Below are positions 1 to 46,232 of a stretch of DNA of 46,232 nt, piece after piece. The translations under genes were made by a program, and so were the position numbers. The notes beneath the pieces were generated by a model. The model had not been told where the DNA came from, ran no database searches, and was given only the letters and a program-made list of their open reading frames with translations. Source of the stretch: Eubacteriales bacterium. GTDB lineage: Bacteria; Bacillota; Clostridia; Lachnospirales; Vallitaleaceae. Numbering within the stretch: position 1 is the stretch's first letter; the number at the start of each line of letters is the position of its first letter. The stretch is from assembly GCA_030535295.1 (NCBI GenBank), contig JAUMXK010000010.1, positions 1-46,232 of the forward strand, written 5' to 3'.

Positions 1-3000
1 CTTTCCGGCTCCGGTGTCGGCTTTGGCTGCTCCGGTTGCGGAGTCGGTTTTTCCGGCTCCGGGGTCGGCTCCGGTTGCGGTGTCGGCTCCGGTCTTGGTC
101 TTTCCGGCTGCGGTGTTGGCTCCGGTATCGGCTTTGGCTGCTCCGGTTGCGGAGTCGGTTTTTCCGGTTCTTCTTTTGGTGATATTGGTTTCTTTGTATT
201 AGTTACTACAACCCCTTTTGTTTCCACTCCATCAATGAACACTTTTCCATCGCCATTTACATAAACAATGTACTCCTTATCCGTTCCCTGATATCCTAAT
301 GGTGCTTTGGTTTCTTTAAGAATATATTCCGTATTTGCGGAAAGATTGGTAAACCGTACCGTCCCCAGTTGCTTCGTTGTCTTCTTCACCGCATCGGCAT
401 CTGTACCATTTTTCGGCTTCAAACTAAATTCCGCTCCCTCTAGCTTATTGTCATCCCCATCTACTTTTACCACTTCAACCAATGAGCTTAGATCATATTT
501 AGCTCTAGCATCAAATGCATCAATAATATATTGTTTGCTCTCCTTAAATACCTGAACCTCTAATCCTTCCAATCTCACTGTATTTTTTACTCCGCTAAGA
601 GGAGTCCCGTTTGATATATCGGTTTCATATACAAAACGGTATGCCTTATCCTTATTCGGAATCTTAATCCGAATTACATTCATAGCCTTGTCATAAAGAA
701 GATTCACGCCCTGTACCAAAGGAATCTGCCTTCCTCTATCCATGAGTTTTCCGGTCGCATCGACCTCCGTTTCTTCCAGCAAAAACTTACCGTCGATGAC
801 TAATTGCCCATTTTCTTCTCGAAACCGCATCTGTTGGTCTAATGTATCAACCAACCATAAATCGGTTACCCCATTTGATAAATTCAATTTTCTCGGTAAG
901 TATTCAACTATCCATTCTAGTACGCCGGTTCCACTACTTCCCTGCGGTCTGCTTTCGGCATCGCTGAATTTGTTTAGAACAACCGGTGTAAATCTTACCA
1001 TTTGCTTTGATGTCACTGTTCTTTTAACTGCTGTTAAATTTTGCGAGTTTTCTACCGGTTCTAACTTGACGGAGTTAGTAACTTCAACCATATTTCCATT
1101 TCTAATATAATCTCGCAAGGTATTTGCCTTAGGTGTTGCTTTTAGCAAGAGAACATAAGGCGATTTCAGATTTTCGGCAATCGTTAAAACCGCTTCCTTT
1201 TTACCGACGAAATCATTTACCGTAATATTTAACCCCTTAACCGCTTCACCTTTTGCCAGAACCGATTGCCTTGTATTTTCTCTTGATTCGATCGGATCTG
1301 CCGCAAATATCAGATAGTCATCACTCTCGGTCATCTTGGCAAATTCCCAGCCATCGGGAAGAGTATCGGTTAATTTTATCCCTCCAAAGGCATCCAGTAA
1401 ATGTTGATGATTGCTGTTATTAATACTGATGCGGAAGACAACTGCATTTTCTCTATGGTGATAACCTCTATTGCTATCAGACGTTACCCGATTGGCATTC
1501 CCAGCCGTCCAGTACTTCTCTTTTTTCTGCCAAGCGGTTGCTTCTATCATTTCTTTCTTGAGCATATCAGGATAAAATCCATTACTAACCCTTGATTCAT
1601 CCACTCTGTTCTTACCGTCAAACAAGGTTGCCGTATTTAATATGTCACGTTTTTTCATCAAATTATGAAATACCAATTCCGAATTAAAACTTTCTGTATG
1701 AAAACTAAACCTCCATTCACTCACATCTTCTTGCGGTGATTGTTTCGTCTTTCCTGTAAACTCCAGTAAATCGGCAACATACTGGTTCTGCTTATTATAA
1801 AGCTTATGCACAGTCAGCTGAACATCTCCTTGGGACGACTCAAAATTATCTGCGAATTTCTGATATGATGGATTCGCAGAATTATGGAACATTTCTGAAA
1901 TTCTGATGCCATGCAGAGTGGTCGCTCCATTCTCCAGTGTTAATTCCGTGCTTTTGTAGTTCGGACTAAACGGCAGGATATCAAATACTCTTAAATCTCT
2001 GTAAGTATTGGTTGCATTCTTGCGAATAGTAATATTCCATTTTTTCTTAAGCGAACGAGAAACGCTCTCGGGCGATTTTACCATCGGCTTTGGTCCGACT
2101 TGCATATAACCGCTGACCGGCCGATTTTTGGCATCCTGTACCGTCATATTATCCCACTTGGGATAAAATGTATTATCATACCGCTTTGATACCGAATTAT
2201 AATTTTCCAAATTAAAATGAGTTTCAATAATCAGTCTTCTCGGAGTGTCAATCGTTCCGATAGTATAAGTAAAGTCCGCCGGAACTTGATTATATGTATA
2301 TTCCGCTCCCTCGACCTTCTTCCATTTCCATGCACTAATATTTTCCGGATGTCGCTTCCAACTCTCATCGGCCGGTTCTTCCCAATAGGCAGATACAAAT
2401 TTCATTGCATTGGCAGTCATCGGTTCCTCACTGGTTATCATCTCCTCGATTATCGCCATATTATCCATCTTAATTCCTTGACGATTAACAACGATCTGCC
2501 ATTTATGTGTATAATGCCCTAAGGGTTTGTCTTGAATGGCTACCGAGTCGCTACTTAATCCGGTCGTTCCCTTGTAAAAAAGATCCAGCGAAGGCAATGT
2601 TACCTCTACTGTTGCCTCCTCTATTTGATTTCGCTGTGGATTTAATAATTTAACTGTATTTTTCTTTGTATAATTTCTTGATCCGTTTACCAGTGGCTGA
2701 AATAATTCTTTGCCCTCAAAACTTGTATGAAATTTAATTGTCTGTTCACCGATAGTTCCCGCCTCAAATACATATTCAAAACCGCCCGCTGTAGCAACAC
2801 TGGTTAAGACCTTTTCCGATCCGTTCACCAAAATTCGTTCATCATCTTCCGTTCCGATTGTTTTAAAGTTACCGGTTCTAGTTGCTTCGTCTTGTGAGAA
2901 AATATCCGCTAAGATATACCCACCCAAATCGATCGGTACATTTTCTCCTTGTACATCTTTATAAACATTCACCACCACTTTCCATTCCAAAGTCCGTTGG

Positions 3001-3683
3001 TTAATATGTTCCTTGGAAAGTTTCCCGTTTTCTAATACCAATTCTTTAGCCAGAGTGGCTCTTATTACCGGCTGATAGGTCAATCGAAATGTCTTATTGT
3101 ATATTTTAACCATCGGATTGCTGTTTTGAATTTCCGATTCCGATCTACCCTCGTAAACTTCACCGGATATCCAAGCCTGCAAATTAGATAAAGTTCCATC
3201 AAATACTTCTTTATCTCCATCAAAGCGAATTTTCGCCTTCAACATATTTCCTTCTTGAACAAAATCAACATGTCCTACCGTATATTGCTTTTCAGATTCT
3301 CCGATTTTACGTCCCAAAATCGGGACATCTTTGACAGGAATCTTTAGATTAAAGTCTTCTGCAACTATAATTTCCGCAGTATCCCCCTTGATAACAAAGT
3401 CATCCCAATTTAGTGGATCGATATTAACGAAATTCCCTTTAATCGGAATCCCAACTTGAATAGAAAAACCTATTTTTTTCGTAATTTCAATACTTGATTT
3501 TGCTTGAATGTCTTTTCCGTCTTGCAGAAGTTCTTTTTTTATTTCTGTAATAAGACTTGACTTGTCTGTCGGTGTTCTACCTATCTCTCCACTACCATTC
3601 TCCGCCAACAGCGGAACTCCGGGAGCAGAAATGCTCAACATCATTATCACAGCTAATAACAAACTGGCTATTCTTTTTTTCAT
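1..3683 (-). CDS. Large secreted surface protein with Cna_B domain, 3' end outside window
   Basis: The reading frame is open from an ATG at 3683 (AAAGGA ribosome-binding site upstream) to the left edge, giving at least 1,227 residues. It begins with a signal peptide: MKKR, a hydrophobic stretch, then cleavage near residue 27 (...PLLA/ENG). The long middle holds repeated beta-rich segments typical of Gram-positive adhesins with isopeptide-type folds. Near residues 1060-1150 a Cna_B/SpaA-like domain ends with the diagnostic LKETKAPLGY. After that comes a Pro/Glu/Lys-rich stretch (PEKPTPQPEQPKP type) resembling a cell-wall-spanning region. A sortase LPXTG signal would be expected just off the left edge but is not visible. 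The role is probably a wall-anchored adhesin or pilin-like protein; the ligand is unknown. It is the last minus-strand gene here and seems unrelated to the metabolic operons. Confidence 0.85.
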   Translation of the reverse strand, partial: MKKRIASLLLAVIMMLSISAPGVPLLAENGSGEIGRTPTDKSSLITEIKKELLQDGKDIQAKSSIEITKKIGFSIQVGIPIKGNFVNIDPLNWDDFVIKGDTAEIIVAEDFNLKIPVKDVPILGRKIGESEKQYTVGHVDFVQEGNMLKAKIRFDGDKEVFDGTLSNLQAWISGEVYEGRSESEIQNSNPMVKIYNKTFRLTYQPVIRATLAKELVLENGKLSKEHINQRTLEWKVVVNVYKDVQGENVPIDLGGYILADIFSQDEATRTGNFKTIGTEDDERILVNGSEKVLTSVATAGGFEYVFEAGTIGEQTIKFHTSFEGKELFQPLVNGSRNYTKKNTVKLLNPQRNQIEEATVEVTLPSLDLFYKGTTGLSSDSVAIQDKPLGHYTHKWQIVVNRQGIKMDNMAIIEEMITSEEPMTANAMKFVSAYWEEPADESWKRHPENISAWKWKKVEGAEYTYNQVPADFTYTIGTIDTPRRLIIETHFNLENYNSVSKRYDNTFYPKWDNMTVQDAKNRPVSGYMQVGPKPMVKSPESVSRSLKKKWNITIRKNATNTYRDLRVFDILPFSPNYKSTELTLENGATTLHGIRISEMFHNSANPSYQKFADNFESSQGDVQLTVHKLYNKQNQYVADLLEFTGKTKQSPQEDVSEWRFSFHTESFNSELVFHNLMKKRDILNTATLFDGKNRVDESRVSNGFYPDMLKKEMIEATAWQKKEKYWTAGNANRVTSDSNRGYHHRENAVVFRISINNSNHQHLLDAFGGIKLTDTLPDGWEFAKMTESDDYLIFAADPIESRENTRQSVLAKGEAVKGLNITVNDFVGKKEAVLTIAENLKSPYVLLLKATPKANTLRDYIRNGNMVEVTNSVKLEPVENSQNLTAVKRTVTSKQMVRFTPVVLNKFSDAESRPQGSSGTGVLEWIVEYLPRKLNLSNGVTDLWLVDTLDQQMRFREENGQLVIDGKFLLEETEVDATGKLMDRGRQIPLVQGVNLLYDKAMNVIRIKIPNKDKAYRFVYETDISNGTPLSGVKNTVRLEGLEVQVFKESKQYIIDAFDARAKYDLSSLVEVVKVDGDDNKLEGAEFSLKPKNGTDADAVKKTTKQLGTVRFTNLSANTEYILKETKAPLGYQGTDKEYIVYVNGDGKVFIDGVETKGVVVTNTKKPISPKEEPEKPTPQPEQPKPIPEPTPQPERPRPEPTPQPEPTPEPEKPTPQPEQPKPTPEPE
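17..167 (-). repeat. Direct repeat coding for Pro-rich wall-spanning segment
   Basis: A 40-base block occurs identically at 17-56 and 128-167, a period of 111 bases (37 codons). Between them are shorter CCGGAGCCG-type variants. In the minus-strand frame both copies encode PEKPTPQPEQPKP-like sequence. The identity at DNA level points to recent duplication inside the repeat tract, and the number of units may vary between strains. Confidence 0.85.
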
Positions 3684-3779
3684 ATTGAATCCTTTCTAGT
3701 TCTTTTCCTGAATCCCTTCACGCCTGATACACTTATTTCAGCTTTAATAATTACAACATCAAACGAACAGACCCTTAAT

Positions 3780-3837
3780 AATACCTACTTATATATATGT
3801 TCTATCGGCTTTTATAAGCATATCCACAATAGGTATT
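3780..3837. repeat. Inverted repeat in the malic enzyme to surface-protein spacer
   Basis: AATACCTA at 3780-3787 is matched by TAGGTATT at 3830-3837, and an inner CTTATA/TATAAG pair could extend the stem. It lies in the 222-base spacer between the malic enzyme stop and the surface-protein start. It could be a hairpin in the leader of the surface-protein gene or a regulator site. There is no T-run on either side, so I do not call it a terminator. Nothing else clear is seen in this spacer. Confidence 0.4.
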
Positions 3838-3905
3838 TTGAATTATTTAAAAGCTACACTATTGTCTAATTTTTTATTCTATCTCTCTGTAAGGCTGCTT
3901 TAGAG

Positions 3906-5060
3906 TTATTTTCTACAAATATCGACAATTGCCTTAGCAACCGCCACCGGTACTCTTTTATCAAAGGGATCGGGAATTAAATACTCGGCTTGAAGTTCTT
4001 CCGGTAAAATAATCTCGGCAATTGCCCGTGCCGCTGCCAACTTCATTTCTTCGGTGATTTGCGTTGCTCCGGCATCCAATGCCCCACGAAAGACTCCCGG
4101 AAAGACTAAGACATTATTGATTTGATTCGGAAAATCACTCCGACCGGTCGCAATAATTCTTGCACCACCCTTCCTTGCTTCTTCCGGCATAATTTCCGGG
4201 ATCGGATTGGACATTGCAAAAATCATCGGATCTTTTGCCATCGTCTTAACCATCTCCGCCGTGACAATGCCCGGTGCCGATACCCCGATAAAGGCATCCT
4301 TTCCTTTGATGACTTCTTCCAAACTTCCCTTTTCCAGCATCGGATTGGTCAACTCGGCAATTTCTCTTTTCGCCGGAGTTAGACCGGTATCATCTTTGGA
4401 AATCGCTCCTTTTCTATCGACCAGTACAATATTTTTTACACCGAAAGCCAACAGCAATTTGGCAATTGCTACTCCCGCCGCTCCGGCACCGCTAATGACC
4501 GCCTTTAGCTCCGTCATTTCTCTGCCGGCATAGCGAGCCGCATTTAAAAGTCCCGCACAAAGTACGATTGCCGTACCATGTTGATCATCATGAAACACCG
4601 GAATATCCAGCTCCTCCCGTAATCTGCTTTCAATCTCAAAGCAGCGGGGAGCGGCAATATCCTCTAAATTGATGCCGCCAAAGCCGGGAGCAATGTTTTT
4701 AACGGTTCTTATAATTTCTTCAGTATCTTTTGTCGCAAGACAAATCGGAAACGCATCCACTCCGGCAAATTCCTTAAATAAAATAGCTTTGCCCTCCATT
4801 ACCGGCATAGCCGCCTCCGGTCCGATATCCCCCAATCCCAGTACTGCCGTTCCATCGGTCACCACCGCTACCAGATTACCTTTGGCGGTATATTGATACG
4901 CTTTTTTCTTATCGGCGGCGATTTCACGGCATGGTGCCGCTACGCCCGGTGTATAGGCAAGACTTAATTCCTCACGGTTTTTCACCGTGACCTTTGATTT
5001 GACTTCCAATTTTCCTTGGTGTTTTTCGTGCAACTGCAAACTTAATTGATTATAATCCAT
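3906..5060 (-). CDS. NAD-dependent malic enzyme (oxaloacetate-decarboxylating)
   Basis: This 384-residue protein has the length of the short bacterial malic enzymes. It carries the family's SLAYTPGVA segment with catalytic Tyr36, the Lys91 region MEGKAILFK, metal-binding acidic residues near 133-134 (ED) and 158-159 (FHDDQHGTA), and a Rossmann GAGAAGVA motif at 191-198. It should convert malate to pyruvate and CO2 with reduction of NAD(P)+ in the cytosol. It follows fumC by 102 bases and probably shares its promoter at 6634-6662, so the two would make pyruvate from fumarate by way of malate. The cofactor preference cannot be read reliably from the sequence. The link to the microcompartment operon upstream is only by position, since a terminator separates them. 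Confidence 0.92.
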   Translation of the reverse strand: MDYNQLSLQLHEKHQGKLEVKSKVTVKNREELSLAYTPGVAAPCREIAADKKKAYQYTAKGNLVAVVTDGTAVLGLGDIGPEAAMPVMEGKAILFKEFAGVDAFPICLATKDTEEIIRTVKNIAPGFGGINLEDIAAPRCFEIESRLREELDIPVFHDDQHGTAIVLCAGLLNAARYAGREMTELKAVISGAGAAGVAIAKLLLAFGVKNIVLVDRKGAISKDDTGLTPAKREIAELTNPMLEKGSLEEVIKGKDAFIGVSAPGIVTAEMVKTMAKDPMIFAMSNPIPEIMPEEARKGGARIIATGRSDFPNQINNVLVFPGVFRGALDAGATQITEEMKLAAARAIAEIILPEELQAEYLIPDPFDKRVPVAVAKAIVDICRK

Positions 5061-5162
5061 AATGATCCTTTCCGGTTTCTCCTCTTGCTGGTTCTTTGCT
5101 TTCTTATTTGCTATTTTATTAGCTTTCCCACAACCCTTTCCCTATTCTCTCTTTAACACTCT

Positions 5163-6530
5163 CTATTCTATCGGCATTGCGTTTGCCATTGCCTGATCAA
5201 ATTCTTCACCGCTTAAAAAGTTCAGTTCGATACAGGCTTCTCTAAGCGTTTTGTTCTCGGCATATGCTTTTTTGACAAGCTCTGCTACCTTATCATAACC
5301 GATATACGGATTTAAAGCCGTTGCGTTCATTAAGGAACGATTGACATTTTCCCGCATCTTTTCCCGATCGGCGACAATACCGCTGACACAATAGCGTTCA
5401 AAAGATTTGATTCCGTCCGCCAAAAGATTTAGGGACTGTAGATAATTATAGATGCAGACCGGCATAAAGACATTGAGCTGAAAATTTCCCTGCGATGCCG
5501 CCATTCCCACCGCCACATCATTTGCCATCACCTGTACGGCAATCATAGTAATGGCTTCGCATTGGGTCGGATTGACCTTGCCCGGCATAATCGAGCTGCC
5601 CGGCTCATTTTCCGGAATCCGAATTTCACCAAGTCCCAACCTTGGACCGCTTGCCAGCCAGCGAATATCGTTGGCAATCTTCATTAAATTCGCCGCCAGT
5701 GCTTTAAAAGCTCCATGACTAAAGACCAAAGCATCCTTAGCGGTTAGGGCATGGAATTTATTATTGATCGCATTAAATGACATTCCGGTTCGGCGACTGA
5801 TTTCCGAAGCACATTTTTCAGCAAAGCCTTTTGGAGCATTCAGCCCCGTTCCGACTGCGGTGCCGCCAATTGCCAAATCCAGCAAACCATTCATCGAGGA
5901 CAGAATCATCGCCTTATTTTTCTCCAACATATCCCGCCAACCGCTGATTTCTTGAGAAAATAAAATCGGGGTGGCATCCTGCAAATGCGTTCTGCCGGAT
6001 TTCCAAATCCCTTGGTTCTCCTCCTCCAGTCGTTCTAAGCTGTCAATCAGCTTTGATAAAGCGGGAATCAGCTTCTTGGTGATTCCGGACACCGCCGCAA
6101 TGTGCATAGCGGTCGGAAAAGTATCATTGGAACTTTGCGACATATTGACATGATCATTGGCATGCAATATCTCTTTGCCTGCCAGCTCATTGCCTCGACG
6201 ACTGATAACTTCATTGACATTCATATTGGTCTGCGTTCCGCTGCCGGTTTGCCATACCGCCAAAGGGAATTCCTCGCTTAACTTTCCTGCCAAGATTTCA
6301 TCGCAAACACCGGCTATGGCATCTCTCTTATTGGCGGTTAATACCCCCAGTTGATAATTTGCCTCGGCAGCCGCTTTTTTAAGAATGGCAAATGCCTGAA
6401 TCATCTCCGGCGGCATATTTTCTCTGCCGATATGAAAATATTGACGGCTACGCTCCGTCTGTGCTCCCCAGTAATGCTCAGCCGGAACTTTTATTTCTCC
6501 CATGGAATCTTTTTCTATGCGGTATGTCAT
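5163..6530 (-). CDS. fumC: Class II fumarate hydratase
   Basis: The 455-residue product matches class II fumarases in length and motifs: GSGTQTNMNVNEV (96-108), HVNMSQSSNDTFPTAMH (127-143), GRTHLQDATP with catalytic His182, and the signature GSSIMPGKVNP (311-321) containing the active-site serine. These fumarases are oxygen-stable and reversible, hydrating fumarate to malate. Related lyases such as aspartase share some motifs, but the N-terminal YRIEKDSMGEIKVP and the overall pattern fit FumC best. It is the first gene after its promoter at 6634-6662 and is followed by malic enzyme, suggesting a fumarate-malate-pyruvate route. Confidence 0.93.
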   Translation of the reverse strand: MTYRIEKDSMGEIKVPAEHYWGAQTERSRQYFHIGRENMPPEMIQAFAILKKAAAEANYQLGVLTANKRDAIAGVCDEILAGKLSEEFPLAVWQTGSGTQTNMNVNEVISRRGNELAGKEILHANDHVNMSQSSNDTFPTAMHIAAVSGITKKLIPALSKLIDSLERLEEENQGIWKSGRTHLQDATPILFSQEISGWRDMLEKNKAMILSSMNGLLDLAIGGTAVGTGLNAPKGFAEKCASEISRRTGMSFNAINNKFHALTAKDALVFSHGAFKALAANLMKIANDIRWLASGPRLGLGEIRIPENEPGSSIMPGKVNPTQCEAITMIAVQVMANDVAVGMAASQGNFQLNVFMPVCIYNYLQSLNLLADGIKSFERYCVSGIVADREKMRENVNRSLMNATALNPYIGYDKVAELVKKAYAENKTLREACIELNFLSGEEFDQAMANAMPIE

Positions 6531-6633
6531 AGTTAACCTCTCTTTCGTTATGCCGGTAAGACCCTAGTCTAAAATCTGCTGCTTTCCCTTTCCGAATTCC
6601 TGTCCCCATCACCAAAACGTTTCTCTTTCCTAG

Positions 6634-6662
6634 ATTATAGAAAAGAAAACGAGAAAATTCAA
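6634..6662 (-). promoter_or_regulatory. Sigma-A-type promoter of the fumC-malic enzyme unit
   Basis: On the minus strand TTGAAT (6657-6662) is followed after exactly 17 bases by TATAAT (6634-6639). It sits just downstream of the terminator at 6672-6707 and about 100 bases before the fumC start, so fumC and malic enzyme look like a separate transcription unit. Confidence 0.8.
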
Positions 6663-6671
6663 GCGTTTCGT

Positions 6672-6707
6672 AAAAAAACAGATATGTCTTTGGGGGAACA
6701 TATCTGT
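6672..6707 (-). terminator. Rho-independent terminator ending the microcompartment operon
   Basis: A perfect 10-base stem, ACAGATATGT (6698-6707 on the minus strand) pairing with ACATATCTGT (6678-6687), has a 10-base loop and is followed on the minus strand by a run of seven T (6672-6678). It lies 48 bases after the dhaL stop codon. Confidence 0.85.
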
Positions 6708-6754
6708 CTTTTATGTCTAAGTCAACTCTCGTTCTTATATCCGGCTATCCGGTG

Positions 6755-7381
6755 TTAAATGCTTTCTTTTAACGCCCTCATCATCAGCATTGCCACTGCC
6801 GCACCCGGATCTTCCAACTTTCTGGATTCCTCTCCTCGTGTGGCTGCTCTGCCATGCACAGCTATCATAGTCGTTGTGTTTTGAAAGCCTTTTTCAGCTG
6901 CAATGGCTGCTTCTTCCACAAGCAGCGGCAAATTCTTTCCCTTGGCTACTCCTGTTTTTAAGGACTCTACCGCCGGATACAACCCATCTAAAAATGTTTT
7001 TTCTCCGACTTTTGCTTTTCCTCTGCCGGCTACCCCATCAAAATAGGCCTGAAACAAAGTTACAAATTCCTCATCCTTTAACTCGGTCTTACCCTTTAAT
7101 TCCTTGCCCGCCTGCATAAAGCCGGATGCCATCAAAGTTCCCATGGTTGACGGTACTTTTATTGACATTGCCTTTCCTGCCTGATATAGTATCTTACCCA
7201 AATCCGACTCGGTAGTATGTGCTACTTCATCAAAGGCTGCCGCAAAGCCGTCCCCCATCGTTAAGCCTAAGTCACCATCTCCCACTACACTGTCTAAATC
7301 AATTAAATATCCTCGATTTTGCTCCATAATGTCTTTTAACTTTTCTAAGAATAAGAGCAAATCCACTTTCGTAAAAATCAT
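6755..7381 (-). CDS. dhaL: Dihydroxyacetone kinase subunit DhaL
   Basis: The 208-residue protein is the nucleotide-binding DhaL subunit. The Mg-ADP site is visible as Asp30, Asp35 and Asp37 in DLDSVVGDGDLG, at the same numbering as the E. coli protein, and the helical-barrel segments with PSTMGTLMASGFMQAG follow. With DhaK it would phosphorylate dihydroxyacetone, or a related short ketose such as erythrulose, to the phosphate. No DhaM phosphoryl donor is encoded nearby, so it either uses a DhaM made elsewhere or acts in an ATP-dependent pair. It is the last gene of the microcompartment operon, with a GGAG ribosome-binding site and a terminator just downstream. Confidence 0.88.
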   Translation of the reverse strand: MIFTKVDLLLFLEKLKDIMEQNRGYLIDLDSVVGDGDLGLTMGDGFAAAFDEVAHTTESDLGKILYQAGKAMSIKVPSTMGTLMASGFMQAGKELKGKTELKDEEFVTLFQAYFDGVAGRGKAKVGEKTFLDGLYPAVESLKTGVAKGKNLPLLVEEAAIAAEKGFQNTTTMIAVHGRAATRGEESRKLEDPGAAVAMLMMRALKESI

Positions 7382-7432
7382 TTTCCACTCCTTTCCCTTT
7401 TCTACACTTCACCATTCTCTTTTCTTCCCTCG

Positions 7433-8440
7433 TTACGCCTTGAAAAACGGCGTTTCTACGGGGCTTAATAAATATTGTTTCAGTTCATCATCTAACTTCA
7501 GCAGAGAAATCGATAATCCTGCCATTTCCAAAGAAGTCACATATTCCCCTACATAGTATTTAAATACTTTGATTCCCTTTTCTTTTAAGAATTGATCGAC
7601 TCGGCGAGTAACGATATATTGTTCATCCAAAGTCGTAGCTCCCAGCCCATTAACAAGTACCGCCACTTCATCACCGCTCTGATACGGCAAATCGGAAACG
7701 ATCTTCTCCAGCATTTCCTCGGTGATTTGATCGGCTGTTTCCAGCTTTCCTCTACGAATTCCGGTTTCGCCATGAATGCCCATTCCGATTTCCATTTCAT
7801 CTTCTCCCAATGTAAAACCGGGCTTTCCTACTCTCGGTACAATGCAGGGAGTCAAAGCAACGCCCATTGTTCGAACATTGTCTGCCGCTTTTTGGGCAAC
7901 TCTGGTCACCTCATCCAGACTAAGCATCGCTTCTGCCGCCCCACCGGCACATTTGTATACAAAGAAGATTCCGGCAACTCCACGTCGAGTATTCTTTCCA
8001 CCGGTTTCTTCTGCTGACGGCGATGCTACATCCTCTCCGGCTACCACGCTGCGAACCGGAATATTATCTTCAAAATCCGCCATCTCCGCTGCCATATCGA
8101 AGTTAAAGATATCGCCATTATAATTTCCGTAAATATAAAGCACTCCTGCTCCCGAATCAATATATCTGGTCACTGCCAGCATTTGCTCAGCACTTGGTGA
8201 TTGAAAGACATCTCCGACCGAGCATCCATCCAACATTCCTTTTCCTACATAGCCTAAGAACAAAGGTAAATGCCCGGATCCGCCACCGGTCGCAATGCCA
8301 ACCTTGCCCTCTTTCTTATTGGCAGTGACATAACAACGCAAATCATCATTGGTATACGTTACCAAATCCGGATGGGCGGCATAGATTCCCTCCAACATTT
8401 CGTTGACATAGTTTTCCGCTGCGTTCATAATTTTTTTCAT
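7433..8440 (-). CDS. dhaK: Dihydroxyacetone kinase subunit DhaK
   Basis: This 335-residue protein has the substrate-binding GGGSGH motif at 52-57 and the histidine that forms a covalent hemiaminal with the keto substrate, His223 in GMGIHGETG. The start is chosen at 8440, preceded by GGGAG. It lies 51 bases before dhaL. Its product in the usual pathway, DHAP, is also the product of the class II aldolases encoded in this window, so both would feed the same lower-glycolysis entry point. A role on another ketose cannot be excluded. A 185-base spacer separates it from the alcohol dehydrogenase gene; I see no convincing promoter there. Confidence 0.88.
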   Translation of the reverse strand: MKKIMNAAENYVNEMLEGIYAAHPDLVTYTNDDLRCYVTANKKEGKVGIATGGGSGHLPLFLGYVGKGMLDGCSVGDVFQSPSAEQMLAVTRYIDSGAGVLYIYGNYNGDIFNFDMAAEMADFEDNIPVRSVVAGEDVASPSAEETGGKNTRRGVAGIFFVYKCAGGAAEAMLSLDEVTRVAQKAADNVRTMGVALTPCIVPRVGKPGFTLGEDEMEIGMGIHGETGIRRGKLETADQITEEMLEKIVSDLPYQSGDEVAVLVNGLGATTLDEQYIVTRRVDQFLKEKGIKVFKYYVGEYVTSLEMAGLSISLLKLDDELKQYLLSPVETPFFKA

Positions 8441-8625
8441 TTTCTTCTCCCTTCTTGCATTATCTGCAATCGCTTCGTTACTCTATCTTCTATTTTTATA
8501 ACTTCCACTTCCAAAGAACATGCGAAAGTTGAGTTACAAAATAAATCCTTGCCCGTAAATGAAATTTCTGCACTCGATAAAACTATCTTTGTTTTCCAAC
8601 CATCTGTTACTATCGCAAAGCGATT

Positions 8626-9777
8626 CTATCGGGGAATCAATATCTTCCGATAAATCTCAACCAAAACCTCTTTTTGCGGTTGCTTGCAATTCCCCGGCAT
8701 ACATGTATCTTGCATGGCCAATTCCGCCAACTTTTCGATATCACCGGGTTTTAAATCAACGTTTAATAGCGGCGGAATCCCCACTTCTCCCGCTAAATGC
8801 TTTACTGCTTCCACCACTGCCGATACCGCTTGTTTCTGATTTCGGGCAGTGATTTCAAATGCTTCTGCCAGTTTAGCAAAGCCCGAAGCACATTCCGGAT
8901 GTTGTCCGTTCCAGTGTAAAACATGTGGCAATAAGACGGCATTACATACCCCATGAGGAAGATTATAAAATCCTCCCATCGCATGTGCCATTGCATGCAC
9001 CATTCCTAATCCGGCATTGGAAAATGCCATTCCGGCAGCATACTGTGCATACGCCATTCTTTCTCTGGCAAGGGTATGATTGCCGTCTTTGACCGCAATG
9101 GGTAAGTACTCCTTAATTTGGCGAATTGCCCAAAAGGCATCTTTATCCGTTAGCGGCGTGGCACCACGAGTTAAGATTGCTTCCATCGCATGGGTTAGAG
9201 CATCCATTCCGGTGGCTGCTGTCAGTGCCGGTGGCATAGATACCATCAAGTCGGTATCATTGACGGCAATTTCCACCATACAATTCGTATCTACCATGCA
9301 CATTTTACTGTGCTTTGCTCGGTCCGTGATGACATAAAAACTGGTGACTTCCGCTCCGGTTCCGGCAGTTGTGTTAACCGCAATAATAGGGATGCCGGCT
9401 TTCTTTGACTTCCCGACTCCCTCATAATCCCCAATTCTGCCTCCGTTGACACACAAAATGCTGACTGCCTTAGCCGTATCAATCGAAGATCCTCCGCCAA
9501 CAGCAACTAATACGTCAACCTCTAATTCCTGTGCCGCATAGGTACATGCCTCTACTATTTCAACCGAAGGATTTGCTTCCACTTCATAATAAATAGCATA
9601 TTCCATTCCGGCATCTAAAATATGCCGCCCCACCTTATCTGCCGTGCCATTCTCATATAAAAACGAATCGGTAACCATTAAGGCACGACGATACTTTCTC
9701 TTTTTTAATTCCGCTGTCAAAAGAGCCAATGCCCCCTGTCCGAAAAAATTCGTTTTCACTGCATTCCACTGTTCCAT
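8626..9777 (-). CDS. Iron-containing alcohol dehydrogenase, FucO/DhaT-like
   Basis: The 383-residue group III alcohol dehydrogenase has the NAD-binding GGGSSID motif (94-100) and four metal ligands, Asp192, His196, His261 and His275, in GMDALTHAMEA and the segment from GMVHAMAHAMGG to LPHGV. Relatives include lactaldehyde reductase (FucO) and 1,3-propanediol dehydrogenase. In this operon it would reduce the aldolase-derived aldehyde (lactaldehyde to 1,2-propanediol, or acetaldehyde to ethanol), regenerating NAD+ for the aldehyde dehydrogenase. No clear encapsulation peptide is visible at either end, so whether it works inside the shell is open. Confidence 0.87.
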   Translation of the reverse strand: MEQWNAVKTNFFGQGALALLTAELKKRKYRRALMVTDSFLYENGTADKVGRHILDAGMEYAIYYEVEANPSVEIVEACTYAAQELEVDVLVAVGGGSSIDTAKAVSILCVNGGRIGDYEGVGKSKKAGIPIIAVNTTAGTGAEVTSFYVITDRAKHSKMCMVDTNCMVEIAVNDTDLMVSMPPALTAATGMDALTHAMEAILTRGATPLTDKDAFWAIRQIKEYLPIAVKDGNHTLARERMAYAQYAAGMAFSNAGLGMVHAMAHAMGGFYNLPHGVCNAVLLPHVLHWNGQHPECASGFAKLAEAFEITARNQKQAVSAVVEAVKHLAGEVGIPPLLNVDLKPGDIEKLAELAMQDTCMPGNCKQPQKEVLVEIYRKILIPR

Positions 9778-9807
9778 TTCATATCCTTTCCGTTTTCTAA
9801 AGCATTC

Positions 9808-10542
9808 TCACTGAAATTCTATTGCTCGATAGTTTTCCGGATCCAGTCTTTGTAAATAATTTAATTCCTCTTTGGTCGGCGGCTCGATTTGTCTTACGGC
9901 TGCTTTGGAAATGGAAAACCCGGTCCGCTCCTTGACTTCTTCTAACGTAGTATAGGGATAAATCGCTTCCGGCTCCAGTTGGCCGTCTATATATTCAAAC
10001 ACACATAAAGGCGTAATTACCTTTGAAAGATTTCCCTTCGTTGTTATAAAATCAACTTTGTCTACAAAGGTTCTGGTATCATGTTTGGTTCGCCAAATAA
10101 TTGCCCGTTTGACGGTGGGAATCAGGACCGCACTCCCCGCACCGCCGGGCATTCTGACTTTGGGCTTATGATAATCTCCAATGACCGAAGCATTGACATG
10201 TCCTCCTTTATCAAATTGAATCCCGCTTAAAAATGCAATATCCAATTGTCCCCGCATTGACAAATCAAATATTTCCGCCAGTGGAAAGTAAGCCGTACTT
10301 CTTTCCAGCAGCTCTGCTCCTGCCGAACTGTATTTGACCGGTTTTTTCGGTATCGCATCCATTCCGCCCGGAATATTCAGATAGACCGCATTAGGGGCAT
10401 GGGTTGCTCTTGCCAGTAAAAAAGCAATCATCGGCATATGGGAAGAAACTCCATGAAAAACCTTATCCCCATCTTTAATTTGCCTGGACATCGCGCAAAC
10501 CATCATGTCGCAAATTCGTATTCCCTTTTCTGCTTTGTTCAT
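9808..10542 (-). CDS. CoA-transferase family I, beta-type subunit (GctB-like)
   Basis: This 244-residue protein resembles the beta subunits of glutaconate-type CoA-transferases, with GGAGSAVLIPTVKRAIIW and FDKGGHVNASVIGDY segments. Family members normally carry a catalytic glutamate in an E-x-G motif following the first Rossmann segment. Here the corresponding stretch reads AVYLNIPGGMDA with no glutamate at the expected place, as in IpdB-type proteins that act as hydrolases rather than transferases. The alignment was done by eye, so this is tentative. It pairs with the alpha-like gene directly upstream. The acyl-CoA substrate is unknown; propionyl-, lactyl- or acetyl-CoA would fit the pathway. 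Confidence 0.75.
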   Translation of the reverse strand: MNKAEKGIRICDMMVCAMSRQIKDGDKVFHGVSSHMPMIAFLLARATHAPNAVYLNIPGGMDAIPKKPVKYSSAGAELLERSTAYFPLAEIFDLSMRGQLDIAFLSGIQFDKGGHVNASVIGDYHKPKVRMPGGAGSAVLIPTVKRAIIWRTKHDTRTFVDKVDFITTKGNLSKVITPLCVFEYIDGQLEPEAIYPYTTLEEVKERTGFSISKAAVRQIEPPTKEELNYLQRLDPENYRAIEFQ

Positions 10543-10623
10543 TTTATTATCCTTCCCGTCTATCCATTGGCAATTTCTGTTTTCCTTTTGTTCTCCGCTT
10601 TTTCGCTTCCTGTTTTTTGCCTG

Positions 10624-11421
10624 TTATTCGATTTTTAAATACCTATCCAACTCTTTTTGACCCGCTAATTTCTTAAACGCTTCGATTTCTCTCCGGTCAA
10701 TATCATATTTTCCCGGACAATCTCCGGGAGCCGCCCCTTTCGGAGCATGAACCACAGCCGATACCATAAAGTGCGGGATATCGGCTTTTTCTTTCGCATA
10801 GGCAAAACGAGTATCCGGAACTATGGTTTCTGCTGAAATAATTACCGTTTTCGCCGCTCTTGATAAAAGGACATCTTCGAATTTAGGTCCATCCATCCGA
10901 GCATTGCCGTACCGATCCGCTTCATGAACATGGATGACCGCTATATCCGGCTGAATTGCCCGAACGGCATATAACCACTCATTTCCAAACGGATTTGCCA
11001 CCTTAGCGAAATATTCATTGACTTCTGTCAAATCCGAAACTTGCAATCCTCGTACCGGCATAAACGGAATTCCATATGCAGCCGCTCGCAGAGCGGAAAT
11101 AATGGTATAGCAGGCATGCTCTTCGGCTACGATTCTCCCGCTCTCTACTCCTTTTCGGTAATGATTGGCGAGTGAAAATTCACTTTCATAACTGACAAAT
11201 CCGGCCGTCACTGTCTTCACACAATCTGCATAGCACAATAGGTCAATGTCCATCGCTCCGGCAGTTTTTACGATTTTCAAGTTTTTCTTTTGTTGCCTTG
11301 CCATTTCTTTAACAATCGCCATCGGTGCTCGGTGGAGTACATTTCCTCCCAAGCCGACCGTCATACCGTCTTCGATTCTTCCGACCGCTTCGGCAATTGA
11401 CATTCTCTTATCTTCTCGCAT
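10624..11421 (-). CDS. CoA-transferase family I, alpha-type subunit (GctA-like)
   Basis: The product is 265 residues when started at the ATG at 11421, which has AGGAG seven bases upstream and lies 10 bases after the preceding stop. An in-frame start at 11481 would overlap the upstream gene and add 20 unlikely residues. The N-terminal DGMTVGLGGN is the oxyanion/CoA-binding glycine loop of family I CoA-transferases, and the IHVHEADRYGNARMDG segment is typical of the GctA branch. It should form a heterodimer with the next gene, moving CoA between carboxylates or, if the partner truly lacks the catalytic glutamate, hydrolysing an acyl-CoA or beta-keto acyl-CoA. Confidence 0.77.
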   Translation of the reverse strand: MREDKRMSIAEAVGRIEDGMTVGLGGNVLHRAPMAIVKEMARQQKKNLKIVKTAGAMDIDLLCYADCVKTVTAGFVSYESEFSLANHYRKGVESGRIVAEEHACYTIISALRAAAYGIPFMPVRGLQVSDLTEVNEYFAKVANPFGNEWLYAVRAIQPDIAVIHVHEADRYGNARMDGPKFEDVLLSRAAKTVIISAETIVPDTRFAYAKEKADIPHFMVSAVVHAPKGAAPGDCPGKYDIDRREIEAFKKLAGQKELDRYLKIE

Positions 11422-11431
11422 GGTATTTCTC

Positions 11432-12763
11432 CTATTTTGCAGCATTGCATGCAATTTGAACGGCATCCCACACTCCGGCAAATGGCGGAGCGTAAACGAG
11501 GTCGGTCATTCCCAAAGCCTCGGTTGTCATTTCATTTTGAATCGCCACCGCAAAAATGTTGATTCGCATAACCGCTCCCTTTTCGCCAATCGCCTGTGCT
11601 CCTAATATTTTTCTGCTTTTCTTTTCATAAATAACTTTAACCGTCAGTTTCGTCGGATTGGGATAATATGCAGGGTGATCGGTAGTTTCAATCAAGCTGA
11701 CTTTATAATCAATCCCTCCAGAGGCCGCTTCTTTTTCCCCTAAACCGGTTCTGGCAAGCTCTAAGTCACATACCTTAATTGCTGCCGACCCTAAAGCTCC
11801 GATAAATTCTTCTCTGCCCCCGGCAATATTGGCTCCGGCAATTCGTCCGCATTTGTTGGCAACCGTTCCCAATGCCAAGTAGCGGTAATCCTTTGTGTTC
11901 TTGTGGTAAACCAGACTACAATCTCCTGCCGCATAAATATTAGGAATGGAGGTTTCCAGCTTTTGATTCACCAATATCGCACCATTTTCTGCCAGTTTTA
12001 TTCCGCTTCCCTTTAAAAATGAGGTATTCGGACGAATTCCAACAGAAACTATCACCAAATCCGCCGGATAGGATGCCTTGTTCGTTATCACCTGACGCAC
12101 ATAAAAATCACCCTCAAAGCGAGTCACTTTTTCTGAAGTGTGAACCCGAACTCCTTGTTTTTCCAATTCCGCGAAAGCCAATGCGGAAATCTCCGCATCA
12201 AAAGGTCCTAAGATATGTTCTCCGGCTTCCACTACCCGCACATTCTTTCCCAAATGTAAAAATGCTTCGGCACATTCGATACCGATATATCCACCTCCGA
12301 CAATTACTACATTGCGAATCTCTTGCTGCTTTGCATATTCTTTGAGGAAAATACCGTCTTCCAAACTTTTTAAAGTATGCACTCCCATCTTTTCCCAACC
12401 TTCCACCGATAAGGTGACGGGACTCGCACCGGTCGCAATCATTAGGCGATCATATTGTTTGGTCAATTGCTGATTGTTGTTCGAGTTATGAACTGTCACC
12501 GTTTGCCGGTTCGGATCTACTGCAATTACTTCATGTCGCAGACAACACTCGATTCCCATTTGTTCAAACTGCTCTTTGCTTCGAGCAATCATCTTGCGGT
12601 AGTCCTCATTAAATCCACCGACATAATAAGGTAATCCGCAAGCTCCATAAGATAAAAAGTTCCCTTTTTCATAGACGGTTATCTCCGCTTTCGGATTCTT
12701 CCGGATAATTTTTGAAGCTGCCGACATGCCGGCTGCCACTCCGCCAATAATGATTACTTTCAC
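11432..12763 (-). CDS. CoA-disulfide reductase / NADH oxidase-like flavoprotein
   Basis: The 443-residue protein starts best at the GTG at 12763, directly behind AAAGGAGG, giving the FAD-binding N-terminus VKVIIIGGVAAGMSAASK. A single redox cysteine lies in SYGACGLPYYVGG near residue 42, as in CoA-disulfide reductases and NADH oxidases of the pyridine nucleotide-disulfide family. A second Rossmann motif VVIVGGGYIGIECAE binds NAD(P)H, and ASYPADLVIVSVGIRPN and the dimerisation domain follow. It would either keep CoA reduced or reoxidise NADH. Its place inside a microcompartment operon that uses CoA heavily favours a CoA or persulfide role. No encapsulation peptide is seen. Confidence 0.82.
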   Translation of the reverse strand: MKVIIIGGVAAGMSAASKIIRKNPKAEITVYEKGNFLSYGACGLPYYVGGFNEDYRKMIARSKEQFEQMGIECCLRHEVIAVDPNRQTVTVHNSNNNQQLTKQYDRLMIATGASPVTLSVEGWEKMGVHTLKSLEDGIFLKEYAKQQEIRNVVIVGGGYIGIECAEAFLHLGKNVRVVEAGEHILGPFDAEISALAFAELEKQGVRVHTSEKVTRFEGDFYVRQVITNKASYPADLVIVSVGIRPNTSFLKGSGIKLAENGAILVNQKLETSIPNIYAAGDCSLVYHKNTKDYRYLALGTVANKCGRIAGANIAGGREEFIGALGSAAIKVCDLELARTGLGEKEAASGGIDYKVSLIETTDHPAYYPNPTKLTVKVIYEKKSRKILGAQAIGEKGAVMRINIFAVAIQNEMTTEALGMTDLVYAPPFAGVWDAVQIACNAAK

Positions 12764-12793
12764 GTTTCCTCCTTTCCTCACTCACTACCGCAG

Positions 12794-13888
12794 TCATATC
12801 GCTTCGATTCTGCTTTTTGCTCTTTCTATTGCGGTTTGCGGGCTGATTTGACCGATAAATGCTTTGTAAATTTCTTCATATAAGATCCCGTTTTTTTCTC
12901 CGGATTTTTCTACCGGCGGAAAAGCTCTGGCTACTTCCATCATTTTTCGCTGGGCAGCATACCAAGCCTGCTGCTTTTCTCCTATTTCATAGGTTTGCTC
13001 ACGAATCGGTGTTCCACTGTAGTTTGCCACAATCTCATCGACTTTCGGTGTTCGTAGATACTCCAGTAACTTTTCTGCTGCTTCTTTGTTGGAACTGCAA
13101 ACACTTATCGCAAATGACCAGGTGACATTCCAGCCGGTTTCTAATGCCGAAAAGCCCAAGTCTTCAGGTTCCAAGCAATCTTTGCCGACGACGACTCCCA
13201 TTTGTCCGCTCCATGTAATGGCCAAAGGGACTTCTTTTCGGTGAATGGCATTGGCGACTTCTTCATTTCCATAGGTTTCTGTGCCGACTATGGCATATTG
13301 TCTGAGATGACAGTATTCCGCCAAACCTTTTTCCGCTTCATCACCATACCAACAATACTTTCCGTTCTGATCGTAAATCTTTGCTCCTTCCATCCTAAGA
13401 AAAGGAAGAGCATCCGTTAAAATCTCCGACGCATGTGCTTTCATGGCAATCGGTCGTCCCTGCTTCGCCATCTCTTTCGCCAATCGAATATATTCCTGAG
13501 GTGAAATCTTATCCGGCAGTTCCTTACCCAATAAGCTTTTGCGGTAAACAACCAAATGCCCGTCATAAAAAGATGGCGAGAGATATATCTTGTCTCGGTA
13601 TTTCATTTCTTCGGCAACCGATGTTACCAATGGCTTTAAATCATAGCTTAACTCATGCAGATATCCTTTTTCCGCAAAATCACACAACCACAGATGTCCG
13701 GCAACCATAAAGATATCATAATCCGCCTGACCGCTAAAGATTTGTAACATCGTCGGATAGTACTCCGCCCAAGGCACAATGTCAAACTGCACCGGCATAC
13801 CGATTGCCTTTTCCATCTCGGCTTGCAAAGGAACATAACCTAAAACCGCCGGATCTTTCACGGCTAGGATTTTCAGTTTCTTTTCCAT
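12794..13888 (-). CDS. Family 1 solute-binding-like protein with no signal peptide
   Basis: The 364-residue sequence has the look of a family 1 extracellular solute-binding protein: LKILAVKDPAVLGY at the start, the IVPWAEYYPTMLQIFSGQADYDIFMV segment and the EVPLAITWSGQMGVV segment. Such proteins normally begin with a signal peptide or lipobox, but this one starts straight into the domain. The EutN-like gene stops 9 bases upstream, so no secretion signal can be hidden there. The start at 13888 has AGGAG six bases upstream; ATG 13894 is too close to it. No permease genes adjoin it. The product is probably cytosolic, perhaps a sugar or sugar-phosphate binding protein or sensor. The function is unknown. 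Confidence 0.7.
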   Translation of the reverse strand: MEKKLKILAVKDPAVLGYVPLQAEMEKAIGMPVQFDIVPWAEYYPTMLQIFSGQADYDIFMVAGHLWLCDFAEKGYLHELSYDLKPLVTSVAEEMKYRDKIYLSPSFYDGHLVVYRKSLLGKELPDKISPQEYIRLAKEMAKQGRPIAMKAHASEILTDALPFLRMEGAKIYDQNGKYCWYGDEAEKGLAEYCHLRQYAIVGTETYGNEEVANAIHRKEVPLAITWSGQMGVVVGKDCLEPEDLGFSALETGWNVTWSFAISVCSSNKEAAEKLLEYLRTPKVDEIVANYSGTPIREQTYEIGEKQQAWYAAQRKMMEVARAFPPVEKSGEKNGILYEEIYKAFIGQISPQTAIERAKSRIEAI

Positions 13889-13897
13889 ATCCATCTC

Positions 13898-14158
13898 CTA
13901 TTCTTCGATTTGTGGCGGTGCATCGACAATTCCTACAATAAACGCATCCAGTGGTGCCGGTTGCTTCAGTGCATGCTGCGTCGTGTTATCGGTTGTCACC
14001 AGAACCAATTCTCCGATTCCTGCTCCGATGGTGTCAGCTGCTACAAATATCTTTTTGGGATTGCCGAAATAAGTTTCAACTAAGAGCAGCTTATATCCTA
14101 CCAAATTTTCACATTTTCTGGTGGAAACAAGATTTCCTTTCACCGTTCCTAAAATCAT
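13898..14158 (-). CDS. BMC-P vertex protein (EutN/CcmL/PduN family)
   Basis: The 86-residue protein matches the pentameric EutN_CcmL family that caps the vertices of microcompartment shells: MILGTVKGNLVSTRK at the start, KLLLVE, FVAADTIGAGIGELVLVTT in the middle and AFIVGIVD near the end. The start has AAAGGAGG upstream. Its first 50 bases overlap the 3' end of the pduL-like gene in another frame, suggesting tight translational coupling. It is the only vertex gene in the locus. Confidence 0.93.
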   Translation of the reverse strand: MILGTVKGNLVSTRKCENLVGYKLLLVETYFGNPKKIFVAADTIGAGIGELVLVTTDNTTQHALKQPAPLDAFIVGIVDAPPQIEE

Positions 14159-14813
14159 ACTCTGCCTCCTTTCTGCGAATCCATACTTTTTGCCCTTGCT
14201 TTAAGAGAAAGGCATTGGCATCATCCACATCAATGTGAAAATCTAAGCGAGCGGTATCGGAAACCCTTATTAAGACCTCGTTCATCACTCCGCCTTTTTG
14301 CCCGGGTATCACCACTTCTACTCTTTCCCCATCGGTTACACCAAACCATTTCGCATCTGCCGGAGTCATATGGATATGTCGGTCGGCAATAATGACACCT
14401 TCTTTTAGAATAACGCTCCCCTTAGGTCCGATTAGTTTAATTCCCGGAGTGCCGGAGATATTGCCCGAAGAGCGAACCGGTGGCTGTATGCCCAATCCTC
14501 TTGTTTCCGAAAATGCCAATTCAACCTGGCTATGACTCCGCTCCGGACCAAGTATTCGAAGTTGCATTTGCTTGCCGGTCACTCCTTCTATCGTAACTTT
14601 CTCATTTGCGGCAAATTGACCGGGCTGACTTAAATCCTTGAATTTCGTCAATTGATATCCTTTTCCGAATAAGGTATCCACATCCGCTCTGGTTAAATGA
14701 ACATGCCGAGCCGATATCCCCACTGGAATATAATAAGGATTCTCCGTTAGTTCTGCTAAATTTTTTATTACCAAATCGGTAATCTGCTCGGTAAGGTCAT
14801 GTTTCTTTTCCAT
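14109..14813 (-). CDS. pduL: PduL-type phosphate propanoyl/acetyltransferase
   Basis: The 234-residue protein has the two PTAC domains of PduL with the zinc-binding histidines in ISARHVHLT (His37, His39) and ADRHIHMT (145-150), and a third HID segment at 193-195. It converts an acyl-CoA plus phosphate into an acyl-phosphate and frees CoA for the aldehyde dehydrogenase inside the lumen. The first 22 residues (LTEQITDLVIKNLAEL) form an amphipathic helix typical of BMC encapsulation peptides and lie ahead of the catalytic domain. The C-terminus runs 50 bases into the vertex-protein gene. The start is supported by AAAGGAG seven bases upstream. Confidence 0.93.
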   Translation of the reverse strand: MEKKHDLTEQITDLVIKNLAELTENPYYIPVGISARHVHLTRADVDTLFGKGYQLTKFKDLSQPGQFAANEKVTIEGVTGKQMQLRILGPERSHSQVELAFSETRGLGIQPPVRSSGNISGTPGIKLIGPKGSVILKEGVIIADRHIHMTPADAKWFGVTDGERVEVVIPGQKGGVMNEVLIRVSDTARLDFHIDVDDANAFLLKQGQKVWIRRKEAEYDFRNGERKSCFHQKM

Positions 14814-14911
14814 ACCGTTCTCCTTTATTTATTGTCCGTTATTTTTTGGTCTGTGACCGGTTTTGGTTTTCTTTAGTAGAAAATCCGATTTTAAAGTCAC
14901 AGAAAGGGATT

Positions 14912-15214
14912 CTATTTTATATAGGGCAAAATCTCGCCTACGCTAACATGTGGTCTTGGGATGACATGAACTGCCACCAACTCACCGATACGGGAAGCTG
15001 CTTCTTGTCCTGCCTCCACTGCCGCCTTAACGGCTCCGACATCTCCTTGAACCATTACCGTGACAAGACCGGAACCTATTTTCTCTGTTCCGACAAGCTC
15101 GACATCGGCGGATTTGAGCATGGCATCTGCCGCTTCAATCGATGCGGTTAGTCCTCTGGTTTCAATCATTCCCAATGCTTGCATTCCCTTTTTTACTTCT
15201 TTTTTTTCTTCCAT
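14912..15214 (-). CDS. BMC-H shell protein (PduA/EutM-like), copy 2
   Basis: Started at the ATG at 15214 (AGAGG seven bases upstream) this is a 100-residue hexamer-forming shell protein with a charged 10-residue leader, [10 protein letters not shown]. From [21 protein letters not shown] onward it is nearly identical in protein sequence to the gene at 15704-15985, including the central pore loop KIGSGL, though the DNA has diverged at many synonymous sites. The same frame is open further upstream to an ATG at 15364, which would add a 50-residue basic extension; that ATG has no clear ribosome-binding site. The final tail [12 protein letters not shown] differs from its paralogue. Confidence 0.9.
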
Positions 15215-15380
15215 TTTAATACCTCTGGTTTGTTTTGCTGCCGACAACGGTTCTGCATTTGTCGGTTCTTTTGTTATTACTGATTTGACTTGTTTTCTCA
15301 TTGAATTCCTCATTTCATCGCTTCTTCGCGATTTATTTCCACTTTTTGAAATTCGTTTTTTCATCTACCGTTTTATACAG

Positions 15381-15680
15381 CTAATTTTGATATTCCTTTT
15401 GGTTTATCATATTTAATAATTTAATCACTTCCGGATGTGGGTTACTGACACAAACGGCAACTTTTAAATTATCTTCTCCGATAATTTTCTTGCTTTGCTT
15501 GGCGGTTTCAATTGCCGCTTCTACCTCAGATGTCGTACCGGCAACAATCCCATGTGTCATTTGACCGCCAAGCGTATCATGATAGCTGACCAGTTCTACA
15601 GCTGCCGCCTTGAGCATTTGGTCAAGGACGACAACTGTTTTGGAATAATAGCTTACTTCAATCACACCAATTGCATTCAT
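15381..15680 (-). CDS. Divergent BMC-H shell protein
   Basis: This 99-residue protein keeps the single BMC fold outline (MNAIGVIEVSYYSKTVVVLD, then KAAAVELVSY, and a C-terminal EVIKLL) but is far from its neighbours. The pore region reads LGGQMT instead of KIGSGL, so its pore should differ in chemistry. The start is ambiguous: ATG 15680 begins the domain cleanly, while GTG 15695 would add five residues; neither has an ideally spaced ribosome-binding site, and coupling to the gene ending at 15704 is likely. In other loci such divergent BMC-H proteins tune shell transport; here its cargo is unknown. Confidence 0.82.
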   Translation of the reverse strand: MNAIGVIEVSYYSKTVVVLDQMLKAAAVELVSYHDTLGGQMTHGIVAGTTSEVEAAIETAKQSKKIIGEDNLKVAVCVSNPHPEVIKLLNMINQKEYQN

Positions 15681-15703
15681 TTTCAACGAAATCACGCCCT
15701 ATC

Positions 15704-15985
15704 TTACTTTAACGACGGTAAAATCTTAGCGATGTCGCCATGCGGTCTTGGAATGACATGAACTGCGACTAACTCACCAATGCGAGAAGCCGCTTCTTGT
15801 CCTGACTCGGTTGCTGCTTTGACCGCTCCGACTTCCCCTTGAACAATGACGGTTACAAGTCCTGAGCCAATCTTTTCGGTGCCTACCAGTTCCACATCCG
15901 CTGCTTTAAGCATAGCATCTGCCGCCTCGATGGATGCGGTAAGTCCTCTGGTTTCAATCATTCCGATTGCTGATAAATTTGCCAT
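15704..15985 (-). CDS. BMC-H shell protein (PduA/EutM-like), copy 1
   Basis: The 93-residue protein is a canonical hexameric shell subunit: [41 protein letters not shown] with the GSG pore loop, and [11 protein letters not shown] near the end. It is probably the major facet protein. AGGAGG stands before the start. A 118-base spacer separates it from the upstream shell gene. It is paralogous to 14912-15214. Confidence 0.94.
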
Positions 15986-16104
15986 AATTATTTCCTCCTG
16001 TTATCTTCTTTTTTGATTCAATGCTTATTTTCCTTGCTACTTTTTTCACTTTATGTCTGCAAAAACATTACCCTATATTGTAATATTCCTCTTTGCCGTT
16101 TAAG

Positions 16105-16425
16105 CTAAATTTCAGTCCTTAATTTGATCTTGCTGATTTGACTTAATTGCTTCGTTCCAAGATACGGATTTTCAATAACTCGTGTCACCACTTCATGCGG
16201 TTCATTCAGTTCTAAAGCTGCTCTTTCCGCAACGGCAGCAGCTTCTTTTACCGCAGAAACATCTCCCTCAAACTTAACTTGTACCGTTAACGGGATAAAT
16301 GCTGCTGTATTCTTGGGGTTGATTGTATCAATTCCCAGAATTGTAATGTCAGCAGTTTTGCATGCCTTATCCATAGCATAAATGACGGCACCGTAGCCGG
16401 CACACTCCAAAAAACCAATTGCCAA
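16105..16425 (-). CDS. BMC-H shell protein, third type
   Basis: The 106-residue protein begins MAIGFLECAGYGAVIYAMD, keeping the BMC pattern in which the usual ETRG is replaced by ECAG, and continues with ADITILGIDTINPKNTAAFIPLTVQVKFEGDVSAVKEA. The pore-region residues NPKNTAAF differ from the GSG loop of its neighbours. The C-terminal extension after NPYLGTKQL is basic. It follows the aldehyde dehydrogenase by 27 bases and is the first shell gene of the operon. Taken with the others the locus has four single-domain BMC-H genes and no two-domain BMC-T gene. Confidence 0.88.
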   Translation of the reverse strand: MAIGFLECAGYGAVIYAMDKACKTADITILGIDTINPKNTAAFIPLTVQVKFEGDVSAVKEAAAVAERAALELNEPHEVVTRVIENPYLGTKQLSQISKIKLRTEI

Positions 16426-16452
16426 TTTATCCCTCCTTTCGCCATCCCCGCT

Positions 16453-17877
16453 TTAGACAATTCGCAGACCCCCGTCTGCCAGTTGACATCTTCTGCGTCT
16501 GGTAAAACTCTTGGCACAAGTCAAACCTTCTCCTGTCGGACCGGCAATGGTCATAGTTGTATACCCTTCTCCACCAATGCCTACTCCTCGTAATGTCGAA
16601 CCATTTTTCACAAAAACGGTTGTCTCGATTCTCTTGGCAAAATACGTCATATGATCCACATTTTTGGAAAACATTGATGCGGTGTGGCGATTCCCGTTTT
16701 CGGCTTTGATTGCCCACTCTACCGCCTGCTCAAAATTATCACACCCTACAACGGGCAAAATAGGCATTAGCTGCTCTACCATAACAAAGGGATGATCATG
16801 ATTGGTCTTACAAAGCAAAAGCCTAATCTTATCATTTGTTATCCCTAACTCTCTAAGCATCTTTCCGGCATCTTGTCCGACCCACTGCTTATTGACTTCA
16901 TATTTTCCGTTTTCCTGCTTGTATACAATATTAAGCAATCTTGCCGTCTGCTCATCGCTTAGTAAATAGGCTCCTTGTTCTTGCATAAGAGAGAGAAACG
17001 GGTTAAGTACATCCTTTACCACAAACACTTCTTTCTCTGCCAAACACAGCAAATTGTTATCAAACGATGCCCCATGGTAAATCTCTTTGGCTGCCAGTTC
17101 CAAATCTGCAGTTTCATCAATTACCACCGGCGGATTTCCGGCACCTGCACCGATTGTCTTTTTTCCGGATCTCAACAATGCGTTGACCATCGGCATACCG
17201 CCGGTCCCCACCATCAAACGAATATGTGGGCTTTCCGTCATTACTTTAACGGTTTCCATTGTAGGCTCTTTGACCATTGTAATCAAGTTCTTCGGACCGC
17301 CATTATTTACAATAGTGCGATGAATCAATTGCAAACAATAGGCACAAACCCGCTTGGCTGCCGGATGCACATTATAGACAACGCTGTTGCCACCGGCAAT
17401 CATGCTTATGGTATTATTGATAATGGTTTCTGTCGGATTGGTGGTCGGTGTAATCGCTCCAATTACACCATAGGGTCCGTATTCTTCCAGCATTAAACCG
17501 GTATCTCCGGAGATGGCATCGGTGGTCAGACATTCCGTCCCCGGCGTTTTTTCAATAACAACCCGGTGCTTTTGGATTTTGTCCTCGTATCTGCCCATTC
17601 TGGTTTCTTGCCAAACCCTCCTTGCCAAATCTTCCGCATTTTGGCTACAAACTGTGCGAATTGCATCAATTAATCGCTTCCTGTCCTCTAATGTATAACG
17701 GCTGAATTCTTTTTGAGCATCTTTGGCTGCTTCGATGGCATCTTGCATTTTCTCGAAAACACCATCTTCTCCTTGCTCCTTCTTATATTGCACCTGACTT
17801 GCAAGTGGTGATGTTTCCGATAAATCGGCAATCACTTGCCTTACAATTTTCTCAATATCCACTGTCGTTAATTTCAT
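16453..17877 (-). CDS. CoA-acylating aldehyde dehydrogenase (PduP/EutE-like), encapsulated
   Basis: The 474-residue protein belongs to the PduP/EutE family, which oxidises an aldehyde to its acyl-CoA with NAD+. The catalytic cysteine is Cys278 in GASFDNNLLC, and the cofactor-binding ITPTTNPTETIINN and VGTGGMPMVNALL segments are present. The first 20 residues, KLTTVDIEKIVRQVIADL, are a textbook encapsulation peptide followed by a flexible linker. With PduL it would make acyl-phosphate from the aldehyde released by the aldolase: acetyl, lactyl or methylthioacetyl depending on the sugar. It directly follows the aldolase gene by 9 bases. Confidence 0.93.
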   Translation of the reverse strand: MKLTTVDIEKIVRQVIADLSETSPLASQVQYKKEQGEDGVFEKMQDAIEAAKDAQKEFSRYTLEDRKRLIDAIRTVCSQNAEDLARRVWQETRMGRYEDKIQKHRVVIEKTPGTECLTTDAISGDTGLMLEEYGPYGVIGAITPTTNPTETIINNTISMIAGGNSVVYNVHPAAKRVCAYCLQLIHRTIVNNGGPKNLITMVKEPTMETVKVMTESPHIRLMVGTGGMPMVNALLRSGKKTIGAGAGNPPVVIDETADLELAAKEIYHGASFDNNLLCLAEKEVFVVKDVLNPFLSLMQEQGAYLLSDEQTARLLNIVYKQENGKYEVNKQWVGQDAGKMLRELGITNDKIRLLLCKTNHDHPFVMVEQLMPILPVVGCDNFEQAVEWAIKAENGNRHTASMFSKNVDHMTYFAKRIETTVFVKNGSTLRGVGIGGEGYTTMTIAGPTGEGLTCAKSFTRRRRCQLADGGLRIV

Positions 17878-17886
17878 GTCCGCCTC

Positions 17887-18822
17887 CTAACTTTCCAATT
17901 GGCTAACCACTCGCCGCACAACTTCGGCAATAATCTGCTCTTTGGTTTTAGCCGCCTTATCGGGTTCTATGGCAGGTATGGAGCCTCTGGAACTGCATCC
18001 GCATGGTTCTTTGTCAGAAGGCCGAACAATCGGGGTCACTCCTTTTAAACCGCTTTTTTCTACCGGATGAACTCTTTTTTCCAAACTCGTTTGCCGATTA
18101 GTGATGACATCCTCGGTATTATTTGAAGTTAGCGAACATGGCGGAACCCCTCCACCGGTGATTCCCAGCTTATTTCTGGTCTGAAGCAAATTATCGATTT
18201 GCCCACATGAAAGCGGTTTTTGTTGTCCGATGATTCTGCCGGTATACATCAATAATGTAGCATAATATTCGACTGACTCCAAACGGTAAAAGGCCTCATA
18301 GATATCTTTTCCCCATGTCAATGCTCCATGGTTTGCCAGCAAGACGGCATTGTGTGTCTTACAATATGGAGCAATCGAGTCCGGCACTTCTTGGGTTCCC
18401 GGTTCCGCATAACGGGCGATTGGAACTACTCCAAGATTGACAACGCTTTCTGTTAAAATCGGCTCTTCCAAAGCAATTCCGGCTGCGGCATAGGCTGTCG
18501 ATACCGGCGGATGGGCATGGGTCACTGCCATAATCTCCGGGTTTTCTTGATACACCCGCAGATGCATTTTTACCTCGGACGAAGGCTTGCGATTCCCCAA
18601 CAATACCTTACCGGTAATATCTATTTTTACTAACATTTCCGGTGTCATAAAGCCTTTCGATACACCGGTCGGTGTTGTCCAGAAAGTCTTAGGACCGACC
18701 CGACAAGTGATATTCCCGTCATTGGCAGCCACAAAGCCTTTTAAATACATGCGTTTGCCGATATCAATAATCGCTTTTTTGGCTTCAAAGTCGGTCATAT
18801 ATTTTGTTCCGTTAATTACCAA
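17887..18822 (-). CDS. Class II aldolase with C-terminal microcompartment-targeting peptide
   Basis: The 311-residue protein starts at a TTG (18822) with GAGGTG seven bases upstream; an ATG lies eight codons in. Residues 8-210 are a class II (FucA/RhaD-type) zinc aldolase with Glu83 in SSEVKMH, His102 and His104 in THAHPP, and His165 in LLANHG. After a linker of about 70 residues that includes CGCSS comes a C-terminal amphipathic helix, KEQIIAEVVRRVVSQLES, a clear encapsulation peptide. It should cleave a 1-phospho-ketose to DHAP and an aldehyde inside the shell. As first gene of the operon it is the likely signature enzyme. The substrate could be fuculose-, rhamnulose-, 5-deoxyribulose- or methylthioribulose-1-phosphate. 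Confidence 0.92.
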   Translation of the reverse strand: MVINGTKYMTDFEAKKAIIDIGKRMYLKGFVAANDGNITCRVGPKTFWTTPTGVSKGFMTPEMLVKIDITGKVLLGNRKPSSEVKMHLRVYQENPEIMAVTHAHPPVSTAYAAAGIALEEPILTESVVNLGVVPIARYAEPGTQEVPDSIAPYCKTHNAVLLANHGALTWGKDIYEAFYRLESVEYYATLLMYTGRIIGQQKPLSCGQIDNLLQTRNKLGITGGGVPPCSLTSNNTEDVITNRQTSLEKRVHPVEKSGLKGVTPIVRPSDKEPCGCSSRGSIPAIEPDKAAKTKEQIIAEVVRRVVSQLES

Positions 18823-18900
18823 TTCTTTTCACCTCATTCTTAAATTGATTTTTATATTTTAATTTTTCTCCTGTTTTTTATAGAAATTATTCCCTAAAAT

Positions 18901-18947
18901 ATGCTATACTATGAAAAAACAATTCAACACTTTCTTAAAGTGAAATT
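18901..18947. promoter_or_regulatory. Divergent promoter and candidate operator between aldolase and deoR genes
   Basis: On the plus strand an extended -10, TGCTATACT (18902-18910), serves the regulator. Just downstream lies a perfect inverted repeat CACTTT-CTT-AAAGTG (18928-18942) flanked by AATTCA and GAAATT, which would fit a repressor site. On the minus strand a weaker TTGAAT (18922-18927) with CATATT 18 bases on (18898-18903) could drive the microcompartment operon and would overlap the same site. One operator could thus control both directions. Confidence 0.5.
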
Positions 18948-18962
18948 CAAAGGAGAAAAATC

Positions 18963-19721
18963 ATGTTAGCAGTAACTCGTAAATCTCATATCAAAGATAT
19001 CCTGCTGGAGAAGAAGAGCGTCACTGTTTCCGAATTGTCAAAATTATTTAATGTTACAGAAGAAACGGTTCGTCGTGATTTAAAACAAATGGAAGACGAA
19101 GGCTTTTTAGTCAAGACCTATGGCGGTGCTTTTATTCAGGGTGGCGTAGAAAATGATGTCGCTCTTTCCCTAAGAGAAACCGCATATTTAAAAAACAAAC
19201 AGGCGATTGCCCTAAAAGCCAAGGAACTGATTCATCATGGAGATTGTATCTTCCTTGATTCTTCCACTACAGCCTTGGCTATTGCCAAAGCAATTAAAGA
19301 CATGCGTCTGACGGTTGTCACCCATTCCTTAATGGTGATGGATCAGCTTCGAGATTGGGAAAACATCCATTTGATATGTATTGGCGGCAATTACTCCGCA
19401 AAAAGCAAATCCAATCTGGGTATGTTTACCCTCCAAGCATTAGACAACTATTATATTGATAAAACCTTCATGTCTTGTCGAACCTTAAGTATGGAACACG
19501 GAATCACCGATTCCAACGAATCCCTTGCCTGTATTCGGCAAAAATTGATTCAAAGAAGCAGTTTAACTTATATTATCGCTGACTTTTCCAAATTTGACAA
19601 AACTTCCTTTATTCACATCTGTGATTTTGAGCAAATCCACGGTCTGGTTACCGATAGTGATTTGTCGGATGAGTGGCGAAAGTTCCTACGCAGGAAAAAA
19701 GTATCTTTATATGAGTGTTAA
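18963..19721 (+). CDS. DeoR-family transcriptional regulator of the microcompartment operon
   Basis: The 252-residue protein has an N-terminal DeoR winged helix (residues 6-58, with VSELSKLFNVTEETVRRDLKQM) and a C-terminal sugar-phosphate sensing DeoRC domain with DSSTTALAIAKA. These repressors usually release DNA when they bind a phosphorylated sugar. It is divergent from the aldolase gene, with AAAGGAG before its ATG, so it is the natural candidate to regulate the operon and itself by the inverted repeat at 18928-18942. The inducer is probably a pathway 1-phospho-ketose or DHAP; this is inference. Confidence 0.9.
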   Translation: MLAVTRKSHIKDILLEKKSVTVSELSKLFNVTEETVRRDLKQMEDEGFLVKTYGGAFIQGGVENDVALSLRETAYLKNKQAIALKAKELIHHGDCIFLDSSTTALAIAKAIKDMRLTVVTHSLMVMDQLRDWENIHLICIGGNYSAKSKSNLGMFTLQALDNYYIDKTFMSCRTLSMEHGITDSNESLACIRQKLIQRSSLTYIIADFSKFDKTSFIHICDFEQIHGLVTDSDLSDEWRKFLRRKKVSLYEC

Positions 19722-19734
19722 ATAAATGATAGAA

Positions 19735-20823
19735 TTAGCCTTTTAAGGCTTTTTCTTTTTTGGCAAAGATTTCCTTTAACGACTCGGTATATGGCGGTCG
19801 GGCAATTCCAAACTCGGTAATAATACCGGCAATTAAATCATGATCGGTGACATCAAAAGCAGGATTAAATACCTTTACCCCTTTTGGAGCCATTCTTTCT
19901 TTATACCACATTTCCGTAATTTCTTCCGCCGGACGCTCTTCAATATGAATGTCATCTCCGGTCAAAGTGTTTAAATCAATGGTTGATGTCGGTGCGCAAA
20001 TATACACCGGAATGCCATAACGCTTGGCAACGGTCGCTACGACGGATGTTCCGATTTTATTCGCAGTATCGCCATTTGCAGCCACTCGGTCACAACCTAC
20101 AAACACAGCATCTACCCATCCCTTTTTCATTACCGTAGCTGACATATTATCGCAAATTAAGGTCACATCTAAGCCCGAGGAATGAAGTTCATATGCCGTT
20201 AAACGGGCACCTTGCAGAAGAGGTCTGGTTTCATCGGCAAAAATGCGGAAACGATAGCCTCTTTCATGCCCTAAATACATCGGAGCGGTTGCTGTCCCGT
20301 ATTTGGCAGTTGCCAGTTGTCCGGCATTGCAATGGGTAAGCAATCCATCGCCGTCTTTAATAAGACTTAAACCATATTCTCCAATTGCTTTGCATACCCG
20401 AATATCCTCTTCTTTGATTTCCACCGCTTCTTGCTTTAGTCGTTCGACAATTTCCGGTATTGTTTTTTCTTTGTTTTCCAGACATACTTTTTCCATCCGT
20501 TTTAGTGCCCATGACAAATTAACGGCTGTCGGTCTGGCACTGTCCAGATATTCCTTGGCCTTTTTAAACTCGGCATAGAATTCCTCGAAATTGTCTTTCT
20601 TAATGTCTTTTGCTGCCAAATAAATCCCGATTGCCGCCGCTACGCCAATCGCCGGAGCTCCTCTTACCTGTAACAGGTAAATGGCATTCCAGATTTCTTT
20701 TTGATCTTTGAGCGTTAGAATTTCTGTTGTTTCCGGCAGTTTGGTTTGGTTAATGATAACCAACGCATCCCCGGCTTCGCTTAAAGCAACCGTTTCATAA
20801 TCCATGATTGATTTTTGACTCAT
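19735..20823 (-). CDS. mtnA: S-methyl-5-thioribose-1-phosphate isomerase
   Basis: Started at the ATG 20823 (AAAGGA upstream) the product is 362 residues, normal for MtnA. It has RGAPAIG (54-60), the catalytic cysteine Cys165 in [12 protein letters not shown] and the catalytic aspartate Asp245 in [12 protein letters not shown], at the places expected from the Bacillus enzyme. MtnA converts methylthioribose-1-phosphate to methylthioribulose-1-phosphate and in other bacteria also acts on 5-deoxyribose-1-phosphate. The downstream methionine-salvage genes (mtnB, mtnW/X or mtnC, mtnD) are absent here. Instead, class II aldolases are present, as in the DHAP-shunt type of salvage. It is the last gene of the fuc-ABC-mtn operon. 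Confidence 0.93.
19737..19761 (+). terminator. Short hairpin with T-rich tail after the deoR gene
   Basis: AGCC-TTTTAA-GGCT followed by a T-rich run on the plus strand lies 16 bases after the regulator's stop. It overlaps the last codons of mtnA, which is convergent. The stem is short, so the terminator is probable but weak. Confidence 0.45.
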
Positions 20824-20883
20824 TTTTTTCGTCCTTTCTATCCTATTCAAACTTAGGTGGAAACGATTTCCAATCCACGTTAT

Positions 20884-22107
20884 CTAAACCGTCTTAATTA
20901 CTCTTTCCATCGCCTTGCGATAATCCGCTCCTGTCTTATAGCTATGTCGATTCTTAATATAATCTTTTGCCAATAAAATAATTCTCTTTTCTGCTCGGGC
21001 TCTTTTCTCTTCATCTGCAATTGTCGTAATGTCTTTAACATTCGCCATACCAACGGTTCGGCGAATAAGCTCAAGTCCCGCTACACCGGCGGTATCTGCT
21101 AGAATCGAGTCCAAGTAGTATTCCATAAAACCTTTTACTTTTGCCATTGTATCAGTTGCTTTCTCCGCATACAGCTTCTTAAACTTGACCACGAACAAAT
21201 CAATAATTTGCTCAATTGTTTCCAAAATCCAGCCACAAAATTCTTCTTTTTTTGCTGCATCTTCGATTGTAGCATCGCCATTACACCATGCAAAAAATAA
21301 GTTGGCAATAATATTTCCGACATCATAGCCCATCGGTCCGTAAAAGGCAAACTCCGGATCAAAGACAAAGGTATGGTCTTCATTAATAAAAATCGAACCG
21401 GTGTGCAAATCACCATGAATCAGTGCTTGTGCATTATTCATGAAATCAAACTTTAACTTTGCCGCTTCCAAATGGAGTGCTTCATCCTCATATAATTCTT
21501 TTTTTACAAAATCGGCAATCGGAGGAAAGACATTGTTGCGATGATTATAGTCAATATAAGGCTCGCTATAGACCAAATCCTCTGTAATTTCACATAAATC
21601 CGGATTGATAAAGTTTTTGACATTTTCTTTTTTCTCTTTGTGATTCATTACCACATCCGTGGTCAGGAGCAAAGAATTTACCATAAAGGTACTGATTTGG
21701 TCAGCAAATTTCGGATAAATCTTATGCTGCATCAAAGCTGTCCTCATCATAGTATGCCCAATCATATCTTCCATTAATACGGCACACATCACTCCGTCAT
21801 ATAAAAATACTTCCGGTACCAGTCCTGGGGCATATTGATTTTGAATTTTTAAAATCATCGCTTCGATTCTGCCACGGTCAGTGGAAACATGCATATTCGG
21901 ATCAATGCGGATTGCCTCACCTGCTTGTTTCACAATAATGGATTTGCCTGTTTTTCTGTCTTTCAGACGGAAAACATAATTTAAATTGCCATCTCCGATT
22001 TCTTTACACTCTAAATCTGCCTCCGGCGGAAAAAATGCTAGTTTCTCCGCCACATAATCCGCAATATCTTGTGTATGCATTAAAAAATAGGTATCAAATC
22101 TGGACAT
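20884..22107 (-). CDS. mtnK: S-methyl-5-thioribose kinase
   Basis: The product is 407 residues from the ATG at 22107, which has AAAGGGG upstream; an in-frame start 33 bases earlier adds unrelated residues. It has the protein-kinase-like fold of MtnK: GDGNLNYVFRLKD for ATP binding, the catalytic HGDLHTGSIFIN loop, and FDPEFAFYGPMGYDVGN, the metal-binding and substrate loop of the family. It phosphorylates methylthioribose at C1; homologues also accept 5-deoxyribose. It lies between the transporter genes and mtnA, so sugar import, phosphorylation and isomerisation are consecutive in one operon. Confidence 0.92.
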   Translation of the reverse strand: MSRFDTYFLMHTQDIADYVAEKLAFFPPEADLECKEIGDGNLNYVFRLKDRKTGKSIIVKQAGEAIRIDPNMHVSTDRGRIEAMILKIQNQYAPGLVPEVFLYDGVMCAVLMEDMIGHTMMRTALMQHKIYPKFADQISTFMVNSLLLTTDVVMNHKEKKENVKNFINPDLCEITEDLVYSEPYIDYNHRNNVFPPIADFVKKELYEDEALHLEAAKLKFDFMNNAQALIHGDLHTGSIFINEDHTFVFDPEFAFYGPMGYDVGNIIANLFFAWCNGDATIEDAAKKEEFCGWILETIEQIIDLFVVKFKKLYAEKATDTMAKVKGFMEYYLDSILADTAGVAGLELIRRTVGMANVKDITTIADEEKRARAEKRIILLAKDYIKNRHSYKTGADYRKAMERVIKTV

Positions 22108-22191
22108 AATATTCCCCTTTCTGCCATTTGCTCCTTGCATTCGGATTCTTTTTTCCGTTCAAGGATTTCTATATTGTTTCAATACACTGTA

Positions 22192-23217
22192 TTAACTTAT
22201 CTTCTTTCTGGAGTAAGTCATTGCTAAGGCTATGGCAAGTACCGCTCCTTTAATAATGTTCATTGCATAATATGGTACGGACATCATCATCAAACCGTTT
22301 TCAAGCATACCGACCAGCACCGCTCCAACTAAGGTTCCCAAAGCATTCGGCTTACCGGCACCGGCAACGGAAAAGCCGATAAATGCCGCTGCTACCGCTG
22401 GCATCAAATAGGCATCTCCGGCACTGACCTGAGCCGTTCCTACCCGTGCCGCCAAGCAAATACCACCCAATGCCGCAAAGGTTGCCGATAAAAAATAAGC
22501 TAAAATACGATATTTTGCCACCGAAATTCCGGATAGTCTGGCTGCTTCCGGATTGCCGCCGACAGCATACATATACCTGCCATGCTTGGTATAATTTAAA
22601 AAGAAGAACGCAAAAGCTACTACCAACAGCATAATTACAATCAGCCACGGCTCTTTGCCCAAAGCTCTGAATGCTATCGGAACCAGTCCCGGAGCCTGCA
22701 CGCCATCCGGTCGGGTCATCCGTTCGGTAATCGCACCACCGTTAGAATAGGTTAATGCAACTCCCTGATAGACAAACATAACCGATAATGCCGCTATCAT
22801 ATCAGGAATCTTTAATTTGACAATCAATATGGAGTTAACCACCGCAATGGTTAAACATACCAAAATCGTTAGCACAATTGATACCCCGATATTCATGTTG
22901 TACCAGACAAACATAGTCATAATAAAGGTATCCGCAAAATTGGCATTGGCACCAATGGACATATCCATACCGTTTACTGCTAAGGTAAAGGTTAAACCGA
23001 TGGCAATAATTGCCGTAATCGAAATGCTTCTTAAAATTGTGATAATATTATTCGGAGTTAAAAATAGACTTGTTCCTTTGGCTTCACTCCAGTTTCCGAA
23101 TGTAAAAATCAGTAATAATAGAAAAATCGTAACAATCGTTCCCCATTTATTGACAAAAGAACCGATGGTAAGTTTTTCTTTTTTGGTTCCTCCTTGTAAT
23201 TCCATACCCTGTTTCAT
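22192..23217 (-). CDS. RbsC-type sugar ABC transporter permease (second copy)
   Basis: The 341-residue protein has eight or more membrane segments and the BPD_transp_2 family look (AIGLTFTLAVNGMDMSIGANANFA, GGNPEAARLSGISVAKYRILAY). Start ATG is immediately after the stop of the ATPase gene, whose last bases form its GGGAGG ribosome-binding site. It is 85 bases upstream of mtnK, so it is the best candidate permease for methylthioribose or 5-deoxyribose. It forms a pair with the ATPase at 23218-24729. No separate binding protein accompanies this pair. Confidence 0.88.
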   Translation of the reverse strand: MKQGMELQGGTKKEKLTIGSFVNKWGTIVTIFLLLLIFTFGNWSEAKGTSLFLTPNNIITILRSISITAIIAIGLTFTLAVNGMDMSIGANANFADTFIMTMFVWYNMNIGVSIVLTILVCLTIAVVNSILIVKLKIPDMIAALSVMFVYQGVALTYSNGGAITERMTRPDGVQAPGLVPIAFRALGKEPWLIVIMLLVVAFAFFFLNYTKHGRYMYAVGGNPEAARLSGISVAKYRILAYFLSATFAALGGICLAARVGTAQVSAGDAYLMPAVAAAFIGFSVAGAGKPNALGTLVGAVLVGMLENGLMMMSVPYYAMNIIKGAVLAIALAMTYSRKKIS

Positions 23218-24729
23218 CTATTTTCCTCCCGTCGAATAGTATAACAATTCTTTTTCATTGGTATCCGCCACATTCAGTTCTTTGACAATCTGTCCGTCAT
23301 ACATCACATAGACCCGATCACAAATACTGAGAATCTCTCCGAATTCACAAGTTGCGTAAATCGCACCTTTTCTCTCCTGAGCCAGACGTTCGATTAACTC
23401 ATACATATCCCTTTTGGCACCGACATCAATGCCTTTGGTCGGTTCGTCAAAAATATAAATCTCCGCCTCCGAGTTCAACCATTTTCCCAGTACTACCTTT
23501 TGTTGGTTGCCGCCGGACAAAAGTGCTACTTGGCGATCTTCGGACGGGGTTTTAATTCTTAAGTCGGCAATCATACTTTTCGCATCTTCTTTTTCTTTCC
23601 TACGATTGATGACATTGAAAAAATTAACATATTTTTTCATTGCCGCAACCGAAATATTTGAGTATACCGGATCCGTCACCAAAACCCCTTCTTTTCTTCG
23701 TTCTTCCGGTACCAGTGCCAATCCGTTTTTAACTGCTGCATGGGGTGTTTTGCTGCGGATTTCTTTGCCTTTTAGCTTAATCGTACCCTGCACTTGCTGA
23801 TAAGCTCCGAACAGGGTCTTACATAGCTCCGTTTTTCCCGCTCCTACCAGCCCGGCAATGCCTACAATCTCTCCTTCTCGAACAACCATATTAATGTCCT
23901 TGATTTTTCCGCTTTTTTCCGTCAGTCCGCGAACTTCGAGCAGAGGACCCCCGATTTCAACCGTTATTTTCATATAGTTATCTTCAATTTTTCGTCCCAA
24001 CATGGCTTCCACAATAAAGTTTGGCTCAACTTCCTTGGTTAATGGCATTTTCAAGACAAATTTCGCATCTCGCATAATTGTAATTACTTCGCAAATCTCA
24101 TACAATTCATGAATTCGATGCGAGATAAAGACAATGCCTACTCCATCCGCCGCCAGTTCTCTAACTACCCGAAACAGTTCTTTGGCTTCCGTATCCGAAA
24201 GCGGTGCTGTCGGTTCATCAAGGATTAAAACACGACATTCCTGAACCACACAGCGTGCAATTAAGACCATCTGTTTTTGGGCAAGCGTTAGATCGGATAC
24301 CAGTTGATTCACATCCAAATCAACATTCAGTCTTTTTAATACCTCTTTGGCCTTCTTATTAATTTCTCTCCAGTTAACGAGTTGCTTTTTCCCCATATCA
24401 TTAACCAGAACGTTAAACATTACATTTTCTGCCACCGAAAGATACGGAATCAAGGCAGTATCTACTTCTTGATAAACGATTTCAATCCCTAATTTCTTTG
24501 CTTCTTTGGGCGAGCGGATTTCAACCAACTCTCCATTTATATATATCTCTCCGGTGTAATGAGCATTTGCCCCTGCCAGAACTTTCATCAGAGTTGACTT
24601 GCCTGCTCCGTTTGCTCCAACCAGTGCATGTATCGTTCCTCCATCCAAACTGAAATCTACCGCATCAAGTGCTTTCACCCCTGGAAATTCGATGGAAATA
24701 TTTTTCATTTCGATTTTGAATTTATCCAT
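23218..24729 (-). CDS. RbsA-type sugar ABC transporter ATPase (second copy)
   Basis: The 503-residue protein has two fused ATPase domains, as in RbsA/MglA. The first has Walker A GANGAGKST and LTLAQKQMVLIA as a degenerate signature; the second has GLVGAGKTE and the strong LSGGNQQKVVLGKW signature. It powers uptake through the permease that follows. The 123-base spacer before it contains a hairpin after the lipoprotein gene that may lower its expression relative to the binding protein. Paralogous to 27077-28570 but clearly diverged. Confidence 0.9.
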   Translation of the reverse strand: MDKFKIEMKNISIEFPGVKALDAVDFSLDGGTIHALVGANGAGKSTLMKVLAGANAHYTGEIYINGELVEIRSPKEAKKLGIEIVYQEVDTALIPYLSVAENVMFNVLVNDMGKKQLVNWREINKKAKEVLKRLNVDLDVNQLVSDLTLAQKQMVLIARCVVQECRVLILDEPTAPLSDTEAKELFRVVRELAADGVGIVFISHRIHELYEICEVITIMRDAKFVLKMPLTKEVEPNFIVEAMLGRKIEDNYMKITVEIGGPLLEVRGLTEKSGKIKDINMVVREGEIVGIAGLVGAGKTELCKTLFGAYQQVQGTIKLKGKEIRSKTPHAAVKNGLALVPEERRKEGVLVTDPVYSNISVAAMKKYVNFFNVINRRKEKEDAKSMIADLRIKTPSEDRQVALLSGGNQQKVVLGKWLNSEAEIYIFDEPTKGIDVGAKRDMYELIERLAQERKGAIYATCEFGEILSICDRVYVMYDGQIVKELNVADTNEKELLYYSTGGK

Positions 24730-24771
24730 TCTTTCACCTTAATACCTTTTCTATTTTACGGCCATGCATCA

Positions 24772-24810
24772 AGTACGCAGAACCCGAAGCAATTCAGGAA
24801 TCTGCGTACT
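24772..24810 (-). other. Intergenic hairpin after the binding-protein gene
   Basis: AGTACGCAGA (24772-24781) and TCTGCGTACT (24801-24810) form a perfect 10-base stem with a 19-base loop and no T-run. It lies 42 bases after the lipoprotein stop. By analogy with binding-protein genes in other ABC operons it probably protects the upstream mRNA and keeps binding protein levels above those of the membrane parts. Confidence 0.6.
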
Positions 24811-24852
24811 GCCTAAAATTCAATATTGTTCTAACACAGAGAAGTTACCATT

Positions 24853-25986
24853 TTATTTTGCGTATAATTTCTTTAAGTCGTCTGTAAAGAAAGCACCTTC
24901 CGGATCTTCTGCATTTCCCCATCCTTCTACGATTTTATTCAAATCGAGCATGGTCGTTCCTTCACTTAATTGAGTGGTCCATACATTATTTGCTGCTAAA
25001 TTAAAGTAATCTGGAGTATCAATGCCGGCTAATTTCATCGCCATTAATCGCATATCAACAATACCAATCAGCTTCGGGTCAACAGCTGCTGTTGATTTCC
25101 AAACATTCGGGTTCTTCAGCATTAACTGAATATCATCGTTGGAAATATCAATGGTGTACATTGGCATATCTGTACGACCGGCATCGTTTAATGCCTGTAA
25201 CACTCCTTTGGCAAGCTCATCATAGCAACCCCAAATTGCGTCAATATCGCCTTCACTAATTGTCGGTAAAATCGCTTCTGTCTTAGTGGTCATATCACCA
25301 CGAGCATTTGCACTGTCAGACGGCGAAACCACTTGCACTGTCTTGATTTTTCCTTCTGCTTCCAGTTTGGTATAGATTTCGTTTCTTCTGTCTAATGGCG
25401 GGATTCCGGGGCCCATAAAGGTTTTTAACACTTTAATCGGGAATTTTCCACCTTTTTCCTCAAATTCTTTTATCATTGCTCCCAAGGATAATTCCGCCAA
25501 TGCATAATCATCTTGGGCAGTTGAAGTAACTCCCGGCAGCAAATCGCTGTCTTTATCTCCGTTTTTAAATGGCATAGTATCAAAAGTAACTACTTTCATT
25601 CCTTTTTCCACTGCCGGCATTAACATATCGTAAGAATAGGACAATTGACCGTGGGATACGATAATTCCGTCATAATCTTGGGAAATAACCTGAGCAACGG
25701 TTTCTTGTAATTTTGCATCATTTCCATCTGTAACAAAGGTTTTTACGGTAAATCCAAACTTTTCCCCTTCCGATACACAACCATCTAAGAATTGTTGGGT
25801 ATGGTCTCCGGCAGCCAAGTTTCTGACAACGGCAATTTTCTTGCCGGCGAGGGAAGTTCCTTCGTTTTTCATTTCTTCTTTCTTGGTTTCTTGTTTTTTT
25901 GCCTCTTGCTTTCCACATCCCGTCAATAAGGACACAGCCAAAGCTAAAGTAAGTACCAACGTTAAAATTTGTTTGTAATGTTTCAT
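24853..25986 (-). CDS. Sugar ABC transporter substrate-binding lipoprotein
   Basis: The protein starts at the ATG 25986 (GAGGAGG upstream), 377 residues. A lipoprotein signal ends in SLLTGC with Cys24 as the lipidated residue, then a Lys/Glu linker. The body is a periplasmic-binding-protein type 1 (RbsB-like) fold: KKIAVVRNLAAGDHTQQFLDG, DYDGIIVSHGQ, GDIDAIWGCYDELAKGVLQAL and PMYTIDISNDDIQ. It delivers a sugar or sugar-like ligand to the RbsC-type permeases beside it. It is the only binding lipoprotein for two ATPase-permease pairs, so it may serve both. Ligand unknown; fucose, methylthioribose or 5-deoxyribose fit the operon. Confidence 0.9.
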   Translation of the reverse strand: MKHYKQILTLVLTLALAVSLLTGCGKQEAKKQETKKEEMKNEGTSLAGKKIAVVRNLAAGDHTQQFLDGCVSEGEKFGFTVKTFVTDGNDAKLQETVAQVISQDYDGIIVSHGQLSYSYDMLMPAVEKGMKVVTFDTMPFKNGDKDSDLLPGVTSTAQDDYALAELSLGAMIKEFEEKGGKFPIKVLKTFMGPGIPPLDRRNEIYTKLEAEGKIKTVQVVSPSDSANARGDMTTKTEAILPTISEGDIDAIWGCYDELAKGVLQALNDAGRTDMPMYTIDISNDDIQLMLKNPNVWKSTAAVDPKLIGIVDMRLMAMKLAGIDTPDYFNLAANNVWTTQLSEGTTMLDLNKIVEGWGNAEDPEGAFFTDDLKKLYAK

Positions 25987-26085
25987 AGAAAACCTCCTCG
26001 TATAATAAGTTTTATATTTACCTTTCCGGTGACGGCATAGGATTTCCAATCAGATATCCCTGTACTTTCACCGAAATACTTTACC

Positions 26086-27066
26086 CTATCCTTTTCTCTT
26101 TCTGTTTAAAATATCCATGTAAACAGCAAACACCAATATAATACCTGTAATGAATAATTGGTAGTGAGATTGTACACCGATATAAGGAAAACCAATCTTT
26201 AATACTGTCATAATAAAAACTCCGATAATCGTACCAAAAATAGAACCTACTCCACCTGCCAGAGATGTTCCTCCAATTACCACACCTGCAATAGCATCCA
26301 ATTCAAAGCCGTTTCCGGTATTGGGCTGAGCAGTAGAAAATACCGCTACATAGGCGATACCCGCCAGAGCTGCAAAAAAACCGGAAATAACATAGGATAT
26401 CGTTTCATATTTTGCAACATTGATTCCTGAGAGCCTCGTTGCCTCCTTGTTGGAACCGATGGATAAGATATATCTGCCTACTTTAGTTTTATTTAAAACA
26501 ATTGCCATCACCAATGCAAAGACAGCCATCAATACAAATCCGGTAGGAAAATTCTTTGGTAGCACACCATCTGCTCCGGTAATCATAAACAATTCACGAA
26601 ACCACGCTCCATCTGCCTCTCCTTGCGGAAAAGAAATCGTCCTCGTCTTGGAAATAATCGAGCCCAAACCTCTGGACATCATCATCGTGCCCAAAGTAGC
26701 AATAAATGCCGGCAACCCCAATTTTGAAACCATCAGACCGTTGATAAGCCCGAATGTACAACCTACCAATAAAATCACGATAAGAACCAGCCACATTGGA
26801 AGCCCTTTTTCCATGAGAGTACCACCGATAAGGGCCGAACAAATTGCCACTGTACCAATCGACAAATCAATTCCTCCCGTCGAAATGACAAAGGTAACAC
26901 CGATTGCCAAAAAAGCGATATAATATGCTGATTTTGCGATATTGGTAAATGTCGTAACCTGCATAAATTTATTCGTCATCATCGAAAAAATTATACAAAT
27001 GACAACCAAAGCCGCTACTACAACTGTTTGCTGATTTGAAAATATTTTCTTAAACTTATTATCCAT
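26086..27066 (-). CDS. RbsC-type sugar ABC transporter permease (first copy)
   Basis: The 326-residue membrane protein belongs to the RbsC branch: AIGVTFVISTGGIDLSIGTVAICSA, LGLPAFIATLGTMMMSRG, GSNKEATRLSGINVAKYE and GGVGSIFGTIIGVF are recognisable. It pairs with the ATPase 10 bases upstream and the lipoprotein downstream to form a complete ABC importer. The order fucA-ATPase-permease-lipoprotein suggests fucose import, but the operon's mtn genes leave a different ligand possible. Confidence 0.89.
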   Translation of the reverse strand: MDNKFKKIFSNQQTVVVAALVVICIIFSMMTNKFMQVTTFTNIAKSAYYIAFLAIGVTFVISTGGIDLSIGTVAICSALIGGTLMEKGLPMWLVLIVILLVGCTFGLINGLMVSKLGLPAFIATLGTMMMSRGLGSIISKTRTISFPQGEADGAWFRELFMITGADGVLPKNFPTGFVLMAVFALVMAIVLNKTKVGRYILSIGSNKEATRLSGINVAKYETISYVISGFFAALAGIAYVAVFSTAQPNTGNGFELDAIAGVVIGGTSLAGGVGSIFGTIIGVFIMTVLKIGFPYIGVQSHYQLFITGIILVFAVYMDILNRKRKG

Positions 27067-27076
27067 TTCACTTCTC

Positions 27077-28570
27077 CTATTGACGATTTGTTGCGGCTTC
27101 CATTATTTTTTCCTGCGTCGCTTCTTCTATCGGAATGATGTCCGTTACTCTGCCTTCGCACATTACTACTACACGATCACTCATTCGTAAGATTTCCGGT
27201 AGCTCCGAAGAAATCATAATAATAGATTTACCTGCTTTTACCAATTCCTCCATCAAATGATATATTTCACTTTTCGCCCCGACATCTATACCCCTTGTCG
27301 GCTCGTCAAATATTAATATATCACAATCCCTTACCAACCATTTGGCAATAACCACCTTTTGCTGATTTCCGCCGGATAATTTTTTTACCAATTGTTCTAC
27401 CCCGGGGGTCTTTGTCCTCAGCTGTTGAACATATTGCTCGGATACTTTTCTTGTTTTTCCTTTATTCACAAATATACCGTCTACAAAATTATCCAAATTT
27501 GCCAAAACCGTATTATCTTCGACTGTTTTATCTACTATTAAACCGAATCGTTTTCTGTCTTCCGATAAGTAGCCAATCCCTTCACGAACGGCATCCTGCG
27601 GCGAGTGAATCTTTGCTTCCTTGCCATTTACATAAATTGTTCCGGAATCCATTTTGTCCGCCCCAAAAATCAGTCTTGCCACTTCTGTCCTACCGGCTCC
27701 CATTAATCCTGAGAATCCGATTATTTCTCCCTTTTTCAGTTCAAAGCTGACACCTTTGACATATTTTCCCCGATTAAGATTTTCACATTTTAAAACAATC
27801 GGTGCATTTTCATCCACTGCCGAAATCATCTTCGGCTCACTAAAAATCGTTCTTCCAACCATTAATTTAATGATGTCGTTTTTATCACACTCCTTGGTGA
27901 TTAAAGTACCCACATATTCTCCATCTCTCATTACGACAACCCGATCGGAAATAACATTTATTTCATCCATTCTATGTGAAATGTAGATTATTCCCTTGCC
28001 TTTGGATCTAATGTCTCGAATTACCTTGAATAATTCTTCGATTTCCGATTCGGTCAGAGCAGCTGTAGGTTCATCAAAAATAATGATTTTGGAGTTCATC
28101 GAAAGTGCTTTGGCAATTTCCACCATTTGTTGCTTTCCGACGGTCAAATCTCCAATTTTGACCGTCGGATCAATGTCAATATTTAAAATCTTAAAAATAT
28201 CCTTTGCTTCTTGTACCATTTGTTTATCATTGATGAAAAAACCCTGCATGGTTTCTCTTCCGATAAACAAGTTTTGCGCAACGGTCAAATCATTCATCAT
28301 ATTAAGCTCCTGATGCACGATTGCAATTCCTGCCGCTTCCGACTGCGCTGTGTTTTTATATTCTACATCTTTGCCGAAATAATTCACAGTACCTCCATCT
28401 CTGTGATATATCCCGGTCAATATCTTCATCAAGGTAGATTTTCCGGCACCGTTTTCTCCCATCAAAGCAACTACTTCGCCGGATTTCAACTCAAGCTCTG
28501 CATTTTTAAGTGCCTGTACCCCTGAAAAAGACTTTGAAATATTTTTCATTGTCAATATGACATCACCCAT
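27077..28570 (-). CDS. RbsA-type sugar ABC transporter ATPase (first copy)
   Basis: The 497-residue protein starts at ATG 28570, six bases after AAGGAG. It has two ATP-binding halves, with Walker A GENGAGKST, the LTVGKQQMVEIAKAL signature and a DEPTAAL Walker B in the first half, and GLMGAGRTE with LSGGNQQKVVIAKWL in the second. This is the layout of RbsA and MglA, where the second Walker A is altered. It immediately follows fucA, whose stop overlaps the region of an alternative start at 28585. Confidence 0.91.
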   Translation of the reverse strand: MGDVILTMKNISKSFSGVQALKNAELELKSGEVVALMGENGAGKSTLMKILTGIYHRDGGTVNYFGKDVEYKNTAQSEAAGIAIVHQELNMMNDLTVAQNLFIGRETMQGFFINDKQMVQEAKDIFKILNIDIDPTVKIGDLTVGKQQMVEIAKALSMNSKIIIFDEPTAALTESEIEELFKVIRDIRSKGKGIIYISHRMDEINVISDRVVVMRDGEYVGTLITKECDKNDIIKLMVGRTIFSEPKMISAVDENAPIVLKCENLNRGKYVKGVSFELKKGEIIGFSGLMGAGRTEVARLIFGADKMDSGTIYVNGKEAKIHSPQDAVREGIGYLSEDRKRFGLIVDKTVEDNTVLANLDNFVDGIFVNKGKTRKVSEQYVQQLRTKTPGVEQLVKKLSGGNQQKVVIAKWLVRDCDILIFDEPTRGIDVGAKSEIYHLMEELVKAGKSIIMISSELPEILRMSDRVVVMCEGRVTDIIPIEEATQEKIMEAATNRQ

Positions 28571-28585
28571 AGCCTTCTCCTTCAT

Positions 28586-29242
28586 TTACTCTAAAATGCT
28601 CTTTTTTTGACCATAAGTTTTAAATTTTTCTGCCATTAAAGTCATCTCTTCCGGTGGCAAGACCACAGGATCGCCGACCCCTTTCGCTTTGATGTAAATT
28701 TCCGAGCAGTATTCGATTTCTTCTACGATATTAAATGCGTTGAGCAAATCATTCGCCCCCGCCAAAATACCGTGATTGGCCAGCAACACTGCTTTCCTGT
28801 CTTCCATTGCCTTGCAGGAATTAATCGCCAACTCATGCGAACCATAGGTGGCATACTCCGCTACTCTAACCGTCGGTCCGGCAACGGCAATCATGTAATG
28901 TGTCGCCGGTAATTCCCAACGCAAGCAAGCTAAAACCGTGGCATACATAGTATGCGCATGGATTACAGCATCAATATCCGTCCTTGTACGATACGGCATC
29001 AAATGCATTTCCCATTCCGAGGATGGTGTTCGATGTCCTTCAATTGTATTTCCCTCTAAATCAATAATCACAATATCTTCCGGCTGAATCTCAAAAAAAT
29101 CAATACCCGATGGAGTAATTGCCACATAGCCGGTATTTCGGTCAAAAACACTGAGATTACCGCCGGTGCCTTTAGTCAAACCTGTTTCCACCAGTTTTTT
29201 TCCATATTTTATCAGTTCCTGTCTCTCTTTTTCCATCAACAT
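28586..29242 (-). CDS. fucA: L-fuculose-1-phosphate aldolase, cytosolic class II type
   Basis: The protein is 218 residues from ATG 29242, the usual length of FucA, with Glu76 in SSEWEMH, His95 and His97 in HAH, and His157 in LLANHG as zinc and catalytic residues. It cleaves fuculose-1-phosphate to DHAP and L-lactaldehyde; family members also accept other 1-phospho-ketoses including 5-deoxyribulose-1-phosphate. Unlike the aldolase at 17887-18822 it ends shortly after the domain, with no encapsulation peptide. It is 20 bases after fucI. Confidence 0.9.
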   Translation of the reverse strand: MLMEKERQELIKYGKKLVETGLTKGTGGNLSVFDRNTGYVAITPSGIDFFEIQPEDIVIIDLEGNTIEGHRTPSSEWEMHLMPYRTRTDIDAVIHAHTMYATVLACLRWELPATHYMIAVAGPTVRVAEYATYGSHELAINSCKAMEDRKAVLLANHGILAGANDLLNAFNIVEEIEYCSEIYIKAKGVGDPVVLPPEEMTLMAEKFKTYGQKKSILE

Positions 29243-29262
29243 AATTCTTCCCTTCCTTTCTT

Positions 29263-31041
29263 TTAACGATACAAAGGTCCATAATAAGCACAAGCTCTAA
29301 AATCTTGACCTTCCAAGTCTGCTGTGCCGAATCCGTTAAAGGAATGAGGACGGAAAATTCTCTCTCTCGGAATATTATGGAATGCTACAGGAATACGAAG
29401 CATGGAAGCCAAAGTAACAATCTTGTCTCCCACATGTCCGTAGACTGTAGAGCAGTGATTGGCTCCCCATTTTGCCATGACATTATAAACACTGTCGGCA
29501 GCTCCTTCCAAAATCGGTGCAAACCAAGTAGTCGGCCAAGTCTTACTTGTTCTGTCATCCAAAATCCTGTGTACATCATCCTCCAGCACGCAAGTATAGC
29601 CTTCCACAATTTGTAAAACAGGTCCTACACCTTCTGCGATATTCAAACGAATCATTGTAACCGGCATTTCCGCATTCGTCTTAAAATGCGAAGAATAACC
29701 GCCACCACGAAAATATTCATAATCCGCACGACACCAATCGGTATTGTCAAGACACGCTTGTACGTCGTCATCAGTCATATCCCACCATGCTTTCATACAG
29801 CCTTCACCCTTTTCATTTTTCGCAGCCGCAGTACCGTCTAGACAGCTTGCACCGGAATTAATCAAGTGAATAATACCATTGGCCGCTTTTCCCGTCAATT
29901 CTTTACCGGTTACTCTCTTGACCGCTTCCGGTGACCAATAGGTACGAACATCACTAAAAATCGGAGCGGTATTGGTAAGCAAAGTACCAAACAGCATAGA
30001 AATACCGTTTAAAGTATCATTTTCCGTTGCAAAGGCAATCGGAGCACGCCTTCCGTTCCAGTCAAAGGTAGAAGCCAGAATCGCTTCCGTAAAGTCCGCA
30101 TTCGGAAGCCAGTCCGTCCACATTCTTTGCCCTTGGAATCCGCCGGAAATAGCATCTCGACCCATGGCCTCTTCATGCCATCCAAGCTCGGTCAGTTTCG
30201 GATTGCCGTGCAATATATCCTTGACTATGATGGCATGCTTGACACAGAAATCCCATTGTTCTTCATCCGGTATGGTACGACTCTTGGTTACAACTTCCGG
30301 CAAGTCCTTTCCTGCATTGATATCTTCACCCTCCTTGCAGTTTGCCTTGACCCAAGAGAGAGCCCTTTGATATTCTTCGGGATCATATATTTCCAGCTTC
30401 ATTCTTCTTAAAATCTCGGTCATGTCTACCCACTCGGTGCGCATTCCTAGATATTTTTGCATAAAATCCACGTTGACCACAGAGCCGGCAATTCCCATAG
30501 AAACACCGCCGATATTGACATAGGACTTATTCTTCATTATACCGACAGCCACAGCTGCTCCGGCAAAATCCAAAATCTTTTTCTTGACATCACATGGAAT
30601 TGTAGTATCATCTTTGTCCTGTACTTCATGACCGTAAATCGAAAAAGCCGGTAATCCTCTTTGGGCATATGCCGCCATCACCGCCGCAAGATACACTGCA
30701 CCGGGGCGTTCCGTTCCGTTAAAACCCCAAACCGCCTTAATCGTATTCGGATTCAAATCCATTGTTTCTGTGCCATAACACCAACAAGGGGTGACAGTAA
30801 GGGTACCTACTACATTTTGCGTACTAAAATACTCCTCCGCTTTGGCCGCTTCCATTGCTCCGCCAATGGTTGCCGGAGCAATCACACATTGCACCGCTGT
30901 TCCATCCGGATAGCGTAGGCTGCCTTCAATTAATTCTTTGGCCCTCTCTGCCATGCCCATTGTTTGCACTTCCAATGATTCTCTGACACCGCCCCAGCGG
31001 CCGTCAATTGTAGGTCTGATACCGATTTTAGGATAATTCAT
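29263..31041 (-). CDS. fucI: L-fucose isomerase
   Basis: The 592-residue protein matches the length of characterised L-fucose isomerases. The Mn2+-binding residues fall where expected: Glu340 in [10 protein letters not shown], Asp364 in [10 protein letters not shown] and His529 in [11 protein letters not shown]. It converts L-fucose to L-fuculose, and the family also takes D-arabinose. The start has AAGGAGG upstream. It sits between fucK and fucA, completing the three-enzyme fucose entry route. Confidence 0.95.
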
Positions 31042-31052
31042 TGTATTCCTCC

Positions 31053-32474
31053 TTATGATTCCTTAGGTTGATAGTATTTCATTTTTTCGTTTTGTTTTAC
31101 CAGTGCCAAGCCTTCTTCGACACTTCCAATTTCTCCCACTGCTTTGAGCTGAATTAAAATATTGCCCATTGCCGTTGCTTCAAATGGTCCTGCTACTACG
31201 GGCAGGCTTAATTTATCTGCAATCAGTTGACAAAGATATTCTGATTTCGCACCGCCTCCAATCATATGTATTTTTTGAAAGCTTCTTCCGGCGAGAGTTT
31301 CAATCGCCCGCATGGTCTGTAAATATTTTTCCGCTAAACTATTATAAATAATTTGAAAATACTTCATTTCATTTTCCGGAAGTGTCTGTCCGGTTTCGAT
31401 TAAATAATCGTCGATGGCTATTTTAACTAAAACATCCTCTCGACCGAACGCTTCCCTTTCCATATCAATCACCAAATCCGTCGGTTTTGCCTTTGCCATA
31501 AAATCGTTTATTTCCGAAAAATTGATTTTTCTTCCCCATTCCGTTTCCAGTTGGCTTTTATACTTTTCAAACAAATACAGACCGGTAATATTTTTAAAGA
31601 ACATGGCCTTGGATTCATAACCCAACTCATTGGTCAATGTCCTTTGATATGCCTCCCTAGTGATTACGGCATTATCCACCAAGCTTCCAATCAGCGACCA
31701 TGTACCACAGCTTAAAAACAAACAATCCTTTTGATAAAAGGCCTCTGTCAAAAGTACCGCACTGGCCGTGTCATGGCCGCAAACAGAAATGACATCAATA
31801 CTGTATTTTCTCAGCTTTTCCAATACGGAATTTTGAGTATTACCGCTAATCTCACCTGCTTTGGTGATACTCGGAAAAAGATTCGAAGAAAAATTCATCT
31901 TTTCTAAAATTTCAGAGCTGTACTCTGCTGTTTGAAGATTTAAAATTTGTGAAGTTGACCAGATTGTCTCTTCTCCCACTTTTTGTCCTGTCAGCATATA
32001 TTGAATTAAGTCCGGCATCATTAGAACAGTTTTTACTTTTTTCCAATTTTCAGGATAATGATGGCGGTAGGACAAAAGTTGAAATAATGTATTGATTGCC
32101 ATTACCTGATTGCCCGTTTGAAGAAAGATTTCCTCCTCGGACATTTTTTCAAGTGCCAGCCGATGGCCATCTATATGCTTCGGATCTCTGTAAGAGAGTG
32201 GAGAATCAATAAGATTGCCATCGACATCCAGTAAACCAAAATCGACACCCCAGGTATCAATCCCTACCGATACAATCTTATTTCCATAAGCGTCAATGGT
32301 ATCTGCAATTTGATTCATGATCTCCTGCCATTGCCATTTCATCTTTCCATCTCGCCGAATGATTTGATGTGACATTCTCATCACTTCCTGCATCTGAAAT
32401 TGGCCGTTCTCGATATATCCCAGAATGCCTCGAATAGATGTAGCGCCCATATCAATTGCTAAAACCTGTTTCAT
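31053..32474 (-). CDS. fucK: FGGY kinase, L-fuculokinase/rhamnulokinase type
   Basis: The protein is 473 residues from the ATG at 32474 with GGGAGG upstream. A GTG at 32582 is in frame but would add 36 unrelated residues and lacks a good ribosome-binding site. It begins with the ATP-binding [13 protein letters not shown] of FGGY kinases; [13 protein letters not shown] resembles rhamnulokinase, and SCGTWSLIG and [13 protein letters not shown] are family motifs. The operon context with fucI and fucA argues for L-fuculose as substrate, though the sequence itself looks closest to RhaB. It is the first gene of the operon. Confidence 0.87.
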
Positions 32475-32605
32475 ATTTCCTCCCATTGTACTTCCAAATA
32501 CCTTATATAAAATGTCAAAAGATTCGGTAACCGTTTCCTTTGCCGGACAATATCCGACTGCCGGCACTACTGAGATTTTCACGTTCCGTTAAATATTCTC
32601 CAAAC

Positions 32606-32633
32606 ATTATATCCATACTATCATATCGCACAA
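32606..32633 (-). promoter_or_regulatory. Promoter of the fuc-ABC-mtn operon
   Basis: On the minus strand TTGTGC (32628-32633) and TATAAT (32606-32611) are separated by 16 bases. Transcription should begin near 32599, giving a leader of about 125 bases before fucK. The region is shared with the divergent regulator promoter. Confidence 0.7.
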
Positions 32634-32658
32634 ATAATTTCTATATTTGAAAAAGATA

Positions 32659-32721
32659 TTGGCATTTTTTATTTTTTTGTGCTATAATTATCCAAAATTG
32701 TTCAAATTTGTTCAGTTCTTC
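32659..32721 (+). promoter_or_regulatory. Promoter and tandem repeats before the second deoR gene
   Basis: TTGGCA (32659-32664) and TATAAT (32683-32688) are separated by 18 bases, and TGC just before the -10 extends it. Immediately after it TTGTTC occurs twice, 10 bases apart (32698-32703, 32708-32713), with a third partial GTTCTTC at 32715-32721. Repeats on one helical face just after a transcription start are a plausible autoregulatory operator. Confidence 0.6.
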
Positions 32722-32742
32722 AAAAGATGAAAGGATAGGAAA

Positions 32743-33537
32743 ATGAATTCTATTATGCGCAAACGACAGATTCTTCAATTACTGAAAGAACAAAATGCCG
32801 CATGCACGATGGAGACTCTCTGTCAAAAGTTGTATTGTTCCCGCTCTACGATTCGGCGAGATTTAATCAATTTGGAAGAAGAGGGTATGATACAACGTCA
32901 TCATGGCGGAGTATCTCTCGTAATGGACAGTGCTTCCGAAAACTCTGTCAATATACGACGAATGGCCAATCCTGAAAAAAAAGCGGCTATCGCCAAACTT
33001 TTCCAAAAATATCTGCGAGACAATATGGTTTTATTTATGGATTCTTCTTCCACTGTGGGCTACTGTATCCCCTATATTAAGCAAAAAAGAGAAATGACAA
33101 TTATTACCAACGGTATCCATGCTGCAAGTCAATTCAATACCCTTTCGGATTTTAAATGCTATTTGTGTCCGGGCATATTAAAGTACAACAGTCTATCGGT
33201 AATTGGAGAATATGCTTTGGGCTTTCTTGATAATTTTTCGGCTCAAGTTGCGGTTTTGTCATGCAAAGCTATCAATGCGCAGGGTTTTTTTGAAGGTGAT
33301 GATTCTCAGGCATTAATCAAGCGAAAGATGATTAAAAACTCTAATTTTCGGATTTTACTCTGTGACAATACAAAAGAAAACTCATCCGGATACTTCAAAT
33401 TGGCCAATTTTGATGAAATTGACTTTATCATCAGCAATTCCTATTTTTCCGATAAGTTGATGAATGTGATTCAACAGTCAAAAGCACATTTTTTGTGTCC
33501 GCAAAACTATTCGCAGTACTCGCACTTCAAATTTTAA
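32743..33537 (+). CDS. DeoR-family transcriptional regulator of the fuc-ABC-mtn operon
   Basis: The 264-residue protein has a DeoR helix-turn-helix at residues 4-58 (METLCQKLYCSRSTIRRDLINLEEEG) and a DeoRC sensor domain with DSSSTVGYCIPYI. It is divergent from fucK, so it probably represses the operon and itself. It is only moderately similar to the regulator at 18963-19721, with different candidate operators, suggesting the two operons respond to separate signals. A strong bidirectional terminator follows. Confidence 0.9.
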   Translation: MNSIMRKRQILQLLKEQNAACTMETLCQKLYCSRSTIRRDLINLEEEGMIQRHHGGVSLVMDSASENSVNIRRMANPEKKAAIAKLFQKYLRDNMVLFMDSSSTVGYCIPYIKQKREMTIITNGIHAASQFNTLSDFKCYLCPGILKYNSLSVIGEYALGFLDNFSAQVAVLSCKAINAQGFFEGDDSQALIKRKMIKNSNFRILLCDNTKENSSGYFKLANFDEIDFIISNSYFSDKLMNVIQQSKAHFLCPQNYSQYSHFKF

Positions 33538-33584
33538 AAAAGGGCATTGTAAAACGATTTTTTATCGTTTTACAATGCCCTTTT
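33538..33584. terminator. Strong bidirectional terminator
   Basis: A perfect 21-base stem (33538-33558 with 33564-33584) around a five-T loop has AAAA at one foot and TTTT at the other. It serves the plus-strand deoR gene and the minus-strand DUF454 gene, which converge here, stopping three bases apart from the stem on the DUF454 side. Confidence 0.92.
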
Positions 33585-33587
33585 GAT

Positions 33588-33989
33588 TTACTCCGTCACT
33601 ACTTTTGTTTTGACACGGAAAGTAAAGTATAGAATATGAAACAACCAAACAATCAGCAGGACAATTCTTCCCACCATAACTGCTCGCATCATATAAAAGC
33701 CGAAAGCGAAAAGGAAGGTAATCAAAAGCATCACCCGAATCTTCGCCGCCTTTGTCATGCCTTGGCCTTGGACATAACTTTCCAGATTGTTCTTGTATAG
33801 CTTTGTTCCCTTAAACCATCGATCCAATTTCTCGGAACTCTTGCCAAAGCAAACCGCCGCCATCAGCAAAAAGGGAAAGGCAGGCATCAGAGGCATAACC
33901 GCTCCGATTGCACCAAGTACGAGGCCAATGCTGCCCAAAACAATATAAATCATTTTCTTGATATCAATTTTTCCTTGCGGTGTTCTCAT
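33588..33989 (-). CDS. DUF454 (YbaN-like) inner-membrane protein
   Basis: The 133-residue protein has the DUF454 pattern: IYIVLGSIGLVLGAIGAVMPLMPAFPFLLMAAVCFGKSSEKLDRW, a short loop, then another hydrophobic stretch (MLLITFLFAFGFYMMRA and IVLLIVWLFHILYF). The GGGAG start site at 33989 lies in the end of the upstream gene, so the two overlap by 26 bases. Function of the family is not known. It ends the exporter operon. Confidence 0.85.
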   Translation of the reverse strand: MRTPQGKIDIKKMIYIVLGSIGLVLGAIGAVMPLMPAFPFLLMAAVCFGKSSEKLDRWFKGTKLYKNNLESYVQGQGMTKAAKIRVMLLITFLFAFGFYMMRAVMVGRIVLLIVWLFHILYFTFRVKTKVVTE

Positions 33990-34341
33990 CTTTTGCTCCC
34001 TTCTTTTTGAAAGTTTCTATCATGTGTTTGATTGCAATATTCGGCCGATACCAAAGTAGCCTCGGTCCAGTAAAACGCATCACTTCCCTAATTCTCTCAC
34101 GCATATCCTTCTTGTAGCAATGAGTCGGGCAATTAGAGCAAAAATGCTTATTCTCCATATAGGGACAGCACTCCAACCGGCGGTAAGCATAGTCTAAAAG
34201 TTTTTGGCATTCGCCGCACAACTCCTTCTGTTTGTGCTTCTTTCTACAATAAAAACGAATCACCCATTCCACCGATTCTTTTTCGGAGGCAATCTTCTCC
34301 TGCACCGTACTTTCAGGGTTTTCGACTCTGTTATTTTTCAT
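33964..34341 (-). CDS. YgbA-like cysteine-rich protein (nitrous oxide-stimulated promoter family)
   Basis: The 125-residue protein carries a cysteine cluster, CGECQ, ECCPYM and FCSNCPTHCY, followed by MRERIREVMRFTGPRLLWYRPNIAIKHMI, typical of the YgbA_NO family. Escherichia YgbA is induced by nitric oxide and supports growth under nitrosative stress. The start codon overlaps the stop of the CydC-like gene (TGATG). The cysteine arrangement suggests metal or iron-sulfur binding. Confidence 0.8.
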   Translation of the reverse strand: MKNNRVENPESTVQEKIASEKESVEWVIRFYCRKKHKQKELCGECQKLLDYAYRRLECCPYMENKHFCSNCPTHCYKKDMRERIREVMRFTGPRLLWYRPNIAIKHMIETFKKKGAKDENTARKN

Positions 34342-35996
34342 CAGCTTACCCTACCGCTCTCCACAGAATAGACCTTATCGGCAATCGTCATCGTAGAAGC
34401 CCTGTGAGAAACTAAAACAGTGGTACGTTTTTCATCTTCTTTGAGGGCTTTTAATATCACGGCTTCATTTAAGCTGTCCAGATTGCTGGTCGGCTCATCC
34501 AGAAGCAGCAGCGGTGCATTGTGCAGAAATGCCCTGGCAAGACCGATTCTTTGACGTTCCCCACCGGATAAGGTATCTCCCAGCTCACCAACCTCCGATT
34601 GGTAGCCATTTGGCAATGTCATAATAAATTCATGAATCGAAGCCTTTTTACAAGCCTCTATAATTTCTTCTTCTGTGGCATCCAGCTTCGCCACCCGAAT
34701 ATTATTTTCAATACTGTCACGGAATAGTACGGTTTCCTGTGTCACATATCCTTCCATATTGCGTAAAGACTTGGTATTGATATCCTTGATATCCCTGCCG
34801 GAAATACGGATATCGCCTCCATCTCTATCCCAAAAACGCATCAAAAGCTTGAGCATAGTAGATTTTCCGCTCCCCGATTTGCCAATCAGGCCGGTGATTT
34901 TCCCCGTTTGCAATGTCATATCAAAGTCCTTTAGTACTTCCTCTTCTTCATACGCAAAGTTTACCTTTTGCATAGAAGCACCGCTAAATTCCGTATCAAT
35001 CCCGTCCACCTTCTCTTCAATCATCGGACTTTCCTCCAAAATATCCAAAACCCGATTGGCAGACGCAATCGTATGGCTCAGTCCGCTGCCCAAATTGGCA
35101 ATGGCAAGTACCGCACCGAAAGAAGAGGACATCGCAATCGTCGGTATAATGACCGACTCAAAGCCAATTTGTCCCTTTTGATATAGAAAACTGCTAAGAG
35201 CAAACATGGCAATGGTAAAAAACAGTACCAAAAAACCGGAAGTCGCAAAGTTATTGCCCATTTGATCTTTCAGTTTCTTTTCCCATTCCGACATCTCATC
35301 CGTTTGGCGATTGATTTGGGCCAGACGCTTTTCTCCGTTTTGATATTGAATACTTTCCCTCAGACCTCGTAAAGAATCCAAAAAGTAAGAGTTGAGCTCA
35401 CCGAATCGACGTCTGTGTTCTTTTCCCAAGCCTTCCGCCTTGCGAGCAATAAAGTAGGGCAAAATAACTCCTACGCTGATATATGCAAGCAATGCCAGTC
35501 CTCCCAGAAGCGGATGATAACTGCCGATAAAGAAAGTCATTATCACTGTAATAATAAAAGCAATACAAGCCGGTGAAATGGTATGTGCGTAAAACACTTC
35601 CAAAAGCTCAATATCACTGGTAATAATCGAAATCAAATTTCCCTTGTCCTTGCCATCCAATTTGGCCGGTGCTAGCTTACGCAGTACCGTAAAAACCTTA
35701 TCTCGAATCAAAGCCAACAATTTAAAGGCAATGTAGTGGTTGCAGGCCTGTTCGGCATAACGCAAAATACCACGACAAACCGCAAAAATTGCAAGCAATA
35801 AAAACACGGTCTTTAAAGGTAGGCCTCCTTCCAATTTTAAGATATGCACAATAGCAAATCCGCCTAAAGTGGTGATAAAAATGGCGGCAAGGAAACCCAA
35901 AACACCCATGGTAATTGCTGCAATCATGACAAGAGTCAGGGGTTTGACCAGTCCGATTAGACTCGCCAAAGCTTTAAGCGATGAACGCTGCTTCAT
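34341..35996 (-). CDS. ABC exporter subunit, CydC-like
   Basis: The product is 551 residues from ATG 35996 (GGAGGG seven bases upstream). It has an ABC type 1 membrane domain with six segments up to about residue 310, then an ATPase with Walker A GKSGSGKS (372-379), signature LSGGERQ (476-482), Walker B LLLLDEP, and a SHRAST H-loop. It pairs with the gene upstream, which overlaps it, as a heterodimeric exporter of the CydDC kind, which in E. coli exports cysteine and glutathione and is needed for cytochrome bd assembly and nitric-oxide tolerance. No cyd oxidase genes are in this window. Confidence 0.85.
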   Translation of the reverse strand: MKQRSSLKALASLIGLVKPLTLVMIAAITMGVLGFLAAIFITTLGGFAIVHILKLEGGLPLKTVFLLLAIFAVCRGILRYAEQACNHYIAFKLLALIRDKVFTVLRKLAPAKLDGKDKGNLISIITSDIELLEVFYAHTISPACIAFIITVIMTFFIGSYHPLLGGLALLAYISVGVILPYFIARKAEGLGKEHRRRFGELNSYFLDSLRGLRESIQYQNGEKRLAQINRQTDEMSEWEKKLKDQMGNNFATSGFLVLFFTIAMFALSSFLYQKGQIGFESVIIPTIAMSSSFGAVLAIANLGSGLSHTIASANRVLDILEESPMIEEKVDGIDTEFSGASMQKVNFAYEEEEVLKDFDMTLQTGKITGLIGKSGSGKSTMLKLLMRFWDRDGGDIRISGRDIKDINTKSLRNMEGYVTQETVLFRDSIENNIRVAKLDATEEEIIEACKKASIHEFIMTLPNGYQSEVGELGDTLSGGERQRIGLARAFLHNAPLLLLDEPTSNLDSLNEAVILKALKEDEKRTTVLVSHRASTMTIADKVYSVESGRVS

Positions 35997-37725
35997 TTTC
36001 AATCCCTCCTCTGTATTTTTCTAAATCCATTTGTGAATTCCACAAATCTGCATAGACCGCCTTTTGTTCCAGCAGTTCCCGATGCTTTCCACTTTCTGCC
36101 AAATGCCCGTTTTCCATGACATAAATACCTTCCGATTTTACCACATTGGCTAAACGGTGCGAAATCAATATAATCAGTTTTTCTTTGGAAATGCTATGCA
36201 ATAGTTTTAAGATATCATTTTCACTCTCTACATCAATATTACTGGTGGCTTCATCAAAAATATAGATACTGCTGTCATGCAATAGGGCTCTCGCCACAGC
36301 CAGTCTTTGCCTTTGACCGCCGGAGAAATTTTCTCCTTTTTCGGTAAGCAATGTTTCCAGACCGTTTTCCGACCTTAAAAACTCTGCCAGTTTCACCTTT
36401 TCCAGAGCTGCCCACATCTCGGCTTCACCGGCATTTTCCTTGGCCATCAAAAGGTTTTCTCTGACACTGCCTTTGAAAATATAGCTGTGAATACCGATTA
36501 GAGTAATATTTTCTTTTAAATTGGTTTGATTGATTTCTTTCAGCTCAATGCCACCGATTTTTACCGAACCGGTATACAGTAGATTTTCTCCGGACAAAAT
36601 ACCGGCAATGGTTGACTTGCCGCAACCGCTTTTCCCTACAATGGAAATAAAACCTTTTTCCGGTAAGTGCATGGAAACATCTTTTACTACTGCTCTTTGT
36701 CCGTCATAGGAATAATTCAAATTCTGAATATCAATTTTCGTTCCGGTCATTTTCTCCTGTTTTTCCGTATCTTCGGGCAAATCCAGCAGACGGAAAATCT
36801 TTTCACTGGCAGCCATTCCGTTCATGGCCACATGGAAATAACTCCCCAGAAGCCTCAGCGGTAAAAAGAAGTCTGCCGAAAGCATGATGATGACAAAACA
36901 GCCCAAAAGGTCGATTTTTCCCATGCTGTATTCTCGAACCGCCATGGCAATCCCCAGTGCCGCTCCACCATAAGCAATCCAGTCCATAATGGTAATGGAA
37001 TTCAGCTGCATGGTCAATACCTTCATAGTAATCTTACGAAAATGCTCAGCTTCTTTGTTCATCTCCTGATGCTTGTATTCATCGGACTGATAGATTTTTA
37101 GGGTGGTCAATCCCTGTAAGTTTTCAAGAAAGCTATTCCCCAATTTGACATATTGTCCCCAATACTTGGCAAGAAGTTTTTTGGCGAACTTTTGTACTAA
37201 AATGATGGATACGGGAATCAAAGGAACACAAAGAAAAAGAATCAAGGCCGAAGATAAACTAATCGGTGCCAGCACCAAAAATAATAGAATCGGTGCCAAA
37301 AGCGAATAGAAAAACTGCGGCAAATAGGAGCCGAAGTAAATTTCCAGTTGCTCCACTCCCTCTACCGATGCCTGCACCACTTCCGCCGTCGAAACTTTTT
37401 CGGAATAGCTGCTGCCCAGTTTGAGGAGTTTTCGGTATATCTTTTCCCGAAGAATTCGTTTGACGCTCTTAGAAGCCAAATAGCTCTCATAAACCGCCTT
37501 TTTGGTCAAAAAGATTTTGGCAATGAGCCCCACCGCCATTATGGCAAAGGCGATGAGAAGCTGATTGGCACTCTCCTTCTTTTCTACCAAAGCACGAATA
37601 GAATACCCCAACGCAAACATAATGGAGATATTTGCCACCAGGGAAAGTCCTTGATATACTATATTTTTCTTGATATGCTTTTTGGAATCGGGCGCCATTC
37701 CAATCAGCCTTTTATTAATCATCAT
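35974..37725 (-). CDS. ABC exporter subunit, CydD-like
   Basis: The 583-residue protein has a six-segment ABC membrane domain and an ATPase domain with Walker A GKSGCGKS (364-371), signature FSGGQRQRL and Walker B IYIFDEAT. The long EVVQASVEGVEQLEIYFGSYLPQFFYSLLAP segment is typical of CydD. Start is ATG 37725 (or 37722); AAAGG is rather far upstream. It overlaps the partner by 23 bases. The 259-base spacer before it holds a candidate structured leader and terminator. Confidence 0.85.
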   Translation of the reverse strand: MMINKRLIGMAPDSKKHIKKNIVYQGLSLVANISIMFALGYSIRALVEKKESANQLLIAFAIMAVGLIAKIFLTKKAVYESYLASKSVKRILREKIYRKLLKLGSSYSEKVSTAEVVQASVEGVEQLEIYFGSYLPQFFYSLLAPILLFLVLAPISLSSALILFLCVPLIPVSIILVQKFAKKLLAKYWGQYVKLGNSFLENLQGLTTLKIYQSDEYKHQEMNKEAEHFRKITMKVLTMQLNSITIMDWIAYGGAALGIAMAVREYSMGKIDLLGCFVIIMLSADFFLPLRLLGSYFHVAMNGMAASEKIFRLLDLPEDTEKQEKMTGTKIDIQNLNYSYDGQRAVVKDVSMHLPEKGFISIVGKSGCGKSTIAGILSGENLLYTGSVKIGGIELKEINQTNLKENITLIGIHSYIFKGSVRENLLMAKENAGEAEMWAALEKVKLAEFLRSENGLETLLTEKGENFSGGQRQRLAVARALLHDSSIYIFDEATSNIDVESENDILKLLHSISKEKLIILISHRLANVVKSEGIYVMENGHLAESGKHRELLEQKAVYADLWNSQMDLEKYRGGIENEAAFIA

Positions 37726-37836
37726 AACTGCTGCCGCCTTTCTCTGCTTTTTCTCATTTTAATCTATCTTTCTTTTGATACTTTCTCATTCTCGATGCCG
37801 TCCTAAGCTTTCCAACGAAAACACAAATCCATGATT

Positions 37837-37871
37837 AAAAAAATAGGAATTCCGCCGGGAACCCCTATTTT
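37837..37871 (-). terminator. Rho-independent terminator upstream of the CydDC-like genes
   Basis: On the minus strand AAAATAGG...TTCC and GGAA...CCTATTTT form a stem with two internal G/T mismatches and a CGGC loop, followed by TTTTTTT. It is 114 bases after the chemoreceptor stop and 111 before the exporter start, so it is either the chemoreceptor terminator or an attenuator for the exporter. Confidence 0.75.
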
Positions 37872-37956
37872 ACAGACTTTTATTTTTTAGAACCCGACCT
37901 TCCGCAGAAAGCCTCGGTATGCGTCATTGCTAACTCCCATTTGAGAAAGTATATCA
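37837..37956 (-). ncRNA. Possible structured leader RNA of the CydDC-like operon
   Basis: An extended -10 TGATATACT (37948-37956) on the minus strand would start transcription near 37941. The RNA would run about 105 bases to the terminator, through a hairpin at about 37887-37912 (CCGA...TCGG flanking GCTTTC/GGAAGG). Promoter, folded region and terminator followed by a transporter is riboswitch-like architecture. I do not recognise it as a known class, and a plain small RNA or chance are possible. The -35 is poor. Confidence 0.35.
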
Positions 37957-37984
37957 TAATCAACTAGAAAATCCTAGTCCTTTT

Positions 37985-40003
37985 CTAATTAATTTTGAAC
38001 TCTTTTATAATTCTTTCCAAATCCGCTCCCAGCTCCAGCAAACCTTCGCTTTCCTCGGCAATCATGGTAAAGACCTCTTTTTGTTCCTGCATGGAAGCTG
38101 CGATTTCTTCGGTGCTAGCCGCATTTTCCTCGGTGAGAGCCGCAACTCCCGTCATGACAGAAGAAACTTTTTCTCTGGCCTCATTAATTTTTTGATTGGC
38201 TGTAAAGATATTTTCGATAGTTTCTCTCAGTGCCCCCAATGCCTCGGAAATTCCTTGAAACTTCTGATTCATGATATCGACATTCTCCGATTGCTTTTGC
38301 ACTATCAAATCGGATTGCTCGATTTGTTCCACCGCATATTGCGTTCTTTGCGACAGGATATGAACCGATTCTTGAATTTTGGCTGTTGAGCTGCCGGAGC
38401 TTTCTGCCAGTTTTCGGATTTCATCTGCCACAACCGCAAATCCTTTTCCTGATTCACCCGCTCTTGCCGCTTCAATCGCTGCATTTAAAGCGAGCAGGTT
38501 AATTTGTTCGGAGATAGACTTTATCGTATCGCCGGCAGTATGGATGTCTGCCACACTTTGCTCCGTATTTTTAATCGCTTCCCGTATTCTTTGTGAAATT
38601 TGAATATTCTCTTCGGTTGATTCCACTAACAGATGTAGTTGGGTATTTCCTTCATTTTGAAGTTCATCTACCTTATCCGATGCCAAGACCATATCTGACA
38701 TTTGATTGGTGTTTCTCTCCATTTGTTGGCCCATCTCTTCCAGCTCTATTACACCATCTTGCACATCACTGGCTTGGTCGGTTGCCCCTTGTGCAATTTC
38801 ATCCACTGTTGTGGTGATATCATTTGCCATCAAGCTGGCAGAATTGCAGTGTTTACTGAAATCGGTAGCAGAGGCTGTAAGCTTATCAATCGAAGATGCT
38901 GTCTGTTTGACCATATTGGTAATTTCCGCTCGTACATGCTCAAGGGAATCGTGAATATCTCCCAATTCATTGTTACGATTGGAATAATCATACGGAAACT
39001 CGGCTGCAAAATCCAATCCGGCCAACTGCTCGATATTTGTCTTGATTCCTACATAACTTCTTGTAAGGCGACGAATCAACAAAAAGTATTGTAATAAGCC
39101 TACAAAAACGGTAGAAGCGATTGCAATGAGGAAAAGAACCATGGAAAGGGTTCTTTGTAATTTTAAGACTTCATTTTTATCTACAGCAATGACCACAGAC
39201 CAGTCTTTGATTTCCATTTGTGAGAAGCCTGCAAGAACATCATTCTTTTTAAAGCTATATTCTCCTACACCATGTCCTTCTTTACGCACTTTCTCGGTAA
39301 AGAATTGGGTGATGGCTTTAAAATCGCTATCCTGTTTTTCCATTTCAAATATATTCGCCGACTCTTCCACATTTTTCTGGTCGGTATGTCCAATGACATT
39401 GCCCAAGCTGTCATAGATGATGACTCGGCTGGTTTGTTTCCATTCTACTTCCTGGCAAATACTACTGATAAAATCTCCTTCTTTTACACCACCTAATACA
39501 GCTACAATTTCTCCTTTGCGATAAATCGGAGTCGATAAAATAATGATATTTTTACCGGTAACTTGATCTTTGAGCATATCGGTAATAAATGTTTTTCCCT
39601 TCATCGCTTCTTGGAAATATTCTCTTTCTGCTAAGTTAAATTCTTTTGCTTCCTTATTTAGATTACGTGCTCTTCCATTTTTGTCAATCAGGAAAAAGGT
39701 ACGATACCCCAATCTCTTGGCTTCGACATCCATATATTCCACCTGTTTGGCAAAAGAATAATTTTTTTCCGTCAACATAGGGGTATGGGCGAGGGTTTCC
39801 AAGACCAACTTCTCCATTTCCAAACGTTTGTCCACATTATTGGAAACTTCCTTTGTCAGGGCAGCGACTTCTTCTTTGGCAGATTTTTTTAAAATATTGG
39901 AGCCTGCAGAACCGCTAAAGATGAGCATAATTGCATTGGTAAATAAAATACCGACAATAACTGCAAAAGTAATGATAATTCCAATAGACTTCCTTTTCTT
40001 CAT
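37985..40003 (-). CDS. Methyl-accepting chemotaxis protein with dCache sensor
   Basis: The 672-residue protein has an N-terminal membrane segment (about 8-30), an extracellular dCache-like domain with [30 protein letters not shown] and the downstream [13 protein letters not shown], a second membrane segment near 285-310, a degenerate HAMP region, and a signalling helix bundle with the conserved tip [20 protein letters not shown]. It transmits ligand binding to CheA-CheW. Its ligand is unknown. A SigD-like promoter lies at 40057-40084. Confidence 0.93.
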
Positions 40004-40056
40004 TTGTATTTCCTTCCATTTTGTCTTACTTTGAGGTCAATGTTTCTCCACTCAAT

Positions 40057-40084
40057 TTATCGGCTAAAACTTAGATAACGGTTA
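40057..40084 (-). promoter_or_regulatory. SigD (sigma-28)-like promoter before the chemoreceptor gene
   Basis: On the minus strand TAAC is followed after 16 bases by GCCGATAA (40057-40064), against the SigD consensus TAAA-N15-GCCGATAT. It lies about 50 bases before the start of the chemoreceptor, the kind of gene SigD serves. Confidence 0.65.
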
Positions 40085-40216
40085 CTTTTTGCGAATAGCT
40101 TTCATGTTATTTTATTAACTTATCAAAAACTAACAATTTATCCATTCAAAACTTGGTAATATCTTCTTATTTTTTTTCAAAATGCGTAAAACTTCTTTTT
40201 ACCGAAAAGAACACGC

Positions 40217-40243
40217 AAAAAAAGCACACTGAAATCAGTGTGC
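40217..40243 (-). terminator. Rho-independent terminator after rpsD
   Basis: GCACACTGA and TCAGTGTGC form a 9-base stem with a very short loop, followed on the minus strand by TTTTTTT (40217-40223). It is 39 bases after the rpsD stop. Confidence 0.88.
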
Positions 40244-40282
40244 CTTTCTTCGTATCGGCTAACAGGTAGCCTACTATTTCCA

Positions 40283-40882
40283 TTAGATAAACTTGGAATA
40301 GTACTCAACGATTAAGTGGTCTTGAATCTCAATCGGAATTTCTTCTCTTTCCGGATTGCGAATCAGGGTCGTTGCGTAATTTTCTTCGTCTTTTGATAAG
40401 TATGGATAAGATGCTGCGGTTCCTAAGAAATTATCTTTGAACAATTGAATGCTTTGAGATTTTTCTCTTAAGGAAATTACATCGCCAGGTAATACTGCAT
40501 AAGAAGGAATATTTACTCTCTTACCGTTTACAAGGATATGTCCATGTCCTACCATTTGTCTTGCTTGACGAATGCTGGTTGCATAGCCGCTACGATATAC
40601 TAAGTTATCAAGACGGGTTTCCAACATACGTACCAAAGCAGTACCGGTAATTTGTTCATCTTTCATCGCTCTTAAGAAATAACGATAGAATTGCTTTTCC
40701 ATTACTTCATAATATCCACGAAGTCTTTGTTTTTCCAACAATTGAATACCGTATTCAGAGAGCTTTTTACGATCTCTCGCTTGACCGGCCTTTTCTGCAC
40801 GCTTCATCGCTTTTGGATGACCACATACATTTAAACCGAGTCTACGACACTTTTTAAATCTTGGTTCTCTCATTCTTGCCAT
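40283..40882 (-). CDS. rpsD: Small ribosomal subunit protein uS4
   Basis: The 199-residue protein is a standard S4: N-terminal basic region with [15 protein letters not shown], containing only two cysteines and so not an obvious complete four-cysteine zinc site, followed by the S4 RNA-binding domain ([35 protein letters not shown]). It binds 16S rRNA early in 30S assembly and in several bacteria represses its own mRNA. It normally lies with rpsM-rpsK-rpoA or alone; here it follows rplL by 140 bases. Good TCTCC-type ribosome-binding site complement is present upstream. Confidence 0.95.
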
Positions 40883-40911
40883 CTTTATTTTCTCCTCACA
40901 TAAATTGTAGA

Positions 40912-40953
40912 CATTTTCGGCTTATCTATCGAAACAAAAAGACAACCGAAATG
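40912..40953 (-). promoter_or_regulatory. Possible hairpin in the rpsD leader
   Basis: CATTTTCGG (40912-40920) is complementary to CCGAAATG (40946-40953) with one bulged base, forming a stem about 30 bases before the rpsD start. S4 autoregulates its leader in some Firmicutes, so this could be the target, but I cannot match it to a known motif. Confidence 0.35.
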
Positions 40954-40988
40954 CTCTTATATGCCGCGATAATTTATGCCTCATAGTC

Positions 40989-41011
40989 TTTAACAGGAAA
41001 AGCCTGTTAAA
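40989..41011 (-). other. Perfect inverted repeat between rplL and rpsD
   Basis: TTTAACAGG (40989-40997 by complement) pairs with CCTGTTAAA (41003-41011), loop of 5. There is no T-run, so it may be a processing or mRNA-stability site at the end of rplL, dividing ribosomal transcript levels. Confidence 0.5.
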
Positions 41012-41022
41012 CACGGTTTCAA

Positions 41023-41400
41023 TTATTTTAAAGTTACTTTTGCACCAACAGCTTCCAACTTGGTCTTGATTTCTTCTGCTTCTTCCTTCGTTGCGCCTTC
41101 CTTCACCATCTTTGGAGCGCCATCAACTAATTCTTTTGCTTCTTTCAGGCCTAAACCGGTCAAGCCACGAACTTCTTTGATAACCTTAATCTTTTCAGCA
41201 CCTGCATCGGTTAATTCTACATCGAATTCGGTCTTTTCTTCTGCAGCCGGAGCAGCACCTGCAGCACCTGCAGCTACAACAACACCTGCAGCAGCGGATA
41301 CACCAAACTCTTGTTCAGCTGCTTCTACTAATTCGTTTAATTCTAATACTGATAATTCTTTTACTGCATCTAAAATTTCTTGCACTGTTAATTTAGCCAT
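41023..41400 (-). CDS. rplL: Large ribosomal subunit protein bL12
   Basis: The product is 125 residues from ATG 41400 with GGAGG upstream. It has the N-terminal dimerisation helices, an Ala/Gly-rich hinge ([20 protein letters not shown]) and the C-terminal domain that recruits translation factors ([20 protein letters not shown]). It follows rplJ by 49 bases, as is usual. Confidence 0.96.
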
Positions 41401-41449
41401 TCTAATTTCCTCCAATTTGAATTTCTATTCTTTTTACTTTGTTTCAATA

Positions 41450-42010
41450 CTATTCTGCACTAGCTTCTTCTGCTACTTCAGCCGGCTTTTCTACTGCTAA
41501 GTCTCCAGCTTTTTCCACGCCTTGTTCTGCAACCTTGTCTGCAAGAGCTTTTGCCACACGAGCAAATGTAGCCATTGGAGATTGGAAGCTTCCCAGTAAC
41601 TTGGAAAGTAATTCGTTTCTTCCAGGAATGGAAGCGATTTTCATCATTCCGTTTGCGTCATAATAGGTTCCATCAACGACACCTGCTTTGAATTCCAGCT
41701 TTGGCATGGTCTTGGTTGCTTCTTTCAAGATACGGGCTCCTGCAGTTGCATCATCATAACTGATAGCAATTGCACTTGGTCCTTCCAAGTGGGAGTCTAA
41801 TTGAGCGAAGTCGGTTCCTTCGAAAGCGAAACGCATCATGGTATTTTTGAATACCTTGTATGTTACGCCTGCTTCTCTGAGGTTCTTTCTCAGCTCTGTA
41901 TCCTGTGCAACGGTAAGTCCACGATAGTCAACCAGAACAACAGACGAAGCACCGTTTAAGTGCTCTTTAATGCCATTGATTACAGCTTGCTTTTGTTCTA
42001 CTTTTGGCAC
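41450..42010 (-). CDS. rplJ: Large ribosomal subunit protein uL10
   Basis: The 186-residue protein starts with a GTG at 42010 behind AGGAGG. It has the rRNA-binding N-domain (VVLVDYRGLTVAQDTELRKNLREAGV, VFKNTMMRFA) and a C-terminal helix for L12 dimers, ending Ala/Glu-rich. It is preceded by an L10-leader RNA with an attenuator, through which the L10-L12 complex represses its own synthesis. Confidence 0.96.
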   Translation of the reverse strand: MPKVEQKQAVINGIKEHLNGASSVVLVDYRGLTVAQDTELRKNLREAGVTYKVFKNTMMRFAFEGTDFAQLDSHLEGPSAIAISYDDATAGARILKEATKTMPKLEFKAGVVDGTYYDANGMMKIASIPGRNELLSKLLGSFQSPMATFARVAKALADKVAEQGVEKAGDLAVEKPAEVAEEASAE

Positions 42011-42087
42011 AGTACTACCTCCTAAATCAATATTGTCATATTTTTATGTCCGTTTCCGCTCGGCTTTGTCTACCTCTGAATGGACAT

Positions 42088-42225
42088 AAAAAAACTCTTT
42101 GCCAAAAACAAAGAGATTACACGTCATGATAAGAAAAGCTTGCGCTTTCCAATTATTCTATGTAGCCTCGGCAGGTTGTTATACGTTGTGCAAATGCACC
42201 TGCTGTCTTTGGTCAGTTTTTCCAC
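42088..42225 (-). ncRNA. L10 (ribosomal protein) leader RNA with attenuator
   Basis: On the minus strand the transcript starting near 42225 contains CAAAGACAGCAGGTGC and, about 30 bases on, CCTGCCGAGGC, the conserved core of L10 leaders. It ends in an attenuator, CTCTTTG-loop-CAAAGAG (42095-42115), followed by seven T (42088-42094). High L10-L12 should favour the terminator and lower rplJL expression. The GTG start of rplJ is 78 bases downstream. Confidence 0.87.
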
Positions 42226-42231
42226 TTGGGT

Positions 42232-42260
42232 ATGATAACAGATAGAAGGGGGGATGTCAA
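42232..42260 (-). promoter_or_regulatory. Consensus promoter of rplJL
   Basis: On the minus strand TTGACA (42255-42260) is followed after exactly 17 bases by TATCAT (42232-42237), with a TGT extension of the -10. It is a strong housekeeping promoter placed directly before the L10 leader, so rplJL here does not depend on rplKA transcription. Confidence 0.88.
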
Positions 42261-42325
42261 GAACATTTTGAAAATTTAAGTTTTTTTTATTTTTGAAAGG
42301 GTAAGTTTTCACATCCCTTTCATCT

Positions 42326-42364
42326 CACTTTCAAAACTTACAATATTTTACACTTTTGAAAGTG
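42326..42364. repeat. Palindromic repeat R1, copy a
   Basis: A 39-base unit, CACTTTCAAAA at one end and TTTTGAAAGTG at the other, with an AT-rich core. It recurs almost exactly at 43656-43694 and 43705-43743. Next to it a further inverted pair GAAAGGG/CCCTTTC (42295-42301, 42315-42321) looks like a decayed version of the second unit found on the other side of the ATPase gene. Confidence 0.85.
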
Positions 42365-42397
42365 ACTCTGCTAAAAACAAATCACCTTTAAATTCCA

Positions 42398-42438
42398 CAA
42401 GCAAATCCTTGGCTTTTTACATCATAAGGATTCGCTTG
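42398..42438. repeat. Hairpin repeat R2, copy a
   Basis: CAAGCAAATCCTT and AAGGATTCGCTTG form a near-perfect 13-base stem with TTTTTAC in the loop. The same hairpin recurs at 43779-43817. Each follows the stop of a minus-strand gene (16 and 34 bases away), so it probably acts as a terminator or mRNA-end hairpin. Confidence 0.75.
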
Positions 42439-42453
42439 TTTCTTTTATTTCTT

Positions 42454-43647
42454 TTATTCCTTTTCACCCAACCATCTCTCAATATCATAGACTTTGATTC
42501 CTTCGATATCATAAACGGGATGCTTGGTGTTGGCAATCAGCATTTTGGGGTAGGCATCTCGGATGGCTTTTAGCGGCTCTAATTCTCTTTCCAAGGTCCG
42601 GCTATCGGAGATATTATCCGATACTTGGATATACAGCTTTTGCTCATTTTTCATTGCCACGAAGTCAACCTCTTTTTGATATAATTTCCCGACATAAATA
42701 TCATAGCCTCTCCTTAAAAGCTCAATCGCCACCATATTTTCATAGCATCTGCCATAGTCCATATTTCTGGTGCCAAGCATAGCGTAGCGAAAGGATAAGT
42801 CCCCTAAATAGTACTTTTCATTAGTTTCCAGATATTTTTTTCCACGAATATCATATCTCCTGACCTTATAAAATAAAAAGGCATTGCAAAGATATCGGAT
42901 ATAATTTCCTATCGTAACATGATTGGTTTCCAACTTATTATTTCTTAGAATATTACTAATATTACTGGCTGTTGTCAGATTCGATATATTATCCATCAAA
43001 AACTCCGCTACTGTATCCAGTAAGGCTACTTCACTGATATTATACTTATCCACCAAATCTCTCTTTACTATGGTATTGTAAACATCTTTAATATAGGCAA
43101 TGGCATCTTCTTTATCCTTATACAGATAGGAGCCTGCCAAACCACCTTTTATTAAATAGTTCTCTAAAGAGACTTCTTCTCCCCCTTGATAATACCGGCT
43201 ATACTCTAAATAGCTGAAAGGATATACAGAAATCTGTATATGCCTGCCGGTAAAGAGAGTTGCAAGGTCTGAACTCATTAAAAAAGCGTTGGAGCCAGTA
43301 ATATATATATCGTATTTTCTGCTATTGTGGAAACTATTAATTGCCAACTCAAACTTTTCGCAAAGCTGAACCTCATCAATCATCAGGACATTCTCCGCTC
43401 CCTCTTGGTATTGATTTTCCACATACTGATATAATGCTCTATATTCCTTTAAATCCTCATAAATTAAATTGGCAAAATCAATATTTATGATATGAATCTT
43501 CTGTTTCAAACCTTCCAAATACTTTCGAAAAGCTTTCAATAATTCAGACTTGCCGGCACGGCGCATACCTGTGATGATTTTAATATCCGGTGTTCCTTTC
43601 AGCCTTTTTAAACGCTCCATATAATCATGACGCTCTATTGTTTTCAT
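42454..43647 (-). CDS. ATPase of the AAA_14/DUF4143 family
   Basis: The 397-residue protein has Walker A GMRRAGKS (27-34), Walker B VLMIDE (87-92) and ITGSNAFLMSSDLATLFTGRH, followed by the DUF4143 domain with LYQKEVDFVAMKNEQKLYIQVSDN, which resembles a PD-(D/E)xK nuclease-like fold with D-x-V-x-Y spacing. These genes are common in many copies in anaerobes and Bacteroidota, and the role is unknown; regulatory, mobile-element or toxin-antitoxin-like functions have been suggested. It is flanked by repeats R1 and R2. It does not resemble the ribosomal neighbours and seems to be a solitary insertion. Confidence 0.85.
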   Translation of the reverse strand: MKTIERHDYMERLKRLKGTPDIKIITGMRRAGKSELLKAFRKYLEGLKQKIHIINIDFANLIYEDLKEYRALYQYVENQYQEGAENVLMIDEVQLCEKFELAINSFHNSRKYDIYITGSNAFLMSSDLATLFTGRHIQISVYPFSYLEYSRYYQGGEEVSLENYLIKGGLAGSYLYKDKEDAIAYIKDVYNTIVKRDLVDKYNISEVALLDTVAEFLMDNISNLTTASNISNILRNNKLETNHVTIGNYIRYLCNAFLFYKVRRYDIRGKKYLETNEKYYLGDLSFRYAMLGTRNMDYGRCYENMVAIELLRRGYDIYVGKLYQKEVDFVAMKNEQKLYIQVSDNISDSRTLERELEPLKAIRDAYPKMLIANTKHPVYDIEGIKVYDIERWLGEKE

Positions 43648-43655
43648 TTTTCACC

Positions 43656-43694
43656 CACTTTCAAAACTTAATTTTTTTTACACTTTTGAAAGTA
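43656..43694. repeat. Palindromic repeat R1, copy b
   Basis: A 39-base copy with a T-rich core (AATTTTTTTTA) in place of CAATATTT and an A for G at the last base of the repeat. It begins 8 bases from the ATPase start codon, so it covers the ribosome-binding and leader region. Confidence 0.82.
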
Positions 43695-43722
43695 GTATAC
43701 CATACACTTTCAAAACTTACAA
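43694..43722 (-). promoter_or_regulatory. Promoter of the DUF4143 ATPase, embedded in repeats
   Basis: On the minus strand TTGTAA (43717-43722) lies 17 bases before TATACT (43694-43699). The -35 is inside repeat copy c, the spacer holds one arm of a palindrome, and copy b covers the start. Four ACTTTC/GAAAGT arms thus surround the promoter, as expected of tandem operators. Confidence 0.6.
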
Positions 43723-43743
43723 TATTTTACACTTTCGAAAGTG
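43705..43743. repeat. Palindromic repeat R1, copy c
   Basis: A 39-base copy with CAATATTT core identical to copy a, except CTTTCG in place of CTTTTG near the right end, making CACTTTCGAAAGTG a perfect 14-base palindrome. It includes the -35 of the ATPase promoter. Confidence 0.85.
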
Positions 43744-43778
43744 ACACCAACCCAAGATATAAAAACTTCCATATATAA

Positions 43779-43817
43779 AAGCGAATCCTTGTCTTTTTAC
43801 AGTGCAAAGATTCGCTT
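43779..43817. repeat. Hairpin repeat R2, copy b
   Basis: AAGCGAATC and GATTCGCTT with a TTTTTACA-containing loop region, the counterpart of 42398-42438. It follows the chemoreceptor stop by 33 bases and on the minus strand runs into TTTTATATA, so a terminator is likely. Confidence 0.75.
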
Positions 43818-43850
43818 CTTTTATTTTCTCTGTTTTACCTTATCTTTTCC

Positions 43851-45980
43851 CTAAACCTGAAAGCCTTGAATTTCCACCTGCAAGTCCGATGCAATTCTGG
43901 CAAGCTCACTGCTGGCTTCGGCAATACCGATAATGGACTCCAGCTGATTTTGGATGGTGGAGGCAACTTCTTCGGAAGAAGCTGCATTTTGCTGGGCAAT
44001 ACTGGAAAGCTCTTGAACACCGTCCACGATTTTTTCCTTGCTGTCCTGCATGGTTTCTGCCGTCGATTCTAATGCCTCTACAATTCCCTTCATGGTTTCC
44101 ACATTGCTGGAAATCATTTCAAATTTTTCACCGGTCAAATGACTGCTCTCTTCTTGCTCTTTGGAAATGGCAATGACACCATTCATCGCCTCTACCGCCG
44201 TTTCCGTTCTGGCCTTAAGGTCGCAGATGACATTCTTGATTTCTCCGGTAAAGCCCGTGGACTGCTCCGCCAGCTTTCTGATTTCTTCCGCTACCACCGC
44301 AAATCCCTTACCGGATTCTCCGGCTCTTGCCGCTTCAATTGCCGCATTGAGGGCTAGTAAATTGGTTTGGTCGGCAATCGCTTGAATCATTTCACTGACG
44401 GTTTCAATCCGCTCCGCACTCTCATTGGTTTCCTTGACCGCATGAAAGATTTGTAATGCTGCTTCTGAATTCTTCTCACTCTTGTCAATTAAGTCCGCCA
44501 AAATCTCATTTCCTTCATTTTTGCGTAACTCTATTTCTGCCGCCGCTTCCGTCAAGTTATTGATAATTTCCACATTCTTTTCAATCATCCTACCGATATT
44601 TTCCACATTCTCAGAAGTTCTCTCCATATTTTGTGCCTGCTCGGTGGCCGAATGTGCAATCTCTTCAATGGCATTGGCAATCTCTTGTGCCGATTCCTTA
44701 TTCGTTTCTGCTGTTGCCGTCAATTCTTCGGAAGTTGCCGCTACCGTTTGTGAATTGTCGCCGATATTTTGAATCAAGCCCTTGACATTATTGGTCATTA
44801 CTTGAATGGATGCTGCAATCGTACCGATTTCATCTTTTCTGCGTAAAAGACCTGTCAATTTGGGATTTTTTTCAATTCGGAAGTCAAACTCCGACAGTTG
44901 CCTGACCAAATCCTCGGTATATCTCATCGGATTGGTAATCAGTCTTCTACTGGTGATAATCATTGCCAAAGACATAATAAAAAGTCCGACTAAGGCAATG
45001 ACGGACATCATCAGAACCAATTGATTGACATCCTTTTTAAAATACTTCAGAGACCATACCGAACTAATCGACCATGTTTCCGACACATCAGGAAACCGAA
45101 CCGGCATATATTTGATATAAGCCTGCGTCTTCAAACTCGGAGAATATTGAAACACTTCAAATTCTTCTTCCTTGCCGATTTTTTCTATACTCTCTTTGGT
45201 GCCACCGATTTCTAGATAATTTTTATTAATATTGTCCGGATTGGTGCCATGGGCAATTAAAGTTCCCTTTTGACTGATAATTTGAAAGCTCACATTCCTA
45301 TCGGAAATTTGTTCCATCATTTTTTGTACACTTGTCAATTCATAGTCTAAAAGCACAATTCCCAATGTTTTATTATTTTTTTGAATCGGTATGGTCAGCG
45401 TACAGAGCATCTTTTTCTGCATTCCCACCTCTCCCAGATACGGCTCCGAAAAATGCACCGCACCGTCATCCATGGAAATCCGGTACCAATCCTCACTGTC
45501 AAGTTTGCTTCCGTCTTCATTATTTCTGATAATCTTCCCTGCTTCATCCCTATAAAAGTACTCCATGATTCTTCCGGTTTGATCATGTCCTTCTTTTCCG
45601 GCAAATTCTCTGTCCTTTCCATCGAAAGCATTCGGCTCAAAGAAAATACCGATTGCTTTTACATCCGAATTTGCTTCCAAACCGTCCCGAATCAGCTCCC
45701 GAAAAGACAGTCTATCTTTTTCTTCTCTATCCAGGCGAACTTGCACACGCACATCTACATCCTTTGCAAGCTGATAAAGGGCATTGAATTCGGATAAAAC
45801 CATATTGGCGATGGCTTCATTTTTGGCTGTTGCCATTTCTTTGCTCCGATTCACCAAAGAAGCGGATGTCATCATGCCTACTCCTGTCATTATAACGGAT
45901 ACGACCAGAATACTGGTTAGCAGGACAACAATCATAAGCTTTACACCAATTCTTTTAAAATTGAATAGTGCTCTTTTCAT
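43851..45980 (-). CDS. Methyl-accepting chemotaxis protein, dCache type
   Basis: The product is 709 residues from ATG 45980 (AAGGAG upstream; an earlier ATG at 46016 has no ribosome-binding site). It has a membrane segment near 11-40, an extracellular Cache sensor ([40 protein letters not shown]), a second membrane segment near 325-345, HAMP, and a signalling domain with [20 protein letters not shown]. Ligand is unknown. It has a separate SigD-like promoter. Confidence 0.93.
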
Positions 45981-46046
45981 TTCTGTCTCCTTGTTATTTT
46001 GAATTATCATTTGCATGCTATTTCCTGTGGGGTTATCTGTAAATAA

Positions 46047-46073
46047 TTATCGGATAATCCGCTGATAACATTA
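46047..46073 (-). promoter_or_regulatory. SigD-like promoter before the second chemoreceptor
   Basis: On the minus strand TAAT is followed after 15 bases by TCCGATAA (46047-46054), a weaker match to the consensus TAAA-N15-GCCGATAT than 40057-40084. It lies about 65 bases before the start codon. Beyond it, to the right edge, I see no gene. Confidence 0.5.
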
Positions 46074-46232
46074 TTTAATTTCCTTTATTTCTTGGTAAAC
46101 CACTCTGAAATACACATATTTCCTTTCGTTTCTTCCTACTAAATTCCTAGGTTTCACTTCTGTGTCAAACGATTGCCTTTAAGTTTCCCCATTTTTCGAC
46201 AACAGAACCACTCCAACTAACCTGTAGAAGCC

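Follow-up and report, generated by a model that had tools for sequence, protein, structure and literature searches.

Sugar-binding proteins of the SBP_bac_1 family are exported and partnered with MalF/MalG-type (PF00528) permeases. The same fold has precedents in the cytosol, namely the effector domains of LysR-type regulators and enzymes that resemble solute-binding proteins (HMP synthases and MqnA/D), all of which lie outside SBP_bac_1. Here we describe an SBP_bac_1-type protein that has neither export signal nor permease and is encoded within a bacterial microcompartment (BMC) gene cluster, in a window of 46,232 nucleotides (the whole stretch of DNA analysed) from a Eubacteriales bacterium. 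LysR-type effector domains, HMP synthases and MqnA/D were not among the matches listed in Pfam and NCBIfam scans of this protein, and the literature searched for leaderless or cytosolic solute-binding proteins contained nothing relevant.

Its surroundings resemble two kinds of described systems. The DHAP shunt yields DHAP and an aldehyde from 5-deoxyribose or 5-methylthioribose, and in published 5-deoxyribose salvage clusters the genes for a kinase, an isomerase and a class II aldolase (MtnK, MtnA and Ald2, or DrdK, DrdI and DrdA) lie together with those for an importer, as they do here (PMC6079011, PMC12632272). Unlike those clusters, the ones studied here are as a rule combined with a microcompartment and with a gene for a leaderless binding protein; the words ‘microcompartment’ and ‘binding protein’ are absent from both papers. 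The class II aldolase microcompartments (PVM, PVM-like, GRM5 and ACI), in turn, combine an aldolase and an aldehyde dehydrogenase with shell genes, as here, according to the main text of a 2021 catalogue (PMC8217296), whereas the aldolase in our loci is fed by MtnK and MtnA, instead of or besides fucose and rhamnose enzymes. That main text mentions neither a solute- or substrate-binding protein nor a microcompartment combined with the DHAP shunt; the supplements may list the locus type under another name. Searching the literature for microcompartments in connection with 5-deoxyribose, methylthioribose or the DHAP shunt, we found only one further report, in which a methylthioribose kinase gene of Acetobacterium woodii (Awo_c26590), beside a pdu-type BMC cluster, is called unrelated to BMC function (PMC7593272). 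That gene may merit re-examination in light of a DHAP-shunt microcompartment, a type that, as found around our gene, appears to be undescribed in the literature searched.

Taken as a whole, positions 6755-28585 look like a DHAP-shunt (5-deoxyribose or methylthioribose) microcompartment locus, with genes for MtnK, MtnA, a class II aldolase, an aldehyde dehydrogenase, PduL, the shell, a CoA-disulfide reductase, a CoA transferase and an Fe-type alcohol dehydrogenase (Table 1), and loci similar to it occur in about a dozen genomes. Genes for DhaK and DhaL, parts of dihydroxyacetone kinase, stand at the end of the operon (6755-8440). On the other side, genes for an L-fucose isomerase, a rhamnulokinase-like kinase and a fuculose-phosphate aldolase adjoin the cluster (28586-32582), and lactaldehyde may thus be a further input to this compartment.

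Table 1. Features of the gene cluster around the leaderless binding protein, in window coordinates.
Feature	Position	Strand	Basis or remark
Fe-type alcohol dehydrogenase	8626-9777	-	Sequence and relatives' loci
CoA-transferase subunits	9808-11481	-	Sequence and relatives' loci
CoA-disulfide reductase type flavoprotein	11432-12781	-	Pfam/NCBIfam; immediately downstream of the subject gene
Leaderless SBP_bac_1-type protein, 364 aa (subject)	12794-13888	-	Pfam and reading frame
BMC-P vertex protein (EutN_CcmL)	13898-14158	-	Pfam
PduL-type phosphotransacylase	14109-14813	-	Pfam/NCBIfam
Four BMC-domain shell genes	14912-15364, 15381-15695, 15704-15985, 16105-16425	-	Pfam
CoA-acylating aldehyde dehydrogenase	16453-17877	-	Pfam/NCBIfam; N-terminal encapsulation-peptide-like helix (by eye)
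Class II aldolase	17887-18822	-	Pfam, sequence; C-terminal encapsulation-peptide-like extension (by eye)
DeoR-type regulator, divergent	18963-19721	+	Inspection and relatives at the same place
MtnA, 5-methylthioribose-1-phosphate isomerase type	19735-20850	-	460 bits, cut-off 271
MtnK, 5-methylthioribose kinase type	20884-22140	-	TIGR01767, 425 bits, cut-off 275
RbsABC-type importer genes	22192-28585	-	Same gene cluster
Exported binding protein of the Rbs importer	24853-26049	-	Peripla_BP_4; lipoprotein-like N-terminus

The subject gene ends with a stop codon at 12794-12796 on the minus strand, and an ATG at 13888, six bases from a TAGGAG ribosome site on its 5' side, opens a protein that begins MEKKLKILAVKDPAVLGY. 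A second in-frame ATG, at 13894, extends the protein by MD only; as it sits directly on the GGAG of the ribosome site, 13888 is the better start. There is an in-frame stop two codons above ATG 13894, and therefore neither a longer N-terminus nor a signal peptide is possible. The N-terminus has no hydrophobic segment, its highest 15-residue Kyte-Doolittle mean being 1.32 (family range 0.60-1.73). The initial annotation had the protein open with the first strand of the mature domain nine bases after the vertex gene and without any export signal; coordinates and reading frame agree, the distance from vertex gene to ATG 13888 being exactly 9 bases, and the nearby stop and the N-terminus bear out the missing signal.

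The protein scores 65.8 bits against Pfam SBP_bac_1 (PF01547; cut-off 26), and no NCBIfam model exceeds its cut-off. PDB entries for exported sugar-binding proteins are matched by the family profile along nearly the full length, among them 5ci5 (E value 2.7 × 10−23), SmoF (7nbz, 6.8 × 10−20) and the trehalose/maltose-binding protein (1eu8, 7.7 × 10−18), and the fold is also shared with MalE3 (6dtq) and Lin1841 (5ysb). The family as found has 13 members, which come from the window and five genomes of its own taxonomic family (G002, G008, G010, G011 and G012), from its order (G095 and G181), from the family of G181 (G952 and G953), from elsewhere in the phylum (G835), and from Natronincola peptidivorans (L007) and Acetoanaerobium noterae (L018). 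Among 398 genomes of the phylum, a profile search gave E values beyond 1 × 10−40 for just two, the window's genome and G835, both near 1 × 10−150. Plasmid records yielded one real relative, from Acetoanaerobium, and 21 other matches, the nine listed being distant solute-binding proteins with 21-26% identity; the viral contigs searched contained no relative. In a tree, the 12 distinct rows form one clade against four exported solute-binding proteins of the window's genome (support 100/100), on a stem of 2.36 changes per column. The leaderless family is under purifying selection, with a dN/dS of 0.12 for the closest pair; other pairs for which it was computable gave 0.12-0.30. The protein thus belongs to a leaderless, so far unnamed branch of a known fold, and the clade, tied to the DHAP shunt, has no Pfam or NCBIfam model of its own.

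All 13 members are leaderless and start at the same first strand (MxxIxILAVGDPAV). An in-frame stop lies 0-24 codons above the start in each of the 10 members whose upstream frame was checked, and the other three were called leaderless from their N-termini. As controls, we took the 10 best SBP_bac_1 matches elsewhere in the window's genome, nine of which have a lipoprotein signal, with a lipobox and Kyte-Doolittle values of 2.26-3.09, compared to 0.60-1.73 in the leaderless family. The signal peptide or lipoprotein signal expected of the solute-binding protein of an ABC importer is found in none of the 13, which was the check on relatives at BMC loci that the initial annotation had proposed; an upstream start or signs of decay, which it had named as evidence to the contrary, were likewise not found. 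Cysteine content was also considered and was rejected as evidence, as the ranges overlap too much (3-8 in the family compared to 0-6 in exported controls).

As read from coordinates, 15 of the 17 SBP_bac_1 matches in the window's genome are accompanied by a PF00528 gene no more than a few kb away on their contig, the exceptions being the window protein, whose contig has no match to a MalF/MalG-type permease (PF00528), and one protein on contig C16. The earlier statement that no transporter parts adjoin the gene therefore holds for the MalF/MalG type, but RbsABC-type importer genes lie 8-15 kb away in the same cluster, and the exported binding protein encoded among them is unrelated to the subject protein. 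That the subject is still exported, through a missed start or a non-classical route, or is a decaying exported protein would accord with the extracellular location of the rest of the sequence family. We consider this extremely unlikely, as stops lie close above the start in all 10 members checked, no member has a hydrophobic stretch, frames are intact with a dN/dS well below 1 and the contig is without a MalFG-type permease; decay in particular is contradicted by the 13 leaderless members, their isolated and supported clade and the purifying selection on them.

Across the loci, where neighbouring genes were identified by their resemblance to the window and L007 proteins and, for L018, by reading translations, the constant partners of the family are MtnK and MtnA, in most cases accompanied by a class II aldolase and an importer of the RbsABC type, and not the shell genes. 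Twelve of the 13 members have mtnA and/or mtnK in their own locus, and of 196 genomes of the order, 15 have MtnK, eight have the subject family and seven have both (Fisher p = 2.5 × 10−8, uncorrected for relatedness). There are two exceptions: of mtnA and mtnK, only mtnA is seen on the cut contig of G953, and in G095 the gene belongs to a compartment locus whose contig begins inside the aldolase, with no mtnK detectable in an assembly rated 100% complete. DHAP-shunt microcompartment loci hold 11 of the 13 members and contain an aldehyde dehydrogenase, shell genes and mostly PduL, CoA-disulfide reductase and CoA transferase, the latter two not being seen in the Natronincola stretch. In one locus (L012, 10884-11411), and also in L013-L015, an extra BMC-domain protein of 175 residues is encoded between the vertex and binding-protein genes.

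The abundance of BMC loci among the members, together with the position of the window gene 9 bp after a vertex gene, could indicate a shell-associated or lumenal cargo protein, as the initial annotation had suggested among other roles. This is very unlikely, as the gene occurs without a shell and the compartment without the gene. Two of the 13 members are shell-less: in G002 the order is importer-mtnK-mtnA-aldolase-SBP with no shell gene, shells being encoded elsewhere in that genome, and in G835 it is deoR-rbsB-rbsA-rbsC-mtnA-SBP-mtnK, in a genome rated 96% complete that has not one BMC domain (PF00936). Conversely, G028 has a whole compartment locus in which the vertex gene is followed by the reductase, so the subject gene is dispensable; it is likewise missing from MtnK loci that have another type of permease or a FucA-like aldolase. 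Nor did we see, by eye, a conserved encapsulation peptide at either end of the 13 aligned proteins, as their C-termini differ, several without the last helix, and the proteins begin directly with the first strand of the fold. The shell-less G835 and G002 loci and G028 thus assign the protein primarily to the sugar pathway and to the compartment only in second place. The trees of the binding protein and of MtnK disagree on G002, which suggests a separate transfer. Downstream of the shell-less mtnA-SBP-mtnK operon of G835 (L054, contig C10, roughly 44030-46410) lie an aldehyde:ferredoxin oxidoreductase-like gene, named by eye, and a distant aldolase, possibly for shell-free handling of the aldehyde.

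A place in signal transduction, with the protein handing the sugar on to a chemoreceptor in the cytosol or to DeoR, is hinted at by Natronincola, where the gene directly upstream encodes an MCP-domain protein (L007, 9110-9937; 275 residues, with an MCP signalling domain, a weak sCache match and no obvious transmembrane segment), and by the deoR gene in many of the loci. We regard such a role as improbable, given that the soluble receptor is present in only one of 13 loci and that the effector of a DeoR protein, a sugar phosphate, is normally bound by the regulator itself.

Residues are numbered here from the ATG at 13894. D111 and W259 are invariant in all 13 members and align with the conserved Asp and Trp of the exported SBP_bac_1 sugar binders listed above, residues that presumably touch the sugar in SmoF and the trehalose-binding protein. 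At the positions of SmoF D67 and R345, which we take to contact the sugar there, the subject has an A-G-H motif and a Leu. Across the 13 sequences 57 positions are invariant, many of them His, Lys, Glu, Asp or Asn, and these include H67, H113, K152, H154, E157, N210 and R298. As an AlphaFold model from two sequences (window and L007) reached a mean pLDDT of 42.6, the pocket was read from alignments only.

The simplest reading of these sequences is a two-lobed cytosolic protein that would bind a shunt sugar, perhaps as its 1-phosphate. Its ancestor would have been the exported sugar-binding protein of an ABC importer, with the type II periplasmic-binding-protein fold, whose signal peptide and permeases the subject lineage lost. 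The protein would now serve the DHAP shunt, in which MtnK, MtnA and the class II aldolase act on imported 5-deoxyribose or 5-methylthioribose, its two lobes closing on a pathway sugar or sugar 1-phosphate, and, where a compartment exists, it would work in the cytosol ahead of it. This explanation, in which the protein would act as a sensor, a buffer or a carrier feeding MtnK and MtnA, has in our judgement about an even chance of being right; the missing mtnK of G095, the compartment locus of G028 without the gene and the conflict of trees over G002 speak against it. The cytosolic sensor of a metabolite or sugar phosphate, or chaperone, of the initial annotation fits this reading and the leaderless state of all 13 members.

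Alternatively, the fold may have become catalytic and serve this pathway as an enzyme, such as an anomerase (mutarotase) supplying the anomer that MtnK uses, or one catalysing an accessory sugar-phosphate step. The 57 invariant positions seem to exceed the needs of a loose binder, and in G835 the gene sits between mtnA and mtnK. Anomer conversion can belong to 5-deoxyribose salvage, as Beaudoin et al. drew a fucose-mutarotase homologue inside the Denitrovibrio cluster (PMC6079011). Still, no enzyme is known within SBP_bac_1 itself, the pathway is already complete with its kinase, isomerase and aldolase, and related loci manage without the subject gene, which makes an enzyme unlikely. A joint proposal, which we hold tentatively and think rather unlikely in full, is that the fold was recruited permanently to the cytosol, where it carries out a step of 5-deoxysugar salvage, either as an anomer-converting enzyme or as a sugar-phosphate carrier to MtnK and MtnA, and that shell-less operons and a so far undescribed type of DHAP-shunt microcompartment both make use of it.

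SBP_bac_1 proteins are presumed to be extracellular by default, so that annotation would place the product of this gene on the wrong side of the membrane. The tie between the leaderless clade and the salvage of 5-deoxyribose and methylthioribose points to an unrecognised part of the widespread disposal of SAM by-products, and the clade also marks a type of microcompartment whose aldehyde comes from the DHAP shunt.
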